A stretch of 64,000 bases of DNA from Bacteroidales bacterium (GTDB lineage Bacteria; Bacteroidota; Bacteroidia; Bacteroidales; Marinilabiliaceae). The stretch is from positions 62,001 through 126,000 of the forward strand of contig JAKSLH010000002.1 of the NCBI GenBank assembly GCA_024401335.1, written 5' to 3'. Shown here one piece after another: positions 1 through 64,000 of the stretch; position 1 is the first letter of the stretch, and each line of letters starts with the position of its first letter. Position numbers and translations under genes: made by a program. Under the pieces are notes generated by a model, which was given only the letters and a program-made list of their open reading frames with translations, did not search any database and had not been told where the DNA came from.

Positions 1-395
1 GTCCTAAGGGCGGCCCTGGTATGCAGGAGATGCTCTATCCTACATCATATATCAAGTCTATGCACCTCGGTAAGGAGTGCGCCCTCATCACTGACGGTCG
101 TTTCTCTGGCGGTACATCTGGTTTGTCTATTGGTCACGTCTCACCTGAGGCTGCTGCCGGTGGTAACATCGGTTTGATTAAGGACGGTGATATAATCGAT
201 ATCAATATCCCAGAGCGTACTATTAGCGTCAAGGTCAGCGATGAAGAGTTGGCTGCACGTCGCGAAGAGGAACTTAAGCGTGGCAAGAAGGCCTTCACAG
301 CTCCAGTACGTGTACGTGAGGTTTCTAAGGCTCTCCGTTCTTACGCTGCAATGGTAAGCTCGGCAGATAAGGGTGCAGTAAGAATCATAGACTAA
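1..395 (+). CDS. ilvD: Dihydroxy-acid dehydratase, C-terminal part (5' end outside window)
   Basis: The frame is open from the window edge and reads [16 protein letters not shown], a conserved stretch near the IlvD C-terminus, followed by [22 protein letters not shown], also family-typical. About 130 residues are visible; the Fe-S ligands and N-terminal three quarters lie upstream. IlvD dehydrates dihydroxy-acids to 2-keto acids in valine, leucine and isoleucine synthesis. ilvB and ilvN follow on the same strand, which fits an ilvDBN operon. The first ATG visible (position 21) is internal, not the start. Confidence 0.97.
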
Positions 396-400
396 TAAAG

Positions 401-428
401 AGTTAAGAATTAAGAGTTAAGAATTAAG
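401..428. repeat. Four tandem 7-bp units (AGTTAAG/AATTAAG alternating)
   Basis: In the ilvD-ilvB spacer, AGTTAAG and AATTAAG alternate twice without gaps. A second four-unit heptad array with related sequence lies at 22532-22559 between argC and argD. Function unknown; no strong hairpin is formed. Confidence 0.85.
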
Positions 429-482
429 AGGTTTGAGTAAATGTCTCTGGCCTCTTAGTCTTATTGACTTAAGTAAAAATAT

Positions 483-2174
483 ATGGCAGAGAAGATAACA
501 GGTGCAGAGGCGTTGATGCGAGCATTGGAGCATGAGGGTGTAAACACACTCTTCGGCTATCCTGGCGGTGCTATTATGCCGACATACGACGCTCTCTATG
601 ATCATAAGAAGACATTAAACCACGTGCTTGTGCGTCATGAACAGGGTGCAGTGCATGCTGCCCAGGGTTATGCACGCGTAAGCGGAAAGGTTGGTTGTGC
701 AATAGTAACCAGCGGTCCAGGTGCTACAAATACCATAACTGGCGTTGCAGATGCAATGATTGATTCAACTCCTATCGTCGTCATCTGCGGACAGGTGGGC
801 GTGGCTATGCTTGGTACTGATGCCTTTCAGGAGGTTGATGTCGTTGGTGTGACACAGCCTGTTACCAAGTGGAGCTATCAGATACGTCGTCCTGAAGATG
901 TTGCATGGGCTGTTAGCCGTGCTTTCTACATCGCTCGTAATGGACGTCCTGGCCCTGTGGTACTCGACTTCGCCAAGAACGCTCAGACTGGTATGGTCGA
1001 ATTTGAACCTGCCAATGTCGACTTCATACGTAGCTACGATCCATATCCTCGTATCAATAAGGAGGCTATAGAGAAGGCTGCCCGCATGATCAACAATAGT
1101 GTCAAGCCTTTTGCTCTGCTCGGTCAGGGTGTTGAACTTGGCAACGCTTGTGATGAGGTGCGTGCTTTCCTCGAGAAGGCTCAGATTCCTTTCGGTACTA
1201 CATTCCTCGGCTTGAGCGATATGCCTTCCGATCACCCTCTCAACATGGGTATTCTCGGTATGCATGGTAACCTCGGCCCTAACGTCATGACCAATCAGTG
1301 CGACCTTCTCATCGCTATAGGTATGCGTTTCGACGACCGTGTGACTGGTAATCTGGCTACCTACGCTAAGCAGGCTAAGATAATCCACTTCGATATCGAC
1401 GAGTCTGAGTTCAACAAGAATGTCAAGATCGATGTCGCTGTTCATGGCGACTGCAAGGAGTCTATCCCTGAAATCACTGCTCTTGTTGATGAGGCAAAGC
1501 ATGACTCATGGATATCTGGTTTCAAGCCATACGCAGAAAAGGAATATAATAAGGTTATCAATAAGGCTATCAACCCTACTGAGGGGCCACTTCTCATGGG
1601 TGAGGTTGTAAGCCGTGTCACTGAGGCTACTGGCAACAAGGCCATCATGGTTACCGACGTGGGTCAGAACCAGCTCTTTGCCTGCCGTTATTTCAAGTTC
1701 AGCCAGCCTCGTTCTGTTGTCACCTCTGGTGGTATGGGCACGATGGGCTTCGGCTTGCCTGCCGGTATAGGCGCAGCTTTTGGTGCACCAGACAGAACCG
1801 TTTGCGTGTTCTGTGGTGATGGCGGCTTGCAGATGACAATACAGGAGCTCGGCACAATAATGGAGCAGGGCGCACCGGTGAAGATAATTCTGATGAACAA
1901 CAACTTCCTTGGCAATGTACGCCAGTGGCAGGAGATGTTCTTCCATCACCGCTATTCATTCACACCTATGGACAACCCTGACTATGAGCTCATAGCCAAG
2001 GGCTACCGCATACCATCGAAGACTGTTGTTGACAGAGCCGACTTGGCTGCGGGCATACAGGAGATGTTGGCAACACCTGGTCCATTCCTCTTGCAGTGCG
2101 CGATAAAGGAGGAAGACAATGTGTTCCCTATGACCCCTCCAGGTGCAAATGTTGATGAGATGTTGTTAGGATAA
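483..2174 (+). CDS. ilvB: Acetolactate synthase, large (catalytic) subunit
   Basis: Thiamine-diphosphate enzyme that condenses pyruvate with pyruvate or 2-ketobutyrate, the first common step of branched-chain amino acid synthesis. The 563-residue length is normal. The N-terminal TPP domain carries the catalytic glutamate (RHEQGAVHAAQGYAR, Glu53). The central domain follows. The C-terminal TPP domain has the metal/TPP motif GDGG at about residue 444 with the paired NNN about 25 residues later, then FLGNVRQWQE. It starts 87 bp after ilvD, across a heptad repeat array, and is followed 17 bp later by the regulatory subunit gene. Confidence 0.97.
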   Translation: MAEKITGAEALMRALEHEGVNTLFGYPGGAIMPTYDALYDHKKTLNHVLVRHEQGAVHAAQGYARVSGKVGCAIVTSGPGATNTITGVADAMIDSTPIVVICGQVGVAMLGTDAFQEVDVVGVTQPVTKWSYQIRRPEDVAWAVSRAFYIARNGRPGPVVLDFAKNAQTGMVEFEPANVDFIRSYDPYPRINKEAIEKAARMINNSVKPFALLGQGVELGNACDEVRAFLEKAQIPFGTTFLGLSDMPSDHPLNMGILGMHGNLGPNVMTNQCDLLIAIGMRFDDRVTGNLATYAKQAKIIHFDIDESEFNKNVKIDVAVHGDCKESIPEITALVDEAKHDSWISGFKPYAEKEYNKVINKAINPTEGPLLMGEVVSRVTEATGNKAIMVTDVGQNQLFACRYFKFSQPRSVVTSGGMGTMGFGLPAGIGAAFGAPDRTVCVFCGDGGLQMTIQELGTIMEQGAPVKIILMNNNFLGNVRQWQEMFFHHRYSFTPMDNPDYELIAKGYRIPSKTVVDRADLAAGIQEMLATPGPFLLQCAIKEEDNVFPMTPPGANVDEMLLG

Positions 2175-2191
2175 CAAAACCTGTCAGAAGG

Positions 2192-2899
2192 ATGCAGCAA
2201 GAGCAGTGCCCTATGGGCGACTATAAGAAGGTTGGCGGCCAGTGTGGCGACTGTTCTACATGCGGCAAATGCGATAGAGCATTGAAGCGAGGCGAGCGTC
2301 CTGCTGAGAAGGTGAAAAAAGTAGAACCGATTATGGAACAAGATAATAGCACTAAGTTATATACATTTCTGATATATTCTGAGAATATAGCAGGTTTGCT
2401 GTCGCAGATATCTGCGGTCTTTACCCGACGACAGGTTAACATAGAGACACTCAACGTATGTGCCAGCAGCACTCCAGGTGTGCATAAATACACCATCACA
2501 AGTTTCTGTGACGAGGAGATGGCTATCATGCTCACCAAGCAGATGGAGAAGAAGATCGACGTGTTGCGTGCCAACTATTACACCGACGACCAGATCTTCA
2601 TCAACGAGACATGCCTCTTGAAGATAAGCAGTCCAATAATGCTTGCCAACAGTCAGGTGTGCAGCATCGTGCGCCAGTATTCAGCACGTATTGTTGAAGT
2701 GAACCCAACTTACGCCACTATTGAGAAGACAGGCATAACAAGCGACATCCTTGCCCTGTTCAATGCACTTAACACAATACCAGAGTGCGTACTCCAGTTC
2801 GTCCGCTCAGGCCGTATTGCCATCACCAAGTCAAAGGTGGAGCACCTCGACCGTTACCTCGCCGAACGCGAGGTCCGCAGAAAGGAAGAGAGAAGATAA
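2192..2899 (+). CDS. ilvN: Acetolactate synthase small (regulatory) subunit with Cys-rich N-terminal extension
   Basis: The ACT domain begins near residue 54 (LYTFLIYSENIAGLLSQISAVF) and the usual small-subunit C-terminal region follows. It should bind valine and activate IlvB. The first ATG gives 235 residues, about 47 more than is usual; the ATG at 2333 (MEQDNSTK) would give a family-length protein. The extra segment is open, fills the gap after ilvB, and contains four cysteines spaced CxxCxxCxxC (residues 25-34) followed by a basic stretch. I keep the longer start because the segment reads like coding sequence, but the start is not certain. Confidence 0.9.
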   Translation: MQQEQCPMGDYKKVGGQCGDCSTCGKCDRALKRGERPAEKVKKVEPIMEQDNSTKLYTFLIYSENIAGLLSQISAVFTRRQVNIETLNVCASSTPGVHKYTITSFCDEEMAIMLTKQMEKKIDVLRANYYTDDQIFINETCLLKISSPIMLANSQVCSIVRQYSARIVEVNPTYATIEKTGITSDILALFNALNTIPECVLQFVRSGRIAITKSKVEHLDRYLAEREVRRKEERR

Positions 2900-2923
2900 G
2901 AGCTATTCAATAGCTAATATATA

Positions 2924-2960
2924 AGCCAGACAGCGATATGTTGTCTGGCTTTTTGTTTTT
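2924..2960 (+). terminator. Rho-independent terminator after ilvN
   Basis: Perfect 9-bp stem, AGCCAGACA paired with TGTCTGGCT, 9-nt loop, followed by a T-rich run (2951-2960). It ends the ilvDBN transcript. Confidence 0.93.
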
Positions 2961-3305
2961 GGGTATATGTGTAATCTGTTCGTTCTTTGCAACAGGTGTC
3001 TTTAGTCGACAATAAAACCTCATGCGTCCTTACATAAAACCTCCTTTCAATTAGTTTTACTTACAGAAACACCGTTTAAGCGCTCTTCTATTTATAAAAT
3101 GATGTAAAAAGTAACCTTTAGAGTGTAAATTCTTATATTATTTGTTAAATTATTCTCTATATGTTTTCAGTTTTCAAATTAAGTATCTATATTTGTTTCA
3201 AAATATAAACGAAACACCTGATATTTTTTGATATTATAATTAAAACATCAAATATAGGTGCTTATTGAAATGGAAATAATAAGAAAAAACTAATACACTC
3301 AAGTT
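2961..3305. other. AT-rich spacer upstream of gltB
   Basis: No ORF supported. The region is strongly AT-rich and should hold the gltB promoter. A TATATTTG at 3188-3195 fits the Bacteroidota -7 element, but no TTTG lies at the right distance upstream, so the promoter assignment is weak. If used, it gives a leader of about 100 nt. Confidence 0.5.
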
Positions 3306-6300
3306 ATGATGCAAAAACGTTTACCAAAGGCTCAGGGATTATATGATCCGCAAAATGAGCATGACGCGTGCGGTGTCGGTTTTGTAGCCAACATTAAAGG
3401 TGAAAAGACAAACGACATCATTCGTCGTGGCTTACAGGTGAATGTCAACATGACACACCGTGGAGCTGAGGGCGCCGATGACAAGTCGGGTGATGGTGCA
3501 GGTATACTCATGCAGTTGCCTCATGAATTTTTTAAGGCGTTAGTGCCTGATCTTCCTGAAGAGGGTAGATATGCTTCAGGTCTTGTATTTGTTCCTAAGA
3601 ACGAATCGGCCGCACAGAAGTGCATAGAAACATTGAACTCATGCATAGCAAGCGAGGGTCTCGAAGTTATCTGCTATCGTGATGTTCCTGTTAATAGCAG
3701 CTGCGTAGGCGAGATTGCTTTGCGTAACGAACCTCGCATTGTTCAGGTGTTTGTTGCCAGCCATGGCGAAGAGACCGATAAGTTTGAACGTAAGCTTTAC
3801 CTCGTTCGTAAGCAGGCAGAAATAAAGGTTAGAAACAGTAATATCATTGACAAGGAGTCTTACTATGTAGTGTCTCTTTCGTCAAAGACATTCATATATA
3901 AGGGAATGCTTACACCAAGTCAGCTTGGTGAATACTTCCTCGATTTCAAGGACACAAGAATGAAGAGTGCCATCGCTGTGGTTCACTCTCGTTTCTCTAC
4001 TAACACATTCCCTACATGGGATTTGGCTCAGCCTTTCCGTATGTTGGCCCATAACGGTGAGATCAACACAATCCGTGGTAACCGACTCTGGATGCAGGCT
4101 CGTGAGGGTCTTCTCCAGTCCGACCTCTTCGGTGACGACCTTAAGAAGGTGTTCCCTATCGTTGAGCCTAACATGAGTGACTCTGCTTCACTCGATAACG
4201 TATTCGAATTCCTCGTGCAGGCTGGCCGTACATTGCCACATGCGTTGACAATGATGGTGCCTGAATCATGGAACTCCAAGAACCCTATCCCTGACAGCCT
4301 CAAGGCTTATTATGAATACCACTCGACTATCATGGAGCCATGGGATGGCCCTGCTGCTCTCGTATTCACTGATGGTCGTTATGTAGGTGGTACTCTCGAC
4401 CGCAACGGTCTCCGTCCTTCTCGTTATATCATCACTAAGAACGACATGATTGTCATGGGTTCTGAGGTTGGTGTTCAGGTATTTGATCCAGAAGAGATTA
4501 AGGAGAAGGGCCGTCTCCGTCCTGGTAAGCTTCTCCTCGTAGATACTCAGCTCGGTACAATCATCCCTGATGACGAGGCTAAGCTTCAGTTGGCACGTAT
4601 GCATCCTTATGAGAACTGGCTTAAGAACAACCGTTTCTCACTCGATGATATCGAGAGCGAGGTTAAGTCGCCTGTTGCTCTTGTAGGTGATAAATATGAT
4701 GTCTATAAGAAGGTGTTCGGATATAACAAGGAAGACTTCAATGTGACTATCGCTCCAATGGCTAATACTGGCAACGAGCCAGCATCGTCAATGGGTAACG
4801 ATACTCCTATCGCTGCTTTCAGCGATAAGCCACAGAACCTCTTCTTGTATTTCCGCCAGACATTTGCTCAGGTAACCAACCCTCCTATCGACTCTATCCG
4901 TGAGGGTCTTGTGATGTCACTTACTCACTACATCGGTTCTATCCAGGGTAACCTCTTGGCTGAAGAACCACTGCAGTGCCGTACATTGAAGTTCGAGAGC
5001 CCTCTCATTACTAATACCGACCTTGCTAAGATACGTGACGACCGTAACTCATCGTTTACTCATGTCACTATCCCAATGCTCTTCCCTGTAGGTAGCGGCG
5101 GAATAGGTCTCCAGAACGCATTGAAGAGTATCTGCAAGGCTGCAGAAGATGCAGTAGATGCTCAGAAGAACTATATCATCCTCTCTGATAAGGATGTCAA
5201 CGAGTCAATGGCTCCTATACCATCACTTCTTGCAGTGGCTACTGTTCACCATCATCTGATCCGCGCTAAGAAGCGTATGCAGATTGGTATCATCGTTGAG
5301 ACAGGTGATGCTCGTGAAGTGATGCATTTTGCTCTTCTCCTTGGTTATGGTGCTTCTGTTATTAACCCATACTTCGCATTTGCAACTATCTCGCAGATGA
5401 TTAAGGATGGTAAGATACAGGGCGACTATGTTACTGCTCGCGACAACTATATCCATGCTGTTGATAAGGGTATCCTCAAGATCATGTCTAAGATGGGTAT
5501 CTCTACATTGCTCAGCTACCACGGCGCACAGCAGTTTGAGGCTATCGGTATCTCTGAAGAGGTTATCAATACTAGCTTCGCTGGCACTCCATCTAAGATT
5601 GGTGGTGTAGGCTTCAAGGAGATTGCTCAGGAGGTGGAGATGTTCCACAAGAGAGCTTTCGGCGAGCAGGATTTCGCTGCTTCCGATGTGTTCGATATCG
5701 ACGGCCGCTTCGCATACCGTAAGTATGGTGAGAAGCATGGCTGGAATCCAGAGACTATAGCCCTCTTGCAGTGGGCAACTTCACAGAACGACTACTCTAA
5801 GTTCAAGGAGTTCAGTAAGCAGGTTGAAGCCGACAACAAGGCGCCTCTCTTCATCCGCGGCTTCCTCAAGGTTAAGGATGGCGTTGCTATCGACATCAAT
5901 GAGGTTGAAAGTGAAGAAGAGATAATGAAGCGTTTCGTAACAGGTGCTATGTCATTCGGTGCTATCTCTAAGGAGGCACATGAGGCTATGGCTCTTGCGA
6001 TGAATACAATCGGCGGTCGAAGCAACACCGGTGAGGGTGGTGAAGACTCTGCTCGTTTCTCTGGTCCTCTCCGTTCTTCTATCAAGCAGATCGCTTCTGG
6101 CCGTTTCGGTGTGACTAACAACTATCTTGTAAATGCTGATGAGCTTCAGATTAAGATTGCCCAGGGCGCTAAGCCTGGTGAGGGTGGTCAGCTACCAGGC
6201 TTCAAGGTTGATAAGGTGATTGCCAAGATGCGTAACTCAACCCCAGGCATCACTCTTATTTCGCCTCCACCTCATCACGATATCTACTCTATCGAGGACC

Positions 6301-7835
6301 TTGCTCAGCTTATCTTCGACCTCAAGTGTACTAACCCTAAGGCTAAGATTAGTGTTAAGCTCGTTTCTGAGAGTGGTGTAGGTACTATCGCCGCTGGTGT
6401 TGCAAAGGCACATGCCGACCTCATCGTCATCTCTGGTGCTGAAGGTGGTACAGGCGCAAGCCCTGCCTCATCTATCAAGCATGCCGGTCTGCCAGTAGAA
6501 ATTGGTCTCGCTGAGACACAGCAGACTCTTGTGATGAACAACCTCCGTGGTCGTGTTAAGCTCCAGACTGACGGTCAGCTTAAGACTGGTCTCGATGTAA
6601 TAAAGATGGCTTGTCTCGGTGCAGAGGAATATGGCTTTGCAACAGCTGCCTTGATAGTATTGGGCTGTGTCATGATGCGTAAGTGTCACCTCAACACTTG
6701 TCCTACTGGTATCGCTACTCAGGATGAGGAACTCCGTAAGCGTTTCATAGGTAAGTCTGACTATATCATCAACTACTTCCGTTTCATCGCTCGTGAGGTT
6801 CGTGAGACATTGGCACAGATCGGTGCTCGTAGCTTGAGCGAGATCATCGGCCGTACAGATCTTCTTGAGCAGGATAAGAACGTGGGTAACTGGAAGACTG
6901 GTGGCATCGATATGTCACGTATCCTTTACTTCAACGAGGCTGGCAAGCGTTTCTCTATCCTTAACAGCGTTGAACAGCAGCATAAGATTGAAGGCGTAAT
7001 GGATTACGACCTCATCAAGCAGGCTGAAATAGCAATACATGGTGGTCAGAGAGTTTGGATCTCAAAGAACATCAACAACGTTGACCGTACAGTAGGTGCA
7101 ATGCTCTCGGGCGAGATATCTAAGGTTTACGGTGAAGAGGGATTGCCTGAGGATACAATCAATGCAACATTCTTCGGTTCGGCTGGTCAGAGCTTCGGTG
7201 CTTTCTTGGCTAAGGGTGTTACCTTCCGTCTCGAGGGTGAATCAAACGACTACCTCGGTAAGGGTCTTTCTGGTGGTAAGATTATCGTTGTTCCTCCTGT
7301 TGGTAGCAAGTTCGTTCCAGAAAAGAATATCATCACAGGTAATACACTGATGTATGGTGCTACTTCTGGTTTCGTTTCAATTCGTGGTGTCGCAGGTGAA
7401 CGTTTCGCTGTTCGTAACTCTGGTGCAACAGCTGTTGTTGAAGGTGCTGGTGACCACTGCTGTGAATATATGACAGGTGGACGCGTTGTAGTGCTCGGCA
7501 AGACAGGACGTAACTTCGCTGCAGGTATGAGCGGCGGTATCGCTTATGTGCTCGATGAGAATGGTGACTTCGACTACTATTGCAACAAGGGTCTTGTAGA
7601 TCTTTGCAAGATAGAGGATAAGGACGACGTACTCGAGCTTCAGAGCATACTCAACAAGCACTTGCTCTATACTAACTCTGCTAAGTGCCGTACAGTGCTC
7701 TCTAACTGGAGCCGCTATGTGAACAAGTTCGTTAAGGTTATTCCATTCGAATACAAGAAGGTGCTCGAAGAGAAGAAGCTCAAGGAACTTGAGGAGAAGA
7801 TCAAGCACACAGCAGCACCAAACATTCACGAGTAA
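3306..7835 (+). CDS. gltB: Glutamate synthase, large (alpha) subunit
   Basis: Transfers the glutamine amide to 2-oxoglutarate; together with GltD it makes two glutamates. The 1509-residue length is normal. A short propeptide precedes the Ntn-type nucleophile Cys22 (HDACGVGF), which implies cleavage before this Cys. The glutaminase domain is followed by the central domain and the FMN-binding synthase domain (GEGGEDSARF, PGEGGQLPG, SGAEGGTGASP). The 3Fe-4S ligands are Cys1121, Cys1127 and Cys1132. A C-terminal beta-helix domain ends the protein. gltD follows after 94 bp with a hairpin in the gap. Confidence 0.97.
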   Translation: MMQKRLPKAQGLYDPQNEHDACGVGFVANIKGEKTNDIIRRGLQVNVNMTHRGAEGADDKSGDGAGILMQLPHEFFKALVPDLPEEGRYASGLVFVPKNESAAQKCIETLNSCIASEGLEVICYRDVPVNSSCVGEIALRNEPRIVQVFVASHGEETDKFERKLYLVRKQAEIKVRNSNIIDKESYYVVSLSSKTFIYKGMLTPSQLGEYFLDFKDTRMKSAIAVVHSRFSTNTFPTWDLAQPFRMLAHNGEINTIRGNRLWMQAREGLLQSDLFGDDLKKVFPIVEPNMSDSASLDNVFEFLVQAGRTLPHALTMMVPESWNSKNPIPDSLKAYYEYHSTIMEPWDGPAALVFTDGRYVGGTLDRNGLRPSRYIITKNDMIVMGSEVGVQVFDPEEIKEKGRLRPGKLLLVDTQLGTIIPDDEAKLQLARMHPYENWLKNNRFSLDDIESEVKSPVALVGDKYDVYKKVFGYNKEDFNVTIAPMANTGNEPASSMGNDTPIAAFSDKPQNLFLYFRQTFAQVTNPPIDSIREGLVMSLTHYIGSIQGNLLAEEPLQCRTLKFESPLITNTDLAKIRDDRNSSFTHVTIPMLFPVGSGGIGLQNALKSICKAAEDAVDAQKNYIILSDKDVNESMAPIPSLLAVATVHHHLIRAKKRMQIGIIVETGDAREVMHFALLLGYGASVINPYFAFATISQMIKDGKIQGDYVTARDNYIHAVDKGILKIMSKMGISTLLSYHGAQQFEAIGISEEVINTSFAGTPSKIGGVGFKEIAQEVEMFHKRAFGEQDFAASDVFDIDGRFAYRKYGEKHGWNPETIALLQWATSQNDYSKFKEFSKQVEADNKAPLFIRGFLKVKDGVAIDINEVESEEEIMKRFVTGAMSFGAISKEAHEAMALAMNTIGGRSNTGEGGEDSARFSGPLRSSIKQIASGRFGVTNNYLVNADELQIKIAQGAKPGEGGQLPGFKVDKVIAKMRNSTPGITLISPPPHHDIYSIEDLAQLIFDLKCTNPKAKISVKLVSESGVGTIAAGVAKAHADLIVISGAEGGTGASPASSIKHAGLPVEIGLAETQQTLVMNNLRGRVKLQTDGQLKTGLDVIKMACLGAEEYGFATAALIVLGCVMMRKCHLNTCPTGIATQDEELRKRFIGKSDYIINYFRFIAREVRETLAQIGARSLSEIIGRTDLLEQDKNVGNWKTGGIDMSRILYFNEAGKRFSILNSVEQQHKIEGVMDYDLIKQAEIAIHGGQRVWISKNINNVDRTVGAMLSGEISKVYGEEGLPEDTINATFFGSAGQSFGAFLAKGVTFRLEGESNDYLGKGLSGGKIIVVPPVGSKFVPEKNIITGNTLMYGATSGFVSIRGVAGERFAVRNSGATAVVEGAGDHCCEYMTGGRVVVLGKTGRNFAAGMSGGIAYVLDENGDFDYYCNKGLVDLCKIEDKDDVLELQSILNKHLLYTNSAKCRTVLSNWSRYVNKFVKVIPFEYKKVLEEKKLKELEEKIKHTAAPNIHE

Positions 7836-7871
7836 TTGACAAATTAATTAAAAATCCGGATTATGGTTGAG

Positions 7872-7898
7872 GTGAGAGTCCTTGACAAAGGCTCTCAC
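7872..7898 (+). other. Intercistronic hairpin between gltB and gltD
   Basis: GTGAGAG pairs with CTCTCAC (7 bp), extended inside by CCTT/AAGG after one mismatch. No T-run follows, so it is not a typical terminator. It may protect or process the mRNA end and set the GltB:GltD ratio. Confidence 0.55.
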
Positions 7899-7929
7899 TC
7901 TTAAACCAAAATTCTTAATTATAAAGATC

Positions 7930-9360
7930 ATGGGAGATCCACGAGGATTTATGAAAGTCGAGCGCAAAGAGGGTGGCTACCGTCCACTTGCTGAGCGCAT
8001 AGAAGACTATAGCGAGGTTGAACAGACCTTGAATGAAAACGACAGAATGCTCCAGGCATCACGCTGTATGGATTGCGGTGTGCCTTTCTGCCACTGGGCT
8101 TGCCCACTTGGCAATAAGACTCCTGAATGGCAGGATGCTGCATACAAAGGTGACTGGGAGCTTGCATATAACATATTACACTCTACAAGTAACTTCCCTG
8201 AGTTTACTGGCCGAATCTGCCCTGCTCTTTGTGAGAAGTCATGTACATTGGCTGTTCACAACGAGGCGGTGACAATTCGCGAGAACGAGGCTGCTGTTGC
8301 TGAGCATGCTTTCAATCTCGGCATCGTGAAGCCACGCATACCAGCAAAGCGCACTGGCAAGAAGGTGGCTGTTATCGGTGGTGGCCCTGCAGGTCTGGCT
8401 TGTGCCGACTTGCTTAACCAGGCTGGTCACTCGGTGACTGTATTTGAAAAGAACAATGCCGTGGGCGGTCTTCTCCGCTATGGTATTCCTGACTTCAAGC
8501 TCTCTAAGAAGGTTATCGACCGCCGTGTGGCTGTGTTGACTGCTGAAGGCATCACTTTCAAGGTTAACCAGGAGGTTGGTGTTAACATGAAGCTCGATAA
8601 GATCAAGAAGGAGTTCGACGCCATCGTTGTTACTATCGGTGCTGGTCAGCCTCGCGACCTTAAGGTTGAGGGCCGTGAATTGAAGGGTGTTCATTTCGCT
8701 CTTGAGTTCCTCCAGCAGCAGAACCATGTGGTTCGCGGTGATGAGGTTAAGGATAAGGACCGCATTCTTGCAACAGGTAAGCCTGTTCTTGTAATCGGTG
8801 GTGGTGATACGGGTTCCGACTGTGTGGGTACTTCTAATCGTCAGAAGGCTCGCTCTGTTATGCAGATCGAGATCATGCCTAAGCCTCCAGTTGACCGCGC
8901 TCCTGGCAACCCATGGCCTTACTGGCCAAATGTCCTCAAGACTACATCTAGCCACAAGGAAGGTTGCGACCGTCGTTGGTTGCTCAACACAAAGCGTTTC
9001 ATTGGTGACGACCAGGGCAATGTGAAGAAGGTTGAGCTCGTAGAGGTGGAATGGAAGAAGGATGCGGCAACAGGCCGTATGCAGATGGTTGAAAAGCCTG
9101 ATTCTACATTCCAGGTTGATGCAGAACTCGTTCTTCTCTGTATGGGCTTTGTGTCTCCAGTACATGAGGGTCTTGTCAACGAACTTGGCGTTGAGTTCGA
9201 CGCACGTGGCAACATCAAGGTCGATGCCAACGGCATGTCTAGCGTTGAAGGTGTGTTCGCTGCTGGCGACGCTGCAACAGGCGCTTCACTCGTTGTTCGT
9301 GCAATAGCTCGCGGTCGTGAGACTGCTAAGGGCGTTCACGAATGGCTCATGAAGAAGTAG
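7930..9360 (+). CDS. gltD: Glutamate synthase, small (beta) subunit
   Basis: FAD/NADPH-binding partner of GltB that feeds electrons to the large subunit. I start at the ATG at 7930 (MGDPRGFMKV), the family-typical start, giving 476 residues; an upstream TTG at 7882 adds unrelated residues encoded by the intercistronic hairpin. The N-terminal Fe-S domain has Cys46, Cys49, Cys54 and Cys58 (CMDCGVPFCHWAC) and a second cluster CPALCEKSC. Two nucleotide-binding motifs follow (VIGGGPAGLACADLL and VIGGGDTGSDCVGTS). A strong terminator lies just downstream. Confidence 0.97.
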   Translation: MGDPRGFMKVERKEGGYRPLAERIEDYSEVEQTLNENDRMLQASRCMDCGVPFCHWACPLGNKTPEWQDAAYKGDWELAYNILHSTSNFPEFTGRICPALCEKSCTLAVHNEAVTIRENEAAVAEHAFNLGIVKPRIPAKRTGKKVAVIGGGPAGLACADLLNQAGHSVTVFEKNNAVGGLLRYGIPDFKLSKKVIDRRVAVLTAEGITFKVNQEVGVNMKLDKIKKEFDAIVVTIGAGQPRDLKVEGRELKGVHFALEFLQQQNHVVRGDEVKDKDRILATGKPVLVIGGGDTGSDCVGTSNRQKARSVMQIEIMPKPPVDRAPGNPWPYWPNVLKTTSSHKEGCDRRWLLNTKRFIGDDQGNVKKVELVEVEWKKDAATGRMQMVEKPDSTFQVDAELVLLCMGFVSPVHEGLVNELGVEFDARGNIKVDANGMSSVEGVFAAGDAATGASLVVRAIARGRETAKGVHEWLMKK

Positions 9361-9390
9361 AAAAACAATTCATCATAACAATTTGAGTAT

Positions 9391-9438
9391 ATTCCACCCA
9401 TTCTAGGGCCGTTGAGGTTCCGGAATGGGTGGAATTTT
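9391..9438 (+). terminator. Rho-independent terminator after gltD
   Basis: Perfect 13-bp stem: ATTCCACCCATTC (9391-9403) pairs with GAATGGGTGGAAT (9423-9435), ending in a short T-run. This T-run also supplies the -33 TTTG of the next promoter. Confidence 0.93.
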
Positions 9439-9466
9439 GCATATTATTAATTTCTGCGTACATTTG
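9436..9466 (+). promoter_or_regulatory. Bacteroidota-type promoter of the ACP-dependent operon
   Basis: TTTG (9436-9439), 19-nt spacer, TACATTTG (9459-9466). This matches the consensus TTTG-N19-21-TAnnTTTG. Transcription should begin near 9471, about 15 nt before the first gene of the operon. Confidence 0.75.
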
Positions 9467-9486
9467 TATCCAAATAGTTTTGACTT

Positions 9487-9912
9487 ATGAAAGAACCTGT
9501 AGTTAGTGGTGCAGATATCTGCAAATACATACCACAGCGTCAGCCTATCGTGATGCTGGATTCTTTTTATGGCGTTGAAGACAATGCCTCTGTTTCAGCT
9601 TTGACAGTGCTACCTGACAACCTCTTCGTAGAGGATGGACACATGGTGGATAGCGGCATCATCGAGCATATCGCTCAGAGTGGTGCTATGCGTCTGGGTT
9701 ATGAGAGCGTAAGCAAGGGTGAGCCTGTGAAGTTGGGACTTATCGGTTCGGTAAATAAACTCACAATAGATAGATTGCCTAATGTTGGCGAGACAATGGT
9801 GACAACCATAGTCTTCGAGGCTCAGATTGGCGACGTTACTCTTATGGGAGCGACAGTCAAGGTGGGCGATGAGGTCATTGCTCAGGGCAAGATGAAGGTG
9901 GCTACAAAATAA
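9487..9912 (+). CDS. FabZ/ApeP-like hotdog-fold 3-hydroxyacyl-ACP dehydratase
   Basis: First gene of a seven-gene operon. The 141-residue length is that of a single hotdog domain. YIPQRQPIVMLDSF near residue 14 resembles the FabZ start. DGHMVDSGIIEHIAQSGAMRLGY (His52, Glu60) corresponds to the FabZ active-site helix, but with a shorter loop between His and Glu, more like the dehydratases of aryl-polyene clusters. The rest is a beta-rich hotdog sheet ending AQGKMKV. It is inferred to remove water from 3-hydroxyacyl-ACP intermediates carried by the ACP at 12041. No ketoreductase is encoded nearby, so that activity would have to come from elsewhere. Confidence 0.8.
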   Translation: MKEPVVSGADICKYIPQRQPIVMLDSFYGVEDNASVSALTVLPDNLFVEDGHMVDSGIIEHIAQSGAMRLGYESVSKGEPVKLGLIGSVNKLTIDRLPNVGETMVTTIVFEAQIGDVTLMGATVKVGDEVIAQGKMKVATK

Positions 9913-9923
9913 CTGACATTCAG

Positions 9924-10373
9924 ATGGCTAAGAGGCAGAAGATGAGAGAAGCAGCACTGACATGCAGGAAGGAGATTCTTGTGCGTTTCAGTGATGTTGA
10001 CGCTATGAAGGTGGCTTGGCACGGATCTTATGTGGCCTATCTCGAAGATGCTCGTGAAGCATTTGGAATAGAGTTCCCTGAGGGATTGGGATATGCCGAC
10101 TATTTCCGCTCAGGCTATGTTGCGCCTGTTGTCAATCTGAATATCAACTATAAGCAATCTCTGCGTTGTGGTGATACAGCAATAGTGGAGATCCGTTATA
10201 TTCCTACCGAAGCGGCTAAGATTATTTTCGAATATATCATATATCGCAAGTCCGATATGGCCATTATGGCTACAGCTGAGACTACACAGGTGTTCACTAC
10301 CTACGAGGGGGAAATGCAATATACATGTCCTGATTTTTTCGTCAAGTGGAAGGAGAAGTGGCTTAACAAGTAA
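9924..10373 (+). CDS. YbgC/FadM-type acyl-CoA/ACP thioesterase
   Basis: 149 residues, hotdog fold. RFSDVDAMKVAWHGSYVAYLEDAREAF (residues 21-47) matches the 4-hydroxybenzoyl-CoA thioesterase family signature, with the active-site acidic region at Asp24-Asp26 and His33 in the usual positions. The family hydrolyses acyl thioesters. In this operon it probably releases or edits the chain made by the ketosynthases. It lies 11 bp after the dehydratase gene and 18 bp before the ketosynthase gene, so the three are co-transcribed. Confidence 0.82.
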   Translation: MAKRQKMREAALTCRKEILVRFSDVDAMKVAWHGSYVAYLEDAREAFGIEFPEGLGYADYFRSGYVAPVVNLNINYKQSLRCGDTAIVEIRYIPTEAAKIIFEYIIYRKSDMAIMATAETTQVFTTYEGEMQYTCPDFFVKWKEKWLNK

Positions 10374-10391
10374 GCTGAGACAAAGAGGGGA

Positions 10392-12041
10392 ATGGTGAAG
10401 TCGGTGAATACATATCTGGGAAAGACGGCAATATGGACAGGTTTGGGCTTTGGTGTTGTTGACAACTATGAGAAGATGCTCAAGGGTGTCACCGGACTTC
10501 AAAGGATAGACATAGAGGGAGATGGTCAGCATTCTCGTCTGGAGAGGATGATGATAAGGGTGATTGAAGAGGTGAAACCGGGTATCGACATGACCTCTGA
10601 ACGCACAGCTATGTTGTTTTCTACGACAAAAGGTAACATTGCCAATCTTGGTATAGAGTGCCCTGAAGAGGGTAGCGATGTTTACCTGCATAAGATGGCT
10701 AGCAGAGTCTGTAAGGCTGTCGGTTTTGTTGGAAAGCCTATTGTAGTATCAAATGCGTGCATCTCTGGTGTTGTGGCGGTAGTGCTTGCTCAGCGACTGA
10801 TAAACGCAGGAAGATATGATGATATAATCGTTGTTGGTGGTGATGAGATGACAGAGTTCACGACAAGTGGATTCATGGCATTCAAATCGGTAAGTGAACA
10901 ACCTTGCAGGCCTTATGACGCTAAACGTGACGGTTTGTCACTTGGTGAAGCTGCAGGTGCAGTGGTTGTCAGCAACGACAGAAAGAAATCACATGGAATA
11001 GTCGTGGCAGGTGGCTCTATGAGCAATGATGCCAACCATATAAGTGGACCTTCGCGCACTGGAGAGCCTTTGGCAGAAGCCATAAGACAGGCAATGGGTG
11101 AACCGGGTATAGCGAATGATGATATCTCATTTGTCAATGCTCATGGAACAGCCACTGTCTATAACGATGAGATGGAGTCGAAGGCTATAAATCTGGCTGG
11201 TCTGCAGGATAAGCCGTTGAATAGCCTTAAGCCATATATAGGTCATACCTTAGGTGCCTCAGGACTTGTTGAGATAGCTATTGCGGCAGAAGAACTGCGT
11301 CATGGCATGGTGATCGGTACAAAGGGTTTTGAGACTCTCGGTACACCAATGCCGTTGAATGTAAGCGCTGAAAACCGCAGTGTGACGATGAAGCATTGCG
11401 TGAAGAGCGCATCGGGCTTTGGCGGTTGTAATGCGGCGGTTGTCCTTTCTCTAGAAGAATATTCAAAGGAGCGAGCTGTCCCTTCAATGACTGATGTGAA
11501 GTGTCTTCATAGATGCACTATGAAGAATGGCGAACTGAGTGTTGATGGCGAACTGGTGGTTAAGTCTGAAGCTGATTTCGGAACGTTTGCACGTGACGTA
11601 TATCATAGGCAGGACGCTAATATGAAGTTTTTCAAGATGACTGATATGTGCAAGATGGGTTATCTGGCATCCAACTATGTGCTGAAGGATGTTGACTATA
11701 AGCCTTACGACATAGCGATAGTGATGTCGAATAAAAGCTCTTCTCTTGATGCTGATCTGACACACTGGCGTATCCAGAAAAGAGACAACCAGCCTGCTAG
11801 TCCGGCGGCTTTTGTCTATACATTGCCTAATATCGTCATGGGCGAGATAGCTATAAAGAATGGCATAAAGGGCGAGACGACTTTCTTGGTGACAGATAGC
11901 AAGAATGATGAGACAGCAAAAGACTATGCTCGACTGCTGTTGTCGGAAGGAAGATACAAATACGTACTTACCGGATGGTGCGAATTGCTTGAAGGTAACT
12001 ATGAACTAGATATAGAACTGTTAACAACAAAATTTAACTGA
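10392..12041 (+). CDS. Beta-ketoacyl-ACP synthase fused to a C-terminal half ketosynthase domain
   Basis: Residues about 1-360 form a ketosynthase with the full catalytic triad: Cys123 (SNACISG), His251 (NAHGTAT) and His285 (IGHTLGASG). The ending SASGFGGCNAAVV is family-typical. The other 190 residues are extra. They resemble the N-terminal half of a thiolase-fold protein (KMGYLASNYVLKD, IAIVMSNKSSSLDAD, LPNIVMGEIAIKNG), but no Cys sits where the nucleophile would be. The same kind of half domain is encoded alone at 13474. The 549-residue length is well above the usual 400-420. The stop overlaps the ACP start (TGATG), which suggests translational coupling. Role inferred: chain elongation on the ACP. 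Confidence 0.82.
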   Translation: MVKSVNTYLGKTAIWTGLGFGVVDNYEKMLKGVTGLQRIDIEGDGQHSRLERMMIRVIEEVKPGIDMTSERTAMLFSTTKGNIANLGIECPEEGSDVYLHKMASRVCKAVGFVGKPIVVSNACISGVVAVVLAQRLINAGRYDDIIVVGGDEMTEFTTSGFMAFKSVSEQPCRPYDAKRDGLSLGEAAGAVVVSNDRKKSHGIVVAGGSMSNDANHISGPSRTGEPLAEAIRQAMGEPGIANDDISFVNAHGTATVYNDEMESKAINLAGLQDKPLNSLKPYIGHTLGASGLVEIAIAAEELRHGMVIGTKGFETLGTPMPLNVSAENRSVTMKHCVKSASGFGGCNAAVVLSLEEYSKERAVPSMTDVKCLHRCTMKNGELSVDGELVVKSEADFGTFARDVYHRQDANMKFFKMTDMCKMGYLASNYVLKDVDYKPYDIAIVMSNKSSSLDADLTHWRIQKRDNQPASPAAFVYTLPNIVMGEIAIKNGIKGETTFLVTDSKNDETAKDYARLLLSEGRYKYVLTGWCELLEGNYELDIELLTTKFN

Positions 12042-12295
12042 TGGAAGAATTGAAGACACAGCTTAAGCAGCAGATTATCGATGCTCTTAACCTTGAAGAT
12101 ATAACACCAGCTGACATCGACAATGAAGCTCCATTGTTCGGTGATGGACTCGGACTTGACTCTATTGATGCATTGGAGATCATCCTCATCTTGGAGAGCA
12201 ACTATGGTATTCATATTGCTAATGCTGGTGAAGCTCGACCATTGTTCAAGTCGATCAATACTTTGGCTGACTTTGTAGCGGCCAACAAGAAATAA
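12041..12295 (+). CDS. Acyl carrier protein
   Basis: 84 acidic residues with the phosphopantetheine site GLGLDSIDALEI (Ser41). It starts inside the stop codon of the ketosynthase gene and is dedicated to this operon by position. No phosphopantetheinyl transferase or malonyl transferase lies nearby, so these activities must be supplied from elsewhere in the genome. Confidence 0.93.
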   Translation: MEELKTQLKQQIIDALNLEDITPADIDNEAPLFGDGLGLDSIDALEIILILESNYGIHIANAGEARPLFKSINTLADFVAANKK

Positions 12296-12307
12296 CGGTT
12301 GTTCTCA

Positions 12308-13477
12308 ATGATTAGCGTTACAGGTATAGGAATAGTTTCTGCACTTGGAGTGGGCGTTGAAGCCAACTTGGCATCTTTGCGTCAGGGGAAAGACGGAATA
12401 GGTAAAGTGGATAACTTCAAGACTACTATCGATGTGCCTGTGGGTGAATTGAAGTTGAGCAACAAGGAACTCCAACGTCGATTGGGGTTGGATGAGAGGG
12501 AAGTGGTTTCACGCACCTCTTTGCTTGGTATGCTTGCCGCAAAAGAGGCATTGGAGGATGCTGGCATACGCGATAGATGCCAGGTAGCATTTATATCATC
12601 TACAACGGTAGGTGGTATGGATCTGACACCGACATTCTACAGGGATTATATGGCTGACAGTAGCAAGGGGCATTTGCGTTATGTCTCACAACATGATTGC
12701 GCCTCTAGCACTAATGCTATAGCTGATTTCTGTGGTATTGGTGGTTTCAGGACTGCTATAAGTACTGCCTGTTCATCTGCAGCTAACGCATTGATGATGG
12801 GAGCTCGCATGATAGAGCAGGGATTGGTTGATGTCGCAGTGGTTGGCGGTACTGATGCTCTGTGCGCATATACACTCGATGGATTCAAGTCTCTTATGAT
12901 TCTTGATGTCGAGAAATGCCGTCCTTTTGATGAGTCGAGAGCCGGACTAAACCTTGGTGAAGCAGCTGCTTATATTGTGCTGCAACGTTCAGATATAGCT
13001 TCTAAATCATATTGTACGCTCGCTGGCTACGGCAATGCTAACGACGCCTATCACCAGACTGCTGTCAGCGCGGAAGGACATGGCCCGAGAATGGCTATGG
13101 AGATGGCGTTGGAGAAGGCTGGATTGAAACCTGCAGATATAAGCTATATCAATGCGCATGGTACGGGAACGCCTAATAACGACGCGTCGGAATCGGCTGC
13201 CATGAAGGCTATTTGGGGTGATAAGGTCCCTAGTTTCAGTTCTACAAAATCATTCACCGGACATACTCTTGCCGCTGCGGGCGCTATAGAGGCGGTGTTC
13301 TCTATATTGGCCATCAAGCATCAGCAGATATGGGGCAACTTGAACTATACGACTCCTATCGCTGGACTCGACTTGGTGCCTGTGACCGAGACCTGCTCGT
13401 ACGAGGTGAATGCGGTGCTGTCTAACTCATTCGGGTTTGGAGGTAACTGCTCATCAGTAATATTCTCACGCCTATGA
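12308..13477 (+). CDS. Beta-ketoacyl-ACP synthase (FabF-like)
   Basis: I start at the ATG at 12308 (MISVTGIGIVSALG), the usual ketosynthase start; a TTG three codons earlier is less likely. The 389-residue length is normal for a single ketosynthase. The triad is intact: Cys155 (STACSSAANA), His284 (NAHGTGTPNND) and His319 (FTGHTLAAAG), with the C-terminal SNSFGFGGNCSSVIFS loop. It is the second complete condensing enzyme of the operon. Its stop overlaps the next start by four bases (ATGA). With the half ketosynthase next to it, it may form a KS/chain-length-factor-like pair. Confidence 0.88.
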   Translation: MISVTGIGIVSALGVGVEANLASLRQGKDGIGKVDNFKTTIDVPVGELKLSNKELQRRLGLDEREVVSRTSLLGMLAAKEALEDAGIRDRCQVAFISSTTVGGMDLTPTFYRDYMADSSKGHLRYVSQHDCASSTNAIADFCGIGGFRTAISTACSSAANALMMGARMIEQGLVDVAVVGGTDALCAYTLDGFKSLMILDVEKCRPFDESRAGLNLGEAAAYIVLQRSDIASKSYCTLAGYGNANDAYHQTAVSAEGHGPRMAMEMALEKAGLKPADISYINAHGTGTPNNDASESAAMKAIWGDKVPSFSSTKSFTGHTLAAAGAIEAVFSILAIKHQQIWGNLNYTTPIAGLDLVPVTETCSYEVNAVLSNSFGFGGNCSSVIFSRL

Positions 13478-14106
13478 AGACCATCTATATTAATGCGATG
13501 ACGGTATATAACGCTGAATGGGATTTGAAGACTCTTATCCCTGATGCTAATATGCGCCGCAGAATGAGCCGTTTTATCAAGATGGGCGTCGCTACTGGTC
13601 TTAAATGTCTTCAGGAGGCTGGGGTGGAGTCGCCCGACTCTATAATAACGGCTACTGCCTACGGATGCCTCGCTGATAGCGAGAAGTTCCTCTCTTCTGC
13701 TTTGGCGTCTGACGAACAGATGCTGCCTCCTACTCCGTTTATTCAGTCCACTTTCAACACTATGGGTAGCCAGATAGCTATTCTTACTGGTTGCCATGGA
13801 TATAACATGACTTTTGTCGACCGACAGAGAAGCTTTGCTGACGCTCTTGTTGATGCCTGCCTCGAGATTGGCGATGGCAAGCATAATGTGCTGCTTGGCT
13901 ATGCCGACGAGATGACGCCTACGCTTGGCGCTATTCTCAATAGAATGGGCCGTGCTGCCAACAATATGCCACACGAGGATTGCGCATGGTTCTTCCTCTT
14001 GTCCGATGTGAGGAACGAGCATACTATAGCTGCTCTCGACGACCTCTCTCTCAGCAAGATCATGGGCTATGGGTCGGTTCACGACTTTATCGCTGCCATC
14101 CGATGA
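13474..14106 (+). CDS. Stand-alone half ketosynthase (beta-ketoacyl synthase N-terminal-like)
   Basis: 210 residues, about half a ketosynthase. MSRFIKMGVATGLKCLQEAG, TATAYGCLADSEKFL and PPTPFIQSTFNTMGSQIAIL follow the order of a thiolase-fold N-terminal half. Where condensing enzymes have the nucleophilic Cys, this reads FNTMGS. The His-bearing C-terminal half is missing. It is therefore unlikely to condense by itself and may act as a structural or chain-length partner. Similar short ketosynthase-like proteins occur in aryl-polyene gene clusters. It overlaps both neighbours by four bases, so translation is coupled. Confidence 0.75.
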   Translation: MKTIYINAMTVYNAEWDLKTLIPDANMRRRMSRFIKMGVATGLKCLQEAGVESPDSIITATAYGCLADSEKFLSSALASDEQMLPPTPFIQSTFNTMGSQIAILTGCHGYNMTFVDRQRSFADALVDACLEIGDGKHNVLLGYADEMTPTLGAILNRMGRAANNMPHEDCAWFFLLSDVRNEHTIAALDDLSLSKIMGYGSVHDFIAAIR

Positions 14107-14774
14107 TCATCGCCATCGTTGCCATATTGCTGTTCATTGTGCTGGCGCGTGAGGTATATGCTGCTACGCATATCCAGGCTGGCTTCTATATCAAGCCTAT
14201 CTGCACTACTGATGGCCATGGGGTACTTCTTACCTTCGACGATGGTCCAAATGTGAAAAATACGCCTAAGGTGCTCGAGGTCCTTAGGAGATACAACGCA
14301 AAGGCTGTCTTCTTCTGCATAGGTGGTGAGGCGGAGAAATATCCCGACATTGTTAAGCAGATCATCTCTGAGGGTCACATGATAGGTCAGCATACCTACT
14401 GCCACAATCCTTTTCATAGTTTCTTTAGTAGTAGCAGATATCTTAGCGAACTACAGCAGGCTCACGGCGTTTTTGCCCGTCTGGGTGTCGATATCAAGCT
14501 GTTCCGTCCTCCGTTGGGCATCACCAATGTGATGATCAAGAGGGCAGTGGAGCAGATGGGATACCTTACGATGGCCTGGTCGGTGAGGTCGTTCGACACT
14601 CGTAGCGAGAGCAGAGCCAAGGTCATAAGTAGGGTAGTCGATAAGATGCAGAGCGACAGCATCATATTACTTCATGATAGGATGGACGATGCTGATATTG
14701 TGGCAGAAGAGATAATAAAGGAGATAACTAATAGGGGATGGACATTGTGCAATCCCCATAATATAAATCTATAA
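14103..14774 (+). CDS. Membrane-anchored NodB-type (CE4) polysaccharide deacetylase family protein
   Basis: The ATG at 14103 overlaps the previous stop (ATGA) and gives 223 residues starting with a hydrophobic anchor (residues 1-20). A longer frame upstream is only the neighbour read out of frame. CE4 motifs are present: TFDDGP (Asp46, Asp47), HTYCH metal ligands (His98, His102), RPPLG at 136-140 and LLHD at 190-193. The family removes acetyl groups from sugars using a divalent metal, outside the cytoplasmic membrane. Its place as the last gene of an acyl-assembly operon suggests the substrate may be a glycolipid or sugar-linked product. Confidence 0.85.
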   Translation: MIIAIVAILLFIVLAREVYAATHIQAGFYIKPICTTDGHGVLLTFDDGPNVKNTPKVLEVLRRYNAKAVFFCIGGEAEKYPDIVKQIISEGHMIGQHTYCHNPFHSFFSSSRYLSELQQAHGVFARLGVDIKLFRPPLGITNVMIKRAVEQMGYLTMAWSVRSFDTRSESRAKVISRVVDKMQSDSIILLHDRMDDADIVAEEIIKEITNRGWTLCNPHNINL

Positions 14775-14785
14775 AACAGTAAACA

Positions 14786-15043
14786 ATGAAATATCAATAC
14801 AGAACACAGGGCACTTGCAGCCAGATGATCACATTAGATGTTGAAGACAATATCGTGAAGTCTGTCGAATTCTTTGGTGGCTGCCATGGCAATCTTCAAG
14901 GCATAGCAAAACTCGTTGAAGGCATGAAGACCGAAGATGTCATCGCTCGCCTAGAAGGCATCAACTGCGGTGGCAAAGGCACATCCTGCCCCGACCAGCT
15001 TAGCAAAGCCCTCAAAGCGATTGCTGAGCAAGCCAACAAATAG
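14786..15043 (+). CDS. TSCPD-domain protein (TIGR03905-like)
   Basis: 85 residues. CxxM near the start, GGCHGNLQGIAKLVEGM, and the C-terminal GTSCPDQLSKAL are the hallmarks of the TSCPD family, a domain also found at the end of some ribonucleotide reductases. The free-standing version has no established function; the conserved cysteines suggest metal or redox chemistry. It begins 11 bp after the deacetylase gene, so it could be on the same transcript, but nothing ties it to acyl assembly. Confidence 0.85.
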   Translation: MKYQYRTQGTCSQMITLDVEDNIVKSVEFFGGCHGNLQGIAKLVEGMKTEDVIARLEGINCGGKGTSCPDQLSKALKAIAEQANK

Positions 15044-15108
15044 GGTCAGAATGAGTGGGAGGATAATGTGGAAAACAAAAAACAGCACTTCAAAAGTGTA
15101 TATCGCGA

Positions 15109-15306
15109 ATGCTTGATTCTACATCAATAGACGCATTATCACGTATCGGATCACTGCACTTTGAAAACTTAAAAGGTGACAAAGAAGGTATATCATCCAT
15201 TAGAGTTAATCTTCAATATCGAATAGAGTTCACAGTGGATAGAAACGAGGAAGATACGAAGCTAACTATATGTAATATTTTAGATTTATCCAATCACTAT
15301 AAATAG
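15109..15306 (+). CDS. HigB-like toxin, N-terminally truncated
   Basis: 65 residues matching the C-terminal two thirds of RelE/ParE-type HigB toxins (LHFENLKGDKEGISSIRVNLQYRIEF, ending NILDLSNHYK). Family members are about 100 residues. The first strand and helix (roughly 35 residues) are not found in any frame upstream, where only about 65 bp separate it from the TSCPD stop. The frame is open back to 15067 (reads LQKCISRMLDST), so part of the old N-terminus remains without a start codon. No clear ribosome binding site precedes 15109. Probably inactive; the intact antitoxin gene follows 7 bp later. Confidence 0.7.
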   Translation: MLDSTSIDALSRIGSLHFENLKGDKEGISSIRVNLQYRIEFTVDRNEEDTKLTICNILDLSNHYK

Positions 15307-15313
15307 AAGCACA

Positions 15314-15667
15314 ATGGACAACAAATTGCAAAACATACCATCAGACATGATTGCTAATAATCTTCATGTAAACAATCCTGTTCATCCTGGGGAGGTGATA
15401 AAGGATGAAATGGAGTATTTGGGTTTTTCACAGAAGAGATTGTCCGAGGCAACAGGTATTTCATATACCATCATCAATGAGATAGTACATGGCAAACGTC
15501 AAGTGACTGTGGAATATGCTATGTTATTTGAAGCAACGATGAATCTCGAGGCCGAAATGCTTTTGAATATGCAGATGCGTTACAATAAAGAGATAGTATT
15601 GAAGAACAATAGCTTTATTGAGCGCCTAAAGAAGGCTCGCAACTTTGCCGCTAGCGTTACTCTCTAA
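15314..15667 (+). CDS. higA: HigA-family antitoxin, XRE helix-turn-helix
   Basis: 117 residues. VHPGEVIKDEMEYLGFSQKRLSEATGISYTIINEIVHGKR (residues 27-66) is the HigA-type helix-turn-helix with the characteristic HPGE motif. HigA neutralises the neighbouring mRNA interferase and represses its own operon. The toxin-first order (toxin 15109, antitoxin 15314) is typical of higBA. The antitoxin looks complete even though the toxin is shortened. Confidence 0.88.
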   Translation: MDNKLQNIPSDMIANNLHVNNPVHPGEVIKDEMEYLGFSQKRLSEATGISYTIINEIVHGKRQVTVEYAMLFEATMNLEAEMLLNMQMRYNKEIVLKNNSFIERLKKARNFAASVTL

Positions 15668-15843
15668 AACATATTCAGCCTTCTGTGAGTCATAAATACG
15701 CTGAAACTCACAGAGTTCCGTCCCTCTTCCTATTGTTGTAGCTGTGATGTCTTGTGTCACTATTCTGCCACAAACACCATTTTCACCACTCTTCCGGCAA
15801 AATAGTGATAGTTCTACGCTATCCATTCCTCCATGAAAACAAC
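15668..15843. other. Spacer with one unassigned minus-strand reading frame
   Basis: A minus-strand frame (15626-15826, 66 codons) reads through here and overlaps the end of higA. It has no recognisable domain and no clear ribosome binding site. It may be chance or a gene remnant in this toxin-antitoxin area. Confidence 0.3.
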
Positions 15844-15874
15844 AATGGCACCAAGCTCACCGCCCAGTGCCATT
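15844..15874. terminator. Possible bidirectional terminator between the two toxin-antitoxin modules
   Basis: Perfect 8-bp inverted repeat AATGGCAC / GTGCCATT with a 15-nt loop, located between two convergent gene pairs. T-rich sequence flanks it on both strands but is not a clean run. Confidence 0.5.
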
Positions 15875-15894
15875 TCTCTATTTCGTTTGTTTAT

Positions 15895-16171
15895 TCATTT
15901 GTCATTATAATGACCTAACATTTGAAGTATATTCACACACACAATGTCATCGTGGACTGAATATACTATTCTATCTTTCCCGTTTAGGCGACGTGAATAT
16001 GTATTGGCTCGTCTTCTCAATAGCTCGGGATTGCCTATTCCAGTTGTTGGGTGTTCCATCAACTCTTGGAGAATTATTTGCAATTTTTTCAGTGCTGACT
16101 TGTTCCCTGATTATTTTGATCCTTTCCAAATCATTAAGTGCCCTTGGGGCGAACACCAGTCTATAATTCAT
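15895..16171 (-). pseudogene. YoeB-type toxin broken by a +1 frameshift
   Basis: The N-terminus reads MNYRLVFAPRALNDLERIK from 16171 in one frame. The remainder reads SGNKSALKKLQIILQELMEH, then SRRLNGKDRIVYSVHDD and GHYNDK in the next frame, ending at 15895. Joined, these give a complete Txe/YoeB toxin of normal length. The break is at about 16111-16117, where minus-strand AAAATAATC has one base more than needed (AAAAAATC would restore IKKSGNKS). YoeB toxins cut mRNA at the ribosome. The antitoxin gene upstream overlaps the toxin start by four bases (ATGA) and looks intact. Confidence 0.82.
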
Positions 16172-16395
16172 GACAACAATGTTGTTAACTCCTCAATGCT
16201 GTTTATCGACTTCCCTTTGCCTTTTGCTATATCCTCTTCGGCCATGTCTATATCTTTGTAAAAAGCAGAAGACTCATAGTATTCGTTTTTTTCGACTTCC
16301 CATCCCATAGCCTTAGCAATCCCCTTAAGACGCTTGAAATCGACCTTAGGGATGTTAATTATATACGACTCCATATTTATTCTCACATTTTCCAT
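16168..16395 (-). CDS. Antitoxin partner of the broken YoeB-type toxin
   Basis: 75 residues from the ATG at 16395; a second ATG at 16374 (MESYIINIPK) is possible. IPKVDFKRLKGIAKAMGWEVEK and the acidic, flexible C-terminus (DMAEEDIAKGKGKSINSIEEL) are typical of small antitoxins paired with YoeB/RelE-type toxins in Bacteroidales. Assignment rests on the four-base overlap with the toxin. A promoter matching the phylum consensus lies 30-60 bp upstream, so it is probably still expressed. Confidence 0.75.
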   Translation of the reverse strand: MENVRINMESYIINIPKVDFKRLKGIAKAMGWEVEKNEYYESSAFYKDIDMAEEDIAKGKGKSINSIEELTTLLS

Positions 16396-16424
16396 GACTT
16401 TGCTTTTTGTTGTTCACTTGTTAG

Positions 16425-16456
16425 CAAATATATAGAGAATTAATTATCATCGCAAA
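16425..16456 (-). promoter_or_regulatory. Promoter of the YoeB-type toxin-antitoxin module
   Basis: On the minus strand: TTTG (16456-16453), 20-nt spacer, TATATTTG (16432-16425). Matches TTTG-N19-21-TAnnTTTG. The start would be near 16420, about 25 nt before the antitoxin ATG. Confidence 0.7.
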
Positions 16457-16492
16457 GCCAATGAACTCCGCTCATAATTGTGCAATGTCCTC

Positions 16493-17578
16493 TCACTGTC
16501 CTCCCATTCTCTCAAAGAAGACTATCACGTCGTCCCAGGTCTTGAATGGGTCCTCGCCGAAGTGGAGGAATGTTCCCATGAACTCCTTGGCGCCATTTAC
16601 TTCGCGGTCGTCGATGAGGTAATCACCATATGAGAGGTTCTTATGATGGGAGAGAATAAGACGTCGGAACGAACCGACACCGAGGTATCGCTTCACCCAC
16701 TCTAGTTTGTCACTCCACGCTGTGGGATTGCTGAACGGTGCACTGGAGAGGATATATGTGTCATATTTCAACGAGAGCATGCGGAAGGCTTTTATTGCAC
16801 TTGGCATCGGCTCTAGGTTGGCAAAGAAATGCGGTGCATCATAGAGATGCCCTTCATATTCTTTTTGCACCTCATCATCTAGCTTGCGCCATCCGTTCTT
16901 GTAATCGGCTAACGTGTCGTCAAGATCTATATAGAGGATAGGCTTCTGACGTCCTTCTTGACGGTCGTTGATCCAGTTGATGACGGGTATTACCGAGTTG
17001 ATGAGGATATGGTCGTTGAGACGATGCTCACCGTCAAAGGTTATCGCGTTGATGTAATGTGCTGAGAAGATGCCAAATGTGTGTACTACCGGATCTTTGT
17101 CACCAAAGAGACCATATACATGAGTGCGGCGCTCATCCTCGGTGACTGCCGAGAAGTTCTGCTGGGCTACTTCACGAAACTCTTCTACAATGTCTTGCGT
17201 CATCCAGAACTCTGTCTCGCCGTCTTGTCGCTTGTTGAGCCACTTCTGCTTGCCCATGGCATGCAATGTCTTGAATGTCTCGGCTATCTGGAAGGCTGGG
17301 TTGACAAGTATTCTGTCGAAGCCATAGAGCTGCTCGGTAAACATGCCTCCCATGGATGTTCCGATGATGAGGTCGGGCTTCTCTGTCTCACAGATGCTCT
17401 TGAGCAATGCCATGGCTTCTTTGGGATGCAATGGGAGATCTGGCGAGATGACTTCGGTATTTGGCAATAATATGCGAAGACTCTTTGCTGTTCCACTGTC
17501 TCCAGATGAGGCAAAGCCGTGCACATAGAGTATCTTCTTGCCTGCCATGATCTCTGGATATTGTATTACGTTTTCCAT
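16493..17578 (-). CDS. YqiA-like alpha/beta hydrolase fused to a HAD-type 5'-nucleotidase
   Basis: 361 residues from the ATG at 17578; a TTG two codons earlier is ignored. Residues about 14-205 form a YqiA/UPF0227-type esterase: HGFASSG near residue 21, nucleophile elbow GTSMGG (Ser75), acid Asp162 (GDKD) and His185 (DGEHRL). Residues about 213-361 form a HAD phosphatase like 5'(3')-deoxyribonucleotidase: YIDLDDTLADY (Asp218 and Asp220), SSAPFSNPTAW, and DDREVNG near the end. Both sets of catalytic residues are present, so both halves may be active. The substrates are unknown. It is transcribed divergently from metF. Confidence 0.82.
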   Translation of the reverse strand: MENVIQYPEIMAGKKILYVHGFASSGDSGTAKSLRILLPNTEVISPDLPLHPKEAMALLKSICETEKPDLIIGTSMGGMFTEQLYGFDRILVNPAFQIAETFKTLHAMGKQKWLNKRQDGETEFWMTQDIVEEFREVAQQNFSAVTEDERRTHVYGLFGDKDPVVHTFGIFSAHYINAITFDGEHRLNDHILINSVIPVINWINDRQEGRQKPILYIDLDDTLADYKNGWRKLDDEVQKEYEGHLYDAPHFFANLEPMPSAIKAFRMLSLKYDTYILSSAPFSNPTAWSDKLEWVKRYLGVGSFRRLILSHHKNLSYGDYLIDDREVNGAKEFMGTFLHFGEDPFKTWDDVIVFFERMGGQ

Positions 17579-17626
17579 TGCCAAATAGTATTAGGGTTTA
17601 TATGCGGTAAAGTTACTATTTTTCAC

Positions 17627-17634
17627 TATTTTTG
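17627..17634 (+). promoter_or_regulatory. Candidate -7 element for metF
   Basis: TATTTTTG matches TAnnTTTG; no TTTG at the expected upstream distance. It overlaps a possible TTG start at 17632, which supports the ATG at 17662 as the real metF start. Confidence 0.4.
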
Positions 17635-17661
17635 CCAAAACTAACAATTACACTTGTTAAT

Positions 17662-18609
17662 ATGACAGTAGGCGAAATATTGCGCAACAGAACAACAACT
17701 GGATTCTCTATAGAGGTTTTGCCTCCAGTGAAAGGCAGTAACATCAATAAGGTATTCAATACGATAGAGGCTCTTAAGGAATATAACCCTCTTTTCATCA
17801 ATATTACTACTCACCACTCGGTGCCTGTCTACGAGACTTCTCTCGATGGTTCTCTCAAGAAGGTGTTTGTCAGAAAGCGTCCGGGTACCGTGGCTGTTGC
17901 CGCAGCTATTCAGCAGCGATATAACATACCTACTGTGCCTCACGTCATCTGCCAGGGCTATACTAGGAGTGAAACGGAGTATATGTTTATCGACCTCGAC
18001 TTCCTTGGCATCCATGATGTGTTTGCTCTTCGCGGTGATATGGATAAGGAGATGGACGTGCCTGCCTCTGAATGCCACGACCATGCTACCGACCTTATAG
18101 CTCAGATCAACAACCTCAATGCGGGTAGCTTCCTCGATGGTACCCTCAACGACCCTTTTAGCAAGAAGTTCTCTTTTGGCGTTGCCGGCTACCCTGAGAA
18201 ACACTCTGAGGCGCCTAATATCGACAGCGATATTCGCTACCTTAAGCAGAAGGTTGACATGGGTGCTGAATATATCATCACTCAGCTTTTCTACGATAAT
18301 CAGAAATACTACGATTTCGTCGATAAGTGTCGCGCCGCTGGCATTAATGTACCTATCGTCCCTGGCCTTAAGCCTCTGACTAAGAAACGCCAGCTTTCGG
18401 TCCTTCCTAGTGTCTTCAATTGCGATATCCCTGAAGATTTTGTCAAGGCTATTGAGTCATGTAAGGACGATGAGGCCGTTAAGCAGGTTGGCACGGAATG
18501 GCTTACAATGCAGTGCAAGGATCTTATCAAGCATGGTGTGCCAGATCTGCATTTCTACACTCTGATGGCAACAGATAGCGTGAAGGCTGTCTGCAAGGAG
18601 ATATATTAG
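17662..18609 (+). CDS. metF: 5,10-methylenetetrahydrofolate reductase
   Basis: Reduces methylene-THF to methyl-THF, the methyl donor for MetH (encoded at 31129-34809). The ATG at 17662 gives 315 residues (MTVGEILRNRTTTGFSIEVLPPVKGSN), the usual start with the catalytic Glu in FSIEVLPP. PHVICQGYTRSE, LRGD, FGVAGYPEKHSEAP and ITQLFYDNQKYYDFV are family motifs of the FAD-binding TIM barrel. The transporter gene downstream begins one base after the stop. Confidence 0.96.
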   Translation: MTVGEILRNRTTTGFSIEVLPPVKGSNINKVFNTIEALKEYNPLFINITTHHSVPVYETSLDGSLKKVFVRKRPGTVAVAAAIQQRYNIPTVPHVICQGYTRSETEYMFIDLDFLGIHDVFALRGDMDKEMDVPASECHDHATDLIAQINNLNAGSFLDGTLNDPFSKKFSFGVAGYPEKHSEAPNIDSDIRYLKQKVDMGAEYIITQLFYDNQKYYDFVDKCRAAGINVPIVPGLKPLTKKRQLSVLPSVFNCDIPEDFVKAIESCKDDEAVKQVGTEWLTMQCKDLIKHGVPDLHFYTLMATDSVKAVCKEIY

Positions 18610-18610
18610 G

Positions 18611-19540
18611 ATGAAGCGAATAGCCGATATCATATCGAAAAATATAGCCATTGTTGTACTTCTTAGCGCAATAGTGGCTTTGTTCTTTCCGTCGTTATTT
18701 GCTTTTATACGCCCAAGCTATATAAACATATTGCTTGGTATTGTCATGTTCGGAATGGGCTTGACTCTCAACCTTAGTGATTTCAAGGTTGTCTTCTCTC
18801 GTCCTAAGGATGTGATCGTTGGCTGCGCTGCTCAGTTCACTATCATGCCGCTTGTGGCTATTCTGCTTGTGAAGGTTTTCGGGTTGTCCGATGACTTGGC
18901 CATTGGTGTTGTGCTTGTGGGATGTTGCCCTGGCGGTACGGCCTCTAATGTTATCGCTTATCTGGCTAAGGGTGACTTGGCTCTGTCTGTCGGGATGACT
19001 GGCGTATCGACTCTTCTGGCTCCTGTCCTGACTCCTGTGCTGATGTATCTTGTTGCTGGCAGTATGATCGATGTCGATGTGTGGAATATGTTCCTCTCTA
19101 TCGTTCAAGTGGTGATATTGCCTATTGCTATAGGTTTCCTGGTTAAGCACTATTTCGCTTCCGCTACAGAACGTATCGTTGTCTATCTGCCTATGACATC
19201 TACTATTGTCATCGCTGCTATCGTCGCGTCAATTGTTGCGGCTAACTCTTCTAAGCTGATGAGTAGCAGTGCTGTAGTTATGGTTGTCGTGGCTCTCCAT
19301 AATATATGTGGCCTCTTGTTGGGTTATCTGATTGGTAAACTGCTGAGGCTCGATCATTCTAAAAGGGTCTCTGTAAGCATTGAGGTCGGAATGCAGAATT
19401 CTGGACTAGCGAGCTCCCTAGCGGCTACTCATTTCGCTATGCTTCCTATGGCAACTATCCCTGGCGCTTTGTTTAGCGTATGGCACAATATATCTGGTGC
19501 TGTGGCGGCGGCTATATACCGTAAGGTCAAAGAACAATAG
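18611..19540 (+). CDS. Bile acid:sodium symporter (BASS) family transporter
   Basis: 309 residues, almost wholly hydrophobic, with about nine to ten membrane spans. GCCPGGTASNVIAYLAKGDLALSV (around residue 113) and EVGMQNSGLASSLA (around residue 258) are the two crossover motifs of the BASS fold that bind sodium and substrate. Bacterial members carry organic anions such as pantothenate precursors or 2-keto acids; the substrate here cannot be read from sequence. It is one base after metF, so co-transcription is likely. The 3' end overlaps the convergent metallo-hydrolase gene by 14 bp. Confidence 0.88.
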   Translation: MKRIADIISKNIAIVVLLSAIVALFFPSLFAFIRPSYINILLGIVMFGMGLTLNLSDFKVVFSRPKDVIVGCAAQFTIMPLVAILLVKVFGLSDDLAIGVVLVGCCPGGTASNVIAYLAKGDLALSVGMTGVSTLLAPVLTPVLMYLVAGSMIDVDVWNMFLSIVQVVILPIAIGFLVKHYFASATERIVVYLPMTSTIVIAAIVASIVAANSSKLMSSSAVVMVVVALHNICGLLLGYLIGKLLRLDHSKRVSVSIEVGMQNSGLASSLAATHFAMLPMATIPGALFSVWHNISGAVAAAIYRKVKEQ

Positions 19541-20231
19541 CGTCGCCCGACTTGTTTATCGGGATGAAACGTGATCCCACTTGTTCTATCTCTCTGCCAA
19601 AGGTGTTGGCTTCTGCATACATCTCCCAACAGTGCATGGGTATTAGCTGTTTTGGGTGTACGGCTTTGCAAAATTGCACTGCACCTGCAGCTGTGAGGTC
19701 GCCCATGCGTGGATCTAGTGGGAACACGGCGACATCACAATTGCTGACGATGTCTTCCATCTTCGTCAGTTCCGATGTGAAGTAATTGGCCATCTGCATG
19801 TTGTCATACTCACTCGCTGTTGTCCGCTGCCAGTTGTTGAAGTCACCGGCATGAAAGATGCGTTTCCCCTCTGTCTCTATGCAAAATGAAACACCGACAT
19901 CTGTCGAACCTAAGGCATATATCTTGACTCGCTTGTCTTCATACTGTTCGCCTCTGTGCACCCATGCTATTCTGTCATCTGTTCTTAGCACTTTGTTTTT
20001 GCGTCTGATGTCTGCCGACAGTATATACTTTATGTGCTGCCCGAAGAAGATTATCTCGGGATTGAAATGGTCGTGATGTATATGTGATGATAGGAAATAT
20101 ACGGTTTTCTCGTCTTGCGCTATCATGTTTGCCACGATCCCGTCATCTGTGTCTCGCCAATAGTCGATGACAAAGTATGCTTCTTCTGTCTCTATGGCAA
20201 AGCCGCTGTGATATAGATATGTTATTGTCAT
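19527..20231 (-). CDS. MBL-fold metal-dependent hydrolase
   Basis: 234 residues. The metal-binding motif HIHHDH (residues 50-55) and IFHAGDFNNW near the middle are typical of metallo-beta-lactamase-fold hydrolases related to the UPF0173/UlaG group. A C-terminal PMHCWEM supplies a further His. The substrate is unknown. It is convergent with the BASS transporter gene and divergent from the fRMsr gene. Confidence 0.85.
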   Translation of the reverse strand: MTITYLYHSGFAIETEEAYFVIDYWRDTDDGIVANMIAQDEKTVYFLSSHIHHDHFNPEIIFFGQHIKYILSADIRRKNKVLRTDDRIAWVHRGEQYEDKRVKIYALGSTDVGVSFCIETEGKRIFHAGDFNNWQRTTASEYDNMQMANYFTSELTKMEDIVSNCDVAVFPLDPRMGDLTAAGAVQFCKAVHPKQLIPMHCWEMYAEANTFGREIEQVGSRFIPINKSGDAIVL

Positions 20232-20278
20232 CTGTTATGCTTATCGGTGTTGATGCAGTGAAGTTATATTATTTTATC

Positions 20279-20286
20279 TACATTTG
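20279..20286 (+). promoter_or_regulatory. Candidate -7 element for the fRMsr gene
   Basis: TACATTTG matches TAnnTTTG; no clear -33 TTTG. It is placed about 39 nt upstream of the ATG at 20325 in a divergent intergenic region. Confidence 0.45.
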
Positions 20287-20324
20287 CACCATTATCTTTC
20301 AACTCTATCTAATACTATAACTTT

Positions 20325-20798
20325 ATGTCTGAAAACCTGATTATTGCTGAAGGAACAAAAAATGAGAAATACGAGATGCTTCTCCCTCAAATACAGGGCG
20401 TTGTGTGCGGCGAGTCTGATGATATAGCAAACATGGCTAACATCGCGTCTATGATTGCTGAGACGTTTGGCTTCTGGTGGACTGGCTTCTATCGTGTCAT
20501 GGGCGACGAACTTGTGCTCGGTCCGTTTCAAGGGCCTCTGGCTTGCACTAGAATCCGTAAAGGTCGTGGGGTGTGCGGCACTGCCTGGGCCGAAGCGGCG
20601 ACTCAGGTGGTTCCCGATGTCGATAAGTTCCCTGGACATATCGCTTGCTCCTCTGCTTCTCGTAGCGAAATTGTCGTCCCTGTCTATCGCAATGGCGTGA
20701 TTATCGCTGTGCTCGATATCGATAGTGCCGACCTCAACACTTTTGATGATGTTGATAAGCTCTATCTTGAGCGTATCGTTAAGGTATTCGATATATGA
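20325..20798 (+). CDS. msrC: Free methionine-(R)-sulfoxide reductase (GAF-domain fRMsr)
   Basis: 157 residues, one GAF domain. FGFWWTGFYRV, GPFQGPLACTRIRKGRGVCGTAW (Cys74, Cys84) and HIACSSASRSEIVVPV (Cys108) are diagnostic; these cysteines form the catalytic and resolving set. The enzyme reduces free methionine-R-sulfoxide and protects the methionine pool from oxidation. It overlaps the next gene by four bases (ATGA), so the two are translated together. Confidence 0.93.
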   Translation: MSENLIIAEGTKNEKYEMLLPQIQGVVCGESDDIANMANIASMIAETFGFWWTGFYRVMGDELVLGPFQGPLACTRIRKGRGVCGTAWAEAATQVVPDVDKFPGHIACSSASRSEIVVPVYRNGVIIAVLDIDSADLNTFDDVDKLYLERIVKVFDI

Positions 20799-21310
20799 GA
20801 AAGAAATCTAGAGAAATGGATGCCGACTTCGCTCTCGAAGTTCTCCGTAAGGCTCCCTATGTAACGGTCAGTATGACTCGTCCCGACGGGTCTCCTTATG
20901 CTGTGCCGCTGTCATTGGCTTCTGTCGATGATAAGACGTTCTATTTCCACTGCGCTCTCGAAGGTGAAAAACTCGACTGTATAGCGCACAATCCTAAGGT
21001 CTGCCTCTCGGCTGTGACTAAGTGCGCTCCTCTGGTTGGACCAGACGACGGCAGTTTTACGCTCGAATTTAAGTCGGCTATAGCTTTTGGTAATGCTCAG
21101 CTGGTAACGGACGAAAAGGAGAAAATTGAGGCTATGAGGGCCATTTGTGTCCGTTTCTTGCCTCAGCACATGGATGCGTTCCAGACGTCTATCAATCGAA
21201 GCCTCTCTCGTACGGCTGTGGTGCGTATCTCTCTCACTCAACCTCCGACTGGCAAGCGTAAGGAATATGGTCCCGACGGAAAGGAGATTCGCGGTAATGT
21301 GAATGGGTAG
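20795..21310 (+). CDS. Pyridoxamine 5'-phosphate oxidase-like flavoprotein (Nim-related)
   Basis: 171 residues with the split-barrel FMN fold: APYVTVSMTRPDGSPYAVPLSLASV at the start, FYFHCALEGEKLDCIAHNPKVCLSAV in the middle. This is the group that includes the nitroimidazole reductases (Nim) of Bacteroides, but most relatives are uncharacterised reductases, so drug resistance should not be assumed. Coupled to the fRMsr gene by a four-base overlap, which hints at a role in oxidative stress. A shared terminator follows. Confidence 0.85.
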   Translation: MRKKSREMDADFALEVLRKAPYVTVSMTRPDGSPYAVPLSLASVDDKTFYFHCALEGEKLDCIAHNPKVCLSAVTKCAPLVGPDDGSFTLEFKSAIAFGNAQLVTDEKEKIEAMRAICVRFLPQHMDAFQTSINRSLSRTAVVRISLTQPPTGKRKEYGPDGKEIRGNVNG

Positions 21311-21339
21311 TTGTGCGACTTAGCACATCACTATAAAGC

Positions 21340-21379
21340 AAAAAGGTTAGCCAAGCATCGTCGCTGGCTAACCTTTTTT
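21340..21379. terminator. Bidirectional rho-independent terminator
   Basis: Perfect 14-bp stem, AAAAAGGTTAGCCA with TGGCTAACCTTTTT, 11-nt loop. It serves the plus-strand flavoprotein gene and the minus-strand argD, which converge here. Confidence 0.93.
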
Positions 21380-21400
21380 ATTTGTTGAATGTGTTTATTC

Positions 21401-22528
21401 CTATTCTCCAAGCACTTCCTTGAATGCCTTGAGGAACTTGTCACACTCTTCTATTGTTAAGCACAATGGTGGCAACAGACGTATCATGTTTGTACCAGCT
21501 ACTCCTGTGAAGATGTGCTTGTCAAAGAGAAGCTTAGTTCGTATCTCTTTGATTGGCTCGTTGAACTCAAGTCCTATCATCATGCCAAGACCACGTATCT
21601 CTTTGATTTTTGATGACTTTGGCATGTTGTCGAGTAAGTACTTTCCTACCTTCGCTGCATTCTCTACAAGCTTCTCCTGCTCAAATATCTCGGCTACCGA
21701 TATGGCTGCTGCCATGGCAAGATAGTTGCCACCGAATGTTGTGCCGAGCATACCCTTAACTGGCTCAAACTCTGGAGCGATGAGGATTGCACCACATGGG
21801 AAACCGTTGGCTATGCCCTTGGCCATTGTGATGATGTCTGGCTTGATGCCAAAGTGCTGGTGTGCAAAGAACTTGCCGCTGCGGCCATAACCCGACTGTA
21901 TCTCGTCGAGGATGAGCACTGTGCCGTGCTTCTTGCACTCTGCAGAGAGCTGCTGGAAGAACTCTGGTGTAGGGATATGTATTCCGCCACAACCCTGGAT
22001 GCCTTCTACTATTACTGCTGCTACATCATCTCCCTTCAAGGCTTCTTTGACACTCTCGATGTTGTTGAACTCTGCAAAGACTACCTTGTGATTGGCGTTG
22101 AATGGAGAAACGATCTTTGGATTATCAGTAACCGCAACTGCACCCGATGTACGGCCATGGAAGCTGCGCTTGAAGGCTACAACTTTATCGCGCTTTGTGT
22201 GGAACGAAGCGAGCTTGAGGGCGTTCTCATTCGATTCTGCTCCTGAGTTGCAAAGGAAGAGTGAATAGTCTGTGTAGCCACTGAGCTTCTGTATCTTCTC
22301 TGCAAGCTTCTCCTGTAGTGGATTGATGACGCTGTTTGAGTAGAAACCGATCTTGCCAAGCTGATCTGTTATGTCTGCTACATATTTAGGATGTGAGTGA
22401 CCAACTGAGATAACTGCATGACCACCATAGAGATCAAGATATTCCTGACCTTTGTCGTCCCATACCTTGCAACCAAGGCCTTTTACTGGCACTACATCAA
22501 ATAGTGAATATACGTCGAATAGTTTCAT
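21401..22528 (-). CDS. argD: Acetylornithine-type aminotransferase
   Basis: Class III PLP aminotransferase that converts the N-acylated glutamate semialdehyde to the N-acylornithine. 375 residues. NSGAESNENALKLA, FHGRT, LDEIQSGYGRSGKFFA and the PLP lysine Lys237 in ITMAKGIANGFPCGA are present, and TTFGGNYLAMAAA follows. It is the last gene of the minus-strand argR-GNAT-argG-argC-argD run, ended by the terminator at 21340-21379. In several Bacteroidetes this pathway uses N-succinyl rather than N-acetyl intermediates; sequence alone does not decide that here. Confidence 0.94.
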   Translation of the reverse strand: MKLFDVYSLFDVVPVKGLGCKVWDDKGQEYLDLYGGHAVISVGHSHPKYVADITDQLGKIGFYSNSVINPLQEKLAEKIQKLSGYTDYSLFLCNSGAESNENALKLASFHTKRDKVVAFKRSFHGRTSGAVAVTDNPKIVSPFNANHKVVFAEFNNIESVKEALKGDDVAAVIVEGIQGCGGIHIPTPEFFQQLSAECKKHGTVLILDEIQSGYGRSGKFFAHQHFGIKPDIITMAKGIANGFPCGAILIAPEFEPVKGMLGTTFGGNYLAMAAAISVAEIFEQEKLVENAAKVGKYLLDNMPKSSKIKEIRGLGMMIGLEFNEPIKEIRTKLLFDKHIFTGVAGTNMIRLLPPLCLTIEECDKFLKAFKEVLGE

Positions 22529-22531
22529 TTT

Positions 22532-22559
22532 AATTACGAGTTACGAAATCCGAATTACG
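22532..22559. repeat. Four tandem 7-bp units between argC and argD
   Basis: Units AATTACG, AGTTACG, AAATCCG, AATTACG without gaps. The same period and a related sequence occur at 401-428. The array fills most of the argC-argD gap. Confidence 0.8.
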
Positions 22560-22572
22560 AATAGCTATAGAA

Positions 22573-23538
22573 TTAGAAACCAGAAGGTTTGAGGTTCAAA
22601 CCAGTGTTCTCTGGAAGTCCAAACAAGAGGTTCATATTCTCTACTGCCTGACCTGAAGCTCCCTTGACAAGGTTGTCGATCATTGAGATGATATGTAGCT
22701 TCTTGCCGTATTTCTTGACATAGAGTACATTCTTGTTGGTGTTGACTACCATCTTGAGGTCTGGGTTGAAATCTACTACATTGACAAATGGCTCGTCTTT
22801 GTAATATGACTTGTAGAGCTCTACTGCCTCTTCTTCACTCATGTCACAGTCGAAATATACTGACGACATGATGCCTCGTGGGAAGTCACCACGTACTGGC
22901 ACGAAGTTCATCTCGCCTTCATAGTGTGGTGCAAGTTTCTTGAGTGTCTCGTTGACCTCACCGAGATGCTGGTGTGTGAATGCCTTGTAAATCGACATGT
23001 TGTTTGCTCGCCAGCTGAAGTGTGTTGTCTCCGATGGCTTCTGACCGGCTCCTGTCGAACCAGTGATGCCTGTTACATGCACCTCGCCAAGCTTGTCGGC
23101 CTTTGCCATTGGTAAAAGGGCTAGCTGTATTGATGTCGCAAAGCATCCTGGGTTGGCTATACGCTTTGCATTCTTTATCTCGTTGCGGAATGCCTCTGGA
23201 AGACCATAGACGAAATCTTCTGCATCCTTCGCAAGACGGAAGTCATTTGAGAGGTCGATGATCTTGCCGTCAAAGTCTGCTGGCAATGAGTGTACATAGT
23301 CTTTCGACTTGCCATGACCTGAACAGATGAAGATGACATCTACCGCACCTGCAGGAGCATCGGCACTGAATGTCAATTTTGTGTCACCGATGAGGTCGTG
23401 GTGTGCTTTCCATACTGGTTCTCCAGCATGGCTTTCACTCTGAGCAAAGATTATGTCTGCCCAAGGGTGGTTTATGAGAATGCGCATCAACTCGCCGGCT
23501 GTGTAGCCTGCTGCGCCTATAATTCCAACTTTAATCAT
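22573..23538 (-). CDS. argC: N-acetyl-gamma-glutamyl-phosphate reductase
   Basis: NADPH-dependent reduction of N-acylglutamyl phosphate to the semialdehyde. 321 residues. Nucleotide-binding start VGIIGAAGYTAGELMRIL and catalytic Cys132 in IANPGCFATSIQLALLP, followed by TGITGSTGAGQKPSETTHFSWR. The ATG overlaps the argG stop by one base (TAATG), so translation is coupled. Confidence 0.96.
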   Translation of the reverse strand: MIKVGIIGAAGYTAGELMRILINHPWADIIFAQSESHAGEPVWKAHHDLIGDTKLTFSADAPAGAVDVIFICSGHGKSKDYVHSLPADFDGKIIDLSNDFRLAKDAEDFVYGLPEAFRNEIKNAKRIANPGCFATSIQLALLPMAKADKLGEVHVTGITGSTGAGQKPSETTHFSWRANNMSIYKAFTHQHLGEVNETLKKLAPHYEGEMNFVPVRGDFPRGIMSSVYFDCDMSEEEAVELYKSYYKDEPFVNVVDFNPDLKMVVNTNKNVLYVKKYGKKLHIISMIDNLVKGASGQAVENMNLLFGLPENTGLNLKPSGF

Positions 23539-24743
23539 TATCTTTTTTCGTCTGGGTGAGCCAAATAATATGCACGAAGTGCTGTAGAAGTAACCTTGAT
23601 GAAGCCCTTAGCGTCGTCTGATGACCATGCCTTGGCTGTCTCGCCATATTCGCCGAGCTTGTTCTTTACAAGGTCGTTAGGAGAATCTACACCTACAGTC
23701 TGGAAGCCGAGTGGACGAAGTTCGAGAGTTACCTCACCTGTTACGTTACGCTGGCTGCTCTCGAGCATTGCCTCGATATCTGGCATTACAGGCTCGAGAT
23801 ACTGGCTCTCGTGAAGGAACATGCCATACCAGTTTGATACCTGGTCTTTCCAGTACTGCTGCCACTTTGAAAGGGTGTACTTCTCAAGGAAGCGGTGAGC
23901 ACCGATGATGAGCATTGGAGCTGCTGCCTCGAAGCCTACACGACCTTTGATGCCGATGATTGTGTCTCCTACGTGGCAGTCACGACCGATGCCGTATGCT
24001 GCACCAATCTCCTCAACAGCCTGGATGGCCTTGATCTTGTCGTCATACTTCACACCATTGACTGATGAGAGTTCGCCCTTCTCAAAGCCGAGCTTCAAGA
24101 GTTCTGGACCTTCCTTTGTCGCATGCTTGAGGTATGCGCTTTCTGGCAATCCCTGCTTTGAGTCAAGTATCTCACCACCGCAGATTGATGTGCCCCAGAT
24201 ACCTACGTTATATGAATACTTCAACTTTGTGAAGTCTGCGAAATAACCGTTCTTGTTGAGGTAGTCAACCTCTTCCTGACGGCTGAGATTGCCATCACGT
24301 GTGAGAGTGATGATTTCAACGCCAGGAGCCATAACGAGGAATGTCATGTCGAAGCGGATCTGGTCGTTGCCTGCACCTGTTGAACCGTGAGCAATAGCCG
24401 ATGCACCGATCTCCTTTGCATAACGTGCGATAGCTATGGCCTGGAAAATACGTTCTGATGATACAGAGATAGGGTAGCAGTTGTTGCGGAGAACATTACC
24501 ATATACCATATAGCGAAGGCTCTTGTCGTAATACTCCTGTGTTACGTCGAGAGTGACATACTGCTTTGCTCCGAGTTTGTATGCATTCTCTTCGTTGGCC
24601 TTGAGCTGCTCTGCACTGAAACCACCTGTGTTGGCGCAGGCTGCGTATACTTCATATCCCTTTTCTTTTGCAAGATACATCACTGTGTAGCTTGTGTCGA
24701 GGCCGCCACTGAAGGCAACTACTACTTTCTTCTTCTGTTCCAT
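23538..24743 (-). CDS. argG: Argininosuccinate synthase
   Basis: Joins citrulline and aspartate using ATP. 401 residues. The PP-loop AFSGGLDTSYTVMYLAKEKG starts near residue 10. AHGSTGAGNDQIRFD and GRVGFEAAAPMLIIGAHRFLEKY are family signatures. The next pathway enzyme, ArgH, is encoded elsewhere in the window (37776-39107). Confidence 0.97.
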   Translation of the reverse strand: MEQKKKVVVAFSGGLDTSYTVMYLAKEKGYEVYAACANTGGFSAEQLKANEENAYKLGAKQYVTLDVTQEYYDKSLRYMVYGNVLRNNCYPISVSSERIFQAIAIARYAKEIGASAIAHGSTGAGNDQIRFDMTFLVMAPGVEIITLTRDGNLSRQEEVDYLNKNGYFADFTKLKYSYNVGIWGTSICGGEILDSKQGLPESAYLKHATKEGPELLKLGFEKGELSSVNGVKYDDKIKAIQAVEEIGAAYGIGRDCHVGDTIIGIKGRVGFEAAAPMLIIGAHRFLEKYTLSKWQQYWKDQVSNWYGMFLHESQYLEPVMPDIEAMLESSQRNVTGEVTLELRPLGFQTVGVDSPNDLVKNKLGEYGETAKAWSSDDAKGFIKVTSTALRAYYLAHPDEKR

Positions 24744-24785
24744 ATATTTATGTTTTTCTTTTTATCTTGTTAATTTGCAATCGTT

Positions 24786-25421
24786 TTACTCTTCCTCTGG
24801 GAATCCGTTAGGGAATCGAGCTTCTATCTTCTCCTGGATCTTTACGATGTCTTTTGATACCTCTTCATCAGCATCACGAACACTGCGGGCTCTGTCTGGA
24901 TCATAGAGCATACCTGTGCAGACACAGTAACGACGGTTTGTTCTTACGAGAATGTCATGATTGATACATCCCTCACACCCCTTCCAGAATGTCTCGTCAT
25001 CTGTGAGCTGAGCAAATGTAACTGGTATATATCCGTGATCGGTGTTGAGCTTCATAACAGCAGCACCAGATGTGAGGCTGAAGATCTTTGCCTCTGGCCA
25101 TCGCATACGCGCTAGAGTAAATGTCATATGCTTGATGCGTCGTGAAAGACCACAACCGCGATATTCGTCTTTTACTATCAAACCAGATGTTGTCACATAC
25201 TGTTTGTGTCCCCACGTCTCAATATAGCTGAATCCGGCAAACTTCTCGCCATCAAGGGCTATTACGGCCTTGCCTTCACGCATTTTCTGCTTTACATAAC
25301 CAGGATTACGCTTGGCTATGCCTGTACCTCTAACCTTAGCTGCATCACTAATTGTCTTGAGGATTTCATCTACATACTGAAGGTGCTCGTCTGAAGCAAC
25401 CACTACGTCAATTTCGCTCAT
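24786..25421 (-). CDS. GNAT-family N-acyltransferase of the arginine operon
   Basis: I start at the ATG at 25421 (MSEIDVVVASDE), preceded by AGAAGAA; a TTG at 25433 is an alternative. The core GNAT motif V/A is visible as TSGLIVKDEYRGCGLSRRIKHMTFTLAR, with the R/Q-x-x-G-x-G/A loop as RGCGLS. The C-terminal 60 residues hold several cysteines (CEGCINHDILV, RRYCVCTG). Its place between argR and argG suggests it makes the N-acylglutamate that starts the pathway, but that is inference; no biochemical signature settles acetyl versus succinyl. Confidence 0.82.
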   Translation of the reverse strand: MSEIDVVVASDEHLQYVDEILKTISDAAKVRGTGIAKRNPGYVKQKMREGKAVIALDGEKFAGFSYIETWGHKQYVTTSGLIVKDEYRGCGLSRRIKHMTFTLARMRWPEAKIFSLTSGAAVMKLNTDHGYIPVTFAQLTDDETFWKGCEGCINHDILVRTNRRYCVCTGMLYDPDRARSVRDADEEVSKDIVKIQEKIEARFPNGFPEEE

Positions 25422-25457
25422 TTCTTCTGGCAAAATTATTCTGTTTCTTTATATATC

Positions 25458-25955
25458 TTATAATACTCGATTTGTAATATCAGGAAGCCATCTTGATAAA
25501 CTCTCTACCACATTGCGCTGATTGGCATTGGCCCTCAACACAAGCAATACGGTGTCATCTCCTGCAAGGGTTCCCATGATGCCCTCGTTCTGGCTTTTGT
25601 CAACGATATCGGCAACAACACTGGCATAGCCTGGACGTGTCTTGAGAACAGCTATCTGACCAGAAAACTCAATGCTGACAGCGCAGTTGCGAATGATTGA
25701 TGTTCCGGTTACCTCTGCATCAGATGGCATTATCTGTCGGGCAACTGTGTTAGGAGCTATACGGTAACGGTAGTTGCCCATTCCGTCTGGCACCTTGGCT
25801 ATCTGCAACTCTTTGATGTCGCGCGAAAGGGTAGCTTGTGTGAGTGAGAATCCTCTGGATACGAGGTCGCTCAATATCTCTTCCTGGCTTGCTATGTCTC
25901 TCGTGGCTATTATCTCACGGATAGCCATCAATCTGTCGTTCTTGCTTTTTGCCAT
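25458..25955 (-). CDS. argR: Arginine repressor
   Basis: 165 residues. The N-terminal winged helix has ATLSRDIKELQIAKV, the SRDIKEL motif that reads ARG boxes. The C-terminal oligomerisation and arginine-binding domain has GTLAGDDTVLLVLR, with the acidic pair that binds the arginine guanidinium. It heads the arg operon. Three ARG-box-like sites lie upstream, so autoregulation is likely. Confidence 0.95.
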   Translation of the reverse strand: MAKSKNDRLMAIREIIATRDIASQEEILSDLVSRGFSLTQATLSRDIKELQIAKVPDGMGNYRYRIAPNTVARQIMPSDAEVTGTSIIRNCAVSIEFSGQIAVLKTRPGYASVVADIVDKSQNEGIMGTLAGDDTVLLVLRANANQRNVVESLSRWLPDITNRVL

Positions 25956-25981
25956 TGATTGCTGTATTTTTATTCATTGAC

Positions 25982-25999
25982 AATGCAAAAATATGCATT
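25982..25999. promoter_or_regulatory. ARG-box-like operator 1
   Basis: AATGCAAAAATATGCATT: perfect 6-bp inverted halves, 18 bp in total like known ARG boxes. It overlaps CAAAAATA (25986-25993), a -7 element (TATTTTTG) for argR on the minus strand, so ArgR bound here would block the promoter. Confidence 0.65.
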
Positions 26000-26012
26000 C
26001 GTTTTGATAATG

Positions 26013-26030
26013 CGTGAATTTATATGCAAA
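26013..26030. promoter_or_regulatory. ARG-box-like operator 2
   Basis: The core TGAATTTATATGCA differs by one base from the enteric ARG-box core TGAAT-W4-ATTCA. Its centre is 31 bp (about three helical turns) from operator 1. Confidence 0.6.
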
Positions 26031-26063
26031 ATAATGCAAAAACAAATAAATTATTTTTCATGT

Positions 26064-26081
26064 ATTGCATATTAATACATA
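26064..26081. promoter_or_regulatory. ARG-box-like operator 3
   Basis: Core TGCATATTAATACA, inside a longer dyad ATGTATT/AATACAT (26060-26080). It lies closer to the divergent tatD gene; its centre is 51 bp (about five turns) from operator 2. Confidence 0.5.
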
Positions 26082-26131
26082 AGTAGTGAATAAAAGTAGT
26101 TCACAGGTGCGATTTCCTGTTTATATTGGCT

Positions 26132-26139
26132 ACCTTTGT
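26132..26139 (+). promoter_or_regulatory. Candidate -7 element for the TatD-family gene
   Basis: TACCTTTG matches TAnnTTTG and lies only 6 nt before the ATG at 26146, so the transcript would be leaderless or nearly so. No clear -33 TTTG. Confidence 0.4.
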
Positions 26140-26145
26140 TAAGCT

Positions 26146-26766
26146 ATGAGAGATAGGCTTGTTGATGTACATAGTCATTGCGATGTCGCAGCTGATGTTG
26201 TTGGTATTCGCAATGTCCGCTTCCCTGAAGTGGCGCCGGCAGGAATGTATTCTGTTGGGGTGCATCCATGGGATGCTGACAGATGTTTGTTGACTTCTGA
26301 CTTCTATGACCTTGCCGAGAATGCGGTTGCCATTGGTGAATGTGGACTCGACAAGTGTTGTGGTGTCCCTATCGATATTCAGCAGACTGTTTTCGAGAAG
26401 CAAATAGAGCTGTCTTTAAGGTTGAACAAACCGATGATCATTCATTGCGTGAGGGCTTATGGCCGATTGATGGATATAAGTCAATCATATTCTCCTCATC
26501 CGGCTTGGCTGATACATGGATGTTATGCGTCCGCAGAATGGATTAGGCAGGCTGTGGCTTCTGGCATGTTTTTCTCCTTAGGGCCTTCTCAGATCAGACA
26601 GAAAAGGTTTGGGGAAATAATGGAGGCTATACCGAATGATAGACTTTTGCTCGAAACTGACGATTCTGGGTGGAATATAGCGGATGTGTATAATGCGGTG
26701 AATATCAGTAGTCAAGATATATGGAGCAACTTTCAACGGTATATTGCAGGTCATACAGAGTCGTAA
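26146..26766 (+). CDS. TatD-family metal-dependent nuclease/hydrolase
   Basis: 206 residues, shorter than the usual 250-260. Metal ligands are seen in order: HSH (VDVHSHCD, His9 and His11), Glu in AIGECGLDK (about residue 66), His in PMIIHCVRAYG, His in WLIHGC, and Asp in LLLETDDSG. GVHPWD is also conserved. The family acts as DNases or D-aminoacyl-tRNA deacylases. It is divergent from argR and followed by a palindrome and a tRNA gene. Confidence 0.9.
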   Translation: MRDRLVDVHSHCDVAADVVGIRNVRFPEVAPAGMYSVGVHPWDADRCLLTSDFYDLAENAVAIGECGLDKCCGVPIDIQQTVFEKQIELSLRLNKPMIIHCVRAYGRLMDISQSYSPHPAWLIHGCYASAEWIRQAVASGMFFSLGPSQIRQKRFGEIMEAIPNDRLLLETDDSGWNIADVYNAVNISSQDIWSNFQRYIAGHTES

Positions 26767-26801
26767 CTTTTTACCAATATCCTTTGCTTTTTCAGAAAAA
26801 A

Positions 26802-26817
26802 GTTGCAAATTTGCAAC
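26802..26817. repeat. Perfect 16-bp palindrome
   Basis: GTTGCAAATTTGCAAC is its own reverse complement, with no loop. It lies between the TatD gene and the tRNA. The form suits a dimeric DNA-binding protein better than a terminator hairpin. Confidence 0.6.
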
Positions 26818-26887
26818 GCTTTTGACAGATGAGGCGTGCCAAAGCCACCCTTCTGTGATGCAATATTATACTTATGTTTTATAAGTA

Positions 26888-26962
26888 GGGCCTATAGCTC
26901 AGTTGGTTAGTAGCACCTGACTCATAATCAGGGGGTCGCTGGTTCAAGCCCAGCTGGGCCCA
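26888..26962 (+). tRNA. tRNA with CAU anticodon (tRNA-Ile2 or tRNA-Met)
   Basis: Acceptor arms GGGCCTA and TGGGCCC pair fully, with discriminator A at 26962. The anticodon arm is CCTGA-CTCATAA-TCAGG with CAT at 26923-26925. The T arm is GCTGG-TTCAAGC-CCAGC. CCA is not encoded. The anticodon and T-arm region resembles the lysidine-modified tRNA-Ile2 (ileX type) more than initiator tRNA, but elongator Met is not excluded. The D arm reads AGTTGGTTAGTAGCACC, one T more than the usual ...TTAGAGCACC, leaving only three good D-stem pairs. Confidence 0.92.
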
Positions 26963-26971
26963 CGAGCAACA

Positions 26972-27004
26972 AGAGAATCACTTTATAGTGGTTCTCTTTT
27001 TTTT
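26972..27004 (+). terminator. Terminator after the tRNA
   Basis: 11-bp stem AGAGAATCACT / AGTGGTTCTCT with one G-T wobble, 4-nt loop, then eight Ts. Confidence 0.92.
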
Positions 27005-27023
27005 ATGCCATTTTGCAGGGATA

Positions 27024-28109
27024 TTACCACTTGGTCTTGCTGCGCATAGTTGTGGCTATAGCGATAGAAAACAAGACGAATGGATAGATGACGGCCAGAG
27101 CAATGATGTCGGCAACATTTGATTGGGTGCCCCAGAATCTCTTGCCGCTATTAATTAGCAGATACTCGGAAATGGTTTTGATGACAAAACATGTTATGGC
27201 AGCTGTAAATCCTATATACGGGGCTGCAATAAGTGCTATAGGCCACGATGCATTGCCGATGAATACTACTACAGACAACCATTTGATGTCTTTGTCGGTA
27301 TATCCTGTTGCTTTCCTGAGCCATCGTGTACGTTGCTTGTAGTAGCTGTAGATGTCTTGTGGACAGTGTGTTTCTACAATAGAATCTGGACTTTTGATAT
27401 ATACAACTTTGCCTTTTCTCCTCTTTACCTCTGAAAGCAGAAACATGTCATCACCTGATACATATTGGCTGTGCTGGTCGTGTTGTAGGTAAATGCTTCG
27501 TCTGAAGGCCATATTGGCGCCATTGCACATGGTTGCCGTCTTTCTTATGGCAGTGCCAGCACTAATCATCTGAAGTGAAAGAAACTCTAGTTCCATGAGC
27601 CGTTGCGATAGTCTGTTGCCATTGGCTTTCATGACCACTGGTGCTATCAGAAGATCTGGCTCTTGTCCTGATATGGCGTTGACGATTGATGTCATCCATT
27701 CTGGCTTTAATATACAATCGCCATCGGTTACTGCTATGTATTCGTTGCGGGCAATCTCTATGCCTGCTTTTTGGGCTGTTTTCTTCCCTTGTTGTCCTGC
27801 GTTTTCTACTATCTGTATGTTGTTTGCCTCTTTGCTCTCTATGTAGCTTCTTATTTGCGAAATAGTGCTGTCGGTGCAGTGGTCGCAGACCATTATGACT
27901 TCGTCTGGTTTTGTGCTTTGGTTATATATGGACTCTAATAGCTGATAGACGGTGTCCTCCTCGTTGTGTAATGTGACAACTAGACTTAATCTGGTATCTG
28001 TTGAATGATTGGTGCTACTGCCCCTCTCTTCTTGCCATGCCTTTCTGCAGACCATGAGATATATGGCATATATTACCGCAGATGATATTGTTAGTATTGT
28101 TATGGTCAT
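27024..28109 (-). CDS. Membrane glycosyltransferase, family 2
   Basis: 361 residues. An N-terminal membrane segment (1-20), then a GT-A domain: SLVVTLHNEEDTVYQLLESI, TDGDC (DxD motif, metal/sugar nucleotide), GANMAFRR, SGDDMFLL and the QRTRWLRK motif of processive-type enzymes. Three to four C-terminal membrane spans follow. It transfers a sugar from a nucleotide donor at the cytoplasmic face; the acceptor is unknown. No other glycan genes are nearby. Confidence 0.85.
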   Translation of the reverse strand: MTITILTISSAVIYAIYLMVCRKAWQEERGSSTNHSTDTRLSLVVTLHNEEDTVYQLLESIYNQSTKPDEVIMVCDHCTDSTISQIRSYIESKEANNIQIVENAGQQGKKTAQKAGIEIARNEYIAVTDGDCILKPEWMTSIVNAISGQEPDLLIAPVVMKANGNRLSQRLMELEFLSLQMISAGTAIRKTATMCNGANMAFRRSIYLQHDQHSQYVSGDDMFLLSEVKRRKGKVVYIKSPDSIVETHCPQDIYSYYKQRTRWLRKATGYTDKDIKWLSVVVFIGNASWPIALIAAPYIGFTAAITCFVIKTISEYLLINSGKRFWGTQSNVADIIALAVIYPFVLFSIAIATTMRSKTKW

Positions 28110-28116
28110 GGCATTA

Positions 28117-28149
28117 TAAAAAAATAGAGGAGGCCTTGTGAGCCTCCTC
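28117..28149 (-). terminator. Terminator after the HU/SPOR gene
   Basis: Minus-strand stem GAGGAGGC / GCCTCCTC (28149-28142 with 28134-28127), followed by TATTTTTTTAT. It separates the SPOR gene from the glycosyltransferase gene. Confidence 0.85.
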
Positions 28150-28169
28150 GTTATTGTGAGATGATGATG

Positions 28170-29060
28170 TTATTCACCTGAGTTTGTAATGTAGCTTTCA
28201 ATGCGATATGTATCGACAATGTACTCCTGACGAGCTTCTGCTTCAGGAAGTCTATCATAGCTGTCGATGATTGCTACATAGTTATTGCGGAATGTACCTA
28301 CAGTAGCATTCTCAAAACCTTTTGCCTGGAGCTGCTTTACACGATTAGCGGCCGCAGCTTCACTGTTGTATGTACCTACGATGATGTTGTAGCGACGTTC
28401 AGAAGCGATCTTCTTTATAGGTTCTACTACTACACTGTCTTTCTCTTCAACAGGTTCTGCCTTAGGCTGTACAACTGTTTCTACTTTCTCTACCTTCTCT
28501 TCCTCACCAAAGAAGAAGTTATATACACAGTTGTCTTTGTTGAAGACGAACAAGCAAAGGATTACACCTATAAGGAACAAAAGAACAATGGCCAATATAA
28601 TGAACAGGTTACGACGAGAATTGTCCTCTTCGTAGATGTATGTTGTAGTGGTCTTTGTCTCTTCTGCTGTTTCTACAGCCTCCTGCACGTTTTCTTGCTG
28701 CTCCTCAGTTGTCTCAACCATATTGTCTATAAGATTTATCTTGTTAGGTGATTCTTCTATGCTTTCAGAGAATTCATATTTGCCATCAGTCGACTTGATG
28801 CTTCCGATGCCCTCGATGGTTATAGTCTCACCATTGTCAAGGCGCTGCTTCTGCTCTGACGAGTAATCATGAACTCTTCTGGATGCCTCATCTTGTGATA
28901 TGCCAACCTGCTCTGCTACATAATTAGTGAGCATGTTGTCATCAAAATTGAGATACTGATTGAACATTATTCCACCTTCAGGAATAACCTGGAACGCACC
29001 AAGACCTGGTACGATGACACGTTGTTCCTTATCTGTCAGCTGCTTTATATATTTATCCAT
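28170..29060 (-). CDS. HU-like (CCDC81-type) domain protein with membrane span and SPOR domain
   Basis: 296 residues. The N-terminal ~95 residues (VIVPGLGAFQVIPEGG, ISQDEASRRVHDYSSEQKQRLDNGETITIEGIGSI) resemble the bacterial HU-CCDC81 domains. A single membrane span covers about residues 152-174, preceded by an acidic Glu/Thr-rich linker. The C-terminal ~75 residues form a SPOR domain (YNIIVGTYNSEAAAANRVKQLQAKGF), which binds denuded peptidoglycan at the septum. The protein could link the cytoplasmic or DNA side to division-site cell wall. Candidate -7 element TATATTTG lies at 29101-29094. Confidence 0.87.
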   Translation of the reverse strand: MDKYIKQLTDKEQRVIVPGLGAFQVIPEGGIMFNQYLNFDDNMLTNYVAEQVGISQDEASRRVHDYSSEQKQRLDNGETITIEGIGSIKSTDGKYEFSESIEESPNKINLIDNMVETTEEQQENVQEAVETAEETKTTTTYIYEEDNSRRNLFIILAIVLLFLIGVILCLFVFNKDNCVYNFFFGEEEKVEKVETVVQPKAEPVEEKDSVVVEPIKKIASERRYNIIVGTYNSEAAAANRVKQLQAKGFENATVGTFRNNYVAIIDSYDRLPEAEARQEYIVDTYRIESYITNSGE

Positions 29061-29179
29061 GTTAATTGGAGTATTTTATCTACAAAGTAACCGCAAATAT
29101 AATAATGTATTTTGAATATATCTCTATATAAACTGATAAATCACCACATTATGAATGAGATGTGCGTTTTTGAGCTGCG

Positions 29180-31018
29180 CTATCTTTTAATTATCATCAT
29201 CGACTTGTCTTCCATATTTACTATGTACCTACCGGTTTTTAGAGACGTGAGCGACACTTTTGTCTTTTCACTTGTTGCAATAGCTGTGACAACTCTCTTG
29301 CCTGTAATGTCATAGATGTATATTGGAGAACCGACGTTGCATCCGTCTATAATGATATATTCGGTTGATGGATTCGGATATACGTTGAACTTGCTTTCAA
29401 TGACGTCTGTTACGCCTGTCAATGTGCTCTTTTCTTTCATTACATATTCTATGTATGGAGTCACTGTCATGCCACCTGCATATGCCCATTTGCAGGCTAC
29501 TTTAACTGTCGTTCCTATAGGGTACGTGAATGTATGTGTGTTCCTGTCTAATAGCTCTCCAAAGGTTTTTGTATTGTCCCATAGATGATTTACGAGTCCT
29601 GTGAAGTTACTTGCGTTGTTCGCAACAAATGTATATGTCACATTCTCTCCCTCTTGGGTTATCGCATAGCTGTAGTTGAGTCCCTCTGCTGTTGTGCCGC
29701 TTCCTACAACATCTCCTGCCAATTCTGTGCCTGTTGTGCCGCTTGGACTTCCTGGTGTGTCTGTTGTTTCTGATGCTGACGTGTCGCCTTCACCTGGATC
29801 CTCCGCAAATCCTCCTATCCATACGTTAACATGACTAGGTGCTTTGGTCGCGCATGTCGATGATTGGTCAAAGGTGTCGTCGTAGGCAAAGGCGTATGTG
29901 TATGTTTCATGACTGACTTCTGCACTGTGGAAGAATTTGACATATTCATTACATGTGTTCATTGTGTAGAACTTGCTCTGATCACCCCAATACTGAAGTT
30001 CCCCGTCTGCTTTTGTGAGGTCTATCATACCTCTGTTTACAGCTCCGCAAAACATGGCCTGTAATGCCTTGTCCGTTCCACTTCCTGTTGCAAACGATCC
30101 CGCTCCTTCTATAGCGTCGTTTGTGGATGGCTTGTTTGGTACTTTGCCTACGGCATTGTCCGATGTCCTTGTCATCACAAATTCTCCTTGCTCATTGACC
30201 TTGCCTTTCCAAACACCAAGTTCTCCCATGTCAGCATGGAGTGTCTTGCTGCTGAATGTCGTCCATATGCTGTTTATGTATTGGTCAAACAAGTTGCTGC
30301 CTTTTATTGCCGCTACTTTTGATGGCTGCATTATTATGCCTCCAAGATTGTCTGTTGTGATGTTGTCTATGCTGCATTTCGCATATATCGTTTCTCCCAA
30401 CTGCTCTTGCCATCTGTTCATTATTGTGGTGTAGTCGAGTAAATCTCCTCGTTTCATGTATGCGTTGTTTGCACCGTTCTCTATGTCACCGAAGAGTTCT
30501 ATGCCCATCGGATATTGAAAGGCGTCAACACGTGTGGTGTTGATAAACATGACATTGTTTATGTCATATGTGAATTCGATTATCTCCCATCTGAAATCAC
30601 GGTTCGGATCGGATTGATTGTTTAGGTCTGCTCCTGTATATTCTGTTTCATTTTTTGCATGTATATACATCGGCGATTTGAAGCCTACAAACATACGGCA
30701 TGCTTGACATTTGTCTATGTAGATGGTATTGTCTGTGATTTCACTGAGCTTTTTGAATATGTTGGCATATCCAATGTCGCCTGGCTTCTTGTGCAATGTG
30801 TTTATCTCCTCACATAAAAATGACATGGTGACATTCGTGGCACTGTTGTTGTCTAGGTCGAAATAGCAGTATTGACCGCTGAGATTCTGACCTATTATGC
30901 CAATGTACAGCTCCTCATCTGAGAAGAGTGATGTGTTTTTCAGATTAATAGGGAATATTGCCATCGCCGACATCGCAAAGGCAAAAAAAATAGTAATAAG
31001 TGATATAGTCCTTTTCAT
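29180..31018 (-). CDS. GH64-like beta-1,3-glucanase with type IX secretion C-terminal domain
   Basis: 612 residues with signal peptide (1-20). FSDEELYIGIIGQNLSGQYCYFDLD, PMYIHA and TRVDAFQYPMGIELFGD match the thaumatin-like beta-1,3-glucanase family GH64. A Gly/Ser/Thr linker near residue 410 is followed by a beta-sandwich region. The last ~70 residues (FNVYPNPSTEYIIIDG, IYIYDITGKRV, LKTGRYIVNM) form a type A sorting domain for the type IX system, whose parts PorU and PorV are encoded at 42545-47252. It probably acts on fungal, oat or callose-type beta-1,3-glucan outside the cell. A consensus promoter and a TGACGTA repeat lie upstream. Confidence 0.8.
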   Translation of the reverse strand: MKRTISLITIFFAFAMSAMAIFPINLKNTSLFSDEELYIGIIGQNLSGQYCYFDLDNNSATNVTMSFLCEEINTLHKKPGDIGYANIFKKLSEITDNTIYIDKCQACRMFVGFKSPMYIHAKNETEYTGADLNNQSDPNRDFRWEIIEFTYDINNVMFINTTRVDAFQYPMGIELFGDIENGANNAYMKRGDLLDYTTIMNRWQEQLGETIYAKCSIDNITTDNLGGIIMQPSKVAAIKGSNLFDQYINSIWTTFSSKTLHADMGELGVWKGKVNEQGEFVMTRTSDNAVGKVPNKPSTNDAIEGAGSFATGSGTDKALQAMFCGAVNRGMIDLTKADGELQYWGDQSKFYTMNTCNEYVKFFHSAEVSHETYTYAFAYDDTFDQSSTCATKAPSHVNVWIGGFAEDPGEGDTSASETTDTPGSPSGTTGTELAGDVVGSGTTAEGLNYSYAITQEGENVTYTFVANNASNFTGLVNHLWDNTKTFGELLDRNTHTFTYPIGTTVKVACKWAYAGGMTVTPYIEYVMKEKSTLTGVTDVIESKFNVYPNPSTEYIIIDGCNVGSPIYIYDITGKRVVTAIATSEKTKVSLTSLKTGRYIVNMEDKSMMIIKR

Positions 31019-31037
31019 AGTGAGATGTTTTTTGCTC

Positions 31038-31069
31038 CAAATATACCGTTATAGCATTTTGAGAGCAAA
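31038..31069 (-). promoter_or_regulatory. Promoter of the GH64-like gene
   Basis: Minus strand: TTTG (31069-31066), 20-nt spacer, TATATTTG (31045-31038). Start near 31032, leader about 14 nt. A 10-bp inverted repeat TTTTTTGCTC/GAGCAAAAAA (31028-31072) frames the promoter. Confidence 0.72.
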
Positions 31070-31095
31070 AAATATCTTATTCACTTATACTGCAG

Positions 31096-31127
31096 TGACG
31101 TATGGCGATTACGTCATCAATACGTCA
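31096..31127. promoter_or_regulatory. Triple TGACGTA repeat upstream of the GH64-like promoter
   Basis: TGACGTA (31096-31102) and two inverted copies TACGTCA (31110-31116 and 31121-31127). Seen from the glucanase gene, the two inverted copies are direct repeats at 11-bp spacing. The set ends 27 bp upstream of the -33 box, where an activator would bind. Confidence 0.55.
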
Positions 31128-31128
31128 A

Positions 31129-34100
31129 TCAGTTCTGATTGTCTGTATCTCCTACAATTATGTATTTGGCTTTCGCGTTCGCTATGTAGAAGCCACATAC
31201 CGACGCTGCAGGATTCATACCCATGGTTTCTGTCAGTTGTATGCCTGTCGCTTTTTCTGCTCCTAATAGGTCAAAGACGGTTTGTTTATGACGATGATCA
31301 GGGTCGGCAGGATAGCCTATCGCTGGACGGATGCCTACATAGTTGCCTCTAATCATCTCACTTGGCTGGAATGGCTCGTCTGCCGCATATCCCCATATTT
31401 CTGTTCGTACTTTATAATGCAGATACTCGCTCAGGGCTTCGACAAGTCTATCGGCCAATAGTTTCATCATGATGGCTTCGTAATCGTTGCCTTCGGCTAA
31501 TAGCTTGTCTGTATGTTCTTTTAGACCGATGCCAGCGGTGGCGGCAAACATTCCAAGATGGTCGTTATACTCTGTTGGCGCTATATAGTCTGCAAGTGAA
31601 GTGCAATGTCCATCACTGTCGGCTTTCTGCTGACGTAGGAAGTGGAATTGAGCTTTCTCTTCTTTGTGTTTTTCGTCGGTATATACAGATACTGTCTCTT
31701 CCTGCGATGATGCTGGCATTATCTGGACAACAGCATTGGCTTTGGTTAATCTGTTGTCTATCATCTTCCTGAGAATACGTTTGCTGTCTAGCAATATCTT
31801 TACGGCCTCTTCTGCCTTGTCTGGTAGCTGACCATCGTATTCTTTTAGCCATCGCATTCCTTCATCTTCATTGGTTATGCTGTAAAGGCCACTGAAGTCT
31901 CCGCTTATCTTCCATGATATCAATAGCATCTTCCAGTTGATGAATGGTACTAACGTGTTCAGGTCAATATCATTCATGACAATGCGTTGGCTGTTGTTAG
32001 GCTTTCTGATGTCTGCTTTCGACCAATCTGTCTTATGCGCCAGTGATCGTGCCTTTTCGATAGGCAATAACTCAGAAAGCGACTGCTTGGCTGTGTTTGC
32101 TTTGCGAACATCTTCCTGATGTTGCTTTAGCTGCTCAAGGAATTTCTGGTCTCCATTGATGAGGGCTGTCGCTACGTATGCATTTTGAGATGCATCTTTT
32201 ACATAGGCGACGGGACCACTATATTGTGGGGCTATCTTTACCGAGGTATGGATGTCTGATGTAGTAGCGCCACCGATCATGACAGGGATTGTTAGCCCTT
32301 GGGCTTCGAGTGCCTGGACTACTTTTATCATCTCATCTAGTGATGGGGTGATAAGTCCACTGAGACCTATGGCATCTGCCTTGAGCTCTATGGCTTTTTC
32401 GACGATTGTCTCTGTTGGTACCATGACGCCAAGATCGACAACATCAAAATTGTTACATGCCATGACTACACATACTATGTTCTTTCCGATGTCATGTACG
32501 TCGCCTTTGACTGTCGCCATTATTATCTTGCCTGCCGATGACCCTTCCTTGCCGCTCTTGCGTTTCTCCTCCTCAATTACAGGTCGTAGTATCTCTACCG
32601 CATGTTTCATGACGCGTGCTGTCTTGACAACCTGTGGCAGGAACATCTTGCCCTGGCCAAAGAGTTCGCCTACCATATTCATGCCATCCATCAATGGCTT
32701 CTTTATGATGTCTATTGCCATAGGATATTTGTCCATGGCTTCCTTGAGGTCTGTCTCGAGATACTCTGTGATGCCTTTCTGTAAGGCATATTGCAGACGT
32801 TCTTCAACCGTGCCGTTGCGCCACTCTGTTGTGTTGCTTGCCGGCTTCGATCCTTGTGCCTTGGCTTTTGCTATCTCTGCATACTCTACCATTATCTCGG
32901 TGGCGTCCGGACGTCTGTTGAGGACAACATCTTCTAGTTTGTTTCGCAGCTCTGGATCGATGTCATCATAATTCATCATCGTGGCTGGGTTGACAATACC
33001 CATGTCCATTCCCTCGGCTATCGCATGGTGCAAAAAGACACAATGCATCGCTTCACGAACGGGGTTGTTGCCACGGAACGAGAAGGAGAGATTGGATATG
33101 CCACCACTTATCTTCGCGTGCGGAAGATTGGCCTTTATCCACTTTACTGTTCGTATGAAATCAACCGCATAGTTGTTGTGCTGTTCAATGCCTGTGGCTA
33201 TAGCAAGCACATTAGGGTCGAATATGATGTCCTCTGGATTGAAGTTTATCTTTTCTGTAAGAAGCTTGTATGCTCGCGAACATATCTCTATGCGACGTTC
33301 AAAGGTGTCTGCCTGGCCTTTCTCATCAAATGCCATAACTACTGTCGCTGCACCATACTTTTGGATTGTTCGCGCATGGTCGAGGAACTTTTCTTCTCCC
33401 TCTTTGAGACTTATGGAGTTGACAATGGCTTTGCCTTGTTGACATTTAAGACCGGCTTCTATCACATTCCATTTTGACGAGTCTATCATAATAGGCAGAC
33501 GTGCCACATCTGGCTCTGCCGCAAGCAGATTGAGGAAGGTTACCATCTCTTTCTCTGCATCAAGCATGGCGTCATCCATGTTGACGTCTATGATGTCTGC
33601 TCCTGCCTCTACCTCTGCACGGGCTATATCAAGTGCTTCCTCGTAGTTTTTCTCGGATATTAGTCGAACAAATTTTCGTGAGCCCGCCACATTGGTTCGC
33701 TCACCAACATTATAGAATTTTTTGTTCTTCTTGTCAACAACTAGCGGATCCAAACCGGCAAGACGCATCTCATGAGCATTCTCCGCTGGTTGGTGTATGT
33801 GGAAGAGTTCTGGACTTGTGGTGCGCAGCGATTCAATGGCATCCGACATGGCCTTGATGTGTGCCGGTGTCGTGCCACAGCATCCGCCGATGATGTTGAC
33901 CAGACCTTCGTTTAGATATTCCTTGATCTGCTCGGTCATCATCTCTGGTGTCTGGTCATACTGGCCAAACTGATTTGGCATGCCGGCATTCGGATGTGCA
34001 CTGATGTAGAATCGTGCCAGATGACCTAGCTTTGTGAGATATGGCTTCAGATCACGGGCTCCAAACGAACAGTTGAGGCCTATCGTTAGCAGTTCTATAT

Positions 34101-34809
34101 GTGATACGCTGTATAGCAGACTGTCTATCGTCTGACCAGAGAGTATTCTGCCACTCTTGTCGGCTATTGTTGCCGATACCATGATAGGGAATTTGTCTAT
34201 GCCTCTCTTCTCAACCTCTTGGTTGATTGCATACAATGCTGCCTTGCAGTTTAACGCATCGAATATTGTTTCTACCAAAAACATGTCGGCGCCACCATCC
34301 AAAAGTCCCCTGACCTGCTCTCCGTAACTGGCAACAAGATCGTCAAATGTTACTGCTCGTGCTCCCGGATCATTGACGTCTGCCGACATGGAGGCTGTCT
34401 TGTTTGTCGGACCGATGGATCCTGCAACAAATCGTGGCTTGTCAGTTGTCGAGTACTCGTCTGCAACTCTCCTGGCTAGTTCTGCCGCTGCTTTGTTTAG
34501 CTCATATACGTACGACTCCATCTGATAATCTGCTTGCGATATGTCAGTGGCATTGAAGGAGTCTGTTTCGATGATGTCCGCACCTGCTTCAAGATATTGT
34601 CTATGTATGTTTTCAATAACATCTGGACGTGTGATAACCAATACGTCGTTATCACCTTTGAGCGCACACGGATGATCTTTAAAGCGTTCTCCTTTAAAAT
34701 CAGCTTCAGTTAGATTGAAGCTTTGTATCATCGAACCCATTGCTCCATCGAGCACTAGTATACGCTGCTTTAGTATGTCCTTTAAGAGTTGATATCTTGA
34801 TGATGGCAT
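31129..34809 (-). CDS. metH: Cobalamin-dependent methionine synthase
   Basis: Transfers the methyl group from methyl-THF to homocysteine. 1226 residues, full length. Domains in order: homocysteine-binding barrel with zinc ligands (LNCSFGARD and GGCCGTTPAH); pterin-binding barrel (VGERTNVAGSRKF, DVNMDDAMLD); B12 domain with GDVHDIGKNI (DxHxxG, cobalt-ligating His) and SGLITPSLDEM; C-terminal activation domain that binds SAM (GYPADPDHRHK). No cobalamin riboswitch could fit in the 35-bp gap to the gene upstream. The methyl donor is supplied by MetF (17662-18609). Confidence 0.97.
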   Translation of the reverse strand: MPSSRYQLLKDILKQRILVLDGAMGSMIQSFNLTEADFKGERFKDHPCALKGDNDVLVITRPDVIENIHRQYLEAGADIIETDSFNATDISQADYQMESYVYELNKAAAELARRVADEYSTTDKPRFVAGSIGPTNKTASMSADVNDPGARAVTFDDLVASYGEQVRGLLDGGADMFLVETIFDALNCKAALYAINQEVEKRGIDKFPIMVSATIADKSGRILSGQTIDSLLYSVSHIELLTIGLNCSFGARDLKPYLTKLGHLARFYISAHPNAGMPNQFGQYDQTPEMMTEQIKEYLNEGLVNIIGGCCGTTPAHIKAMSDAIESLRTTSPELFHIHQPAENAHEMRLAGLDPLVVDKKNKKFYNVGERTNVAGSRKFVRLISEKNYEEALDIARAEVEAGADIIDVNMDDAMLDAEKEMVTFLNLLAAEPDVARLPIMIDSSKWNVIEAGLKCQQGKAIVNSISLKEGEEKFLDHARTIQKYGAATVVMAFDEKGQADTFERRIEICSRAYKLLTEKINFNPEDIIFDPNVLAIATGIEQHNNYAVDFIRTVKWIKANLPHAKISGGISNLSFSFRGNNPVREAMHCVFLHHAIAEGMDMGIVNPATMMNYDDIDPELRNKLEDVVLNRRPDATEIMVEYAEIAKAKAQGSKPASNTTEWRNGTVEERLQYALQKGITEYLETDLKEAMDKYPMAIDIIKKPLMDGMNMVGELFGQGKMFLPQVVKTARVMKHAVEILRPVIEEEKRKSGKEGSSAGKIIMATVKGDVHDIGKNIVCVVMACNNFDVVDLGVMVPTETIVEKAIELKADAIGLSGLITPSLDEMIKVVQALEAQGLTIPVMIGGATTSDIHTSVKIAPQYSGPVAYVKDASQNAYVATALINGDQKFLEQLKQHQEDVRKANTAKQSLSELLPIEKARSLAHKTDWSKADIRKPNNSQRIVMNDIDLNTLVPFINWKMLLISWKISGDFSGLYSITNEDEGMRWLKEYDGQLPDKAEEAVKILLDSKRILRKMIDNRLTKANAVVQIMPASSQEETVSVYTDEKHKEEKAQFHFLRQQKADSDGHCTSLADYIAPTEYNDHLGMFAATAGIGLKEHTDKLLAEGNDYEAIMMKLLADRLVEALSEYLHYKVRTEIWGYAADEPFQPSEMIRGNYVGIRPAIGYPADPDHRHKQTVFDLLGAEKATGIQLTETMGMNPAASVCGFYIANAKAKYIIVGDTDNQN

Positions 34810-34844
34810 GTCTTATTGTGGCCTGCTGTTATTGTGTTTGTTGT

Positions 34845-36269
34845 TTAATGCATTATTTGCTGTCGCTGTTCTGAGGATAGGCCTGAGCGTGTCCCCGATT
34901 CTATCTTCTTTCGTCCTATTACGAAGTTGATGCCTGTAGAGAAGCATGCACCATGTGTCTTGGCTATGTTGAATGGTATTCTGTCCACCATTAGATAATA
35001 CTGGAAGGCTCCTCCTGTTAATACTAAGCCTGTACCCAAAGACGCTTGAATACTATGGTTCATGGTGCCCGATATTGCCCAGGTAAGCCATTTCTTTGCA
35101 TGAAGCTGCACGCCGGCACTTACCTGTGTGTAGAAGTGGCCGTCAACGGTCTTTGTCCTTACAAGTGCATTGGCCGACAACCAGTCTCTCAAATCACATT
35201 CCGCAGAGGCCATTATTCTGCCGCTGAGGCGTGTCTTGAATGCCGATGCTTTGTATGACACATCTGTAAACTGCTTGAGCGAGTCAAGCACCTGATCCCA
35301 ATATGAATCTTTGTCCTCTTCTTTGTCTTCCGTGTCTTTGAGTTTGTCACTGACATTCACTCCTCTAAACGTGTAGCTGTTTCCGGCTTCTAGCTGATGT
35401 GTGTCATTCTTCCATTTTATGAAACCAAGGTCCGTCGCACTAAGTCCTAAAGTTAATCCTAGGATTTTCATTGTGCCACCAAGATCAATGGCAAAACCAT
35501 TGTTTTTCATCAATTTGACATTGTCAATGTCCTCAAAGTCGATGTTATCTACATAGCCGTCTTCACCAACTTTTATACTTATTGGCGCCGATGCATGGAT
35601 CGATCCGTGTGTTGATATGTCAAGATGGTAACGATTGTTGTCGTTGACGGTGTTCACGTTGATTCTTAGGTCATCCGAGAAGACAGAGAAGGTGCCGGAT
35701 AAGAATTTGAATCTTATACCGAAGCGCATGAAGTCATTGACTTTTCTGCTCAATCCTAATGCAGCTTCTGTGTAGTTCATTCCCTTGATGTAAACATCAG
35801 AGATGCTGTGTCCTACAACTCTGTCGTTGTCAAATTCGTAGTTGCCATGACGAATGTCTGTAATAGAGCGTGGCATTACTACATCGAAGCGTGTCTTGTT
35901 GCTGACTCCAAACGAAACGGCATAGTCGTTGTTGGTGCGGAATCCAAATGCAAGAAGCGGAATGTCTACATTCGCAGATGTGAGATTCAGCTTTCGCATA
36001 TTCTTGGCTAGCTTGTCCAAGTCTATGTTGTATTCATCCGAAGAACTCTTTGTGAATAGGTCTTCCCAGCAGAATCCTGAGTTTTCCATGTCTACACCTA
36101 ATCCACCAATGCCTGGAAGAATAAAATATGCCTTGTTGTCTGATAAGAATGCCGGATTGAAGTTGTTACGCTGAGGTAATTCTTTTATAAAAGGTGTAAC
36201 ACTCTCCTGTGCTATTGCTGTGATGCATACAAGCACTAATGAGGCAATTGTGATGATCGTCTTTTTCAT
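34845..36269 (-). CDS. DUF5723-like outer-membrane beta-barrel protein
   Basis: 474 residues from the ATG at 36269, chosen because GGAGG lies eight bases before it; an ATG five codons upstream contains that site. Signal peptide (1-20, ending AIAQ). The mature protein starts SVTPFIKELPQRNNFNPAF, a family-typical start, and alternates hydrophobic and polar residues as in a beta-barrel (DIPLLAFGFRTNNDYAVSFGVSNKTRF). Function unknown. It sits 3-20 bp from an upstream lipoprotein gene and 35 bp before metH; the lipoprotein is its likely partner. Confidence 0.75.
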   Translation of the reverse strand: MKKTIITIASLVLVCITAIAQESVTPFIKELPQRNNFNPAFLSDNKAYFILPGIGGLGVDMENSGFCWEDLFTKSSSDEYNIDLDKLAKNMRKLNLTSANVDIPLLAFGFRTNNDYAVSFGVSNKTRFDVVMPRSITDIRHGNYEFDNDRVVGHSISDVYIKGMNYTEAALGLSRKVNDFMRFGIRFKFLSGTFSVFSDDLRINVNTVNDNNRYHLDISTHGSIHASAPISIKVGEDGYVDNIDFEDIDNVKLMKNNGFAIDLGGTMKILGLTLGLSATDLGFIKWKNDTHQLEAGNSYTFRGVNVSDKLKDTEDKEEDKDSYWDQVLDSLKQFTDVSYKASAFKTRLSGRIMASAECDLRDWLSANALVRTKTVDGHFYTQVSAGVQLHAKKWLTWAISGTMNHSIQASLGTGLVLTGGAFQYYLMVDRIPFNIAKTHGACFSTGINFVIGRKKIESGTRSGLSSEQRQQIMH

Positions 36270-36287
36270 GTTTATTACCTCCATTTG

Positions 36288-37769
36288 TTAGTTCTCGATT
36301 TCAAAACCTGCTGCGAATGATACGTCAACAATCATTCTGTCTCCTCTCTTCGGAGAAACGAACACTCCATTGCTGTTAAGCCTTATGCTGACAACTATAG
36401 CATCTGCCTGGCCTATGTCGTCAATGTTCTTGTCACTTAATTCAATTATGGTGACCTTCTCTTCACTGCTTGTCGATATGCCTTCGTTGTTTATCTTAGG
36501 ACTAACTAACGCGCCAGATAGATCTATGTATGAAAGCATCTTATGCTCACCTATGTTTGCTAGCTGCATCGTAATATCTCCTTTGAATGGCAGACTGTTC
36601 GTTGTCGTGCAGACAATCTTTGCTCGTTTTACAAAGTCTAGGTTTGGAACATCGCTGATAAATGCAGTGTCACATTCTACTTCACCGTCTATCTTTACGT
36701 CAAATGGCACATCATATCTGTATCCTAGATAGATGGTGTCATTCTTTGAGATTGTGATATTACGTTTGCCGTCTGGCATCGACAGTCTCAAGTCTGCCAT
36801 ATACGACACGCTGTCTGGTACATTGCCAAACATTTCTTGAATGTTTGAATTGCTGTCGTCAAGCTCTTTCATGACTCCTGTCGCACCGGCAGGAATGCTG
36901 TATGTGCTGTTTTCTAGGGCTATATGTCCATCTCCTATCGAGAATACTTTTGATGCCATATGTCCGTTCAACTGCGACTTGTTGGTTGCGGTTAGCCAAA
37001 AACGTGGATCCTTGAATTCCGAATTACGCCCCAGACGTTTGAAGTTCTGTAGGTATGTGAGTGATATATATGTCGATGTGGGAACTGTCAGACCGTTTAT
37101 TGAACAGTTCACGTTGTCTATGTCTGTCAGCTCTATGTCTATGTCAATATCTCCCCAATATCCATATTGATCCTCTGCCGATTTGATTGTCACAGGCACT
37201 GTTACCTTGCCATCAACAGGTGTAATGGTTACCTCTTCTATTGATGACCAGCTCTCTCCATACGAACCCTCGTCTCCTATTCTGAATGTCAGCTCCTTGC
37301 CGAACATATCCATGACAACATCCGCATCGCGTGTAAATCCTTCATACCTGATGGTTACTTTGCACGAGGCGTCCATGCTGTTTATTTTCGCACCGTCTTT
37401 GTCGATGATGGTCATTGTTATAGGGGCGTTGACATCTGCTCCATAGCTCGACATCCGCAGGTCTATGTTAGTCGCATAGCGTTTAGAACCACTGTAGAAG
37501 CCAAGCGCATCCATTATTGGGTATGCTGAGATGGAGTCATGGTTGGCTTTTATTCTTATGCGTTCTGAACCATCCTTCGCCAGATAGTATTCTACTGCAT
37601 TTGCCTTTTGGTCAAATAGAAACTCTGTGTTTACATCTGCATATACTAACGGTAGCAACAGTGTTGGCTTGATATTGATCTTGTCCGACACTTTGTCGAT
37701 ATCAATATCATCCATACATGCTGTCGCTAACATTGCGATGCATAGTATTCCTAATAATGAATTTTTCAT
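36288..37769 (-). CDS. Large lipoprotein of unknown function
   Basis: 493 residues. Lipoprotein signal with lipobox LATAC (Cys18), followed by acidic DDIDID, suggesting outer-membrane anchoring. The rest is beta-rich with repeated short strands and no domain that I recognise. It starts 6 bp after argH and ends 18 bp before the DUF5723 gene, so it forms a pair with that barrel protein. Unlike its neighbours it has no obvious metabolic role. Confidence 0.75.
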   Translation of the reverse strand: MKNSLLGILCIAMLATACMDDIDIDKVSDKINIKPTLLLPLVYADVNTEFLFDQKANAVEYYLAKDGSERIRIKANHDSISAYPIMDALGFYSGSKRYATNIDLRMSSYGADVNAPITMTIIDKDGAKINSMDASCKVTIRYEGFTRDADVVMDMFGKELTFRIGDEGSYGESWSSIEEVTITPVDGKVTVPVTIKSAEDQYGYWGDIDIDIELTDIDNVNCSINGLTVPTSTYISLTYLQNFKRLGRNSEFKDPRFWLTATNKSQLNGHMASKVFSIGDGHIALENSTYSIPAGATGVMKELDDSNSNIQEMFGNVPDSVSYMADLRLSMPDGKRNITISKNDTIYLGYRYDVPFDVKIDGEVECDTAFISDVPNLDFVKRAKIVCTTTNSLPFKGDITMQLANIGEHKMLSYIDLSGALVSPKINNEGISTSSEEKVTIIELSDKNIDDIGQADAIVVSIRLNSNGVFVSPKRGDRMIVDVSFAAGFEIEN

Positions 37770-37775
37770 AAATGT

Positions 37776-39107
37776 TTATTTAACTAGTGAGTCGATTGCT
37801 TTTTCTACTTTGTCAAATCCGAACTTGGCCATGTTACGTGCCATTTTTTCACTTACCTTATCTGTACAGAGGTTGCCTATTGAGCCTTCATGTGTATGAT
37901 GCAACTCACCATTGAACTCAAACTCTCCTCGTTCTATGGCCATGCCTACTTGCTTATATGCATCACGGAATGGAACACCTTCTGTTGCAAGTCTGTTTAC
38001 CTCCTCTACGCTGAAGGCAAGTTTATACTTAGGGTCTTCCATGATGTGGTCAACAACTTCCATGTTTTCGATGGCATAGGCTGTGATGTCAAGACAGTCC
38101 TTTATCTCTTCGAAGGCTGGTATATATACCTCCTTGATTATCTGCATGTCGCGGAAGTAACCTGAAGGTAGATTTGTTGATATGAGTCGGATGGTATTTG
38201 AAACTCCTTGTATCTTGTTGCAATGCGCACGTATCAATTCGAAAACATCAGGATTCTTCTTGTGTGGCATGATGCTTGAACCTGTTGTCATCTGCTTTGG
38301 AAGATGGATGAAACCGAAGTTTTGTGATGTGTAAAGACATCCGTCAACAGCAAGTCTGCCTATTGTCTCTGCAAGCGATGCAAGGGCAAATGCTACTATT
38401 CGTTCTGTCTTGCCTCGACCCATCTGAGCATAGACTACATTGTAGTTCAAGTCCTCAAAGCCTAGCAGACGTGTCGTCATTGTTCTGTTGAGCGGGAACG
38501 ACGATCCATAGCCTGCCGCTGCTCCAAGTGGATTCTGGTTGGCAACCTCATATGCTGCTTCCATCATTATCATGTCGTCGCAGAGACTCTCTGCGTATGC
38601 TCCAAACCAAAGGCCGAATGATGATGGCATGGCTACCTGAAGATGTGTATATCCTGGGATAAGAATGTTCTTATACTGCTCGCTCTTTTGCTGAAGTACA
38701 TCAAAGAGATGCTTCATCCTGTTTACAACATCTTCTATCTGTGCTCGAGTGTACAGTTTTAAGTCTAGAAGCACCTGGTCGTTGCGCGAACGTCCACTGT
38801 GTACCTTCTTACCTATGTCTCCAAGCTTTCTTGTGAGCATCAACTCTACCTGTGAATGAACATCCTCAATGTCATCCTCTATGATGAAGTTGCCCTTTAT
38901 TGCCTCCGCATAGATGTTCTTCAACTCTTTGAGCAATACATCTAATTCGTCTTTCTTTAACAGACCTACACTCTCTAACATTGTAATATGAGCCATTGTG
39001 CCCATGATGTCAAATGGCGCTAGATGCAAGTCTAGTTCGCGGTCAAGACCAACAGTGAACTTGTCAATCTTGTCATCCACGTTATATCCTTTATCCCAAA
39101 GTTTCAT
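37776..39107 (-). CDS. argH: Argininosuccinate lyase
   Basis: Splits argininosuccinate into arginine and fumarate, the last arginine step. 443 residues. VHSGRSRNDQVLLDLKLY and the fumarase/aspartase signature GSSIMPHKKNPDVFE are intact. It is separated from the arg operon at 21401-25955. Candidate -7 element TATCTTTG at 39138-39131 lies 24 bp upstream of the ATG. Confidence 0.96.
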   Translation of the reverse strand: MKLWDKGYNVDDKIDKFTVGLDRELDLHLAPFDIMGTMAHITMLESVGLLKKDELDVLLKELKNIYAEAIKGNFIIEDDIEDVHSQVELMLTRKLGDIGKKVHSGRSRNDQVLLDLKLYTRAQIEDVVNRMKHLFDVLQQKSEQYKNILIPGYTHLQVAMPSSFGLWFGAYAESLCDDMIMMEAAYEVANQNPLGAAAGYGSSFPLNRTMTTRLLGFEDLNYNVVYAQMGRGKTERIVAFALASLAETIGRLAVDGCLYTSQNFGFIHLPKQMTTGSSIMPHKKNPDVFELIRAHCNKIQGVSNTIRLISTNLPSGYFRDMQIIKEVYIPAFEEIKDCLDITAYAIENMEVVDHIMEDPKYKLAFSVEEVNRLATEGVPFRDAYKQVGMAIERGEFEFNGELHHTHEGSIGNLCTDKVSEKMARNMAKFGFDKVEKAIDSLVK

Positions 39108-39130
39108 ATTTATTATTCTATTGTATATTG

Positions 39131-39138
39131 CAAAGATA
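39131..39138 (-). promoter_or_regulatory. Candidate -7 element for argH
   Basis: TATCTTTG on the minus strand; no well-spaced TTTG. Leader about 18 nt. Confidence 0.4.
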
Positions 39139-39171
39139 CCTATATTATTGAATAATTTTTATGGGTAACTT

Positions 39172-40467
39172 CTATAATTTATCTACTAGGACCTCAAGCT
39201 TGTTCGAACGTGACCCCTTGATTAATATATATTTATCTGAGGTCGATGTTGCCATGTCAAATAATTCTGACGCCTGGCTCACTATTGTGAATTGTGGAAA
39301 TTCCGACGCGAATTTGTTAAACTCTTCACCTACGAGATATACCGAATTAAATCCAAGTTTCTGTATCTTACTCATTATGGCGTGATGCTGTGTGTCCTGC
39401 TCTGTTCCTAGCTCTCGCATCGCTCCGAGTATTAGCATCTTGTTGTCACCTGGCAATGATGCAAAGTTGTCAAGCGATGCATTCATGCTTGAAGGATTGG
39501 CGTTGTATGCATCTAATACAAGTCGATTGCGCGATGTGGTGACTATCTGACTGCGACTGTTTGTTGGTGTGTATTCAGATATTGCTTCACAAATGTCTGC
39601 CTCCGATACGCCATAGAAACAACCGACGGTTGTTGCCGCTAATACATTCTCTAGATTGTATGCTCCTGTAAGATGTGTCCTGACTGTCCTATATTGACTG
39701 TCGTTGTATCTCCACTCTAGGTTGAGGGTTTCCGACATCTCAACTACATGACCGTCAACGAGACATTGCTCCATATCTGTTCCATACGATATTGTACGGT
39801 CATAACTGCCTAACATCCCAACAAGATGCTCGTTCGTGGCGTTTATGAATATCGTGCCATTGGTTGACTTAAGCTGATCATAAAGTTCTCCTTTGGTTTT
39901 CTTTACTCCTTCAAATGAACCGAAACCTTGTATGTGGGCAATGCCTACATTTGTTATAAGTCCGGCATCAGGTCTTACTATGGCGGCAAGGTCGCGTATC
40001 TCTCCAGGATGACTGGCTCCCATCTCTATTACTGCAATGTCATGCTCGTCTGTTATCGAAAGCAATGACAATGGCACTCCAATGTGGTTGTTAAGATTAC
40101 CTTTGGTTGAATATACGTTGTACTTCTTGCGCAGAACTGATGCAACAAGCTCTTTTGTTGTTGTTTTGCCGTTCGTTCCTGTGATGCCAACTATTGGAAT
40201 GTCAAGTTGCTGACGATGATATGCAGCTAGTTGTTGCAAGGCTTTTAGCGTGTCGTCAACAACTGTCGCTTTGGGGGTGTTTTCGTATGTCTTGTCTGTT
40301 GTCACAACATGCATGGCCCCTCTCTCCAACGCTTCAGCTATCATGGTGTTAGCATCGAAGTTCTCGCCTTTCAATGCAACGAAAAGTGAATTTGCTGGTA
40401 TCGTTCTCGTGTCTGTCGATACACCACATGAACTGATGAATATATCGTATAGCTTTTGAATATCCAT
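39172..40467 (-). CDS. murF: UDP-MurNAc-tripeptide--D-alanyl-D-alanine ligase
   Basis: Adds D-Ala-D-Ala to complete the cytoplasmic peptidoglycan precursor. 431 residues. Mur-ligase motifs: GITGTNGKTTTKELV (ATP-binding P-loop), EMGASHPGEI, NVGIAHIQGFGS, and LDAYNANPSSM in the C-terminal domain. The gldJ-like gene lies upstream, an order also known in Flavobacteria. Confidence 0.95.
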   Translation of the reverse strand: MDIQKLYDIFISSCGVSTDTRTIPANSLFVALKGENFDANTMIAEALERGAMHVVTTDKTYENTPKATVVDDTLKALQQLAAYHRQQLDIPIVGITGTNGKTTTKELVASVLRKKYNVYSTKGNLNNHIGVPLSLLSITDEHDIAVIEMGASHPGEIRDLAAIVRPDAGLITNVGIAHIQGFGSFEGVKKTKGELYDQLKSTNGTIFINATNEHLVGMLGSYDRTISYGTDMEQCLVDGHVVEMSETLNLEWRYNDSQYRTVRTHLTGAYNLENVLAATTVGCFYGVSEADICEAISEYTPTNSRSQIVTTSRNRLVLDAYNANPSSMNASLDNFASLPGDNKMLILGAMRELGTEQDTQHHAIMSKIQKLGFNSVYLVGEEFNKFASEFPQFTIVSQASELFDMATSTSDKYILIKGSRSNKLEVLVDKL

Positions 40468-40487
40468 GGGAATATAATATGGTTGTT

Positions 40488-40524
40488 ATAACACAAAAGG
40501 GCTGAGAATGATCTCAACCCTTTC
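40488..40524 (-). terminator. Terminator after the gldJ-like gene
   Basis: Minus-strand stem AAAGGGTTGAGA / TCTCAGCCCTTT with one wobble pair and 4-nt loop, followed by TTGTGTTAT. It separates gldJ from murF. Confidence 0.75.
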
Positions 40525-40544
40525 AAATAATATAATAGTTTAGA

Positions 40545-42038
40545 TTACTTGCCCTTAACAGGTGAACCTACTCTGATCATAGCGCAACGGAAACCGAGGT
40601 CATCACGGCTCTCACGCTCATCGAGGAATCGACGTGTGCCTGGGCTGAGCCAGTATGCACGGTCTCTCCATCCACCTCCCTTGTATACTCTTGTCTTGTC
40701 TGATACAAGGTTGCGAAGACCATTTGAGTTCTTTGTTCCAGAGTACATCGTCTCTGTGTTGTCCTGGCTGTCAAGCCAGTTTGGACTTGCATTCGAACGC
40801 GCATCACCATCAAGGTAGTTGATGTTGTCTGCTACTCGATAGTTCTTGCGGTCAAGGATGTCCTTCTCTGTCTCCTTGACATAGCGGATACGACCAAGTG
40901 AGTCTTTCTCTACTGGAGCTCCACTCTCGTTGAGAACCTTCTTCTGCATTACGTTACCACGATATGGATTGAACTCATCCTCGTCCTCAAATGTAAGTGG
41001 ACGATATACGTCATCTACCCATTCGTTTACGTTACCTGCCATACAGTACAAACCATAGTCGTTTGGCCAATATGATCTAACAGGAACTGTGATGTCACCC
41101 TTATCGTTGAGGTCGCCAGCTGTACCCATGTAGTCACCATTTCCTCGAACAAAGTTCGCCATCATCTGACCACGATCGTCTTCTGCTGGGTTACGTACTA
41201 CATGACCGTTCCATGGGAAAATCTTTCGGTCTGTAAGACGCTCCATATCTGTGTTGCCGATAAGACCAAGTGCTGCATATTCCCATTCTGCTTCGGTTGG
41301 GAGGCGGTACTTTGGCAACAAGATGCCATCGTCAAGACGTACACGACGGAATTCGTTATTTGGATCAAGATCTTCAATCTGGTTCTCTCCAGCTACACCT
41401 TCGTACTGACCATAGAGATATGCCTCAGTGTCGAAGTTGTTCTCACCCTGCTGGTCGTTGATGTTGTTCTCAAGGATGCCTCTGTCGAAAAGAATACCCT
41501 CGTTAACACGGTCAGTTCGCCACTTGCAGAAGTTTGTAGCCTGTCTCCAGCTTACACCTACAACAGGATAATCTGCGTATGCTGGGTGACGGAGATAATT
41601 CTCTACGTATGGCTCATTGTATGCCAATGGACGACGCCATACAAGTGTATCTGGTAATGCATTGCGATACTGGTCTGGGAACTCGCTATATACACGCTTT
41701 ACCCAATGAAGCCATTCGCGGTAGTTAGCATTGCTTATTTCGCATTCGTCAATGTAGAATGATGCAACAGTTACTCGGCGTGGAACATTGTCCATGCCCC
41801 AGTTTACATCCTGTTCAACACGACCCTGAATAAATGTACCACCCTCGATAAATACGAGACCTGGTCCTGTTTCTTGTTCATAGCCTGACTGATATTCAAA
41901 TCCACCCCAATCTGGGTCGTTGTAACTCCAGCCAGTAATGTTTGATACACCACTGCCGCCTCGTGATGAACAAGACGTCATAACTGATGCACAAGCAACA
42001 CAAGCTATGATAGCTAACTGATTGAAACTTAATTTCAT
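40545..42038 (-). CDS. gldJ: GldJ/GldK-like lipoprotein of the type IX secretion/gliding apparatus
   Basis: 497 residues. Lipobox TSC with Cys23, then a formylglycine-generating-enzyme (SUMF1) fold: FIEGGTFIQGRV, VASFYIDECEISNANYREWLHWV, PVVGVSWRQATNFCKWRTDRVNEG, RLPTEAEWEYAALG, YGLYCMAGNVNEWVDDVY, RVYKGGGWRD. These proteins are structural, not catalytic. GldK and GldJ are both of this fold. I favour GldJ because porU and porV lie next door (divergent) and murF follows, while no gldL, gldM or gldN is present. Candidate -7 element TATTTTTG at 42108-42101. Confidence 0.82.
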   Translation of the reverse strand: MKLSFNQLAIIACVACASVMTSCSSRGGSGVSNITGWSYNDPDWGGFEYQSGYEQETGPGLVFIEGGTFIQGRVEQDVNWGMDNVPRRVTVASFYIDECEISNANYREWLHWVKRVYSEFPDQYRNALPDTLVWRRPLAYNEPYVENYLRHPAYADYPVVGVSWRQATNFCKWRTDRVNEGILFDRGILENNINDQQGENNFDTEAYLYGQYEGVAGENQIEDLDPNNEFRRVRLDDGILLPKYRLPTEAEWEYAALGLIGNTDMERLTDRKIFPWNGHVVRNPAEDDRGQMMANFVRGNGDYMGTAGDLNDKGDITVPVRSYWPNDYGLYCMAGNVNEWVDDVYRPLTFEDEDEFNPYRGNVMQKKVLNESGAPVEKDSLGRIRYVKETEKDILDRKNYRVADNINYLDGDARSNASPNWLDSQDNTETMYSGTKNSNGLRNLVSDKTRVYKGGGWRDRAYWLSPGTRRFLDERESRDDLGFRCAMIRVGSPVKGK

Positions 42039-42544
42039 ATTATCTAAACTTATATATTTTATCTATGCTTTTTGGCCACCTATGGCAACCTTTTATACTG
42101 CAAAAATACAAAAAAGGTTGTGTTAGTTTAATTTTTTCTCAAAAATTTGTTCGCTTTTTTGAATTGCGCTTAAAATACTATCGCAGATACAAATATACAT
42201 ATTTATCATTACCAAACATGCTCTTCCCCATAATTTGTTTTGGCTATTTATGTGTTTTGTCCTTAAAAATGTGTCTGGCATTGTTGTTTGCATCTCTTTG
42301 AACGCAATAGAGGTGTGCTACTCTTGATTCCGAGGATACGTTATGACGTCTGCGCTGAGATGGCTTGTTGCTTCTCTTTTGCGTTTCAAAACACGTACTT
42401 TCATGTGTATACTTGGCTATCTTTGGGCTCGTTTGCCCTATATTAACGAATTACTTTGCCTTATTCTCTTTGCGATTGTCGTTGAATCATGCTTATATAA
42501 ATAAAGAATTAGCTATTTTTGCAACTAATTGTATTGATACATAC
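42039..42544. other. Divergent gldJ/porU intergenic region
   Basis: About 500 bp with no supported gene. A small plus-strand frame (42065-42301) has no homology that I recognise. Likely holds the gldJ promoter (-7 at 42108-42101, minus) and the porU promoter (-7 at 42514-42521, plus). The length suggests a regulated pair of promoters. Confidence 0.5.
42514..42521 (+). promoter_or_regulatory. Candidate -7 element for porU
   Basis: TATTTTTG matches TAnnTTTG; start near 42526, leader about 19 nt. It supports the ATG at 42545 over earlier in-frame codons. Confidence 0.45.
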
Positions 42545-45500
42545 ATGGGTTTAAGGTATTATATAACATTTGCGTTGTGCCTTTCGGCTAACTTTGTCGC
42601 TGCTTTGCCTTTCGTTTCCGACGAAGGTTCAGGCGCTAATGTGTTGTGTGATACTGTCCTCTGTGCTGACGACGTCAGATACGTTGGCTACAATGTTTCC
42701 CATACTGGAAATAAATCGCTTGCCGAGGCTTCTTCTGAATCTGTCCTTTCAAAAGGAAGATGGGTTAAGGTTAGGGTTAAGTCTTCGGGAATGAAGAGCC
42801 TGACTTTTACTGCTCTCAAACAAATGGGATTCGACAATCCTGATAAGATTTCTGTTTATGGTAATGGAGGCACCCAGTTGCCATTTGATAACTCTAAGTA
42901 TAGGCCTGATGACTTGGTTAAACAGCCTGTTATAAGGACTTCCAAGGCTGTTCTGTTTTATGCAGAAGGTCCTCTGACTTGGCAATATAATCAGACTTAT
43001 TCGAGATTTATTGGTGCCATACATCAGACAAGTGAGTATTCTTATTATTTTATTACCGATAGCGGTGTTCCGTCGTCCGAACCTGAACGAAATGTTGCTG
43101 ATGGTGAACCTACGATGACGACGGATGTATATAACTATCGAGCACATTACGAAGAGAACGTCGTCAATCTTCTCTCTTCTGGTCGTGAATGGTACGGACC
43201 TAAAATTCCTTTTGGAAAGCCTTTTGAGATCGACTTGGGACTGCCTAAAAGACCTTCTCCCGAATCTAACATAAAGGTGTCGGCTCGTCTGATCGGACGT
43301 TCGGGTAGCGAGCTGCAATATGAAATGTGTTTCAATGGCGAAAAGTCTTCTAGTGGTGTTATTTCTAAGTCTAATGTGTCGGGTAATGGTGTCTCCGATT
43401 ATGCAAAGTCTATAGTGCGAAACATTAGCGTCAAGAGTGACAATGTTAGCGATTCTAAGTTGTCTTTGGCGTTCGATTATAATTCAGCGACCGATGGCGC
43501 GTGGATTGACTATATTAGTGTGACTTCTGATGCGGCGCTAGATATGGAGAACGCTGATGAAATGGATTTCCGACTGTCATCTACTTATAGCAAGAGTGGT
43601 GTCACTGAATATATTGTGAAAAACGTCAAGAAGGGAACTCGTGTATGGAACGTTTGTGACTGTACCGGTATTCAGGAGATAAATGTCGATTTTGCTGGCA
43701 GCTCTATGTCGTTCAAGCATAACAATGGTGTTAGAACCGACTTTGTCGCTTTTAATCCTGATTCTGAATTTGAAGCTCCTGAGTACGTTGGCGAAGTGAA
43801 AAACCAGAATCTACACGCTGTTCAAAGTGCTCAGTATATCATAGTTACACATGAAGATTTTGCAGACCAGGCTCGCAGACTTGCAGAGATTCATCGTCGT
43901 GAACAGGGCTTGAATGTCGTTGTTGCCGAATGTGAACAGATTTATAATGAGTTCTCGTCTGGCAAGCGCGACGTTAGTGCCATAAGGGATTTCATTAAGA
44001 TGGTGTATGATCGTGACCATAGCTCGGAGACTGGATTAAAATATGTTCTTCTCTTTGGCGATGGTTCGTTCGACAACATGACTATTGGAGAGAAAAATGA
44101 GGGGAATAAGGTGCCTACATATCAGTCAGCCAATTCTATTCATTCGGCTAACACTTATGTGACCGACGATTTCTTCGGTTGGCTAGATGATAACGAAGGG
44201 GCTAGCGATACAGGTGCTCGTATGGATATCGGTGTCGGACGTTTCCCTTGTAGAACTGCCGATGAGGCTAAGGCTCTTGTTGATAAGAGTGAGATCTATT
44301 TGACGGCTCTTGAACCGGGAAGGTGGAAGACTCGTGTGGCTGTCGTGGCCGATGATGGCGATAAGAATGAGCATCTTGATTATGCAGAAAAGGTGGCTTG
44401 TCAGATTGAAGAAATGCAGCCTGAATTGACTGTGAAAAGGATATATCTGGAGGCGTATTCTGCAACGACGACAAGTACTGGTGTGTTCTATGAAGGCGCC
44501 AGAAAGGATTTTACCGACGCAATAAATAATGGCAGTCTGTTCTTGAATTATTTTGGTCATTCAGGCTATAATGCTATGACCGACGATGGTTTGTTTAAGC
44601 AGGTCGATATATCGAAATGGACTAACGGCAACAGGCTTCCTATGTTGATTACTGCTTCTTGCGACTTTGGCCCGTTCGATCTGCCTACCACTAGTTCGGG
44701 CGAGGAGTCTCTGATGTATAGGGGCGGCGGCTTTATCGGTGTGTTTGCTTCTACTCGTGTTGTATTTAGTGATAGCAACTATTTGATTGATAAGGCGCTG
44801 TCTGAACGATTGGTTGGCGTAAATGCTAATGGCGATTACTACAGTATGGGTGAGGCGTCTATGTATGCCAAGGTGAAGGCTGGCGGGTTGATCAATACAT
44901 TGAAATATGTTTTGCTTGGCGACCCGGCATTATCTCTATGTAAGAATCATCAGAAGGTTGTTACAGATAGTATCAACGGAGTGGCTAGTAGTGCTTCGCA
45001 AGAGGCTTTCAGCGCATTGAGTATAAGTAGGTTGTCGGGCAGTGTCCGTGACGAAGATGGTGAAGTCGATGAGTCATTCAATGGTTCGGTTAACGTGACA
45101 TTGTATGATAAAAAGTCTGTTTCAAAGACAACGGGCATTAAGAGTGACGTTTATAAATTCAATGAGTATAAGACGGTTCTCTTTAGTGGCTCGGCCGATG
45201 TTGTTGATGGTCGTTTCTCTGTGGAGTTTAAGCTGTCTAAGGATATCAACTTTGAACTGGGATACGGTAGGATGGTCTATTATGCTGTGTCCGACGACAA
45301 TCGTGAAGCCGACGGAATAGACTATGAGGTTATGGTCGGTGGTGCATCATCTGAGATGCTTAATGATACTGTGGGTCCTGTCATTGACGCTTGGATCGAC
45401 TATGTCGGGAATCATGTTACTGGCTTGTCGCCAACTTTATTTGCTTACATAGAGGATCCGTCCGGTGTCAATACTAGCGGATTGGGTGCAGGTCACGATA

Positions 45501-46033
45501 TAGCTTTGTATTTTAATGGTGACAGGAATAATAGCGTGTCATTGAACGGCTATTTTACGTATGATGCAGGAAGCTATACTCGTGGACTTCTTGTCTACAA
45601 GATGAGCAATATCGCTGAAGGTGATGTCTCGGTTTCTCTGAAGGCTTGGGATAATATGAACAATTCATCTGTTAAGTCGATCGACATTAGCGTCAAGGGT
45701 GATTGTCCGATCGGTTTTGGCGATGTTAAGCTGTTCCCTAATCCGCTCAAGGCTGCCTCTGATTGTCTGAAGCTTCAGTTTAGCCATAATGCTGGCGGTA
45801 GTGTGCTGTCTTTGAATATGAGAGTGTATTCGATAGATGGACAGCTGATTGATGTGAGGGATGTTGATGTTGTGTCAACAGATATGCAGACTGAGACAAT
45901 AGCTATCTCTGATGAAATGCCTGCTATTGCATGTTTGCCTAAGGGAATATATGTTCTGAAGGTCGTCGTGTCCGATAAGAATGGACGTAAGGGCGAATTT
46001 ACGAGGAGGTTCTCAATAGTTGCTAATAGATAA
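42545..46033 (+). CDS. porU: Type IX secretion system sortase PorU
   Basis: C25-family (gingipain-like) cell-surface enzyme that removes the C-terminal domain from type IX cargo and links it to surface lipopolysaccharide. The ATG at 42545 starts a signal peptide (MGLRYYITFALCLSANFVAALP) and gives 1162 residues; an upstream ATG at 42365 adds an unlikely N-terminus. The catalytic dyad is His672 (NYFGHSGY) and Cys706 (ITASCDFGPFD). Residues after about 1080 (KLFPNPLKAASDCLKL, YSIDGQLIDV) form PorU's own sorting-like domain. porV follows after 49 bp. Confidence 0.93.
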   Translation: MGLRYYITFALCLSANFVAALPFVSDEGSGANVLCDTVLCADDVRYVGYNVSHTGNKSLAEASSESVLSKGRWVKVRVKSSGMKSLTFTALKQMGFDNPDKISVYGNGGTQLPFDNSKYRPDDLVKQPVIRTSKAVLFYAEGPLTWQYNQTYSRFIGAIHQTSEYSYYFITDSGVPSSEPERNVADGEPTMTTDVYNYRAHYEENVVNLLSSGREWYGPKIPFGKPFEIDLGLPKRPSPESNIKVSARLIGRSGSELQYEMCFNGEKSSSGVISKSNVSGNGVSDYAKSIVRNISVKSDNVSDSKLSLAFDYNSATDGAWIDYISVTSDAALDMENADEMDFRLSSTYSKSGVTEYIVKNVKKGTRVWNVCDCTGIQEINVDFAGSSMSFKHNNGVRTDFVAFNPDSEFEAPEYVGEVKNQNLHAVQSAQYIIVTHEDFADQARRLAEIHRREQGLNVVVAECEQIYNEFSSGKRDVSAIRDFIKMVYDRDHSSETGLKYVLLFGDGSFDNMTIGEKNEGNKVPTYQSANSIHSANTYVTDDFFGWLDDNEGASDTGARMDIGVGRFPCRTADEAKALVDKSEIYLTALEPGRWKTRVAVVADDGDKNEHLDYAEKVACQIEEMQPELTVKRIYLEAYSATTTSTGVFYEGARKDFTDAINNGSLFLNYFGHSGYNAMTDDGLFKQVDISKWTNGNRLPMLITASCDFGPFDLPTTSSGEESLMYRGGGFIGVFASTRVVFSDSNYLIDKALSERLVGVNANGDYYSMGEASMYAKVKAGGLINTLKYVLLGDPALSLCKNHQKVVTDSINGVASSASQEAFSALSISRLSGSVRDEDGEVDESFNGSVNVTLYDKKSVSKTTGIKSDVYKFNEYKTVLFSGSADVVDGRFSVEFKLSKDINFELGYGRMVYYAVSDDNREADGIDYEVMVGGASSEMLNDTVGPVIDAWIDYVGNHVTGLSPTLFAYIEDPSGVNTSGLGAGHDIALYFNGDRNNSVSLNGYFTYDAGSYTRGLLVYKMSNIAEGDVSVSLKAWDNMNNSSVKSIDISVKGDCPIGFGDVKLFPNPLKAASDCLKLQFSHNAGGSVLSLNMRVYSIDGQLIDVRDVDVVSTDMQTETIAISDEMPAIACLPKGIYVLKVVVSDKNGRKGEFTRRFSIVANR

Positions 46034-46082
46034 AAGTGTAAGGCCTATAGGAAACGACTACTAAATTTGTAATAATTTAGAA

Positions 46083-47252
46083 ATGGAAAAAAATATCATT
46101 AAGGTTCTAGCTGTTGCATTCATGCTCAGCTCGACATCAATTGCGAAGGCGCAGAAGGATTATAATCCTATCCCTTCAAGTGTGCAGATGCTCAACATCG
46201 CTCCTGAGGCTAGGGGTACTGCTATGGGTGACGCGGGTATTGCCTCTACTCCTGACGTCAACTCTCAGCATTGGAATCCGGCCAAATATGCCTTTATGGA
46301 TTCTAAGGCTGGCGCTTCATTGTCTATTACTCCATGGTTGAAGAGTCTTGTCAGCGATATCAATCTCTTCTATATGGCTGGTTACTATAAGATCGACCAA
46401 AGGAATAATGTCAGCGCTTCTATAAGATATTTCTCTTTGGGTGACTTGGTGTTCTATGATGAAAGAGGCGACGAACAGGGTACTTATAAGCCTAACGAGT
46501 TTGCTATAGATGCGGCTTATTCTCTTAAGTTGTCTGAGTATTGGTCGGGTGCCGTTGCTCTTCGCTATATTCACTCCGACCTCGGCTTCCAACAGGAAGA
46601 TGATGCTTATTCTGCAGGTAATGCCGCCGCTGCCGATTTGGCTTTCTATTTCAAGAAGAAGATTAATGTTGATAAGGGAAGAACTGCCGACGTGATGGCT
46701 GGTATTAACATATCTAACATAGGTACTAAGATTACTTATGACGATGGTACAACCAACGAATACCTTCCTGCTAATCTTAAGATTGGTGCTGGATTCTGGT
46801 ATGATATCGACCAGTACAACAGGATTGGGGCGACTGTCGATTTGAATAAGTTGCTTGTCCCTACTCCAAATTACCGTAATGTCGATGGTGATGACGACGA
46901 TGACGCATATACTCGTAGAATGAAGTATTATGACCAGTCTGTCGTTACTTCTATTTTCAAGTCTTTTGGTGATGCGCCTAATGGCGGTAAGGAAGAGCTC
47001 GAAGAGATAGATTTGATGGGTGGTATAGAATATACTTACAATAAGATGTTCTCTGCTCGCGGCGGTTATCATTTTAATCCAGAGAACAAGGGTAACCTTA
47101 AGTATGCCACTGTCGGTCTGGGTGTTAAGTACCAGATGTTCGATGTGTCGGCTTCTTATATTTTTACTGTAGGACAGGCTAACAATAATTCTGCCTTGGC
47201 TAATACTGTTAGAATCTCTCTGGGATTTGATTTGGGTGGCTTCTTTAAGTAA
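46083..47252 (+). CDS. porV: Type IX secretion system outer-membrane protein PorV
   Basis: 389 residues, signal peptide (1-23). PSSVQMLNIAPEARGTAMGDAGIASTPDVNSQHWNPAKYAF is the conserved start of PorV (FadL-like barrel). PorV brings cargo from the translocon to PorU. A TAAATTTG at 46062-46069 could give it an extra promoter within the porU operon. Confidence 0.94.
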   Translation: MEKNIIKVLAVAFMLSSTSIAKAQKDYNPIPSSVQMLNIAPEARGTAMGDAGIASTPDVNSQHWNPAKYAFMDSKAGASLSITPWLKSLVSDINLFYMAGYYKIDQRNNVSASIRYFSLGDLVFYDERGDEQGTYKPNEFAIDAAYSLKLSEYWSGAVALRYIHSDLGFQQEDDAYSAGNAAAADLAFYFKKKINVDKGRTADVMAGINISNIGTKITYDDGTTNEYLPANLKIGAGFWYDIDQYNRIGATVDLNKLLVPTPNYRNVDGDDDDDAYTRRMKYYDQSVVTSIFKSFGDAPNGGKEELEEIDLMGGIEYTYNKMFSARGGYHFNPENKGNLKYATVGLGVKYQMFDVSASYIFTVGQANNNSALANTVRISLGFDLGGFFK

Positions 47253-47258
47253 TATTGT

Positions 47259-47738
47259 ATGAACGATATAAGAGTAGGATATGGTTATGATGTCCATCAG
47301 CTCAAGGAGGGTCTTGAGATGTGGATTGGCGGCATCAAGGTTGAACATACAAAGGGATGGGTCGCTCATTCCGATGGCGATGTGCTTATACATGCCATCT
47401 GTGATGCTTTGCTCGGTGCTGCAGGTATGAGGGATATTGGCTATCATTTCCCTGATACGAGCGATGACTTTAAGGGTATCGACAGCAAGATTCTTCTTAA
47501 ACGTACTGTTGATATTATCGCTACCAAAGGATATAAGGTTGGTAATGTCGACTCTACAATAGCTCTTCAGAAACCTAAAATCAAGCCTATTATTCCCGAT
47601 ATGCAGAAAATGCTTGCCGATGTCATGGGCATTGACGAGGATAGGGTGTCTGTTAAGGCTACTACAACCGAAAAACTCGGTTTTGAAGGCGAAGAAAAGG
47701 GCGCTTCAGCTTATGCCGTTGTTTTGATATGGAAGTAA
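47259..47738 (+). CDS. ispF: 2-C-methyl-D-erythritol 2,4-cyclodiphosphate synthase
   Basis: MEP-pathway enzyme for isoprenoids. 159 residues. Metal ligands Asp11 and His13 (GYDVHQL), AHSDGDVLIHAICDALLGAAG, and C-terminal VSVKATTTEKLGFEGEEKGASAYAV are all present. It starts 6 bp after porV. Isoprenoid precursor made here feeds UppS (58464-59204). Confidence 0.97.
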   Translation: MNDIRVGYGYDVHQLKEGLEMWIGGIKVEHTKGWVAHSDGDVLIHAICDALLGAAGMRDIGYHFPDTSDDFKGIDSKILLKRTVDIIATKGYKVGNVDSTIALQKPKIKPIIPDMQKMLADVMGIDEDRVSVKATTTEKLGFEGEEKGASAYAVVLIWK

Positions 47739-47786
47739 GTTATTGACAACTATTTGTTAATAACCGATAGAAAAGTTGTTGATAAC
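47739..47786. promoter_or_regulatory. Three TTGTTRATAAC-like motifs upstream of parA
   Basis: GTTATTGACAA (47739-47749) and TTGTTAATAAC (47754-47764) form a near-perfect dyad. A third copy TTGTTGATAAC lies at 47776-47786. The core TTATCAACA resembles a DnaA box with one change. It lies between ispF and parA. Confidence 0.45.
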
Positions 47787-47824
47787 GCAAAAATTACTAA
47801 CAAGTATATATCGCAATAAAACCA

Positions 47825-47832
47825 TATCTTTG
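47825..47832 (+). promoter_or_regulatory. Candidate -7 element for parA
   Basis: TATCTTTG matches TAnnTTTG; start near 47837, leader about 31 nt. No clear -33 box. Confidence 0.45.
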
Positions 47833-47867
47833 CGACAATTAGGTTTAGAACTATTATTGAATACTAT

Positions 47868-48644
47868 ATGGCAAGAGTCATAGCAATAGCTAATCAGAAG
47901 GGTGGAGTAGGTAAGACTACTACATCTATCAATCTGGCTGCCAGCTTGGCAGTTATGGAGAAAAAGGTGCTCGTTATAGATGCTGATGCACAGGCTAATA
48001 CAACATCTGGTCTTGGTTTTGATGTTAAGAAGGTCAAGACTACCATCTATGAGTGTATGGTTAACGATGCCGATCCTAAAGATGCCTTGCTTCAATGTGA
48101 AATCAAGAATTTGTACGTACTTCCTTCTCATATCGATCTTGTTGGTGCAGAGATCGAGATGCTCAACATGTCCGATCGTGAGAAGATCATGCGTAGAATG
48201 GTCGATAAGTTAAGAGACGATTTCGATTATATTCTGATCGATTGCTGTCCTTCGCTCGGCCTTATCACTGTCAACGCTCTTACAGCTGCCGATTCGGTTA
48301 TAATCCCTGTTCAGTGTGAGTATTTCGCACTCGAAGGTCTTGGAAAGTTGCTCAATACAATCAAGATAATCCAGAAGAGACTTCATCCTAACCTTGAGAT
48401 AGAAGGTTTCTTGTTGACTATGTACGATGGTCGTACTACTTTGTCAAAGCAGGTTTTGGAAGAGGTTAAGAAGCATTTCCAGGATATGGTCTTCGAGACT
48501 CTTATCGTAAGAAATGTTCGTTTGAGCGAAGCTCCAAGCCATGGCATGTCAGCTATCGAATATGATGCTACTTCAAGTGGCGCTCAGAACTATATGAATC
48601 TCGCTAAGGAGATTTTGGATAAGTATAATAATAAGGAGGAATAA
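47868..48644 (+). CDS. parA: Chromosome partitioning ATPase ParA (Soj)
   Basis: 258 residues. Deviant Walker A IANQKGGVGKTTTSINLAAS (residues 7-26), Walker A' VLVIDADAQANTT and Walker B DYILIDCCPSLG. ParA moves the ParB-bound origin region along the nucleoid. It is followed 11 bp later by parB. Confidence 0.96.
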   Translation: MARVIAIANQKGGVGKTTTSINLAASLAVMEKKVLVIDADAQANTTSGLGFDVKKVKTTIYECMVNDADPKDALLQCEIKNLYVLPSHIDLVGAEIEMLNMSDREKIMRRMVDKLRDDFDYILIDCCPSLGLITVNALTAADSVIIPVQCEYFALEGLGKLLNTIKIIQKRLHPNLEIEGFLLTMYDGRTTLSKQVLEEVKKHFQDMVFETLIVRNVRLSEAPSHGMSAIEYDATSSGAQNYMNLAKEILDKYNNKEE

Positions 48645-48655
48645 ATAGAGAGAGA

Positions 48656-49567
48656 ATGGCTGCAAAGGGTAAAAGTTTTGGTTTGGGTAGCGGTTTGAGC
48701 GCATTGCTCGAAGATGCTGCCGCTGAAGAAGTTATTGAGAAGAAGTCTGCTGTCAATGAGATTGACATAGATAGCATTGAAGCTAATCCATGGCAGCCTC
48801 GTAGCAATTTCGACGAGGAACAGCTTAATGAATTGGCAGAGTCAATAAAGCAGTGTGGCATTATCACTCCATTGACATTGCGTCAGATGCCTAATGGCAA
48901 ATATCAGATTGTCAGTGGTGAACGTCGATTTAGAGCGTCTAAACAGGCTGGTTTGACTACTGTGCCTGCCTATGTTCGTGAGGTCGATGATGATGCAATG
49001 CTTCAGTTCGCTCTCATTGAGAATATTCAGCGTTCTGACCTTAACCCTATTGAAGAGGCCATAAGCTATCAGCGACTTATTGATGAGTGTAACTTGACTC
49101 AGGAGCAGCTTGCTGAAAAGGTTAGCAAGAAGCGCTCTACTGTTACCAATTTCCTCAGATTGTTGAAGTTGCCTGCTGAGATTCAGGCCGGACTTCGTGA
49201 GAAGCTTATCTCTATGGGCCATGCCCGCGCAATAATAAGCATTGATGATCCACAGACTCAGCTGATGATTTATCAGCAGACTATTGATGAGGGCTTCTCT
49301 GTTCGCCATGTCGAAGATCTTGTTAGAGAATATAACGAAGGTCATGGCGACAATCCTGAAAAAGATAAGAAACCATCTAAGAAAGCTGTTAAGTCACAGC
49401 TTGGTACTGCATACGAAGAGATGAGGACAAATCTTTCTAAGATGTTCGGTACATCTGTTAAATTTGAACGCAAAGAAGATACAGGAAAGGGTAAGATAAC
49501 TATCCCTTTCGCCTCTGATGAAGAACTCGAACGAATTTTGTCTGTTCTCGACCAACAAGCACGCTAG
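48656..49567 (+). CDS. parB: Chromosome partitioning protein ParB (Spo0J)
   Basis: 303 residues. N-terminal CTPase domain with IEANPWQPRSNFDEEQLNELAESIKQ and SGERRFRASKQAGLTTVPAYV, then the DNA-binding helix-turn-helix (LTQEQLAEKVSKKRSTVTNFLRLLKLP) and C-terminal dimerisation part. It binds parS. No parS consensus was noticed in this window. Confidence 0.95.
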   Translation: MAAKGKSFGLGSGLSALLEDAAAEEVIEKKSAVNEIDIDSIEANPWQPRSNFDEEQLNELAESIKQCGIITPLTLRQMPNGKYQIVSGERRFRASKQAGLTTVPAYVREVDDDAMLQFALIENIQRSDLNPIEEAISYQRLIDECNLTQEQLAEKVSKKRSTVTNFLRLLKLPAEIQAGLREKLISMGHARAIISIDDPQTQLMIYQQTIDEGFSVRHVEDLVREYNEGHGDNPEKDKKPSKKAVKSQLGTAYEEMRTNLSKMFGTSVKFERKEDTGKGKITIPFASDEELERILSVLDQQAR

Positions 49568-49570
49568 ATA

Positions 49571-50281
49571 TTGAAAAGATCTTTATCTATATTATTGATG
49601 CTTCTCGTTTCTGGCATCTCTTTCTCCCAAGAGATTATCGGTGGAGATGTTATAGAGGTGCAGGAAGAAAGCCAACAGAATGATGTGAAATCGGGCGAAA
49701 CGGTGTTGTCGCTCGATTCTCTATTCATTGTGCTGCCTAATGGCGACAAGGAGATAAAGTCTCTTGCTCCAGGTATGCTTGGCCATTCGCCTCATACCGC
49801 CACTATGTATGCTGCTGTTCTGCCGGGACTCGGACAGATATATAACAAGAAATATTGGAAACTGCCAATTCTTTATGGTGGCATCGCCGCATTGTGCTAC
49901 TCAATTCATTTTAATGGTAAATATTACGATATCTATAGAAATGCATATCGTGATTTCATAATTGGTGACCCTAATAATACTAGTTATAGAAAGATTATTT
50001 CCGAAAAGACTACTCTTTCATTCGAAGATGTTGAAAATAATGGTCGGTATGCTTCGTGGTTTCAAAATGTACTGAAAAATAAGAAGGACTATTATCGTAG
50101 ATATAGAGACCTCAGTTATTTCGGTCTTATTGGTGTATATGTGATTCAGATGGTCGACGCTGCAGTCGATGCTCATTTCTTCAAGTTCGATGTCAATGAC
50201 GATCTCTCGTTGCAATGGCAACCAACAGTCGTCCCTGATAATGGTGGTAATGTTGGCGCTAGCCTTTGTATAACCTTCTAA
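49571..50281 (+). CDS. DUF5683-family membrane protein
   Basis: 236 residues. Begins at a TTG (49571) 3 bp after parB; no ATG upstream fits. Signal peptide (1-19), then a variable acidic region, then PHTATMYAAVLPGLGQIYNKKYWKLPILYGGIAALCYSIHFN, the conserved core with a membrane helix, and a C-terminal second hydrophobic stretch (LIGVYVIQMVDAAVDAHF). It is a standard neighbour of parAB in Bacteroidetes. Function unknown. Confidence 0.83.
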   Translation: MKRSLSILLMLLVSGISFSQEIIGGDVIEVQEESQQNDVKSGETVLSLDSLFIVLPNGDKEIKSLAPGMLGHSPHTATMYAAVLPGLGQIYNKKYWKLPILYGGIAALCYSIHFNGKYYDIYRNAYRDFIIGDPNNTSYRKIISEKTTLSFEDVENNGRYASWFQNVLKNKKDYYRRYRDLSYFGLIGVYVIQMVDAAVDAHFFKFDVNDDLSLQWQPTVVPDNGGNVGASLCITF

Positions 50282-50291
50282 TTCGCTTTTC

Positions 50292-50990
50292 ATGATAGAT
50301 GTAATTGCAACAGCACAACAAGCACTTGACGTCGATATGAATGGTGCTACTGCTGTCGTGATTGATGTCTTGCGCGCTACTAGTTCGATGACGTGTGCAA
50401 TCCACAACGGCGCTCGATCTATTGTCGCTGTTAATACACCGGAAGAGGCTTTTGATTTTAAGGCTAAATCTTCCTCACGTGTTATTCTTGGTGGTGAACG
50501 TCATGCCGACAAGATTAGCGGTTTCGACCTTGATAATTCTCCTTTGAGTTATTCTGCCGATGTTGTTCGAGGCAATGACATTGTAATGACAACAACCAAT
50601 GGAACTCTCGCTATTGGTGCTTGCCGACGCGCCGATAGATTGCTGATATCTTCTTTTCTCAACGCTGATAACGTTATCAATCAGTTGCAGTCTGTTTCTG
50701 GCGATATATATATTGTCTGTGCAGGGACGGAAGGCCGATTCACAATAGAGGATGGCCTGTGCGCCGGTTATATCGTGAGTAAGCTAGTTGGTGATAAGAG
50801 TGATTTCGCAATTTCTATGCAGCAGGTTTATCTGTCTTCATCCGAAGATATCAGACTTGTGGCTTCTAAGGGTGAGCATTTTGAACGTTTGAAGAGAAAG
50901 GGATATGCGTTTGATCTTGATGTGTGCTTCTCTGATATTCGCAATTATGAGGCATTGGAATGTGTTGATGGTGTAATAAAGAAGTTGTAG
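50292..50990 (+). CDS. comB: 2-phosphosulfolactate phosphatase family protein
   Basis: 232 residues. ATAVVIDVLRATSSM, GGERHADKISGFDLDNSPL, VMTTTNGTLAI and GTEGRFTIEDGLCAGYIV are ComB motifs. In methanogens ComB removes phosphate from phosphosulfolactate on the way to coenzyme M. Bacteroidetes do not make coenzyme M, so the substrate may be a sulfonate for another purpose, such as sulfonolipids; that is inference. Located 10 bp after DUF5683 and 5 bp before the helicase gene. Confidence 0.85.
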   Translation: MIDVIATAQQALDVDMNGATAVVIDVLRATSSMTCAIHNGARSIVAVNTPEEAFDFKAKSSSRVILGGERHADKISGFDLDNSPLSYSADVVRGNDIVMTTTNGTLAIGACRRADRLLISSFLNADNVINQLQSVSGDIYIVCAGTEGRFTIEDGLCAGYIVSKLVGDKSDFAISMQQVYLSSSEDIRLVASKGEHFERLKRKGYAFDLDVCFSDIRNYEALECVDGVIKKL

Positions 50991-50995
50991 TTGTA

Positions 50996-53110
50996 ATGGC
51001 GGTATCGGCATATAAAAAGGATGATAATTATGAAGCCTGGCTGGCTTGGCAAATCATAAGTGAAACGTCTGTAAATGTTTTTCTGACAGGCAAGGCTGGC
51101 ACAGGTAAGACAACATTCCTGAAGAAGTTGCACGAACAGTCCCCTAAGCGTATGGCTATTGTCGCACCAACTGGTGTCGCTGCTATTAATGCAGGGGGTG
51201 TTACAATCCACTCTTTTTTTCAGTTGCCTTTTTCGCCATATATTCCTAATACTAAGTTCAAGACTGATTTCACTATGCGTAAGGAAAAGATTAATATCAT
51301 CCGAACGCTCGATATGCTTGTTATTGATGAGATCAGTATGGTTAGAGCCGATCTTCTAGATGCCGTTGATGCTAGTTTGCGCCATTACCGCAGGAATGAT
51401 GCGCCTTTTGGTGGTGTTCAGTTGGTCATGATTGGTGATCTCCAGCAGCTGCCTCCTGTTGTTGTCGATTCTGAAAGGTCTCTTATAGAGTCTTTCTATA
51501 CATCTCCTTATTTCTTTAGTAGCCTTGCTCTTCAGAAGAGCCAGTATGTTACAATAGAACTAAAGACTGTTTACCGACAGAATGATCTGAAGTTTGTTGG
51601 TCTGCTCAATAGTATTCGTGACAACCGCATTGATCAGAGTGTCCTTTCTGCCCTAAACGCTAGATATATACCCGATTTCAATCCTTCTGATGATGAAGGT
51701 TATATTCGTCTGACTACTCATAATAGTCAGGCAGATGGGGTTAACGCGTCTAAGCTGAGTGATATAGCGTCTGATGCCGTCTCTTATGAATGTCGTGTTC
51801 AGGGTGTGTTCCCCGAAAGTTCATATCCTGCTGATAAGACTTTGACTCTTAAGGTTGGCGCCCAGGTGATGTTTATAAAGAATGATAAGTCGCAGGAACG
51901 TCGCTATTATAATGGTAAGATTGGCGTGGTTACTGCTCTCCGTAAGGATAGTGTGGATGTTCGCTGCTTGTCTGATGATATAGTGGCTACGGTGGAGTAT
52001 GATGAGTGGACAAATGCCAAATATGTTATCGATAAGGAGACTAATGAGATAAGTGAGCAGATAGATGGCGAGTTCAGTCAGATCCCTCTTCGCCTGGCTT
52101 GGGCTGTTACTATACATAAAAGCCAAGGACTGACATTCGACAAGGCTATCATTGATGCCCAGATGTCTTTCGCTCATGGACAGGTTTATGTTGCTCTTAG
52201 CCGTTGCCGTACTTTGGAAGGTTTGGTTTTAAGTAGCCGGATATCATACGAATCGGTTATATCTGATAATGCTGTCAATTCTTATCTGTATAACCAGACT
52301 AAGATGACTCCTTCTGAATCTGCAGTTGACCAGATGAAGGCCGATTATGCAGTGGAAATGGTCAAGCAGTTGTTTGATTTTAGAAATATAACATCATCTG
52401 CATATAGGATAGAACGTATTTTTGATGAGAATCTCCACAAGACATTCCCTCGATTACTGGCTGAACTGAAGGCTGTCCTGTCAATCGTAAATAGCGAGAT
52501 TCTCGATGTGGCCGACAAGTTTGTCGCTTTTTGCTCATTTACACGCCAGCAAGGTGCCGACATAAGGGACGATGATGAGTTGAAGAATAGAATAGCAAAC
52601 GGATCAAAATACTTCTACACAAAATGCGAGTCGCTACTCATGCCTTTATCGAATAAGGTTGATGTCGAGATTGATAATGCTGCGGTAAAAAAACAGATAA
52701 CCGATCTTCTAGATGTCTATAATAAAGATATCAAGGTTAAGATGACTGAGCTGAAGGCTGTTTCTGAGAATGGGTTTAATGTCGATGCTTATCTTAAAAC
52801 TCGCGCTAACGCTATTATCGACGTAGAGAAGAAACCTGCTGCCGCCAAGAAAACCAAGAAAGTTGTTGTGTCTGATGATGTGCGTCATCCTAGATTGTAC
52901 GAGAAGATTGTCCTTTGGCGCCGTGATAAGGCTGAGGAGCTTAATGTTCCGGCATATGTTGTTCTAAGCCAAAAGGCTCTTGTGGATATTGTCAACAAGC
53001 TTCCTGAAAACGAAAGTCAGCTAAAGAAGGTCAATGGCATAGGTAATGTCAAACTGAAACAGTATGGCGCAGAGTTGATTAGCATGGTTAATGAATATTT
53101 GGATGAGTGA
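50996..53110 (+). CDS. PIF1-like DNA helicase with C-terminal HRDC domain
   Basis: 704 residues. Walker A FLTGKAGTGKTTFL (residues 29-42), APTGVAAINAGGVTIHSFF, Walker B MLVIDEISMV, GDLQQLPPVV, and the C-terminal RecD/PIF1 motif TIHKSQGLTFDKAIID...VYVALSRC mark a superfamily 1B helicase. The last ~80 residues (LYEKIVLWRRDKAEELNVPAYVVLS..., NGIGNVKLKQYG) form an HRDC domain that binds DNA, as in RecQ. It likely unwinds structured DNA during replication or repair. Confidence 0.9.
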   Translation: MAVSAYKKDDNYEAWLAWQIISETSVNVFLTGKAGTGKTTFLKKLHEQSPKRMAIVAPTGVAAINAGGVTIHSFFQLPFSPYIPNTKFKTDFTMRKEKINIIRTLDMLVIDEISMVRADLLDAVDASLRHYRRNDAPFGGVQLVMIGDLQQLPPVVVDSERSLIESFYTSPYFFSSLALQKSQYVTIELKTVYRQNDLKFVGLLNSIRDNRIDQSVLSALNARYIPDFNPSDDEGYIRLTTHNSQADGVNASKLSDIASDAVSYECRVQGVFPESSYPADKTLTLKVGAQVMFIKNDKSQERRYYNGKIGVVTALRKDSVDVRCLSDDIVATVEYDEWTNAKYVIDKETNEISEQIDGEFSQIPLRLAWAVTIHKSQGLTFDKAIIDAQMSFAHGQVYVALSRCRTLEGLVLSSRISYESVISDNAVNSYLYNQTKMTPSESAVDQMKADYAVEMVKQLFDFRNITSSAYRIERIFDENLHKTFPRLLAELKAVLSIVNSEILDVADKFVAFCSFTRQQGADIRDDDELKNRIANGSKYFYTKCESLLMPLSNKVDVEIDNAAVKKQITDLLDVYNKDIKVKMTELKAVSENGFNVDAYLKTRANAIIDVEKKPAAAKKTKKVVVSDDVRHPRLYEKIVLWRRDKAEELNVPAYVVLSQKALVDIVNKLPENESQLKKVNGIGNVKLKQYGAELISMVNEYLDE

Positions 53111-53166
53111 TTGTGTAACATACGCATATTAATATCGTATCTAGCATTAACTCAGATAGTATTGAA

Positions 53167-54162
53167 ATGACTAAAAAACTTTTGTTATCCGGAGCATTGT
53201 CCTGCGCGCTTTTCTCGTGTGCTCATGTCGATCCCAATGCTCATGAATGTGAAATTGCTACGTGGGGCGGATTTGCAAAGTCTGCAATCACATATACCTT
53301 TGATGATGACTGCCATAACCAGTTTAGTATAGCAGTACCTATCTTTGATAAATATGGGTATAAGGCTACTTTCTATACTGATGTAGATAGGATAGATAAT
53401 TGGCAGACTCTGTCTATGTGCTCTGAAAAGGGTTACGAGATTGGTAGCCATACATTAAACCACTTCGCTCTTAGTGGATTGGATGGCGATGAACTTGAAG
53501 ATGAACTGGGTGGCTCTAAGGATGTTATTGAAAGTAATATTGAGTATGGTAATTGTCTGACTTTGGCATATCCTTATTGCGATATGCCCGATACGTCTGT
53601 CGTTGCCAAATACTATATAGCCGCTCGTGTTTGCGACTGTAGAATAGAGAACCCTACTCCTGCTTCATTCTATAAGATTAGCTCTTTTGGCGTCGGAAGC
53701 GAATCCCCGGCATTCCGACATGCTCAGTCTATAATTGGACTGTTCGAAAAGACTAGGGATGTCGGCGGATGGTCCACTCTCCTTATCCATGAGGTTGACG
53801 AAGGTGATGGCTATTCTCCTATCTCTTCTGCCGCAATCGACTCTACTCTTATGTATGTAAAGAATAACGAGTCCGATTTTTGGGTAGCTACATTTGCCGA
53901 TGTAGTTAAATATATCAGAGAACGCAATCTAACACACATCTTTCTCCTCGATTGTGACGAAGAGTCATTTGCGTTGTCTTTCTCTAACGAACTTGATTAT
54001 ATCTACGATACTCCTATTTCTGTCAGACGCCAATTGCCTTCTGGTTGGAGTGGCGCGTTGGTTACACAGAGCCGTGAAGTTTGCAGCTCATATATCAAAG
54101 ACGGATATATCTACTTTGATGTCGTTCCTAATAAGGGTGAAGTGATAATATCTAAAGAGTAA
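53167..54162 (+). CDS. Polysaccharide deacetylase (CE4) family lipoprotein
   Basis: 331 residues. Lipobox LFSC with Cys18. The CE4 core shows ITYTFDDDCHNQF (the family's TFDDG, with Asp in place of Gly), GYKATFYTD, and GSHTLNHFAL with HxxxH metal ligands. A C-terminal beta-sandwich-like region follows. The change at the first motif and the absence of a clear RPP motif leave the activity uncertain. Second CE4-type protein of the window, not similar enough to the one at 14103 to be a recent copy. A strong terminator follows. Confidence 0.82.
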   Translation: MTKKLLLSGALSCALFSCAHVDPNAHECEIATWGGFAKSAITYTFDDDCHNQFSIAVPIFDKYGYKATFYTDVDRIDNWQTLSMCSEKGYEIGSHTLNHFALSGLDGDELEDELGGSKDVIESNIEYGNCLTLAYPYCDMPDTSVVAKYYIAARVCDCRIENPTPASFYKISSFGVGSESPAFRHAQSIIGLFEKTRDVGGWSTLLIHEVDEGDGYSPISSAAIDSTLMYVKNNESDFWVATFADVVKYIRERNLTHIFLLDCDEESFALSFSNELDYIYDTPISVRRQLPSGWSGALVTQSREVCSSYIKDGYIYFDVVPNKGEVIISKE

Positions 54163-54204
54163 GATTATCTCTTATTATTAGATATCTCTAATGGTAATAA
54201 AACA

Positions 54205-54236
54205 AAACGAGGATAGCCGTGTGACTATCCTCGTTT
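54205..54236. terminator. Bidirectional terminator between the CE4 lipoprotein and ompH genes
   Basis: Perfect 12-bp stem AAACGAGGATAG / CTATCCTCGTTT with 8-nt loop. T-rich sequence follows on both strands. Confidence 0.9.
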
Positions 54237-54255
54237 CTTCTTATTGAATAATGAT

Positions 54256-54765
54256 TTATTTTACACCGAGCTTAGCTTTTACCATTGGAGCAGCATCTGT
54301 GCTGTTTTCTGCGTGGAAAAGTACTACCTGAGAGCTGATATCGAAGATATATACGAAACCATTCTCCTTACCTACCTCGTTGATGGCGTTCTGTACCTTC
54401 TCGAGGATTGGCATAAGAAGCTGCTGCTCCTTCTGTGAGAGGCTCTGCTGTGCCATCTGCTGATAGCTCTGGATGCGCTGGCTAGCATCCTGAATCTCCT
54501 TCTCCTTTGTTGCACGGATAAGATCAGGCAATGAGTCGCGCTTTGTCATGTAGTCTTCATATTTCTGCTGAAGATCTGTGTTCATTACATTGAGCTGGTC
54601 CTCAAGTTTCTTTGCTTCTTCCTGAAGTGTTGTCTGCGCAGCTATCTGCTCAGGGAGAGTGCTTATGAGAGCCTGTGTGTCGATATGTGCAAACTTGAGT
54701 TCCTGTGCCTCAACTGCTACCGTTGCGCAAAGGGCTACGGCTAAAAGTGATAATATCTTTTTCAT
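54256..54765 (-). CDS. OmpH/Skp-family periplasmic chaperone (copy 1 of 3)
   Basis: 169 residues, signal peptide (1-20). KFAHIDTQALISTLPEQ at the start and a long coiled coil rich in Glu, Gln and Lys, then VGKENGFVYIFDI near the end, as in Skp/OmpH. These proteins hold unfolded outer-membrane proteins on the way to BamA. Last of three tandem paralogues downstream of bamA. Confidence 0.9.
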   Translation of the reverse strand: MKKILSLLAVALCATVAVEAQELKFAHIDTQALISTLPEQIAAQTTLQEEAKKLEDQLNVMNTDLQQKYEDYMTKRDSLPDLIRATKEKEIQDASQRIQSYQQMAQQSLSQKEQQLLMPILEKVQNAINEVGKENGFVYIFDISSQVVLFHAENSTDAAPMVKAKLGVK

Positions 54766-54778
54766 CTTTCTATATTAT

Positions 54779-55282
54779 TTACATTCCAAGTTTTTTCTTT
54801 ACTAGCGGTGTTATGTCTGTGCTCTTTGTTGTAGAAACGTATGGTGTTAAGCCACCTTTCTCTTCAAAGATATAGAGGAAGTTGTTCTCTACTCCTACCT
54901 CTTGTATCGCTGTCATGAGCTTTTGCATGATTGGCGCCATCAGTTCTCTCTGCTTCTGTACGAGTTCCTGACGTGATACCTGTACGTACTGCTGAATCTT
55001 CTGATATGCTTCCTGAAGTTCCTGCTCCTTCTGCATCTGGTCTGCTTCTGTCATCTGCGGACCTTTCTGCTGGTATTCCTGATACATCTTCTGGAAATCC
55101 TCATTGAGCGTTGCTACTGTAGATTCGATGCGCGACTGTTCCGCATCCAGTGTCTTTTCTACTTCCTTTACAGCTGGCATGCCATCAATGAAACTGCTGC
55201 TGTTGAAGTGACCGAACTTCTGGGCATAAGTGACTACTGTAGCGCTGAATGCAACTGCTAATAGTAATAATAGTTTCTTCAT
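54779..55282 (-). CDS. OmpH/Skp-family periplasmic chaperone (copy 2 of 3)
   Basis: 167 residues, signal peptide (1-20). FGHFNSSSFIDGMPAVKEVEKTL, then a long coiled coil, then VGVENNFLYIFEEKGG. Same architecture as its neighbours with clear sequence divergence, so the copies are old. 13 bp before copy 1. Confidence 0.9.
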   Translation of the reverse strand: MKKLLLLLAVAFSATVVTYAQKFGHFNSSSFIDGMPAVKEVEKTLDAEQSRIESTVATLNEDFQKMYQEYQQKGPQMTEADQMQKEQELQEAYQKIQQYVQVSRQELVQKQRELMAPIMQKLMTAIQEVGVENNFLYIFEEKGGLTPYVSTTKSTDITPLVKKKLGM

Positions 55283-55300
55283 ATTAAGTTGATTGTTTCT

Positions 55301-55810
55301 TTATTTGTAGCCAAGTCGAGTAAGTACCTGGTCGCTTATGTCAAGGCTTGGGTCATTATACATAAGACCAATGTTAGATGACTTGTCAAATATTGCTGAA
55401 TAATTCTTTTCCTTTGCTATTGCTGTGATGGCAGAATATACCTGATCCTGTATAGGCTTGATCAGTATCTCACGCTGCTTGTAGAGCTCGCCATCCTGCC
55501 CGAAATAGCTCTGCTGGAGTTTCTTCGCCTGCTTCTCCTTTTCTACTATCTCGTTCTCCTTCTTTACCTTCATGTCGTTTGTGAGGAATACACTCTCTGT
55601 ACGGTATGTCTCATAGAGCTTCTCTACCTCTTGCATCTTTGCCTTTATTTCGGACTCATATGTCTTGCTGAGGGTACTCAACTGCTCATTGGCCGATTCA
55701 TAGGCTGGTATGTTCTTGAGTATGTATTCTGTGTCTATAAATACAAACTTCTGTGCCTGCGCAATTGTTGCGCAAAAGGCAACTGCTAATAATACTAGTA
55801 TCTTTTTCAT
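55301..55810 (-). CDS. OmpH/Skp-family periplasmic chaperone (copy 3 of 3)
   Basis: 169 residues, signal peptide (1-19). KFVFIDTEYILKNIPAYESANEQL at the start, coiled coil, then IAKEKNYSAIFDKSSNIGLMYNDP, closest to the canonical OmpH start and end. First of the three after bamA, so probably the ancestral copy. Confidence 0.92.
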   Translation of the reverse strand: MKKILVLLAVAFCATIAQAQKFVFIDTEYILKNIPAYESANEQLSTLSKTYESEIKAKMQEVEKLYETYRTESVFLTNDMKVKKENEIVEKEKQAKKLQQSYFGQDGELYKQREILIKPIQDQVYSAITAIAKEKNYSAIFDKSSNIGLMYNDPSLDISDQVLTRLGYK

Positions 55811-55854
55811 AATTGTACGTTTTCTTAAAGCTTATCCAAAAACTATGCCAACAA

Positions 55855-58464
55855 TTAGAATGACTGACCCATTACGAAGTGGAACTGTGAACCTCCGGCC
55901 TTGTTGTAACCTGCCACGCTATCAAATCCATAGCCCCAGTCTACACCAAGCAAACCAAACATTGGCAAGAAGATTCTTACGCCTACACCTGCCGAACGCT
56001 TCAGGTCAAATGGACTGTAATCCTGGAATTCACTCCAGCAGTTACCTGCTTCCGCAAAACCTAAGGCATATACGGTTGCCTGTGGTTGAAGCGATATAGG
56101 GTAACGTATTTCCATCGTATACTTGTTATATACATTACCATTATATGAATATGCTCCATTGCTGTATGTTCTTGGTGTCAATGAAGAGTTCTCATATCCT
56201 CGAAGACCAATTGTCTCCTCACCGTATGTGCTATAACCCGACATGCCGTCACCACCCATTACGTACTTCTCAAATGGCGATTTCTTGTATCTGTTATAGT
56301 ATCCCAAGAATCCCATCTCAAACTTACCCATGATGATCAACTTATGTGCATCGTCGAGTGGTTTGAATACTTGACCTCTTAACGACCATTTATGGTATTC
56401 TATAACCTTATAAAGGGTCTGATCGTCTCTCTCATTTCTCCAGTTGTGGTTCGAGAATGCCGAGTATGGAGGTGTAAACGATACACCTATAGAGAAGTTC
56501 GAGCCAGAACGTGTATAGATAGGGTTGTCTGTTGAGTTTCTGCTCAATGTCACTCTAAAGTTCAAGTTGTGCGACTGGCCGTTCTGCATCAAGAAATACT
56601 GCCAGTTCTTGAGTCGGTACAGCTGATAACTGAACTCTGTGTAGAGCACAAACCAGTCGTCTGGCCATGTCAATCGCTTGCCAAATCCTACTGAGAAACC
56701 AGATACCTTGCGGTACTGCTGTATTGATTTGCGGTCAGGTACGTCAGTCGCACCATAACCTCCCTGGTAACCGTTGTAGAAGTTGTTGTAGTATGACTTA
56801 CTTACACCTGTCTGCGATGAATAGAATGCTGACAATGAAAGCGAATTTGGTCGTTTGCCACCAAGCCATGGCTCTGTAAATGATACACTGAGCGACTTAT
56901 AGTTCTTGCCGTTGGCCTGCGCCTTGATACCCAGTTTCTGACCGTCACCTGTTGGAAGTGGTGAATACGCCTCCTTGTTGAAGAGGTTGCGAAGTGAGAA
57001 GTTGTTGAATGACAAACCTACCGAACCTACAAACATACCAGCGCCCCAACCACCGGAAACCTCAATCTGGTCGTTCGATTTCTCCTCAAGGTTATATACA
57101 ATGTCAACTGTTCCGTTGTCCTGGTTTGGCTGAGGTACAGGATTAATGGCTTCTGGGTTGAAGTGACCAAGCTGTGCAAGCTCTCGAACGGTACGTATCA
57201 ACTCAGATTTGCTGAATAGCTGACCAGGCTTTGTACGTATCTCTCGACGTGCTACATGTTCATGTGTCTTGTCGTTGCCGTTGATCACTATCTCGTTGAT
57301 TGTAGCCTGTGTACCCTCAATTATTCGCATCTCTATATCGATGGTGTCTCCATAGACATTGCTTTCGATAGGTGTGATATTCGAGAAGAGGTAACCATTG
57401 TCCATGTAGAAGTTGTGCACTGCGTCATCGTCTTCTTTAAGACGTTTGTTCATCTTCTTGCTGTTGTACACATCTCCTTTCTTCATTCCAAATACATTCT
57501 GAAGGAAGTCGCTCGAATAGACTGTGTTACCAACCCATGTGATGTTTCCTATGTAGTATTTGCGACCTTCGTTGATGTTTACTGTTACGTCAACTCTGTT
57601 CTCTTTCTTCTCCGATGGAACAACCTCATCACTGATTATATACGCATCACGGTAGCCCGCTTCATTGTATTTCTCTATGAGGGCTATCTTGTCGTTCTCA
57701 TAGTTTTCCTTGATGAACTTCTTTGTTCTGAAGAAGTTGTATAGCTTCTTGGCATTGGTCTTCTTCATTGCTCGGTTCAACTTGCGGTACGAGAACGCTT
57801 TGTTGCCTGTGAATGTAAGCGAATTGACTTTGACCTTCTCTTTCTTGTCAACAAAAACATCAAGAATCACATGATGGTCCTTATATGGGTCGTTGCGCTG
57901 AACAATGTTGACATCTACATTGTAATAGCCTTTCTCATGGAAGAAGCTTTTTACATATTTCTCGGCACGTGTTATGAGGAATGGAGTGACCTGAGTTTCC
58001 TTCATGATGGCAACTTTAGGCTCTACATCTTTGATCTCACTTCGTTTTACTCCGTGGAAATTGATGTCTGAAAGACGTGGACGCTCCTTGAGCGCTATCT
58101 CAAGCCATACCTGTCGGTCCTCTACCTTGGTCTGATATATCTTCACGTCTGAGAACATACCGTGGTTCCAATATCTCTTAAGTGCCTGTGTGATAGCATC
58201 TCCCGGAATGGCAATCTCTTGTCCTACTCTCAAGCCAGAGAGGTTTTGAAGAACCTTCTGGTCCATGTTCTCAATTCCTGTGACATTGATCTCCGCGATA
58301 GTGTATTTCCTTGGCATTCCTGAATACGAAACACGCTCTATCTTCTCGTCCGACCAAATAGAATCATTGAATACACTCTCTTGTGCCCTGGCAACCAACG
58401 AGAGCATCAACCCTGATATTATTACATATAAAAATTTAAACATCTGCATGTTATCTCTTTTCAT
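55855..58464 (-). CDS. bamA: Outer-membrane protein assembly factor BamA
   Basis: 869 residues. Signal peptide (about 1-27), POTRA repeats (IAEINVTGIENMDQKVLQNLSGL, LSDINFHGVKRSEIKDV, NSLTFTGNKAFSYRKLNRAM, INEIVINGNDKTHEHVARREI), then the 16-strand barrel. The substrate-gate motif region includes VMGGDGMSGY and GLRGYENSSLTP. It inserts beta-barrel proteins into the outer membrane. Its start overlaps the uppS stop (TAATG). Confidence 0.96.
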   Translation of the reverse strand: MKRDNMQMFKFLYVIISGLMLSLVARAQESVFNDSIWSDEKIERVSYSGMPRKYTIAEINVTGIENMDQKVLQNLSGLRVGQEIAIPGDAITQALKRYWNHGMFSDVKIYQTKVEDRQVWLEIALKERPRLSDINFHGVKRSEIKDVEPKVAIMKETQVTPFLITRAEKYVKSFFHEKGYYNVDVNIVQRNDPYKDHHVILDVFVDKKEKVKVNSLTFTGNKAFSYRKLNRAMKKTNAKKLYNFFRTKKFIKENYENDKIALIEKYNEAGYRDAYIISDEVVPSEKKENRVDVTVNINEGRKYYIGNITWVGNTVYSSDFLQNVFGMKKGDVYNSKKMNKRLKEDDDAVHNFYMDNGYLFSNITPIESNVYGDTIDIEMRIIEGTQATINEIVINGNDKTHEHVARREIRTKPGQLFSKSELIRTVRELAQLGHFNPEAINPVPQPNQDNGTVDIVYNLEEKSNDQIEVSGGWGAGMFVGSVGLSFNNFSLRNLFNKEAYSPLPTGDGQKLGIKAQANGKNYKSLSVSFTEPWLGGKRPNSLSLSAFYSSQTGVSKSYYNNFYNGYQGGYGATDVPDRKSIQQYRKVSGFSVGFGKRLTWPDDWFVLYTEFSYQLYRLKNWQYFLMQNGQSHNLNFRVTLSRNSTDNPIYTRSGSNFSIGVSFTPPYSAFSNHNWRNERDDQTLYKVIEYHKWSLRGQVFKPLDDAHKLIIMGKFEMGFLGYYNRYKKSPFEKYVMGGDGMSGYSTYGEETIGLRGYENSSLTPRTYSNGAYSYNGNVYNKYTMEIRYPISLQPQATVYALGFAEAGNCWSEFQDYSPFDLKRSAGVGVRIFLPMFGLLGVDWGYGFDSVAGYNKAGGSQFHFVMGQSF

Positions 58465-59204
58465 TATTGCACCTGCTCACTTGTTTTCCCAAAGCGACGC
58501 TCACGACCCTGATAATCTACTATTGCTTTGTATAACTCTTCTTTGCCAAAATCTGGCCAAAGTGTATCTGTAAAATATAACTCTGAATATGCTATCTGCC
58601 ACAACAGGTAGTTGCTTATGCGGTATTCTCCGCTTGTCCTGATAAGAAGTTCCGGATCTGGCATGAAATTGGTCCACATGTGCTTCGATACCACGTCAGC
58701 ATCTATGGCACTTACGTCAAGCTTGCCCGACTTCACCTCTTCCGCAATCTTCTTTACTGCATCTGTTATCTCTACTCTCGATGAATAGCTCAAGGCTAGC
58801 ACAAGCGTCAGTCCTGTGTTGTTCTCTGTAAGCTTTTCACATTCGTCGAATTTTGCCCTGATGGCTTCTGGCAGAGATCCGTCACCGATAATCTTGAGGC
58901 GCACATTGTTTGCATGTAGCTTCTTCGCCTCTTCTGCAAGTGTTGCACTCAACAGCTTCATCAAACCTTCAATCTCAAGCTTCGGACGATTCCAGTTCTC
59001 TGTCGAGAATGTGTATAGTGTGAGATATTTGATGCCTAGTTCGCCTGCAGCTTCTACTACCTGGCGTACTGCCTTGACTCCATTCTGATGGCCGAAAAGG
59101 CGTATGTTGCCATGTTTCTTGGCCCATCGCCCGTTACCATCCATGATGATAGCCACATGCTCTGGCAATTTCTCCTTTATGATCTGATCCTTATATGATG
59201 ACAT
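58464..59204 (-). CDS. uppS: Isoprenyl transferase (undecaprenyl diphosphate synthase)
   Basis: Makes the C55 lipid carrier for cell-wall and glycan precursors. The ATG at 59204 gives 246 residues, the family length; an upstream start would overlap the preceding gene. HVAIIMDGNGRWAKKHG carries the catalytic Asp22; LTLYTFSTENWNRP, DPELLIRTSGEYRISNYLLWQIAYSELYFTD and FGKEE are conserved. IspF (47259) helps supply the substrate. Confidence 0.96.
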   Translation of the reverse strand: MSSYKDQIIKEKLPEHVAIIMDGNGRWAKKHGNIRLFGHQNGVKAVRQVVEAAGELGIKYLTLYTFSTENWNRPKLEIEGLMKLLSATLAEEAKKLHANNVRLKIIGDGSLPEAIRAKFDECEKLTENNTGLTLVLALSYSSRVEITDAVKKIAEEVKSGKLDVSAIDADVVSKHMWTNFMPDPELLIRTSGEYRISNYLLWQIAYSELYFTDTLWPDFGKEELYKAIVDYQGRERRFGKTSEQVQ

Positions 59205-59220
59205 ATTGTCTCTTTTTTTC

Positions 59221-60027
59221 TTATTTGTTAAAGCTCCTCGTACCATCATTGCATTCTAGCTTTCTAGGCCACATGCTCATGGTGACTGTTATGCCAGCAA
59301 GCGAATACCAGTCGTTGTTGTGCGTCAGCACTCTCTTCCCCATCCCGTATGGGTCGGCGGGGTTGATAGTCCCCCTCGTGTCGCCAACAAGATCTAGGTC
59401 ATCGCAGAATGTCTTGCGCATTGTCCATTCAAATCCTACGCGCAGCCATTCGTTGATTTTATACTTCGCTCCTATTCCAAATGGCAAAGATAATACAATT
59501 CTTTGTTTTCCATCACTTTCTTCCTCATAGCTCTTATAACAAGTTGCTGCCAGACCTGCTGTGAGGTATGGTGTGAAGCGTGATTTGTCTTTGAAGAACA
59601 TGTGATCGTAGCTCATGAAGTTGAATTCTCCCGTTACTCCTACGTCAACTATTGTCCTTTCAAATTCATATTCCTTGCCGCCATAGTTGAGATATATGTC
59701 GCCTCCCGAAGGATATTCACCCTCTAGTCTCGCTCCGATGACATTCAGCTTGGCCGCTAGCCTGTCGCTGAACGCATATCTCCCAATGAAGCCTATGGCT
59801 GGCCTTGGGTCCTTGAAGTGCTGGCTGGGATTGACATCTCCCATGTAGTAGGAGGCTCCCAGAAATAGTCCCATTTCAAGTTTGTCCTGACCCAAGACGG
59901 CTGTTGTGCATGCCATTTCTATTGCTACCAGTAGGAATATGCGCACACTTGCAATAAGCTTGACACTTTTATTGCACAAAGTAAGCAATATATTCTCTAA
60001 TCTTAGCATGTTTTCTATCAACAGCAT
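59221..60027 (-). CDS. DUF6089-like outer-membrane beta-barrel protein
   Basis: About 268 residues from the first ATG (60027); the start is unsure. Several ATG and TTG codons crowd here, and two 12-bp copies of AGCATGTTTTCT (plus strand) create the repeated ENML residues. The signal peptide is more likely LIASVRIFLLVAIEMACTTAVLGQ, so a start further downstream (TTG near LCNKSVK) is possible. The mature part (LEMGLFLGASYYMGDVNP..., RLGFEW-type strands) is typical of DUF6089, a standard uppS/bamA neighbour of unknown function. Confidence 0.78.
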   Translation of the reverse strand: MLLIENMLRLENILLTLCNKSVKLIASVRIFLLVAIEMACTTAVLGQDKLEMGLFLGASYYMGDVNPSQHFKDPRPAIGFIGRYAFSDRLAAKLNVIGARLEGEYPSGGDIYLNYGGKEYEFERTIVDVGVTGEFNFMSYDHMFFKDKSRFTPYLTAGLAATCYKSYEEESDGKQRIVLSLPFGIGAKYKINEWLRVGFEWTMRKTFCDDLDLVGDTRGTINPADPYGMGKRVLTHNNDWYSLAGITVTMSMWPRKLECNDGTRSFNK

Positions 60028-60101
60028 GTTTTCTTCTAAAAACAACAGCTCCCCTTCAACAAGACGGCATCCTGCCAATGCGTCTGTTTCAGTTCACTGC
60101 T

Positions 60102-60989
60102 CTATACATTCCTCATATCTGCTCCCCACATGAGCTTGTCTCTCAATGTGGCGAAAAACGAATGTCCTTGCAGACGAACAACTTTCGTGTCGAATGGAGC
60201 CTTCGCTATTCTGAGCTGGCATCCATTCTCCATCACATGGTTTCGTCCGTCGAGCGATGTGAGTATGTTCGGACCTCTTCCCTCTATGCGCAGCTGAATG
60301 ACTCCTGTATTCGGTATTATCAGCGGGCGCACGTTGAGATTGTGAGGTGCGATAGGCGTTATTATGAAGTTCTGCGTTGACGGATAGACTATCGGCCCGC
60401 CTACACTTAGCGAATAGGCTGTCGAGCCTGTCGCTGTGGCAACAATAAGTCCGTCTGCCCAGTATGTCGTCAGATACTCTCCGTCAACGTATGCGTGTAT
60501 TGTGAGCATCGATGAGTTGTCGCATTTGCTCACAGCAAACTCATTGAGGGCATAGTCCACTGGTTCACGCTCGCCGTTGGCATATAGCGAAATGACATCG
60601 TGACTGCTCAAACGGTAATTGCCGGCCAAGAGGCTGTCTATGGCGTCGTTCACCTTCTGCTGGGCTACGTCACTCAAGAATCCGAGCCTTCCGTTGTTGA
60701 TGCCTAGTATTGGCGTCGTGGTCCCCATCATCATCTTGGCTGCCTCAAGAAACGTGCCATCACCTCCAATGCTGAGTACGGCTATCGCACTCTCCTCGGC
60801 TGGATTGCCGTTTATGGGTTCCATGACATCGGCAAACTGTATGTTGGCCTGCTGCAACTGGTCATAGAGATTGCGCACCACCTTGATGCGACAGTCTCGC
60901 ATCTTGAGATGCTGCAGCATCTTGTCGTACAACGGCAGACGTTCCGTATCGACAACTTTGCTGAATAATATTACCGATGTCTCTTGCAT
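60102..60989 (-). CDS. nadK: NAD kinase
   Basis: Phosphorylates NAD to NADP. 295 residues. SIGGDGTFLEAAKMM (catalytic Asp77), GINNGRLGFLSDV, and GSTAYSLSVGGPIVYPS are the three family motifs. It is 5 bp downstream of mpl in a minus-strand operon. Confidence 0.96.
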   Translation of the reverse strand: MQETSVILFSKVVDTERLPLYDKMLQHLKMRDCRIKVVRNLYDQLQQANIQFADVMEPINGNPAEESAIAVLSIGGDGTFLEAAKMMMGTTTPILGINNGRLGFLSDVAQQKVNDAIDSLLAGNYRLSSHDVISLYANGEREPVDYALNEFAVSKCDNSSMLTIHAYVDGEYLTTYWADGLIVATATGSTAYSLSVGGPIVYPSTQNFIITPIAPHNLNVRPLIIPNTGVIQLRIEGRGPNILTSLDGRNHVMENGCQLRIAKAPFDTKVVRLQGHSFFATLRDKLMWGADMRNV

Positions 60990-60993
60990 ACTG

Positions 60994-62352
60994 TTATTTG
61001 ATGAGTTTATTTGCCAACTCCTTTATGTTCACACCGTCAAAGTTGCCCGATGTCATGATGAGTATCACCGCGTTGTCATAGCTCTTGTCCTCTATTATCT
61101 TGACGAGCTCGCTCGATTTTGTAAACACCTTGAGGTTCTTGTGCTCAAATGCCTTAGCAACTTCGTCGGCGTTGATTGGCTCAAGCCTTTTGTGCTCTAT
61201 CACTTCTGGATTGAAATATACATACGCTTCATCGGCCGCGTCCATGGTGTGCGCATACTGTGGCAGAAAGGCTTTTGTGAGGCTGCTGAATGTATGGAGC
61301 TCCATGCACGCAATGAGCTTCTTGTCTTTATATCTGTCTCTTACCGCCTCTGTGGTTGCCTTGAGCTTTGATGGTGAATGGGCAAAGTCAAGAAAGGCAA
61401 TGCCACTCTCTCCCTTTTTCAGCGTCTGGAGTCGCTTGGCTGCTCCGCTGAAGCTCTCTATGGCTCCAAGGAACTGCTCTGGCTCTATCCCTACCTGCTC
61501 GCAGGCTAGCATCGCGGCGTTCATGTCTTGCATGTTGTGCTTGCCGAATACGCCTACCGTATATTCTTTCCCGTTATAGCAAACTATCGTGTTGTCGCCG
61601 TCAACCTTGTAGTCAAGTCCGTTGTATGGTATCGCGGTTACGTCGCTTCTTACCCCGCTGGCTATCTTGCATAGGTTCTCGTCACCACCGTAGTATATGT
61701 ACTTGCCGTTTGGCATTATCGTCGAAGCGAATTTCTCAAATGTGCCTACATAGCTGTCCCATGTTGGGAACACGTTGATGTGGTCCCACGCTATGCCGGT
61801 GATGATGGCTACATCTGGCTTGTATCTCAAGAACTTCGATGTCTGATCAAGGGTCGACGACAGATACTCGTCACCTTCAAAGACTGCTATAGGCGCATCT
61901 TTCGAGAGTCCTACCATGGTGTCAAAGCCCTCTATCTGCGCTCCTACCATGTAGTCAAATTTCTTGCCCAATGTCTTGAGCACATGCATTATCATCGATG
62001 TAGTGGTGGTCTTGCCGTGGCTGCCACCTACAACGATTCTTTTCTTGTCTTTTGTCTGCTCGTAGAGGTATTCCGGAAAACTGTAAACTTTTATACCCAG
62101 CTCTCTGGCTTTCTTCAGCTCTGGGTTGTCGTTCATGGCATGCATACCTAGTATGACGGCATCCAACTCACTTGTGATGCGTTCCGGATGCCACCCGTTC
62201 TCCTTTGGTAGCAGACCGCATGCTGCAAGACGTGACTTTGATGGCTCAAAAAATTCGTCGTCAGAGCCTGTCACGTCAAATCCTTTATGATGTAAAGCTA
62301 AGGCCAGATTGTGCATTACACTGCCGCCAATAGCTATGAAATGTACGCGCAT
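60994..62352 (-). CDS. mpl: UDP-MurNAc:L-alanyl-gamma-D-glutamyl-meso-DAP ligase
   Basis: 452 residues. VHFIAIGGSVMHNLALALHHKGF differs from MurC (which has GIGMSA) and fits Mpl. P-loop GGSHGKTTTTSMI with Lys114; EGDEYLSSTLD and DFAHSPSK follow. Mpl reattaches recycled murein tripeptide to UDP-MurNAc. Candidate -7 element TATCTTTG lies at 62394-62387, giving a leader of about 30 nt. Confidence 0.92.
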   Translation of the reverse strand: MRVHFIAIGGSVMHNLALALHHKGFDVTGSDDEFFEPSKSRLAACGLLPKENGWHPERITSELDAVILGMHAMNDNPELKKARELGIKVYSFPEYLYEQTKDKKRIVVGGSHGKTTTTSMIMHVLKTLGKKFDYMVGAQIEGFDTMVGLSKDAPIAVFEGDEYLSSTLDQTSKFLRYKPDVAIITGIAWDHINVFPTWDSYVGTFEKFASTIMPNGKYIYYGGDENLCKIASGVRSDVTAIPYNGLDYKVDGDNTIVCYNGKEYTVGVFGKHNMQDMNAAMLACEQVGIEPEQFLGAIESFSGAAKRLQTLKKGESGIAFLDFAHSPSKLKATTEAVRDRYKDKKLIACMELHTFSSLTKAFLPQYAHTMDAADEAYVYFNPEVIEHKRLEPINADEVAKAFEHKNLKVFTKSSELVKIIEDKSYDNAVILIMTSGNFDGVNIKELANKLIK

Positions 62353-62386
62353 AGTGTCGTAAGTATATAAAAATGCATTTTAACTG

Positions 62387-62394
62387 CAAAGATA
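62387..62394 (-). promoter_or_regulatory. Candidate -7 element for mpl
   Basis: TATCTTTG on the minus strand matches TAnnTTTG; no well-spaced -33 box. Confidence 0.4.
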
Positions 62395-62423
62395 CAAACT
62401 TCAAAGAAGATATTGGCGCTTTG

Positions 62424-62465
62424 GATAAAATAAAAGACGCAAACCATCCGAAGATGATTTGCGTC
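62424..62465 (-). terminator. Rho-independent terminator after ilvC
   Basis: Minus-strand 13-bp stem GACGCAAATCATC / GATGGTTTGCGTC with one wobble and a UUCG tetraloop, then TTTTATTTTATC. Confidence 0.93.
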
Positions 62466-62490
62466 CGTTGTATTTCTAGTCGACTGAGAA

Positions 62491-63534
62491 TTAGTTGTTC
62501 TCAGGACGGAGCTTACGTACTGTAACAGCTGTCTGCCACATCTCGCTCTCACGAAGGGCCTTGAGCTCCTTCTCGAGGCCTTCACGGTAGTTAGGCTTAG
62601 AGTTAGAGTCGATAGAGATCTGTGCTTCGTTACCACACTTTACGTTTGCGTAGAGCTTCTCAACAACTGGCTTGCAGGCGTCGTGGAATGGACCCATCCA
62701 GTCAAGTGCACCACGCTGTGCTGTTGTAGAGCAGTTTGCATACATCCAGTCCATACCGTTCTTAGCGAAGAGTGGCATGAGCGACTGAGTGAGCTCCTCT
62801 ACTGTCTCGTTGAATGCCTCAGATGGAGTGTGGCCGTTCTCACGGAGTACCTCATACTGAGCAAGAAGAAGACCCTGGATAGCACCCATGAGTGAACCAC
62901 GCTCACCTGTAAGGTCTGATGTGGCCTCACGCTGGAATGTAGTCTCAAACATGTAGCCAGAACCGATACCGATACCAAGAGCGAGTGTACGGTTGAGAGC
63001 CTTGCCTGTTGCATCCTGGTAAACTGCGTATGAAGAGTTCAAACCACGACCCTCAAGGAACATTGAGCGGAGTGATGTACCAGAACCCTTAGGAGCTACC
63101 ATGATAACGTCGATATCCTTAGCAGGAACAACACCTGTGCGGTCGTTCCAAGTGATTGCAAAACCGTGTGAGAAATAAAGAGCCTTGCCTGCTGTGAGGT
63201 AGTTCTTCAATGTTGGCCATACAGACATAACAGCTGCGTCTGAAAGGAGGCACATGATAATTGTAGCCTTCTCAGCTGCTTCTTCGATGCCGAAGAGTGT
63301 TTCACCTGGTACCCAACCGTCTGCAACAGCCTTGTCGAAAGTCTTGCCTGGACGCTGACCAACGATTACGTTGAAACCGTTGTCGCGGAGGTTGAGCGAC
63401 TGGCCTGGACCCTGAACACCATAACCGATTACAGCGATTGTTTCATCCTTAAGGATTTCACGTGCCTTCTCAAGTGGGAACTCTTCGCGTGTCATTACTT
63501 CCTCAATGACACCACCAAAATTCATCTTTGCCAT
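62491..63534 (-). CDS. ilvC: Ketol-acid reductoisomerase
   Basis: Second step of branched-chain synthesis, NADPH-dependent isomeroreduction of acetolactate. 347 residues. VIGYGVQGPGQSLNLRDNGFNVIVG, VAPKGSGTSLR, and the C-terminal helical domain with FERE/SDLTGERGSLMG metal-binding motif are present. It is about 60 kb from ilvDBN, alone between its own promoter and terminator. Confidence 0.97.
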   Translation of the reverse strand: MAKMNFGGVIEEVMTREEFPLEKAREILKDETIAVIGYGVQGPGQSLNLRDNGFNVIVGQRPGKTFDKAVADGWVPGETLFGIEEAAEKATIIMCLLSDAAVMSVWPTLKNYLTAGKALYFSHGFAITWNDRTGVVPAKDIDVIMVAPKGSGTSLRSMFLEGRGLNSSYAVYQDATGKALNRTLALGIGIGSGYMFETTFQREATSDLTGERGSLMGAIQGLLLAQYEVLRENGHTPSEAFNETVEELTQSLMPLFAKNGMDWMYANCSTTAQRGALDWMGPFHDACKPVVEKLYANVKCGNEAQISIDSNSKPNYREGLEKELKALRESEMWQTAVTVRKLRPENN

Positions 63535-63610
63535 TTTACTAATAAATGTATGTTATTAAATATTTTTATTCTTTTGTTGTACGAATATGCTCTATCCTAC
63601 ACAATTTCGA

Positions 63611-63641
63611 CAAAGATAGACACCTTTTTTCATATTGCAAA
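63611..63641 (-). promoter_or_regulatory. Promoter of ilvC
   Basis: Minus strand: TTTG (63641-63638), 19-nt spacer, TATCTTTG (63618-63611). Ideal match to TTTG-N19-TAnnTTTG. Start near 63605, so a leader of about 70 nt. Confidence 0.78.
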
Positions 63642-63790
63642 GTATAATCGGTTAAAATGCGACACTCGTTTTAGATTTTTATATTTTGTGTTAATCATAT
63701 AACAAAAAGTGCACCTTGCCAAGAAGACCATTGTCTCTCTCATCTCTTCTTTTTTTTATTTCATGATTATAAAATGTCGAACATTCGCGC

Positions 63791-63798
63791 TATCTTTG
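63791..63798 (+). promoter_or_regulatory. Candidate -7 element for the right-edge ORF
   Basis: TATCTTTG, 26 nt before the ATG at 63825. No TTTG at the expected distance. Confidence 0.4.
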
Positions 63799-63824
63799 CA
63801 TTGACATAACGCATATGTAAAGCA

Positions 63825-64000
63825 ATGAAACTGACTCTCATAGCCAATGATCCGCTTGCCATCAAGCGCGCACGCAGCCTCTTCCGACGCCGCGAACATC
63901 GTCATAGGCTTACACTCCGTAATGGTAGTTTCTATACTATGCGCTACAATCCTGGCGCCCAGCCTCGCACTGAGTCTCAAGAAAAGAACTGGTCTCTCTT
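63825..64000 (+). CDS. Unidentified protein, partial (3' end outside window)
   Basis: 58 codons open to the window edge, MKLTLIANDPLAIKRARSL then a run of Arg and His (FRRREHRHRLTLRNGSFY). No domain recognised; the start is very basic. A -7-like element 26 nt upstream and the open frame support a real gene, but only part is visible. Confidence 0.5.
   Translation, partial: MKLTLIANDPLAIKRARSLFRRREHRHRLTLRNGSFYTMRYNPGAQPRTESQEKNWSL

What the first reader, a model, noticed from the sequence alone, without database searches (positions are those of the whole stretch)
9487..14774. Compact seven-gene ACP-dependent operon, possible undescribed acyl product
Seen: dehydratase, thioesterase, KS+half-KS, ACP, KS, half-KS, membrane deacetylase, in one direction, spaced 18 bp or less with three stop/start overlaps, behind a near-consensus promoter and a terminator. 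Known: half-KS proteins and ApeP-like dehydratases occur in aryl-polyene/flexirubin clusters. Missing: ketoreductase, malonyl transferase, PPTase, acyl starter ligase, ammonia-lyase, methyltransferase, outer-membrane export. Inference: a reduced relative of those pathways that borrows reductase and PPTase from fatty acid synthesis, makes a short acyl chain, and may attach it to a sugar (deacetylase).
Basis: partly seen in the sequence, partly recalled or inferred. Interest (0 to 1): 0.75.

Follow-up and report, generated by a model that had tools for sequence, protein, structure and literature searches.

The report
Scattered flexirubin-type polyene pigment genes
The seven genes are intact and are the chain-building part of a known kind of pathway for yellow-orange membrane pigments (aryl polyenes such as flexirubin); they look incomplete only because most of the rest of the pathway lies elsewhere in the same genome, beginning about 500 bases past the end of the window.

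Summary
The operon is real: seven open genes at 9487-14774, gaps of 18 bp or less, three stop/start overlaps. It is not a reduced pathway. In several relatives the same genes, in the same order, sit inside complete flexirubin-type aryl-polyene clusters. In this genome that row is cut into in-order pieces: the window operon (elongation); FlxB ketoreductase-ACP-acyltransferase-FlxJ methyltransferase about 0.5 kb past the window end; LolA-ApeI-like dehydratase-glycosyltransferase-MMPL/PlsC exporter on contig C29; and an operon on C9 with the third ketosynthase and a CrtI-like oxidoreductase. FlxB passes its cut-off in 25 of 26 genomes with the block and 0 of 35 without it. The half-KS model best matches ApeC, the aryl-polyene chain-length factor; the fused KS/half-KS best matches a KS-CLF didomain. 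The ketosynthases lie apart from the genus's housekeeping FabF. The deacetylase is a known part of flexirubin clusters. Only the tyrosine ammonia-lyase FlxA was not found, in an 84.6%-complete assembly; 17 of 79 near-complete FlxB-bearing genomes of the order also lack a strong FlxA match, so another starter supply is possible. A known kind of system, unusually dispersed.

The parts
9487..9912 (+). ApeP-like hot-dog dehydratase subunit; lacks the FabZ-type GHFP motif, so probably works with an ApeI-like partner encoded elsewhere
   Evidence: PF22817 20 bits (below cut-off 27), FabZ models 29-34 bits, far below cut-off; motif comparison; very weak match to 6qsr_B (E 0.076), which I take from memory to be ApeP
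9924..10373 (+). 4HBT-family acyl thioesterase
   Evidence: PF13279 50 bits, above cut-off; second gene of the block in most neighbourhoods read
10392..12041 (+). ketosynthase fused to a C-terminal half-KS (KS-CLF didomain); C123, H251, H285 invariant in 16 aligned rows
   Evidence: AlphaFold pLDDT 92; best PDB match 6riw PfaC KS-CLF over 745 columns; the C-terminal part is a separate gene in L003, L052, L053
12041..12295 (+). acyl carrier protein with a DSI phosphopantetheine site
   Evidence: NF006617 84 bits above cut-off 70; PF00550 above cut-off
12299..13477 (+). ApeO-type elongating ketosynthase (start more likely ATG 12308)
   Evidence: best NCBIfam match NF006618/PRK09185 318.7 bits (below its cut-off 407), 6qsp_A ApeO fifth among PDB sequence matches; own branch apart from FabF
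13474..14106 (+). half-ketosynthase = ApeC-type chain-length factor; no Cys at the position aligned with the KS nucleophile
   Evidence: PF13723 48 bits above cut-off 25; model pLDDT 87, best PDB match by E-value 6qsp_B ApeC, TM 0.63; column check
14103..14774 (+). membrane-anchored (by eye) NodB-family polysaccharide deacetylase, FlxP-like
   Evidence: PF01522 102 bits; flxP in the C. pinensis flexirubin cluster; same place in full clusters
14786..15043 (+). TSCPD-domain protein, possibly the last gene of the same operon; no known role in the pathway
   Evidence: TIGR03905 124.7 bits above cut-off; next labelled gene after the deacetylase in L034, L036, L037
9396..9430 (+). hairpin followed by a short T-rich stretch; probable terminator of upstream gltD rather than part of the operon
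   Evidence: fold -20.8 kcal/mol; not listed by the terminator scan

Best explanation
The operon is the elongation arm of a flexirubin-type aryl-polyene pathway whose genes, clustered in several relatives, are here cut into several intact, in-order pieces. Proposed working: an aromatic starter (in flexirubin producers p-coumarate made from tyrosine by FlxA) is loaded on an ACP; the two KS-CLF pairs (fused KS/half-KS at 10392-12041, and KS plus ApeC-like half-KS at 12299-14106), with the KS on contig C9, condense it with malonyl units; FlxB (0.5 kb past the window end) reduces each keto group; the ApeP-like subunit of the operon, which lacks the FabZ-type GHFP motif, pairs with an ApeI-like protein (contigs C29 and C9) to dehydrate, giving a conjugated polyene; FlxJ methylates it; the thioesterase helps release; acyltransferases attach the polyene carboxylate to a membrane lipid; and the deacetylase, glycosyltransferase, LolA and MMPL/PlsC proteins prepare and export it to the outer membrane. 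Shown here: gene content, order in relatives, co-occurrence, predicted folds, motifs, clade membership. Inferred: all catalytic steps, substrates and the product.
For: Same genes in the same order inside complete clusters, for example L052: HAL-SDR-KSa-ACP-LPLAT-OMT | DH-TE-KS(+half)-ACP-KS-halfKS-DEAC | LolA-ApeI-GT-MMPL; likewise L043, L045, L046, L053. In the window's genome the segments SDR-ACP-LPLAT-OMT (L090), DH...DEAC (window) and LolA-ApeI-GT-MMPL (L077) are contiguous in-order pieces of that row. FlxB 382/340 bits, FlxJ 628/560, LolA2_flexi 120/125. FlxB over cut-off in 25 of 26 block-positive and 0 of 35 block-negative genomes (Fisher p 3e-16, relatedness ignored). KSa-type KS at E<=1e-110 to the C9 protein in 25 of 26 and 0 of 35; the C9 KS nests with in-cluster KSa proteins. 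Half-KS best matches ApeC 6qsp_B; [quoted passage not shown] Flexirubin cluster content incl. deacetylase (PMC3992019).
Against: FlxA not found in this assembly, and no starter ligase was identified. None of the seven operon proteins is itself named by an NCBIfam Flx model, and several models are met only below their curated cut-offs (PRK09185 KS, ApeP-like, ApeI-like, LolA2). The half-KS was linked to ApeC by fold only, not by sequence, and full-length KS and CLF chains reach similar or higher TM-scores. Dialkylresorcinol genes (darA/darB), needed for flexirubin proper, were not searched for. No expression or chemistry. C9 carries duplicate dehydratases, exporter and LolA, so it may serve a second product.
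Confidence: 0.83

Rival explanations
1. One reading: a self-standing reduced pathway that takes its ketoreductase and PPTase from fatty acid synthesis and makes a short acyl chain for transfer to a sugar.
For: Within the window itself no ketoreductase, methyltransferase or exporter of the relatives' clusters is matched (E <= 1e-10). Only one PPTase match in the genome, so the PPTase is probably shared.
Against: FlxB passes its curated cut-off in this genome and in 25 of 26 block-positive genomes, and in none of 35 block-negative ones; further functions are encoded elsewhere in the genome in the order of the full clusters.
Confidence: 0.05
2. A decaying remnant of a full cluster.
For: FlxA is not found in this assembly; homologues sit in full clusters.
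Against: All seven frames are open, and the fused KS keeps its invariant C, H, H; the segments past the window end, on C29 and on C9 are also open frames. FlxB also lies far from the block or on another contig in 10 of the 14 congeners.
Confidence: 0.05
3. Two related pathways coexist: the C9 operon (KSa, ACP, ApeP-like, ApeI-like, MMPL, CrtI-like, LolA) makes a second polyene or lipid, and the window operon works only with the FlxB and C29 loci. (Compatible with most of the best explanation.)
For: C9 has its own ApeP, ApeI, MMPL and LolA, which occur once each in the stretches of the five full clusters read; G001, G004, G005, G011 and G017 hold a second, more divergent KSa besides the one nearest to C9's.
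Against: In G000 the C9 KSa is the only KSa-type match at E <= 1e-110 and tracks the block, 25 of 26 against 0 of 35; it belongs to the in-cluster KSa group.
Confidence: 0.25

Closest known systems
Flexirubin biosynthesis cluster of Chitinophaga pinensis (flxA-flxY) and Flavobacterium johnsoniae (PMC3992019)
   Same: Several ketosynthases, dehydratases, thioesterases and reductases; polysaccharide deacetylase (FlxP), acyltransferase, LolA, glycosyltransferase and exporter; FlxB and FlxJ models met; phylum Bacteroidota
   Different: Here dispersed over at least four loci; FlxA not found; resorcinol genes not searched for. (In C. pinensis the resorcinol genes already lie apart from flxA-Y.)
Aryl-polyene (APE) clusters of E. 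coli CFT073, Xenorhabdus doucetiae and Acinetobacter baumannii (PMC8253772, PMC8358021; passages)
   Same: ApeO-ApeC KS with half-size CLF, a further FabB-like KS (ApeR; the C9 KS likewise scores best against a FabB model, under its cut-off), ApeI- and ApeP-type dehydratases (their pairing is recalled), two ACPs, LolA-like and RND-type export, acyltransferases
   Different: APE starts from 4-hydroxybenzoate via ApeH and is one cluster; here a second KS-CLF pair is fused in one protein, and there is a deacetylase, which the part of the E. coli gene list that I saw (D-R) does not have
PfaC KS-CLF didomain (PDB 6riw)
   Same: The fused KS/half-KS aligns over 745 columns, TM-score 0.78 by query length; single KS chains reach about 0.59
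   Different: Recalled: PfaC has a full-length CLF and belongs to polyunsaturated fatty acid synthases; the CLF here is about half size

Membership tests
Flexirubin-type / aryl-polyene biosynthesis pathway | KS with half-size, nucleophile-free chain-length factor (ApeO-ApeC type) | tested here: met
   PF13723 above cut-off; fold match to ApeC 6qsp_B; no Cys at the column aligned with the nucleophile in 15 of 15 rows (position taken from the pairwise alignment; a Cys 11 residues upstream in 9 of 15 rows is not conserved). The KS model PRK09185 is the best match but under its cut-off
Flexirubin-type / aryl-polyene biosynthesis pathway | Dedicated ketoreductase FlxB | tested here: met
   NF053542 382 bits over cut-off 340, about 0.5 kb past the window end
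Flexirubin-type / aryl-polyene biosynthesis pathway | ApeI- and ApeP-type dehydratases | tested here: inconclusive
   ApeP-like in the operon and on C9, ApeI-like on C29 and C9 by homology, but the Pfam scores obtained are under the curated cut-offs (the C29 ApeI-like protein was not scanned)
Flexirubin-type / aryl-polyene biosynthesis pathway | Aryl-starter supply by FlxA tyrosine ammonia-lyase | tested here: not met
   No match in G000, an 84.6%-complete assembly, so absence is not proven; 17 of 79 near-complete FlxB-positive genomes also have no match at E <= 1e-120
Flexirubin-type / aryl-polyene biosynthesis pathway | Acyltransferase, glycosyltransferase, LolA and MMPL exporter | tested here: met
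   L090 LPLAT; L077 LolA, GT2-DUF2062, MMPL-PlsC, all over their Pfam cut-offs; LolA2_flexi just under its NCBIfam cut-off
Flexirubin (strict sense) | Dialkylresorcinol moiety made by darA/darB and esterified to the polyene | not tested
Flexirubin (strict sense) | Yellow-orange pigment with colour shift in alkali | not testable with these tools
   needs culture and chemistry
Housekeeping type II fatty acid synthase (FabF/FabB) | Ketosynthases fall in the FabF clade | tested here: not met
   Tree of 45 ketosynthases: KSfus, KS2, KSa and FabF (eight FabF, all of this genus) each one side of a supported branch; FabF and FabB NCBIfam cut-offs not reached

The most novel reading that the evidence does not exclude
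In this and other Bacteroidales lineages the aryl-polyene pathway has lost its tyrosine ammonia-lyase and is primed by an aromatic acid taken from outside, for example p-coumarate set free from plant cell walls in the gut, so that pigment making depends on diet or neighbours; the pathway's dispersal into separate operons would allow that supply step to be lost on its own.
Probability: 0.18. Interest if true: 0.55.

Novelty: new member of a known kind. Interest (0 to 1): 0.3.

Why it matters
It shows how a window-sized view, or a cluster finder that expects contiguous genes, can turn an ordinary pathway into a seemingly novel reduced one. It documents a flexirubin-type pathway dispersed over at least four loci in a Bacteroidales genus (one congener, G014, appears to be the reindeer MAG, since contig length and genes agree). 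And it isolates one question that can be tested directly: how the roughly one in five FlxB-bearing genomes without a strong FlxA match obtain their aromatic starter.

Tried and rejected
Considered and rejected: a short-chain acyl-sugar pathway (FlxB found); a remnant (open frames, conserved residues); housekeeping FabF/FabB identity; the deacetylase as a sign of novelty (FlxP in PMC3992019). A single-protein scan of genome contigs gave only two loci, one of which, L003, first showed the block inside a fuller cluster. Sequence search of the half-KS against PDB gave only marginal FabF matches (best E 0.0056); the fold search was needed. Ten genes were scanned for a starter enzyme, five beside the block of G008 (L047), four beside that of G054 (L044) and the one before FlxB in G000: housekeeping families or no match. 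Both G008 and G054 lack a FlxA match.

Papers: searches listed no paper that I recognised, from titles and starts of abstracts, as reporting dispersed flexirubin loci or FlxA-less aryl-polyene pathways in Bacteroidales; two searches showed 15 of 35 and 10 of 23 papers. The library holds open-licence papers only. Aryl-polyene clusters in rumen genomes, Prevotella among them, are already reported (PMC8241843, passages).

Limits: relatedness is ignored in the Fisher tests. Block-positive means a match of the fused KS at E <= 1e-30 and includes the window's own genome. The 79 genomes are those with at least 96% completeness among the 117 listed (116 over the cut-off, G000 included); the other 38 were left out because of an 80-handle limit and lower completeness. 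They were chosen by FlxB, not by the KS block, and one search shows only matches at E <= 1e-120, so a more distant ammonia-lyase could hide below it. The count of genus genomes with FlxB on another contig (8 of 15) may include breaks of assembly. The ORF tables are mechanical, with ORFs filtered by overlap. Rows dropped before structure prediction: from the half-KS alignment one near-duplicate (L039), with two rows trimmed to a later start; from the fused-KS alignment L039 and L034 (the latter holds masked letters). The identification of 6qsr_B as ApeP is recalled.
Full report
Observation. The window is contig C12:62001-126000 of a 2.7 Mb, 33-contig, 84.6%-complete genome. The seven genes are as described: ApeP-like dehydratase, 4HBT thioesterase, KS with a C-terminal half-KS, ACP, KS, half-KS and NodB-type deacetylase, all on the + strand, with gaps of at most 18 bp and three overlaps. 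A TSCPD gene follows 11 bp after the deacetylase; a homologue is the next labelled gene after it, on the same strand, in L034, L036 and L037, so the transcript may hold eight genes. The claimed promoter and terminator were not supported by the consensus scan, which does not cover Bacteroidota-type promoters. A hairpin of -20.8 kcal/mol at 9396-9430 looks like the end of gltD.

What it sits in elsewhere. A homologue of the fused KS occurs in 26 of the 61 genomes of the relatives panel (15 of 15 of the genus, this genome included, and 11 of 46 others). I fetched 20 neighbourhoods and labelled their ORFs with proteins of the window, L003, L035 and L043. All seven gene types lie in order in 13 of 20; the other seven (L035, L036, L047-L051) are partial, split or rearranged. 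In L043, L045, L046, L052 and L053 the operon's genes lie in one run with an ammonia-lyase (HAL), SDR, KSa, ACP and LPLAT on one side and LolA, an ApeI-like dehydratase, a GT2 and an MMPL exporter on the other; a methyltransferase (L046, L052, L053) or a B12 radical-SAM protein (L043, L045) lies between LPLAT and the dehydratase. L003 (a named Bacteroidetes MAG), L040, L041 and L042 show parts of the same row. The block stands apart from these genes in L034 and L037, with the methyltransferase alone beside it in L038 and L039. NCBIfam names the HAL FlxA (864 bits for L043, cut-off 700). The published C. pinensis flexirubin cluster has the same kinds of genes, including a polysaccharide deacetylase FlxP followed by acyltransferase, LolA, glycosyltransferase and exporter genes (PMC3992019; abstract and sections 4 and 8 read).

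Where the 'missing' genes are. In the window's own genome, C12:126477-129551 (window coordinates 64477-67551, about 0.5 kb beyond the window end and 50 kb from the operon) encodes FlxB (NF053542, 382 bits, cut-off 340), an ACP, an LPLAT and a FlxJ-family methyltransferase (NF053543, 628 bits, cut-off 560). Contig C29 encodes LolA (LolA2_flexi 120 bits, cut-off 125), an ApeI-like dehydratase with the GHFP motif, GT2-DUF2062 and an MMPL exporter fused to a PlsC acyltransferase. Contig C9 encodes a KSa, ACP, ApeP-like and ApeI-like dehydratases, a second MMPL, a CrtI-like oxidoreductase and a second LolA. The first two and the window operon are contiguous, in-order segments of the full cluster row. 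One PPTase match was found (PF01648). None of the seven operon proteins is itself named by an Flx model of NCBIfam.

Are they one pathway? FlxB passes its cut-off in 25 of 26 block-positive genomes (the exception, G027, is 72% complete) and in 0 of 35 block-negative ones. A KSa-type KS at E <= 1e-110 to the C9 protein is found in 25 of 26 and 0 of 35; in G022, G029, G030, G034, G056 and G057 the match is the KS inside or beside the block itself. FlxA passes its cut-off in 16 of 61 genomes, all block-positive; G027 has a partial match at a contig end, and nine block-positive genomes (G000, G001, G004, G007-G011, G054) have none. Fisher p-values are 3e-16 for FlxB and 3e-8 for FlxA, without correction for relatedness. 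Of the 14 named control genomes one, Bacteroides ihuae, matches PF13723, FlxB and FlxA over the cut-offs. Within the genus FlxB lies within about 5 kb of the fused KS in 4 of 15 genomes (G005, G006, G012, G013), on the same contig but about 54-92 kb away in 3 (G000, G001, G009), and on another contig in 8, some of which may be assembly breaks. In the wider sample, where FlxA was found, it starts within 5 kb of FlxB in 52 of 62 genomes, 25-27 kb away on the same contig in 2 and on another contig in 8, so dispersal of this pair is the less common state. C. pinensis itself keeps its resorcinol genes apart from flxA-Y.

Mechanism. The half-KS was modelled with 14 aligned sequences (pLDDT 87); its best PDB match by E-value (5e-10, TM 0.63) is 6qsp_B, ApeC, the chain-length factor of the Xenorhabdus aryl-polyene synthase; full-length KS and CLF chains follow with similar TM-scores, up to 0.70. 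[quoted passage not shown] The residue aligned with the KS nucleophile is not Cys in any of 15 rows; a Cys 11 residues upstream is present in 9 of 15 and not conserved (alignment). The fused protein (16 sequences, pLDDT 92) best matches the KS-CLF didomain of PfaC (6riw; 745 columns, TM-score 0.78 by query length, against about 0.59 for single KS chains); its KS half keeps C123, H251 and H285 in 16 of 16 rows, and its C-terminal half is a separate gene in L003, L052 and L053. Conversely KS2 and its half-KS are fused in L040 and L083. Fusion in some genomes and separation in others supports two KS-CLF pairs. The operon's dehydratase lacks the GHFP motif, while the ApeI-like proteins of C29 and C9 carry it, so the operon alone probably cannot dehydrate. 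A tree of 45 ketosynthases (eight of them FabF of this genus) puts the two operon KS types, the KSa type and FabF each on its own supported branch, and the C9 KS of this genome inside the KSa group. The C9 KS scores best against the FabB model PRK07967 (367 bits, cut-off 630); the ApeR of APE clusters is likewise called FabB-like (PMC8358021).

Open point. FlxA was not found in this genome. Of 392 genomes drawn from the order with a completeness limit of 90%, 116 pass the FlxB cut-off, this genome included. Of the 79 of these with at least 96% completeness, 62 have FlxA over its cut-off and 17 have no match at E <= 1e-120; the 17 fall in 12 families, in 10 of which sampled relatives do have it. 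Loss, or replacement by another enzyme or an outside source of aromatic acid, is therefore likely in part of the order; for the window's genome an assembly gap remains possible. No starter ligase was identified, and ten genes beside such loci gave no candidate.

Literature. Passages were seen of PMC8253772 (E. coli APE genes), PMC8358021, PMC9248904 (flexirubin clusters across Bacteroidetes), PMC8241843 (2,800 aryl-polyene clusters among 14,814 of rumen genomes), PMC5383146 (antiSMASH table with flexirubin for Bacteroidales bins), PMC12144888 and PMC10904984. Aryl-polyene and flexirubin-type clusters in Bacteroidota, rumen Prevotella included, are thus known as a class.

Verdict. An ordinary, intact elongation module of a flexirubin-type aryl-polyene pathway, dispersed over several loci. 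Best explanation 0.83; interest 0.3. The most novel reading not excluded is a FlxA-less pathway fed with outside aromatic acids (0.18).

Noticed in passing
L090 (G000:C12:124001-144000) 2477-5551: A second flexirubin-type operon, FlxB-ACP-LPLAT-FlxJ, begins about 500 bp beyond the window end, past a gene that looks like ilvC.
   Followed up: yes
L079 (G014:C34) 1516-15731: The close relative G014 holds a second, divergent KS/half-KS/ACP set on a contig that also carries its FlxA; its role is unknown.
   Followed up: no
window 50996-54162 and L002 175-3311: A 704-aa helicase-like gene and a polysaccharide-deacetylase-like gene are neighbours both in the window (51-54 kb) and a few genes upstream of the flexirubin block in L002/G014, although in the window they lie 36 kb from the block.
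   Followed up: no
window 15895-16395 (-) and 15109-15667 (+): Two small toxin-antitoxin-like gene pairs next to the operon (recognised by eye); the RelE/YoeB-like one appears to be spread over two overlapping frames.
   Followed up: no
L035 12173-19769 and window 54256-62352: In G005 part of the flexirubin cluster sits next to an mpl-NAD kinase-uppS-bamA-ompH block; the same block is in the window without it, next to an ilvC-like gene and close to the FlxB operon.
   Followed up: partly
window 14786-15043: A TSCPD-domain (TIGR03905, four Cys) gene follows the deacetylase here and in three congeners; no role in polyene making is known to me.
   Followed up: partly
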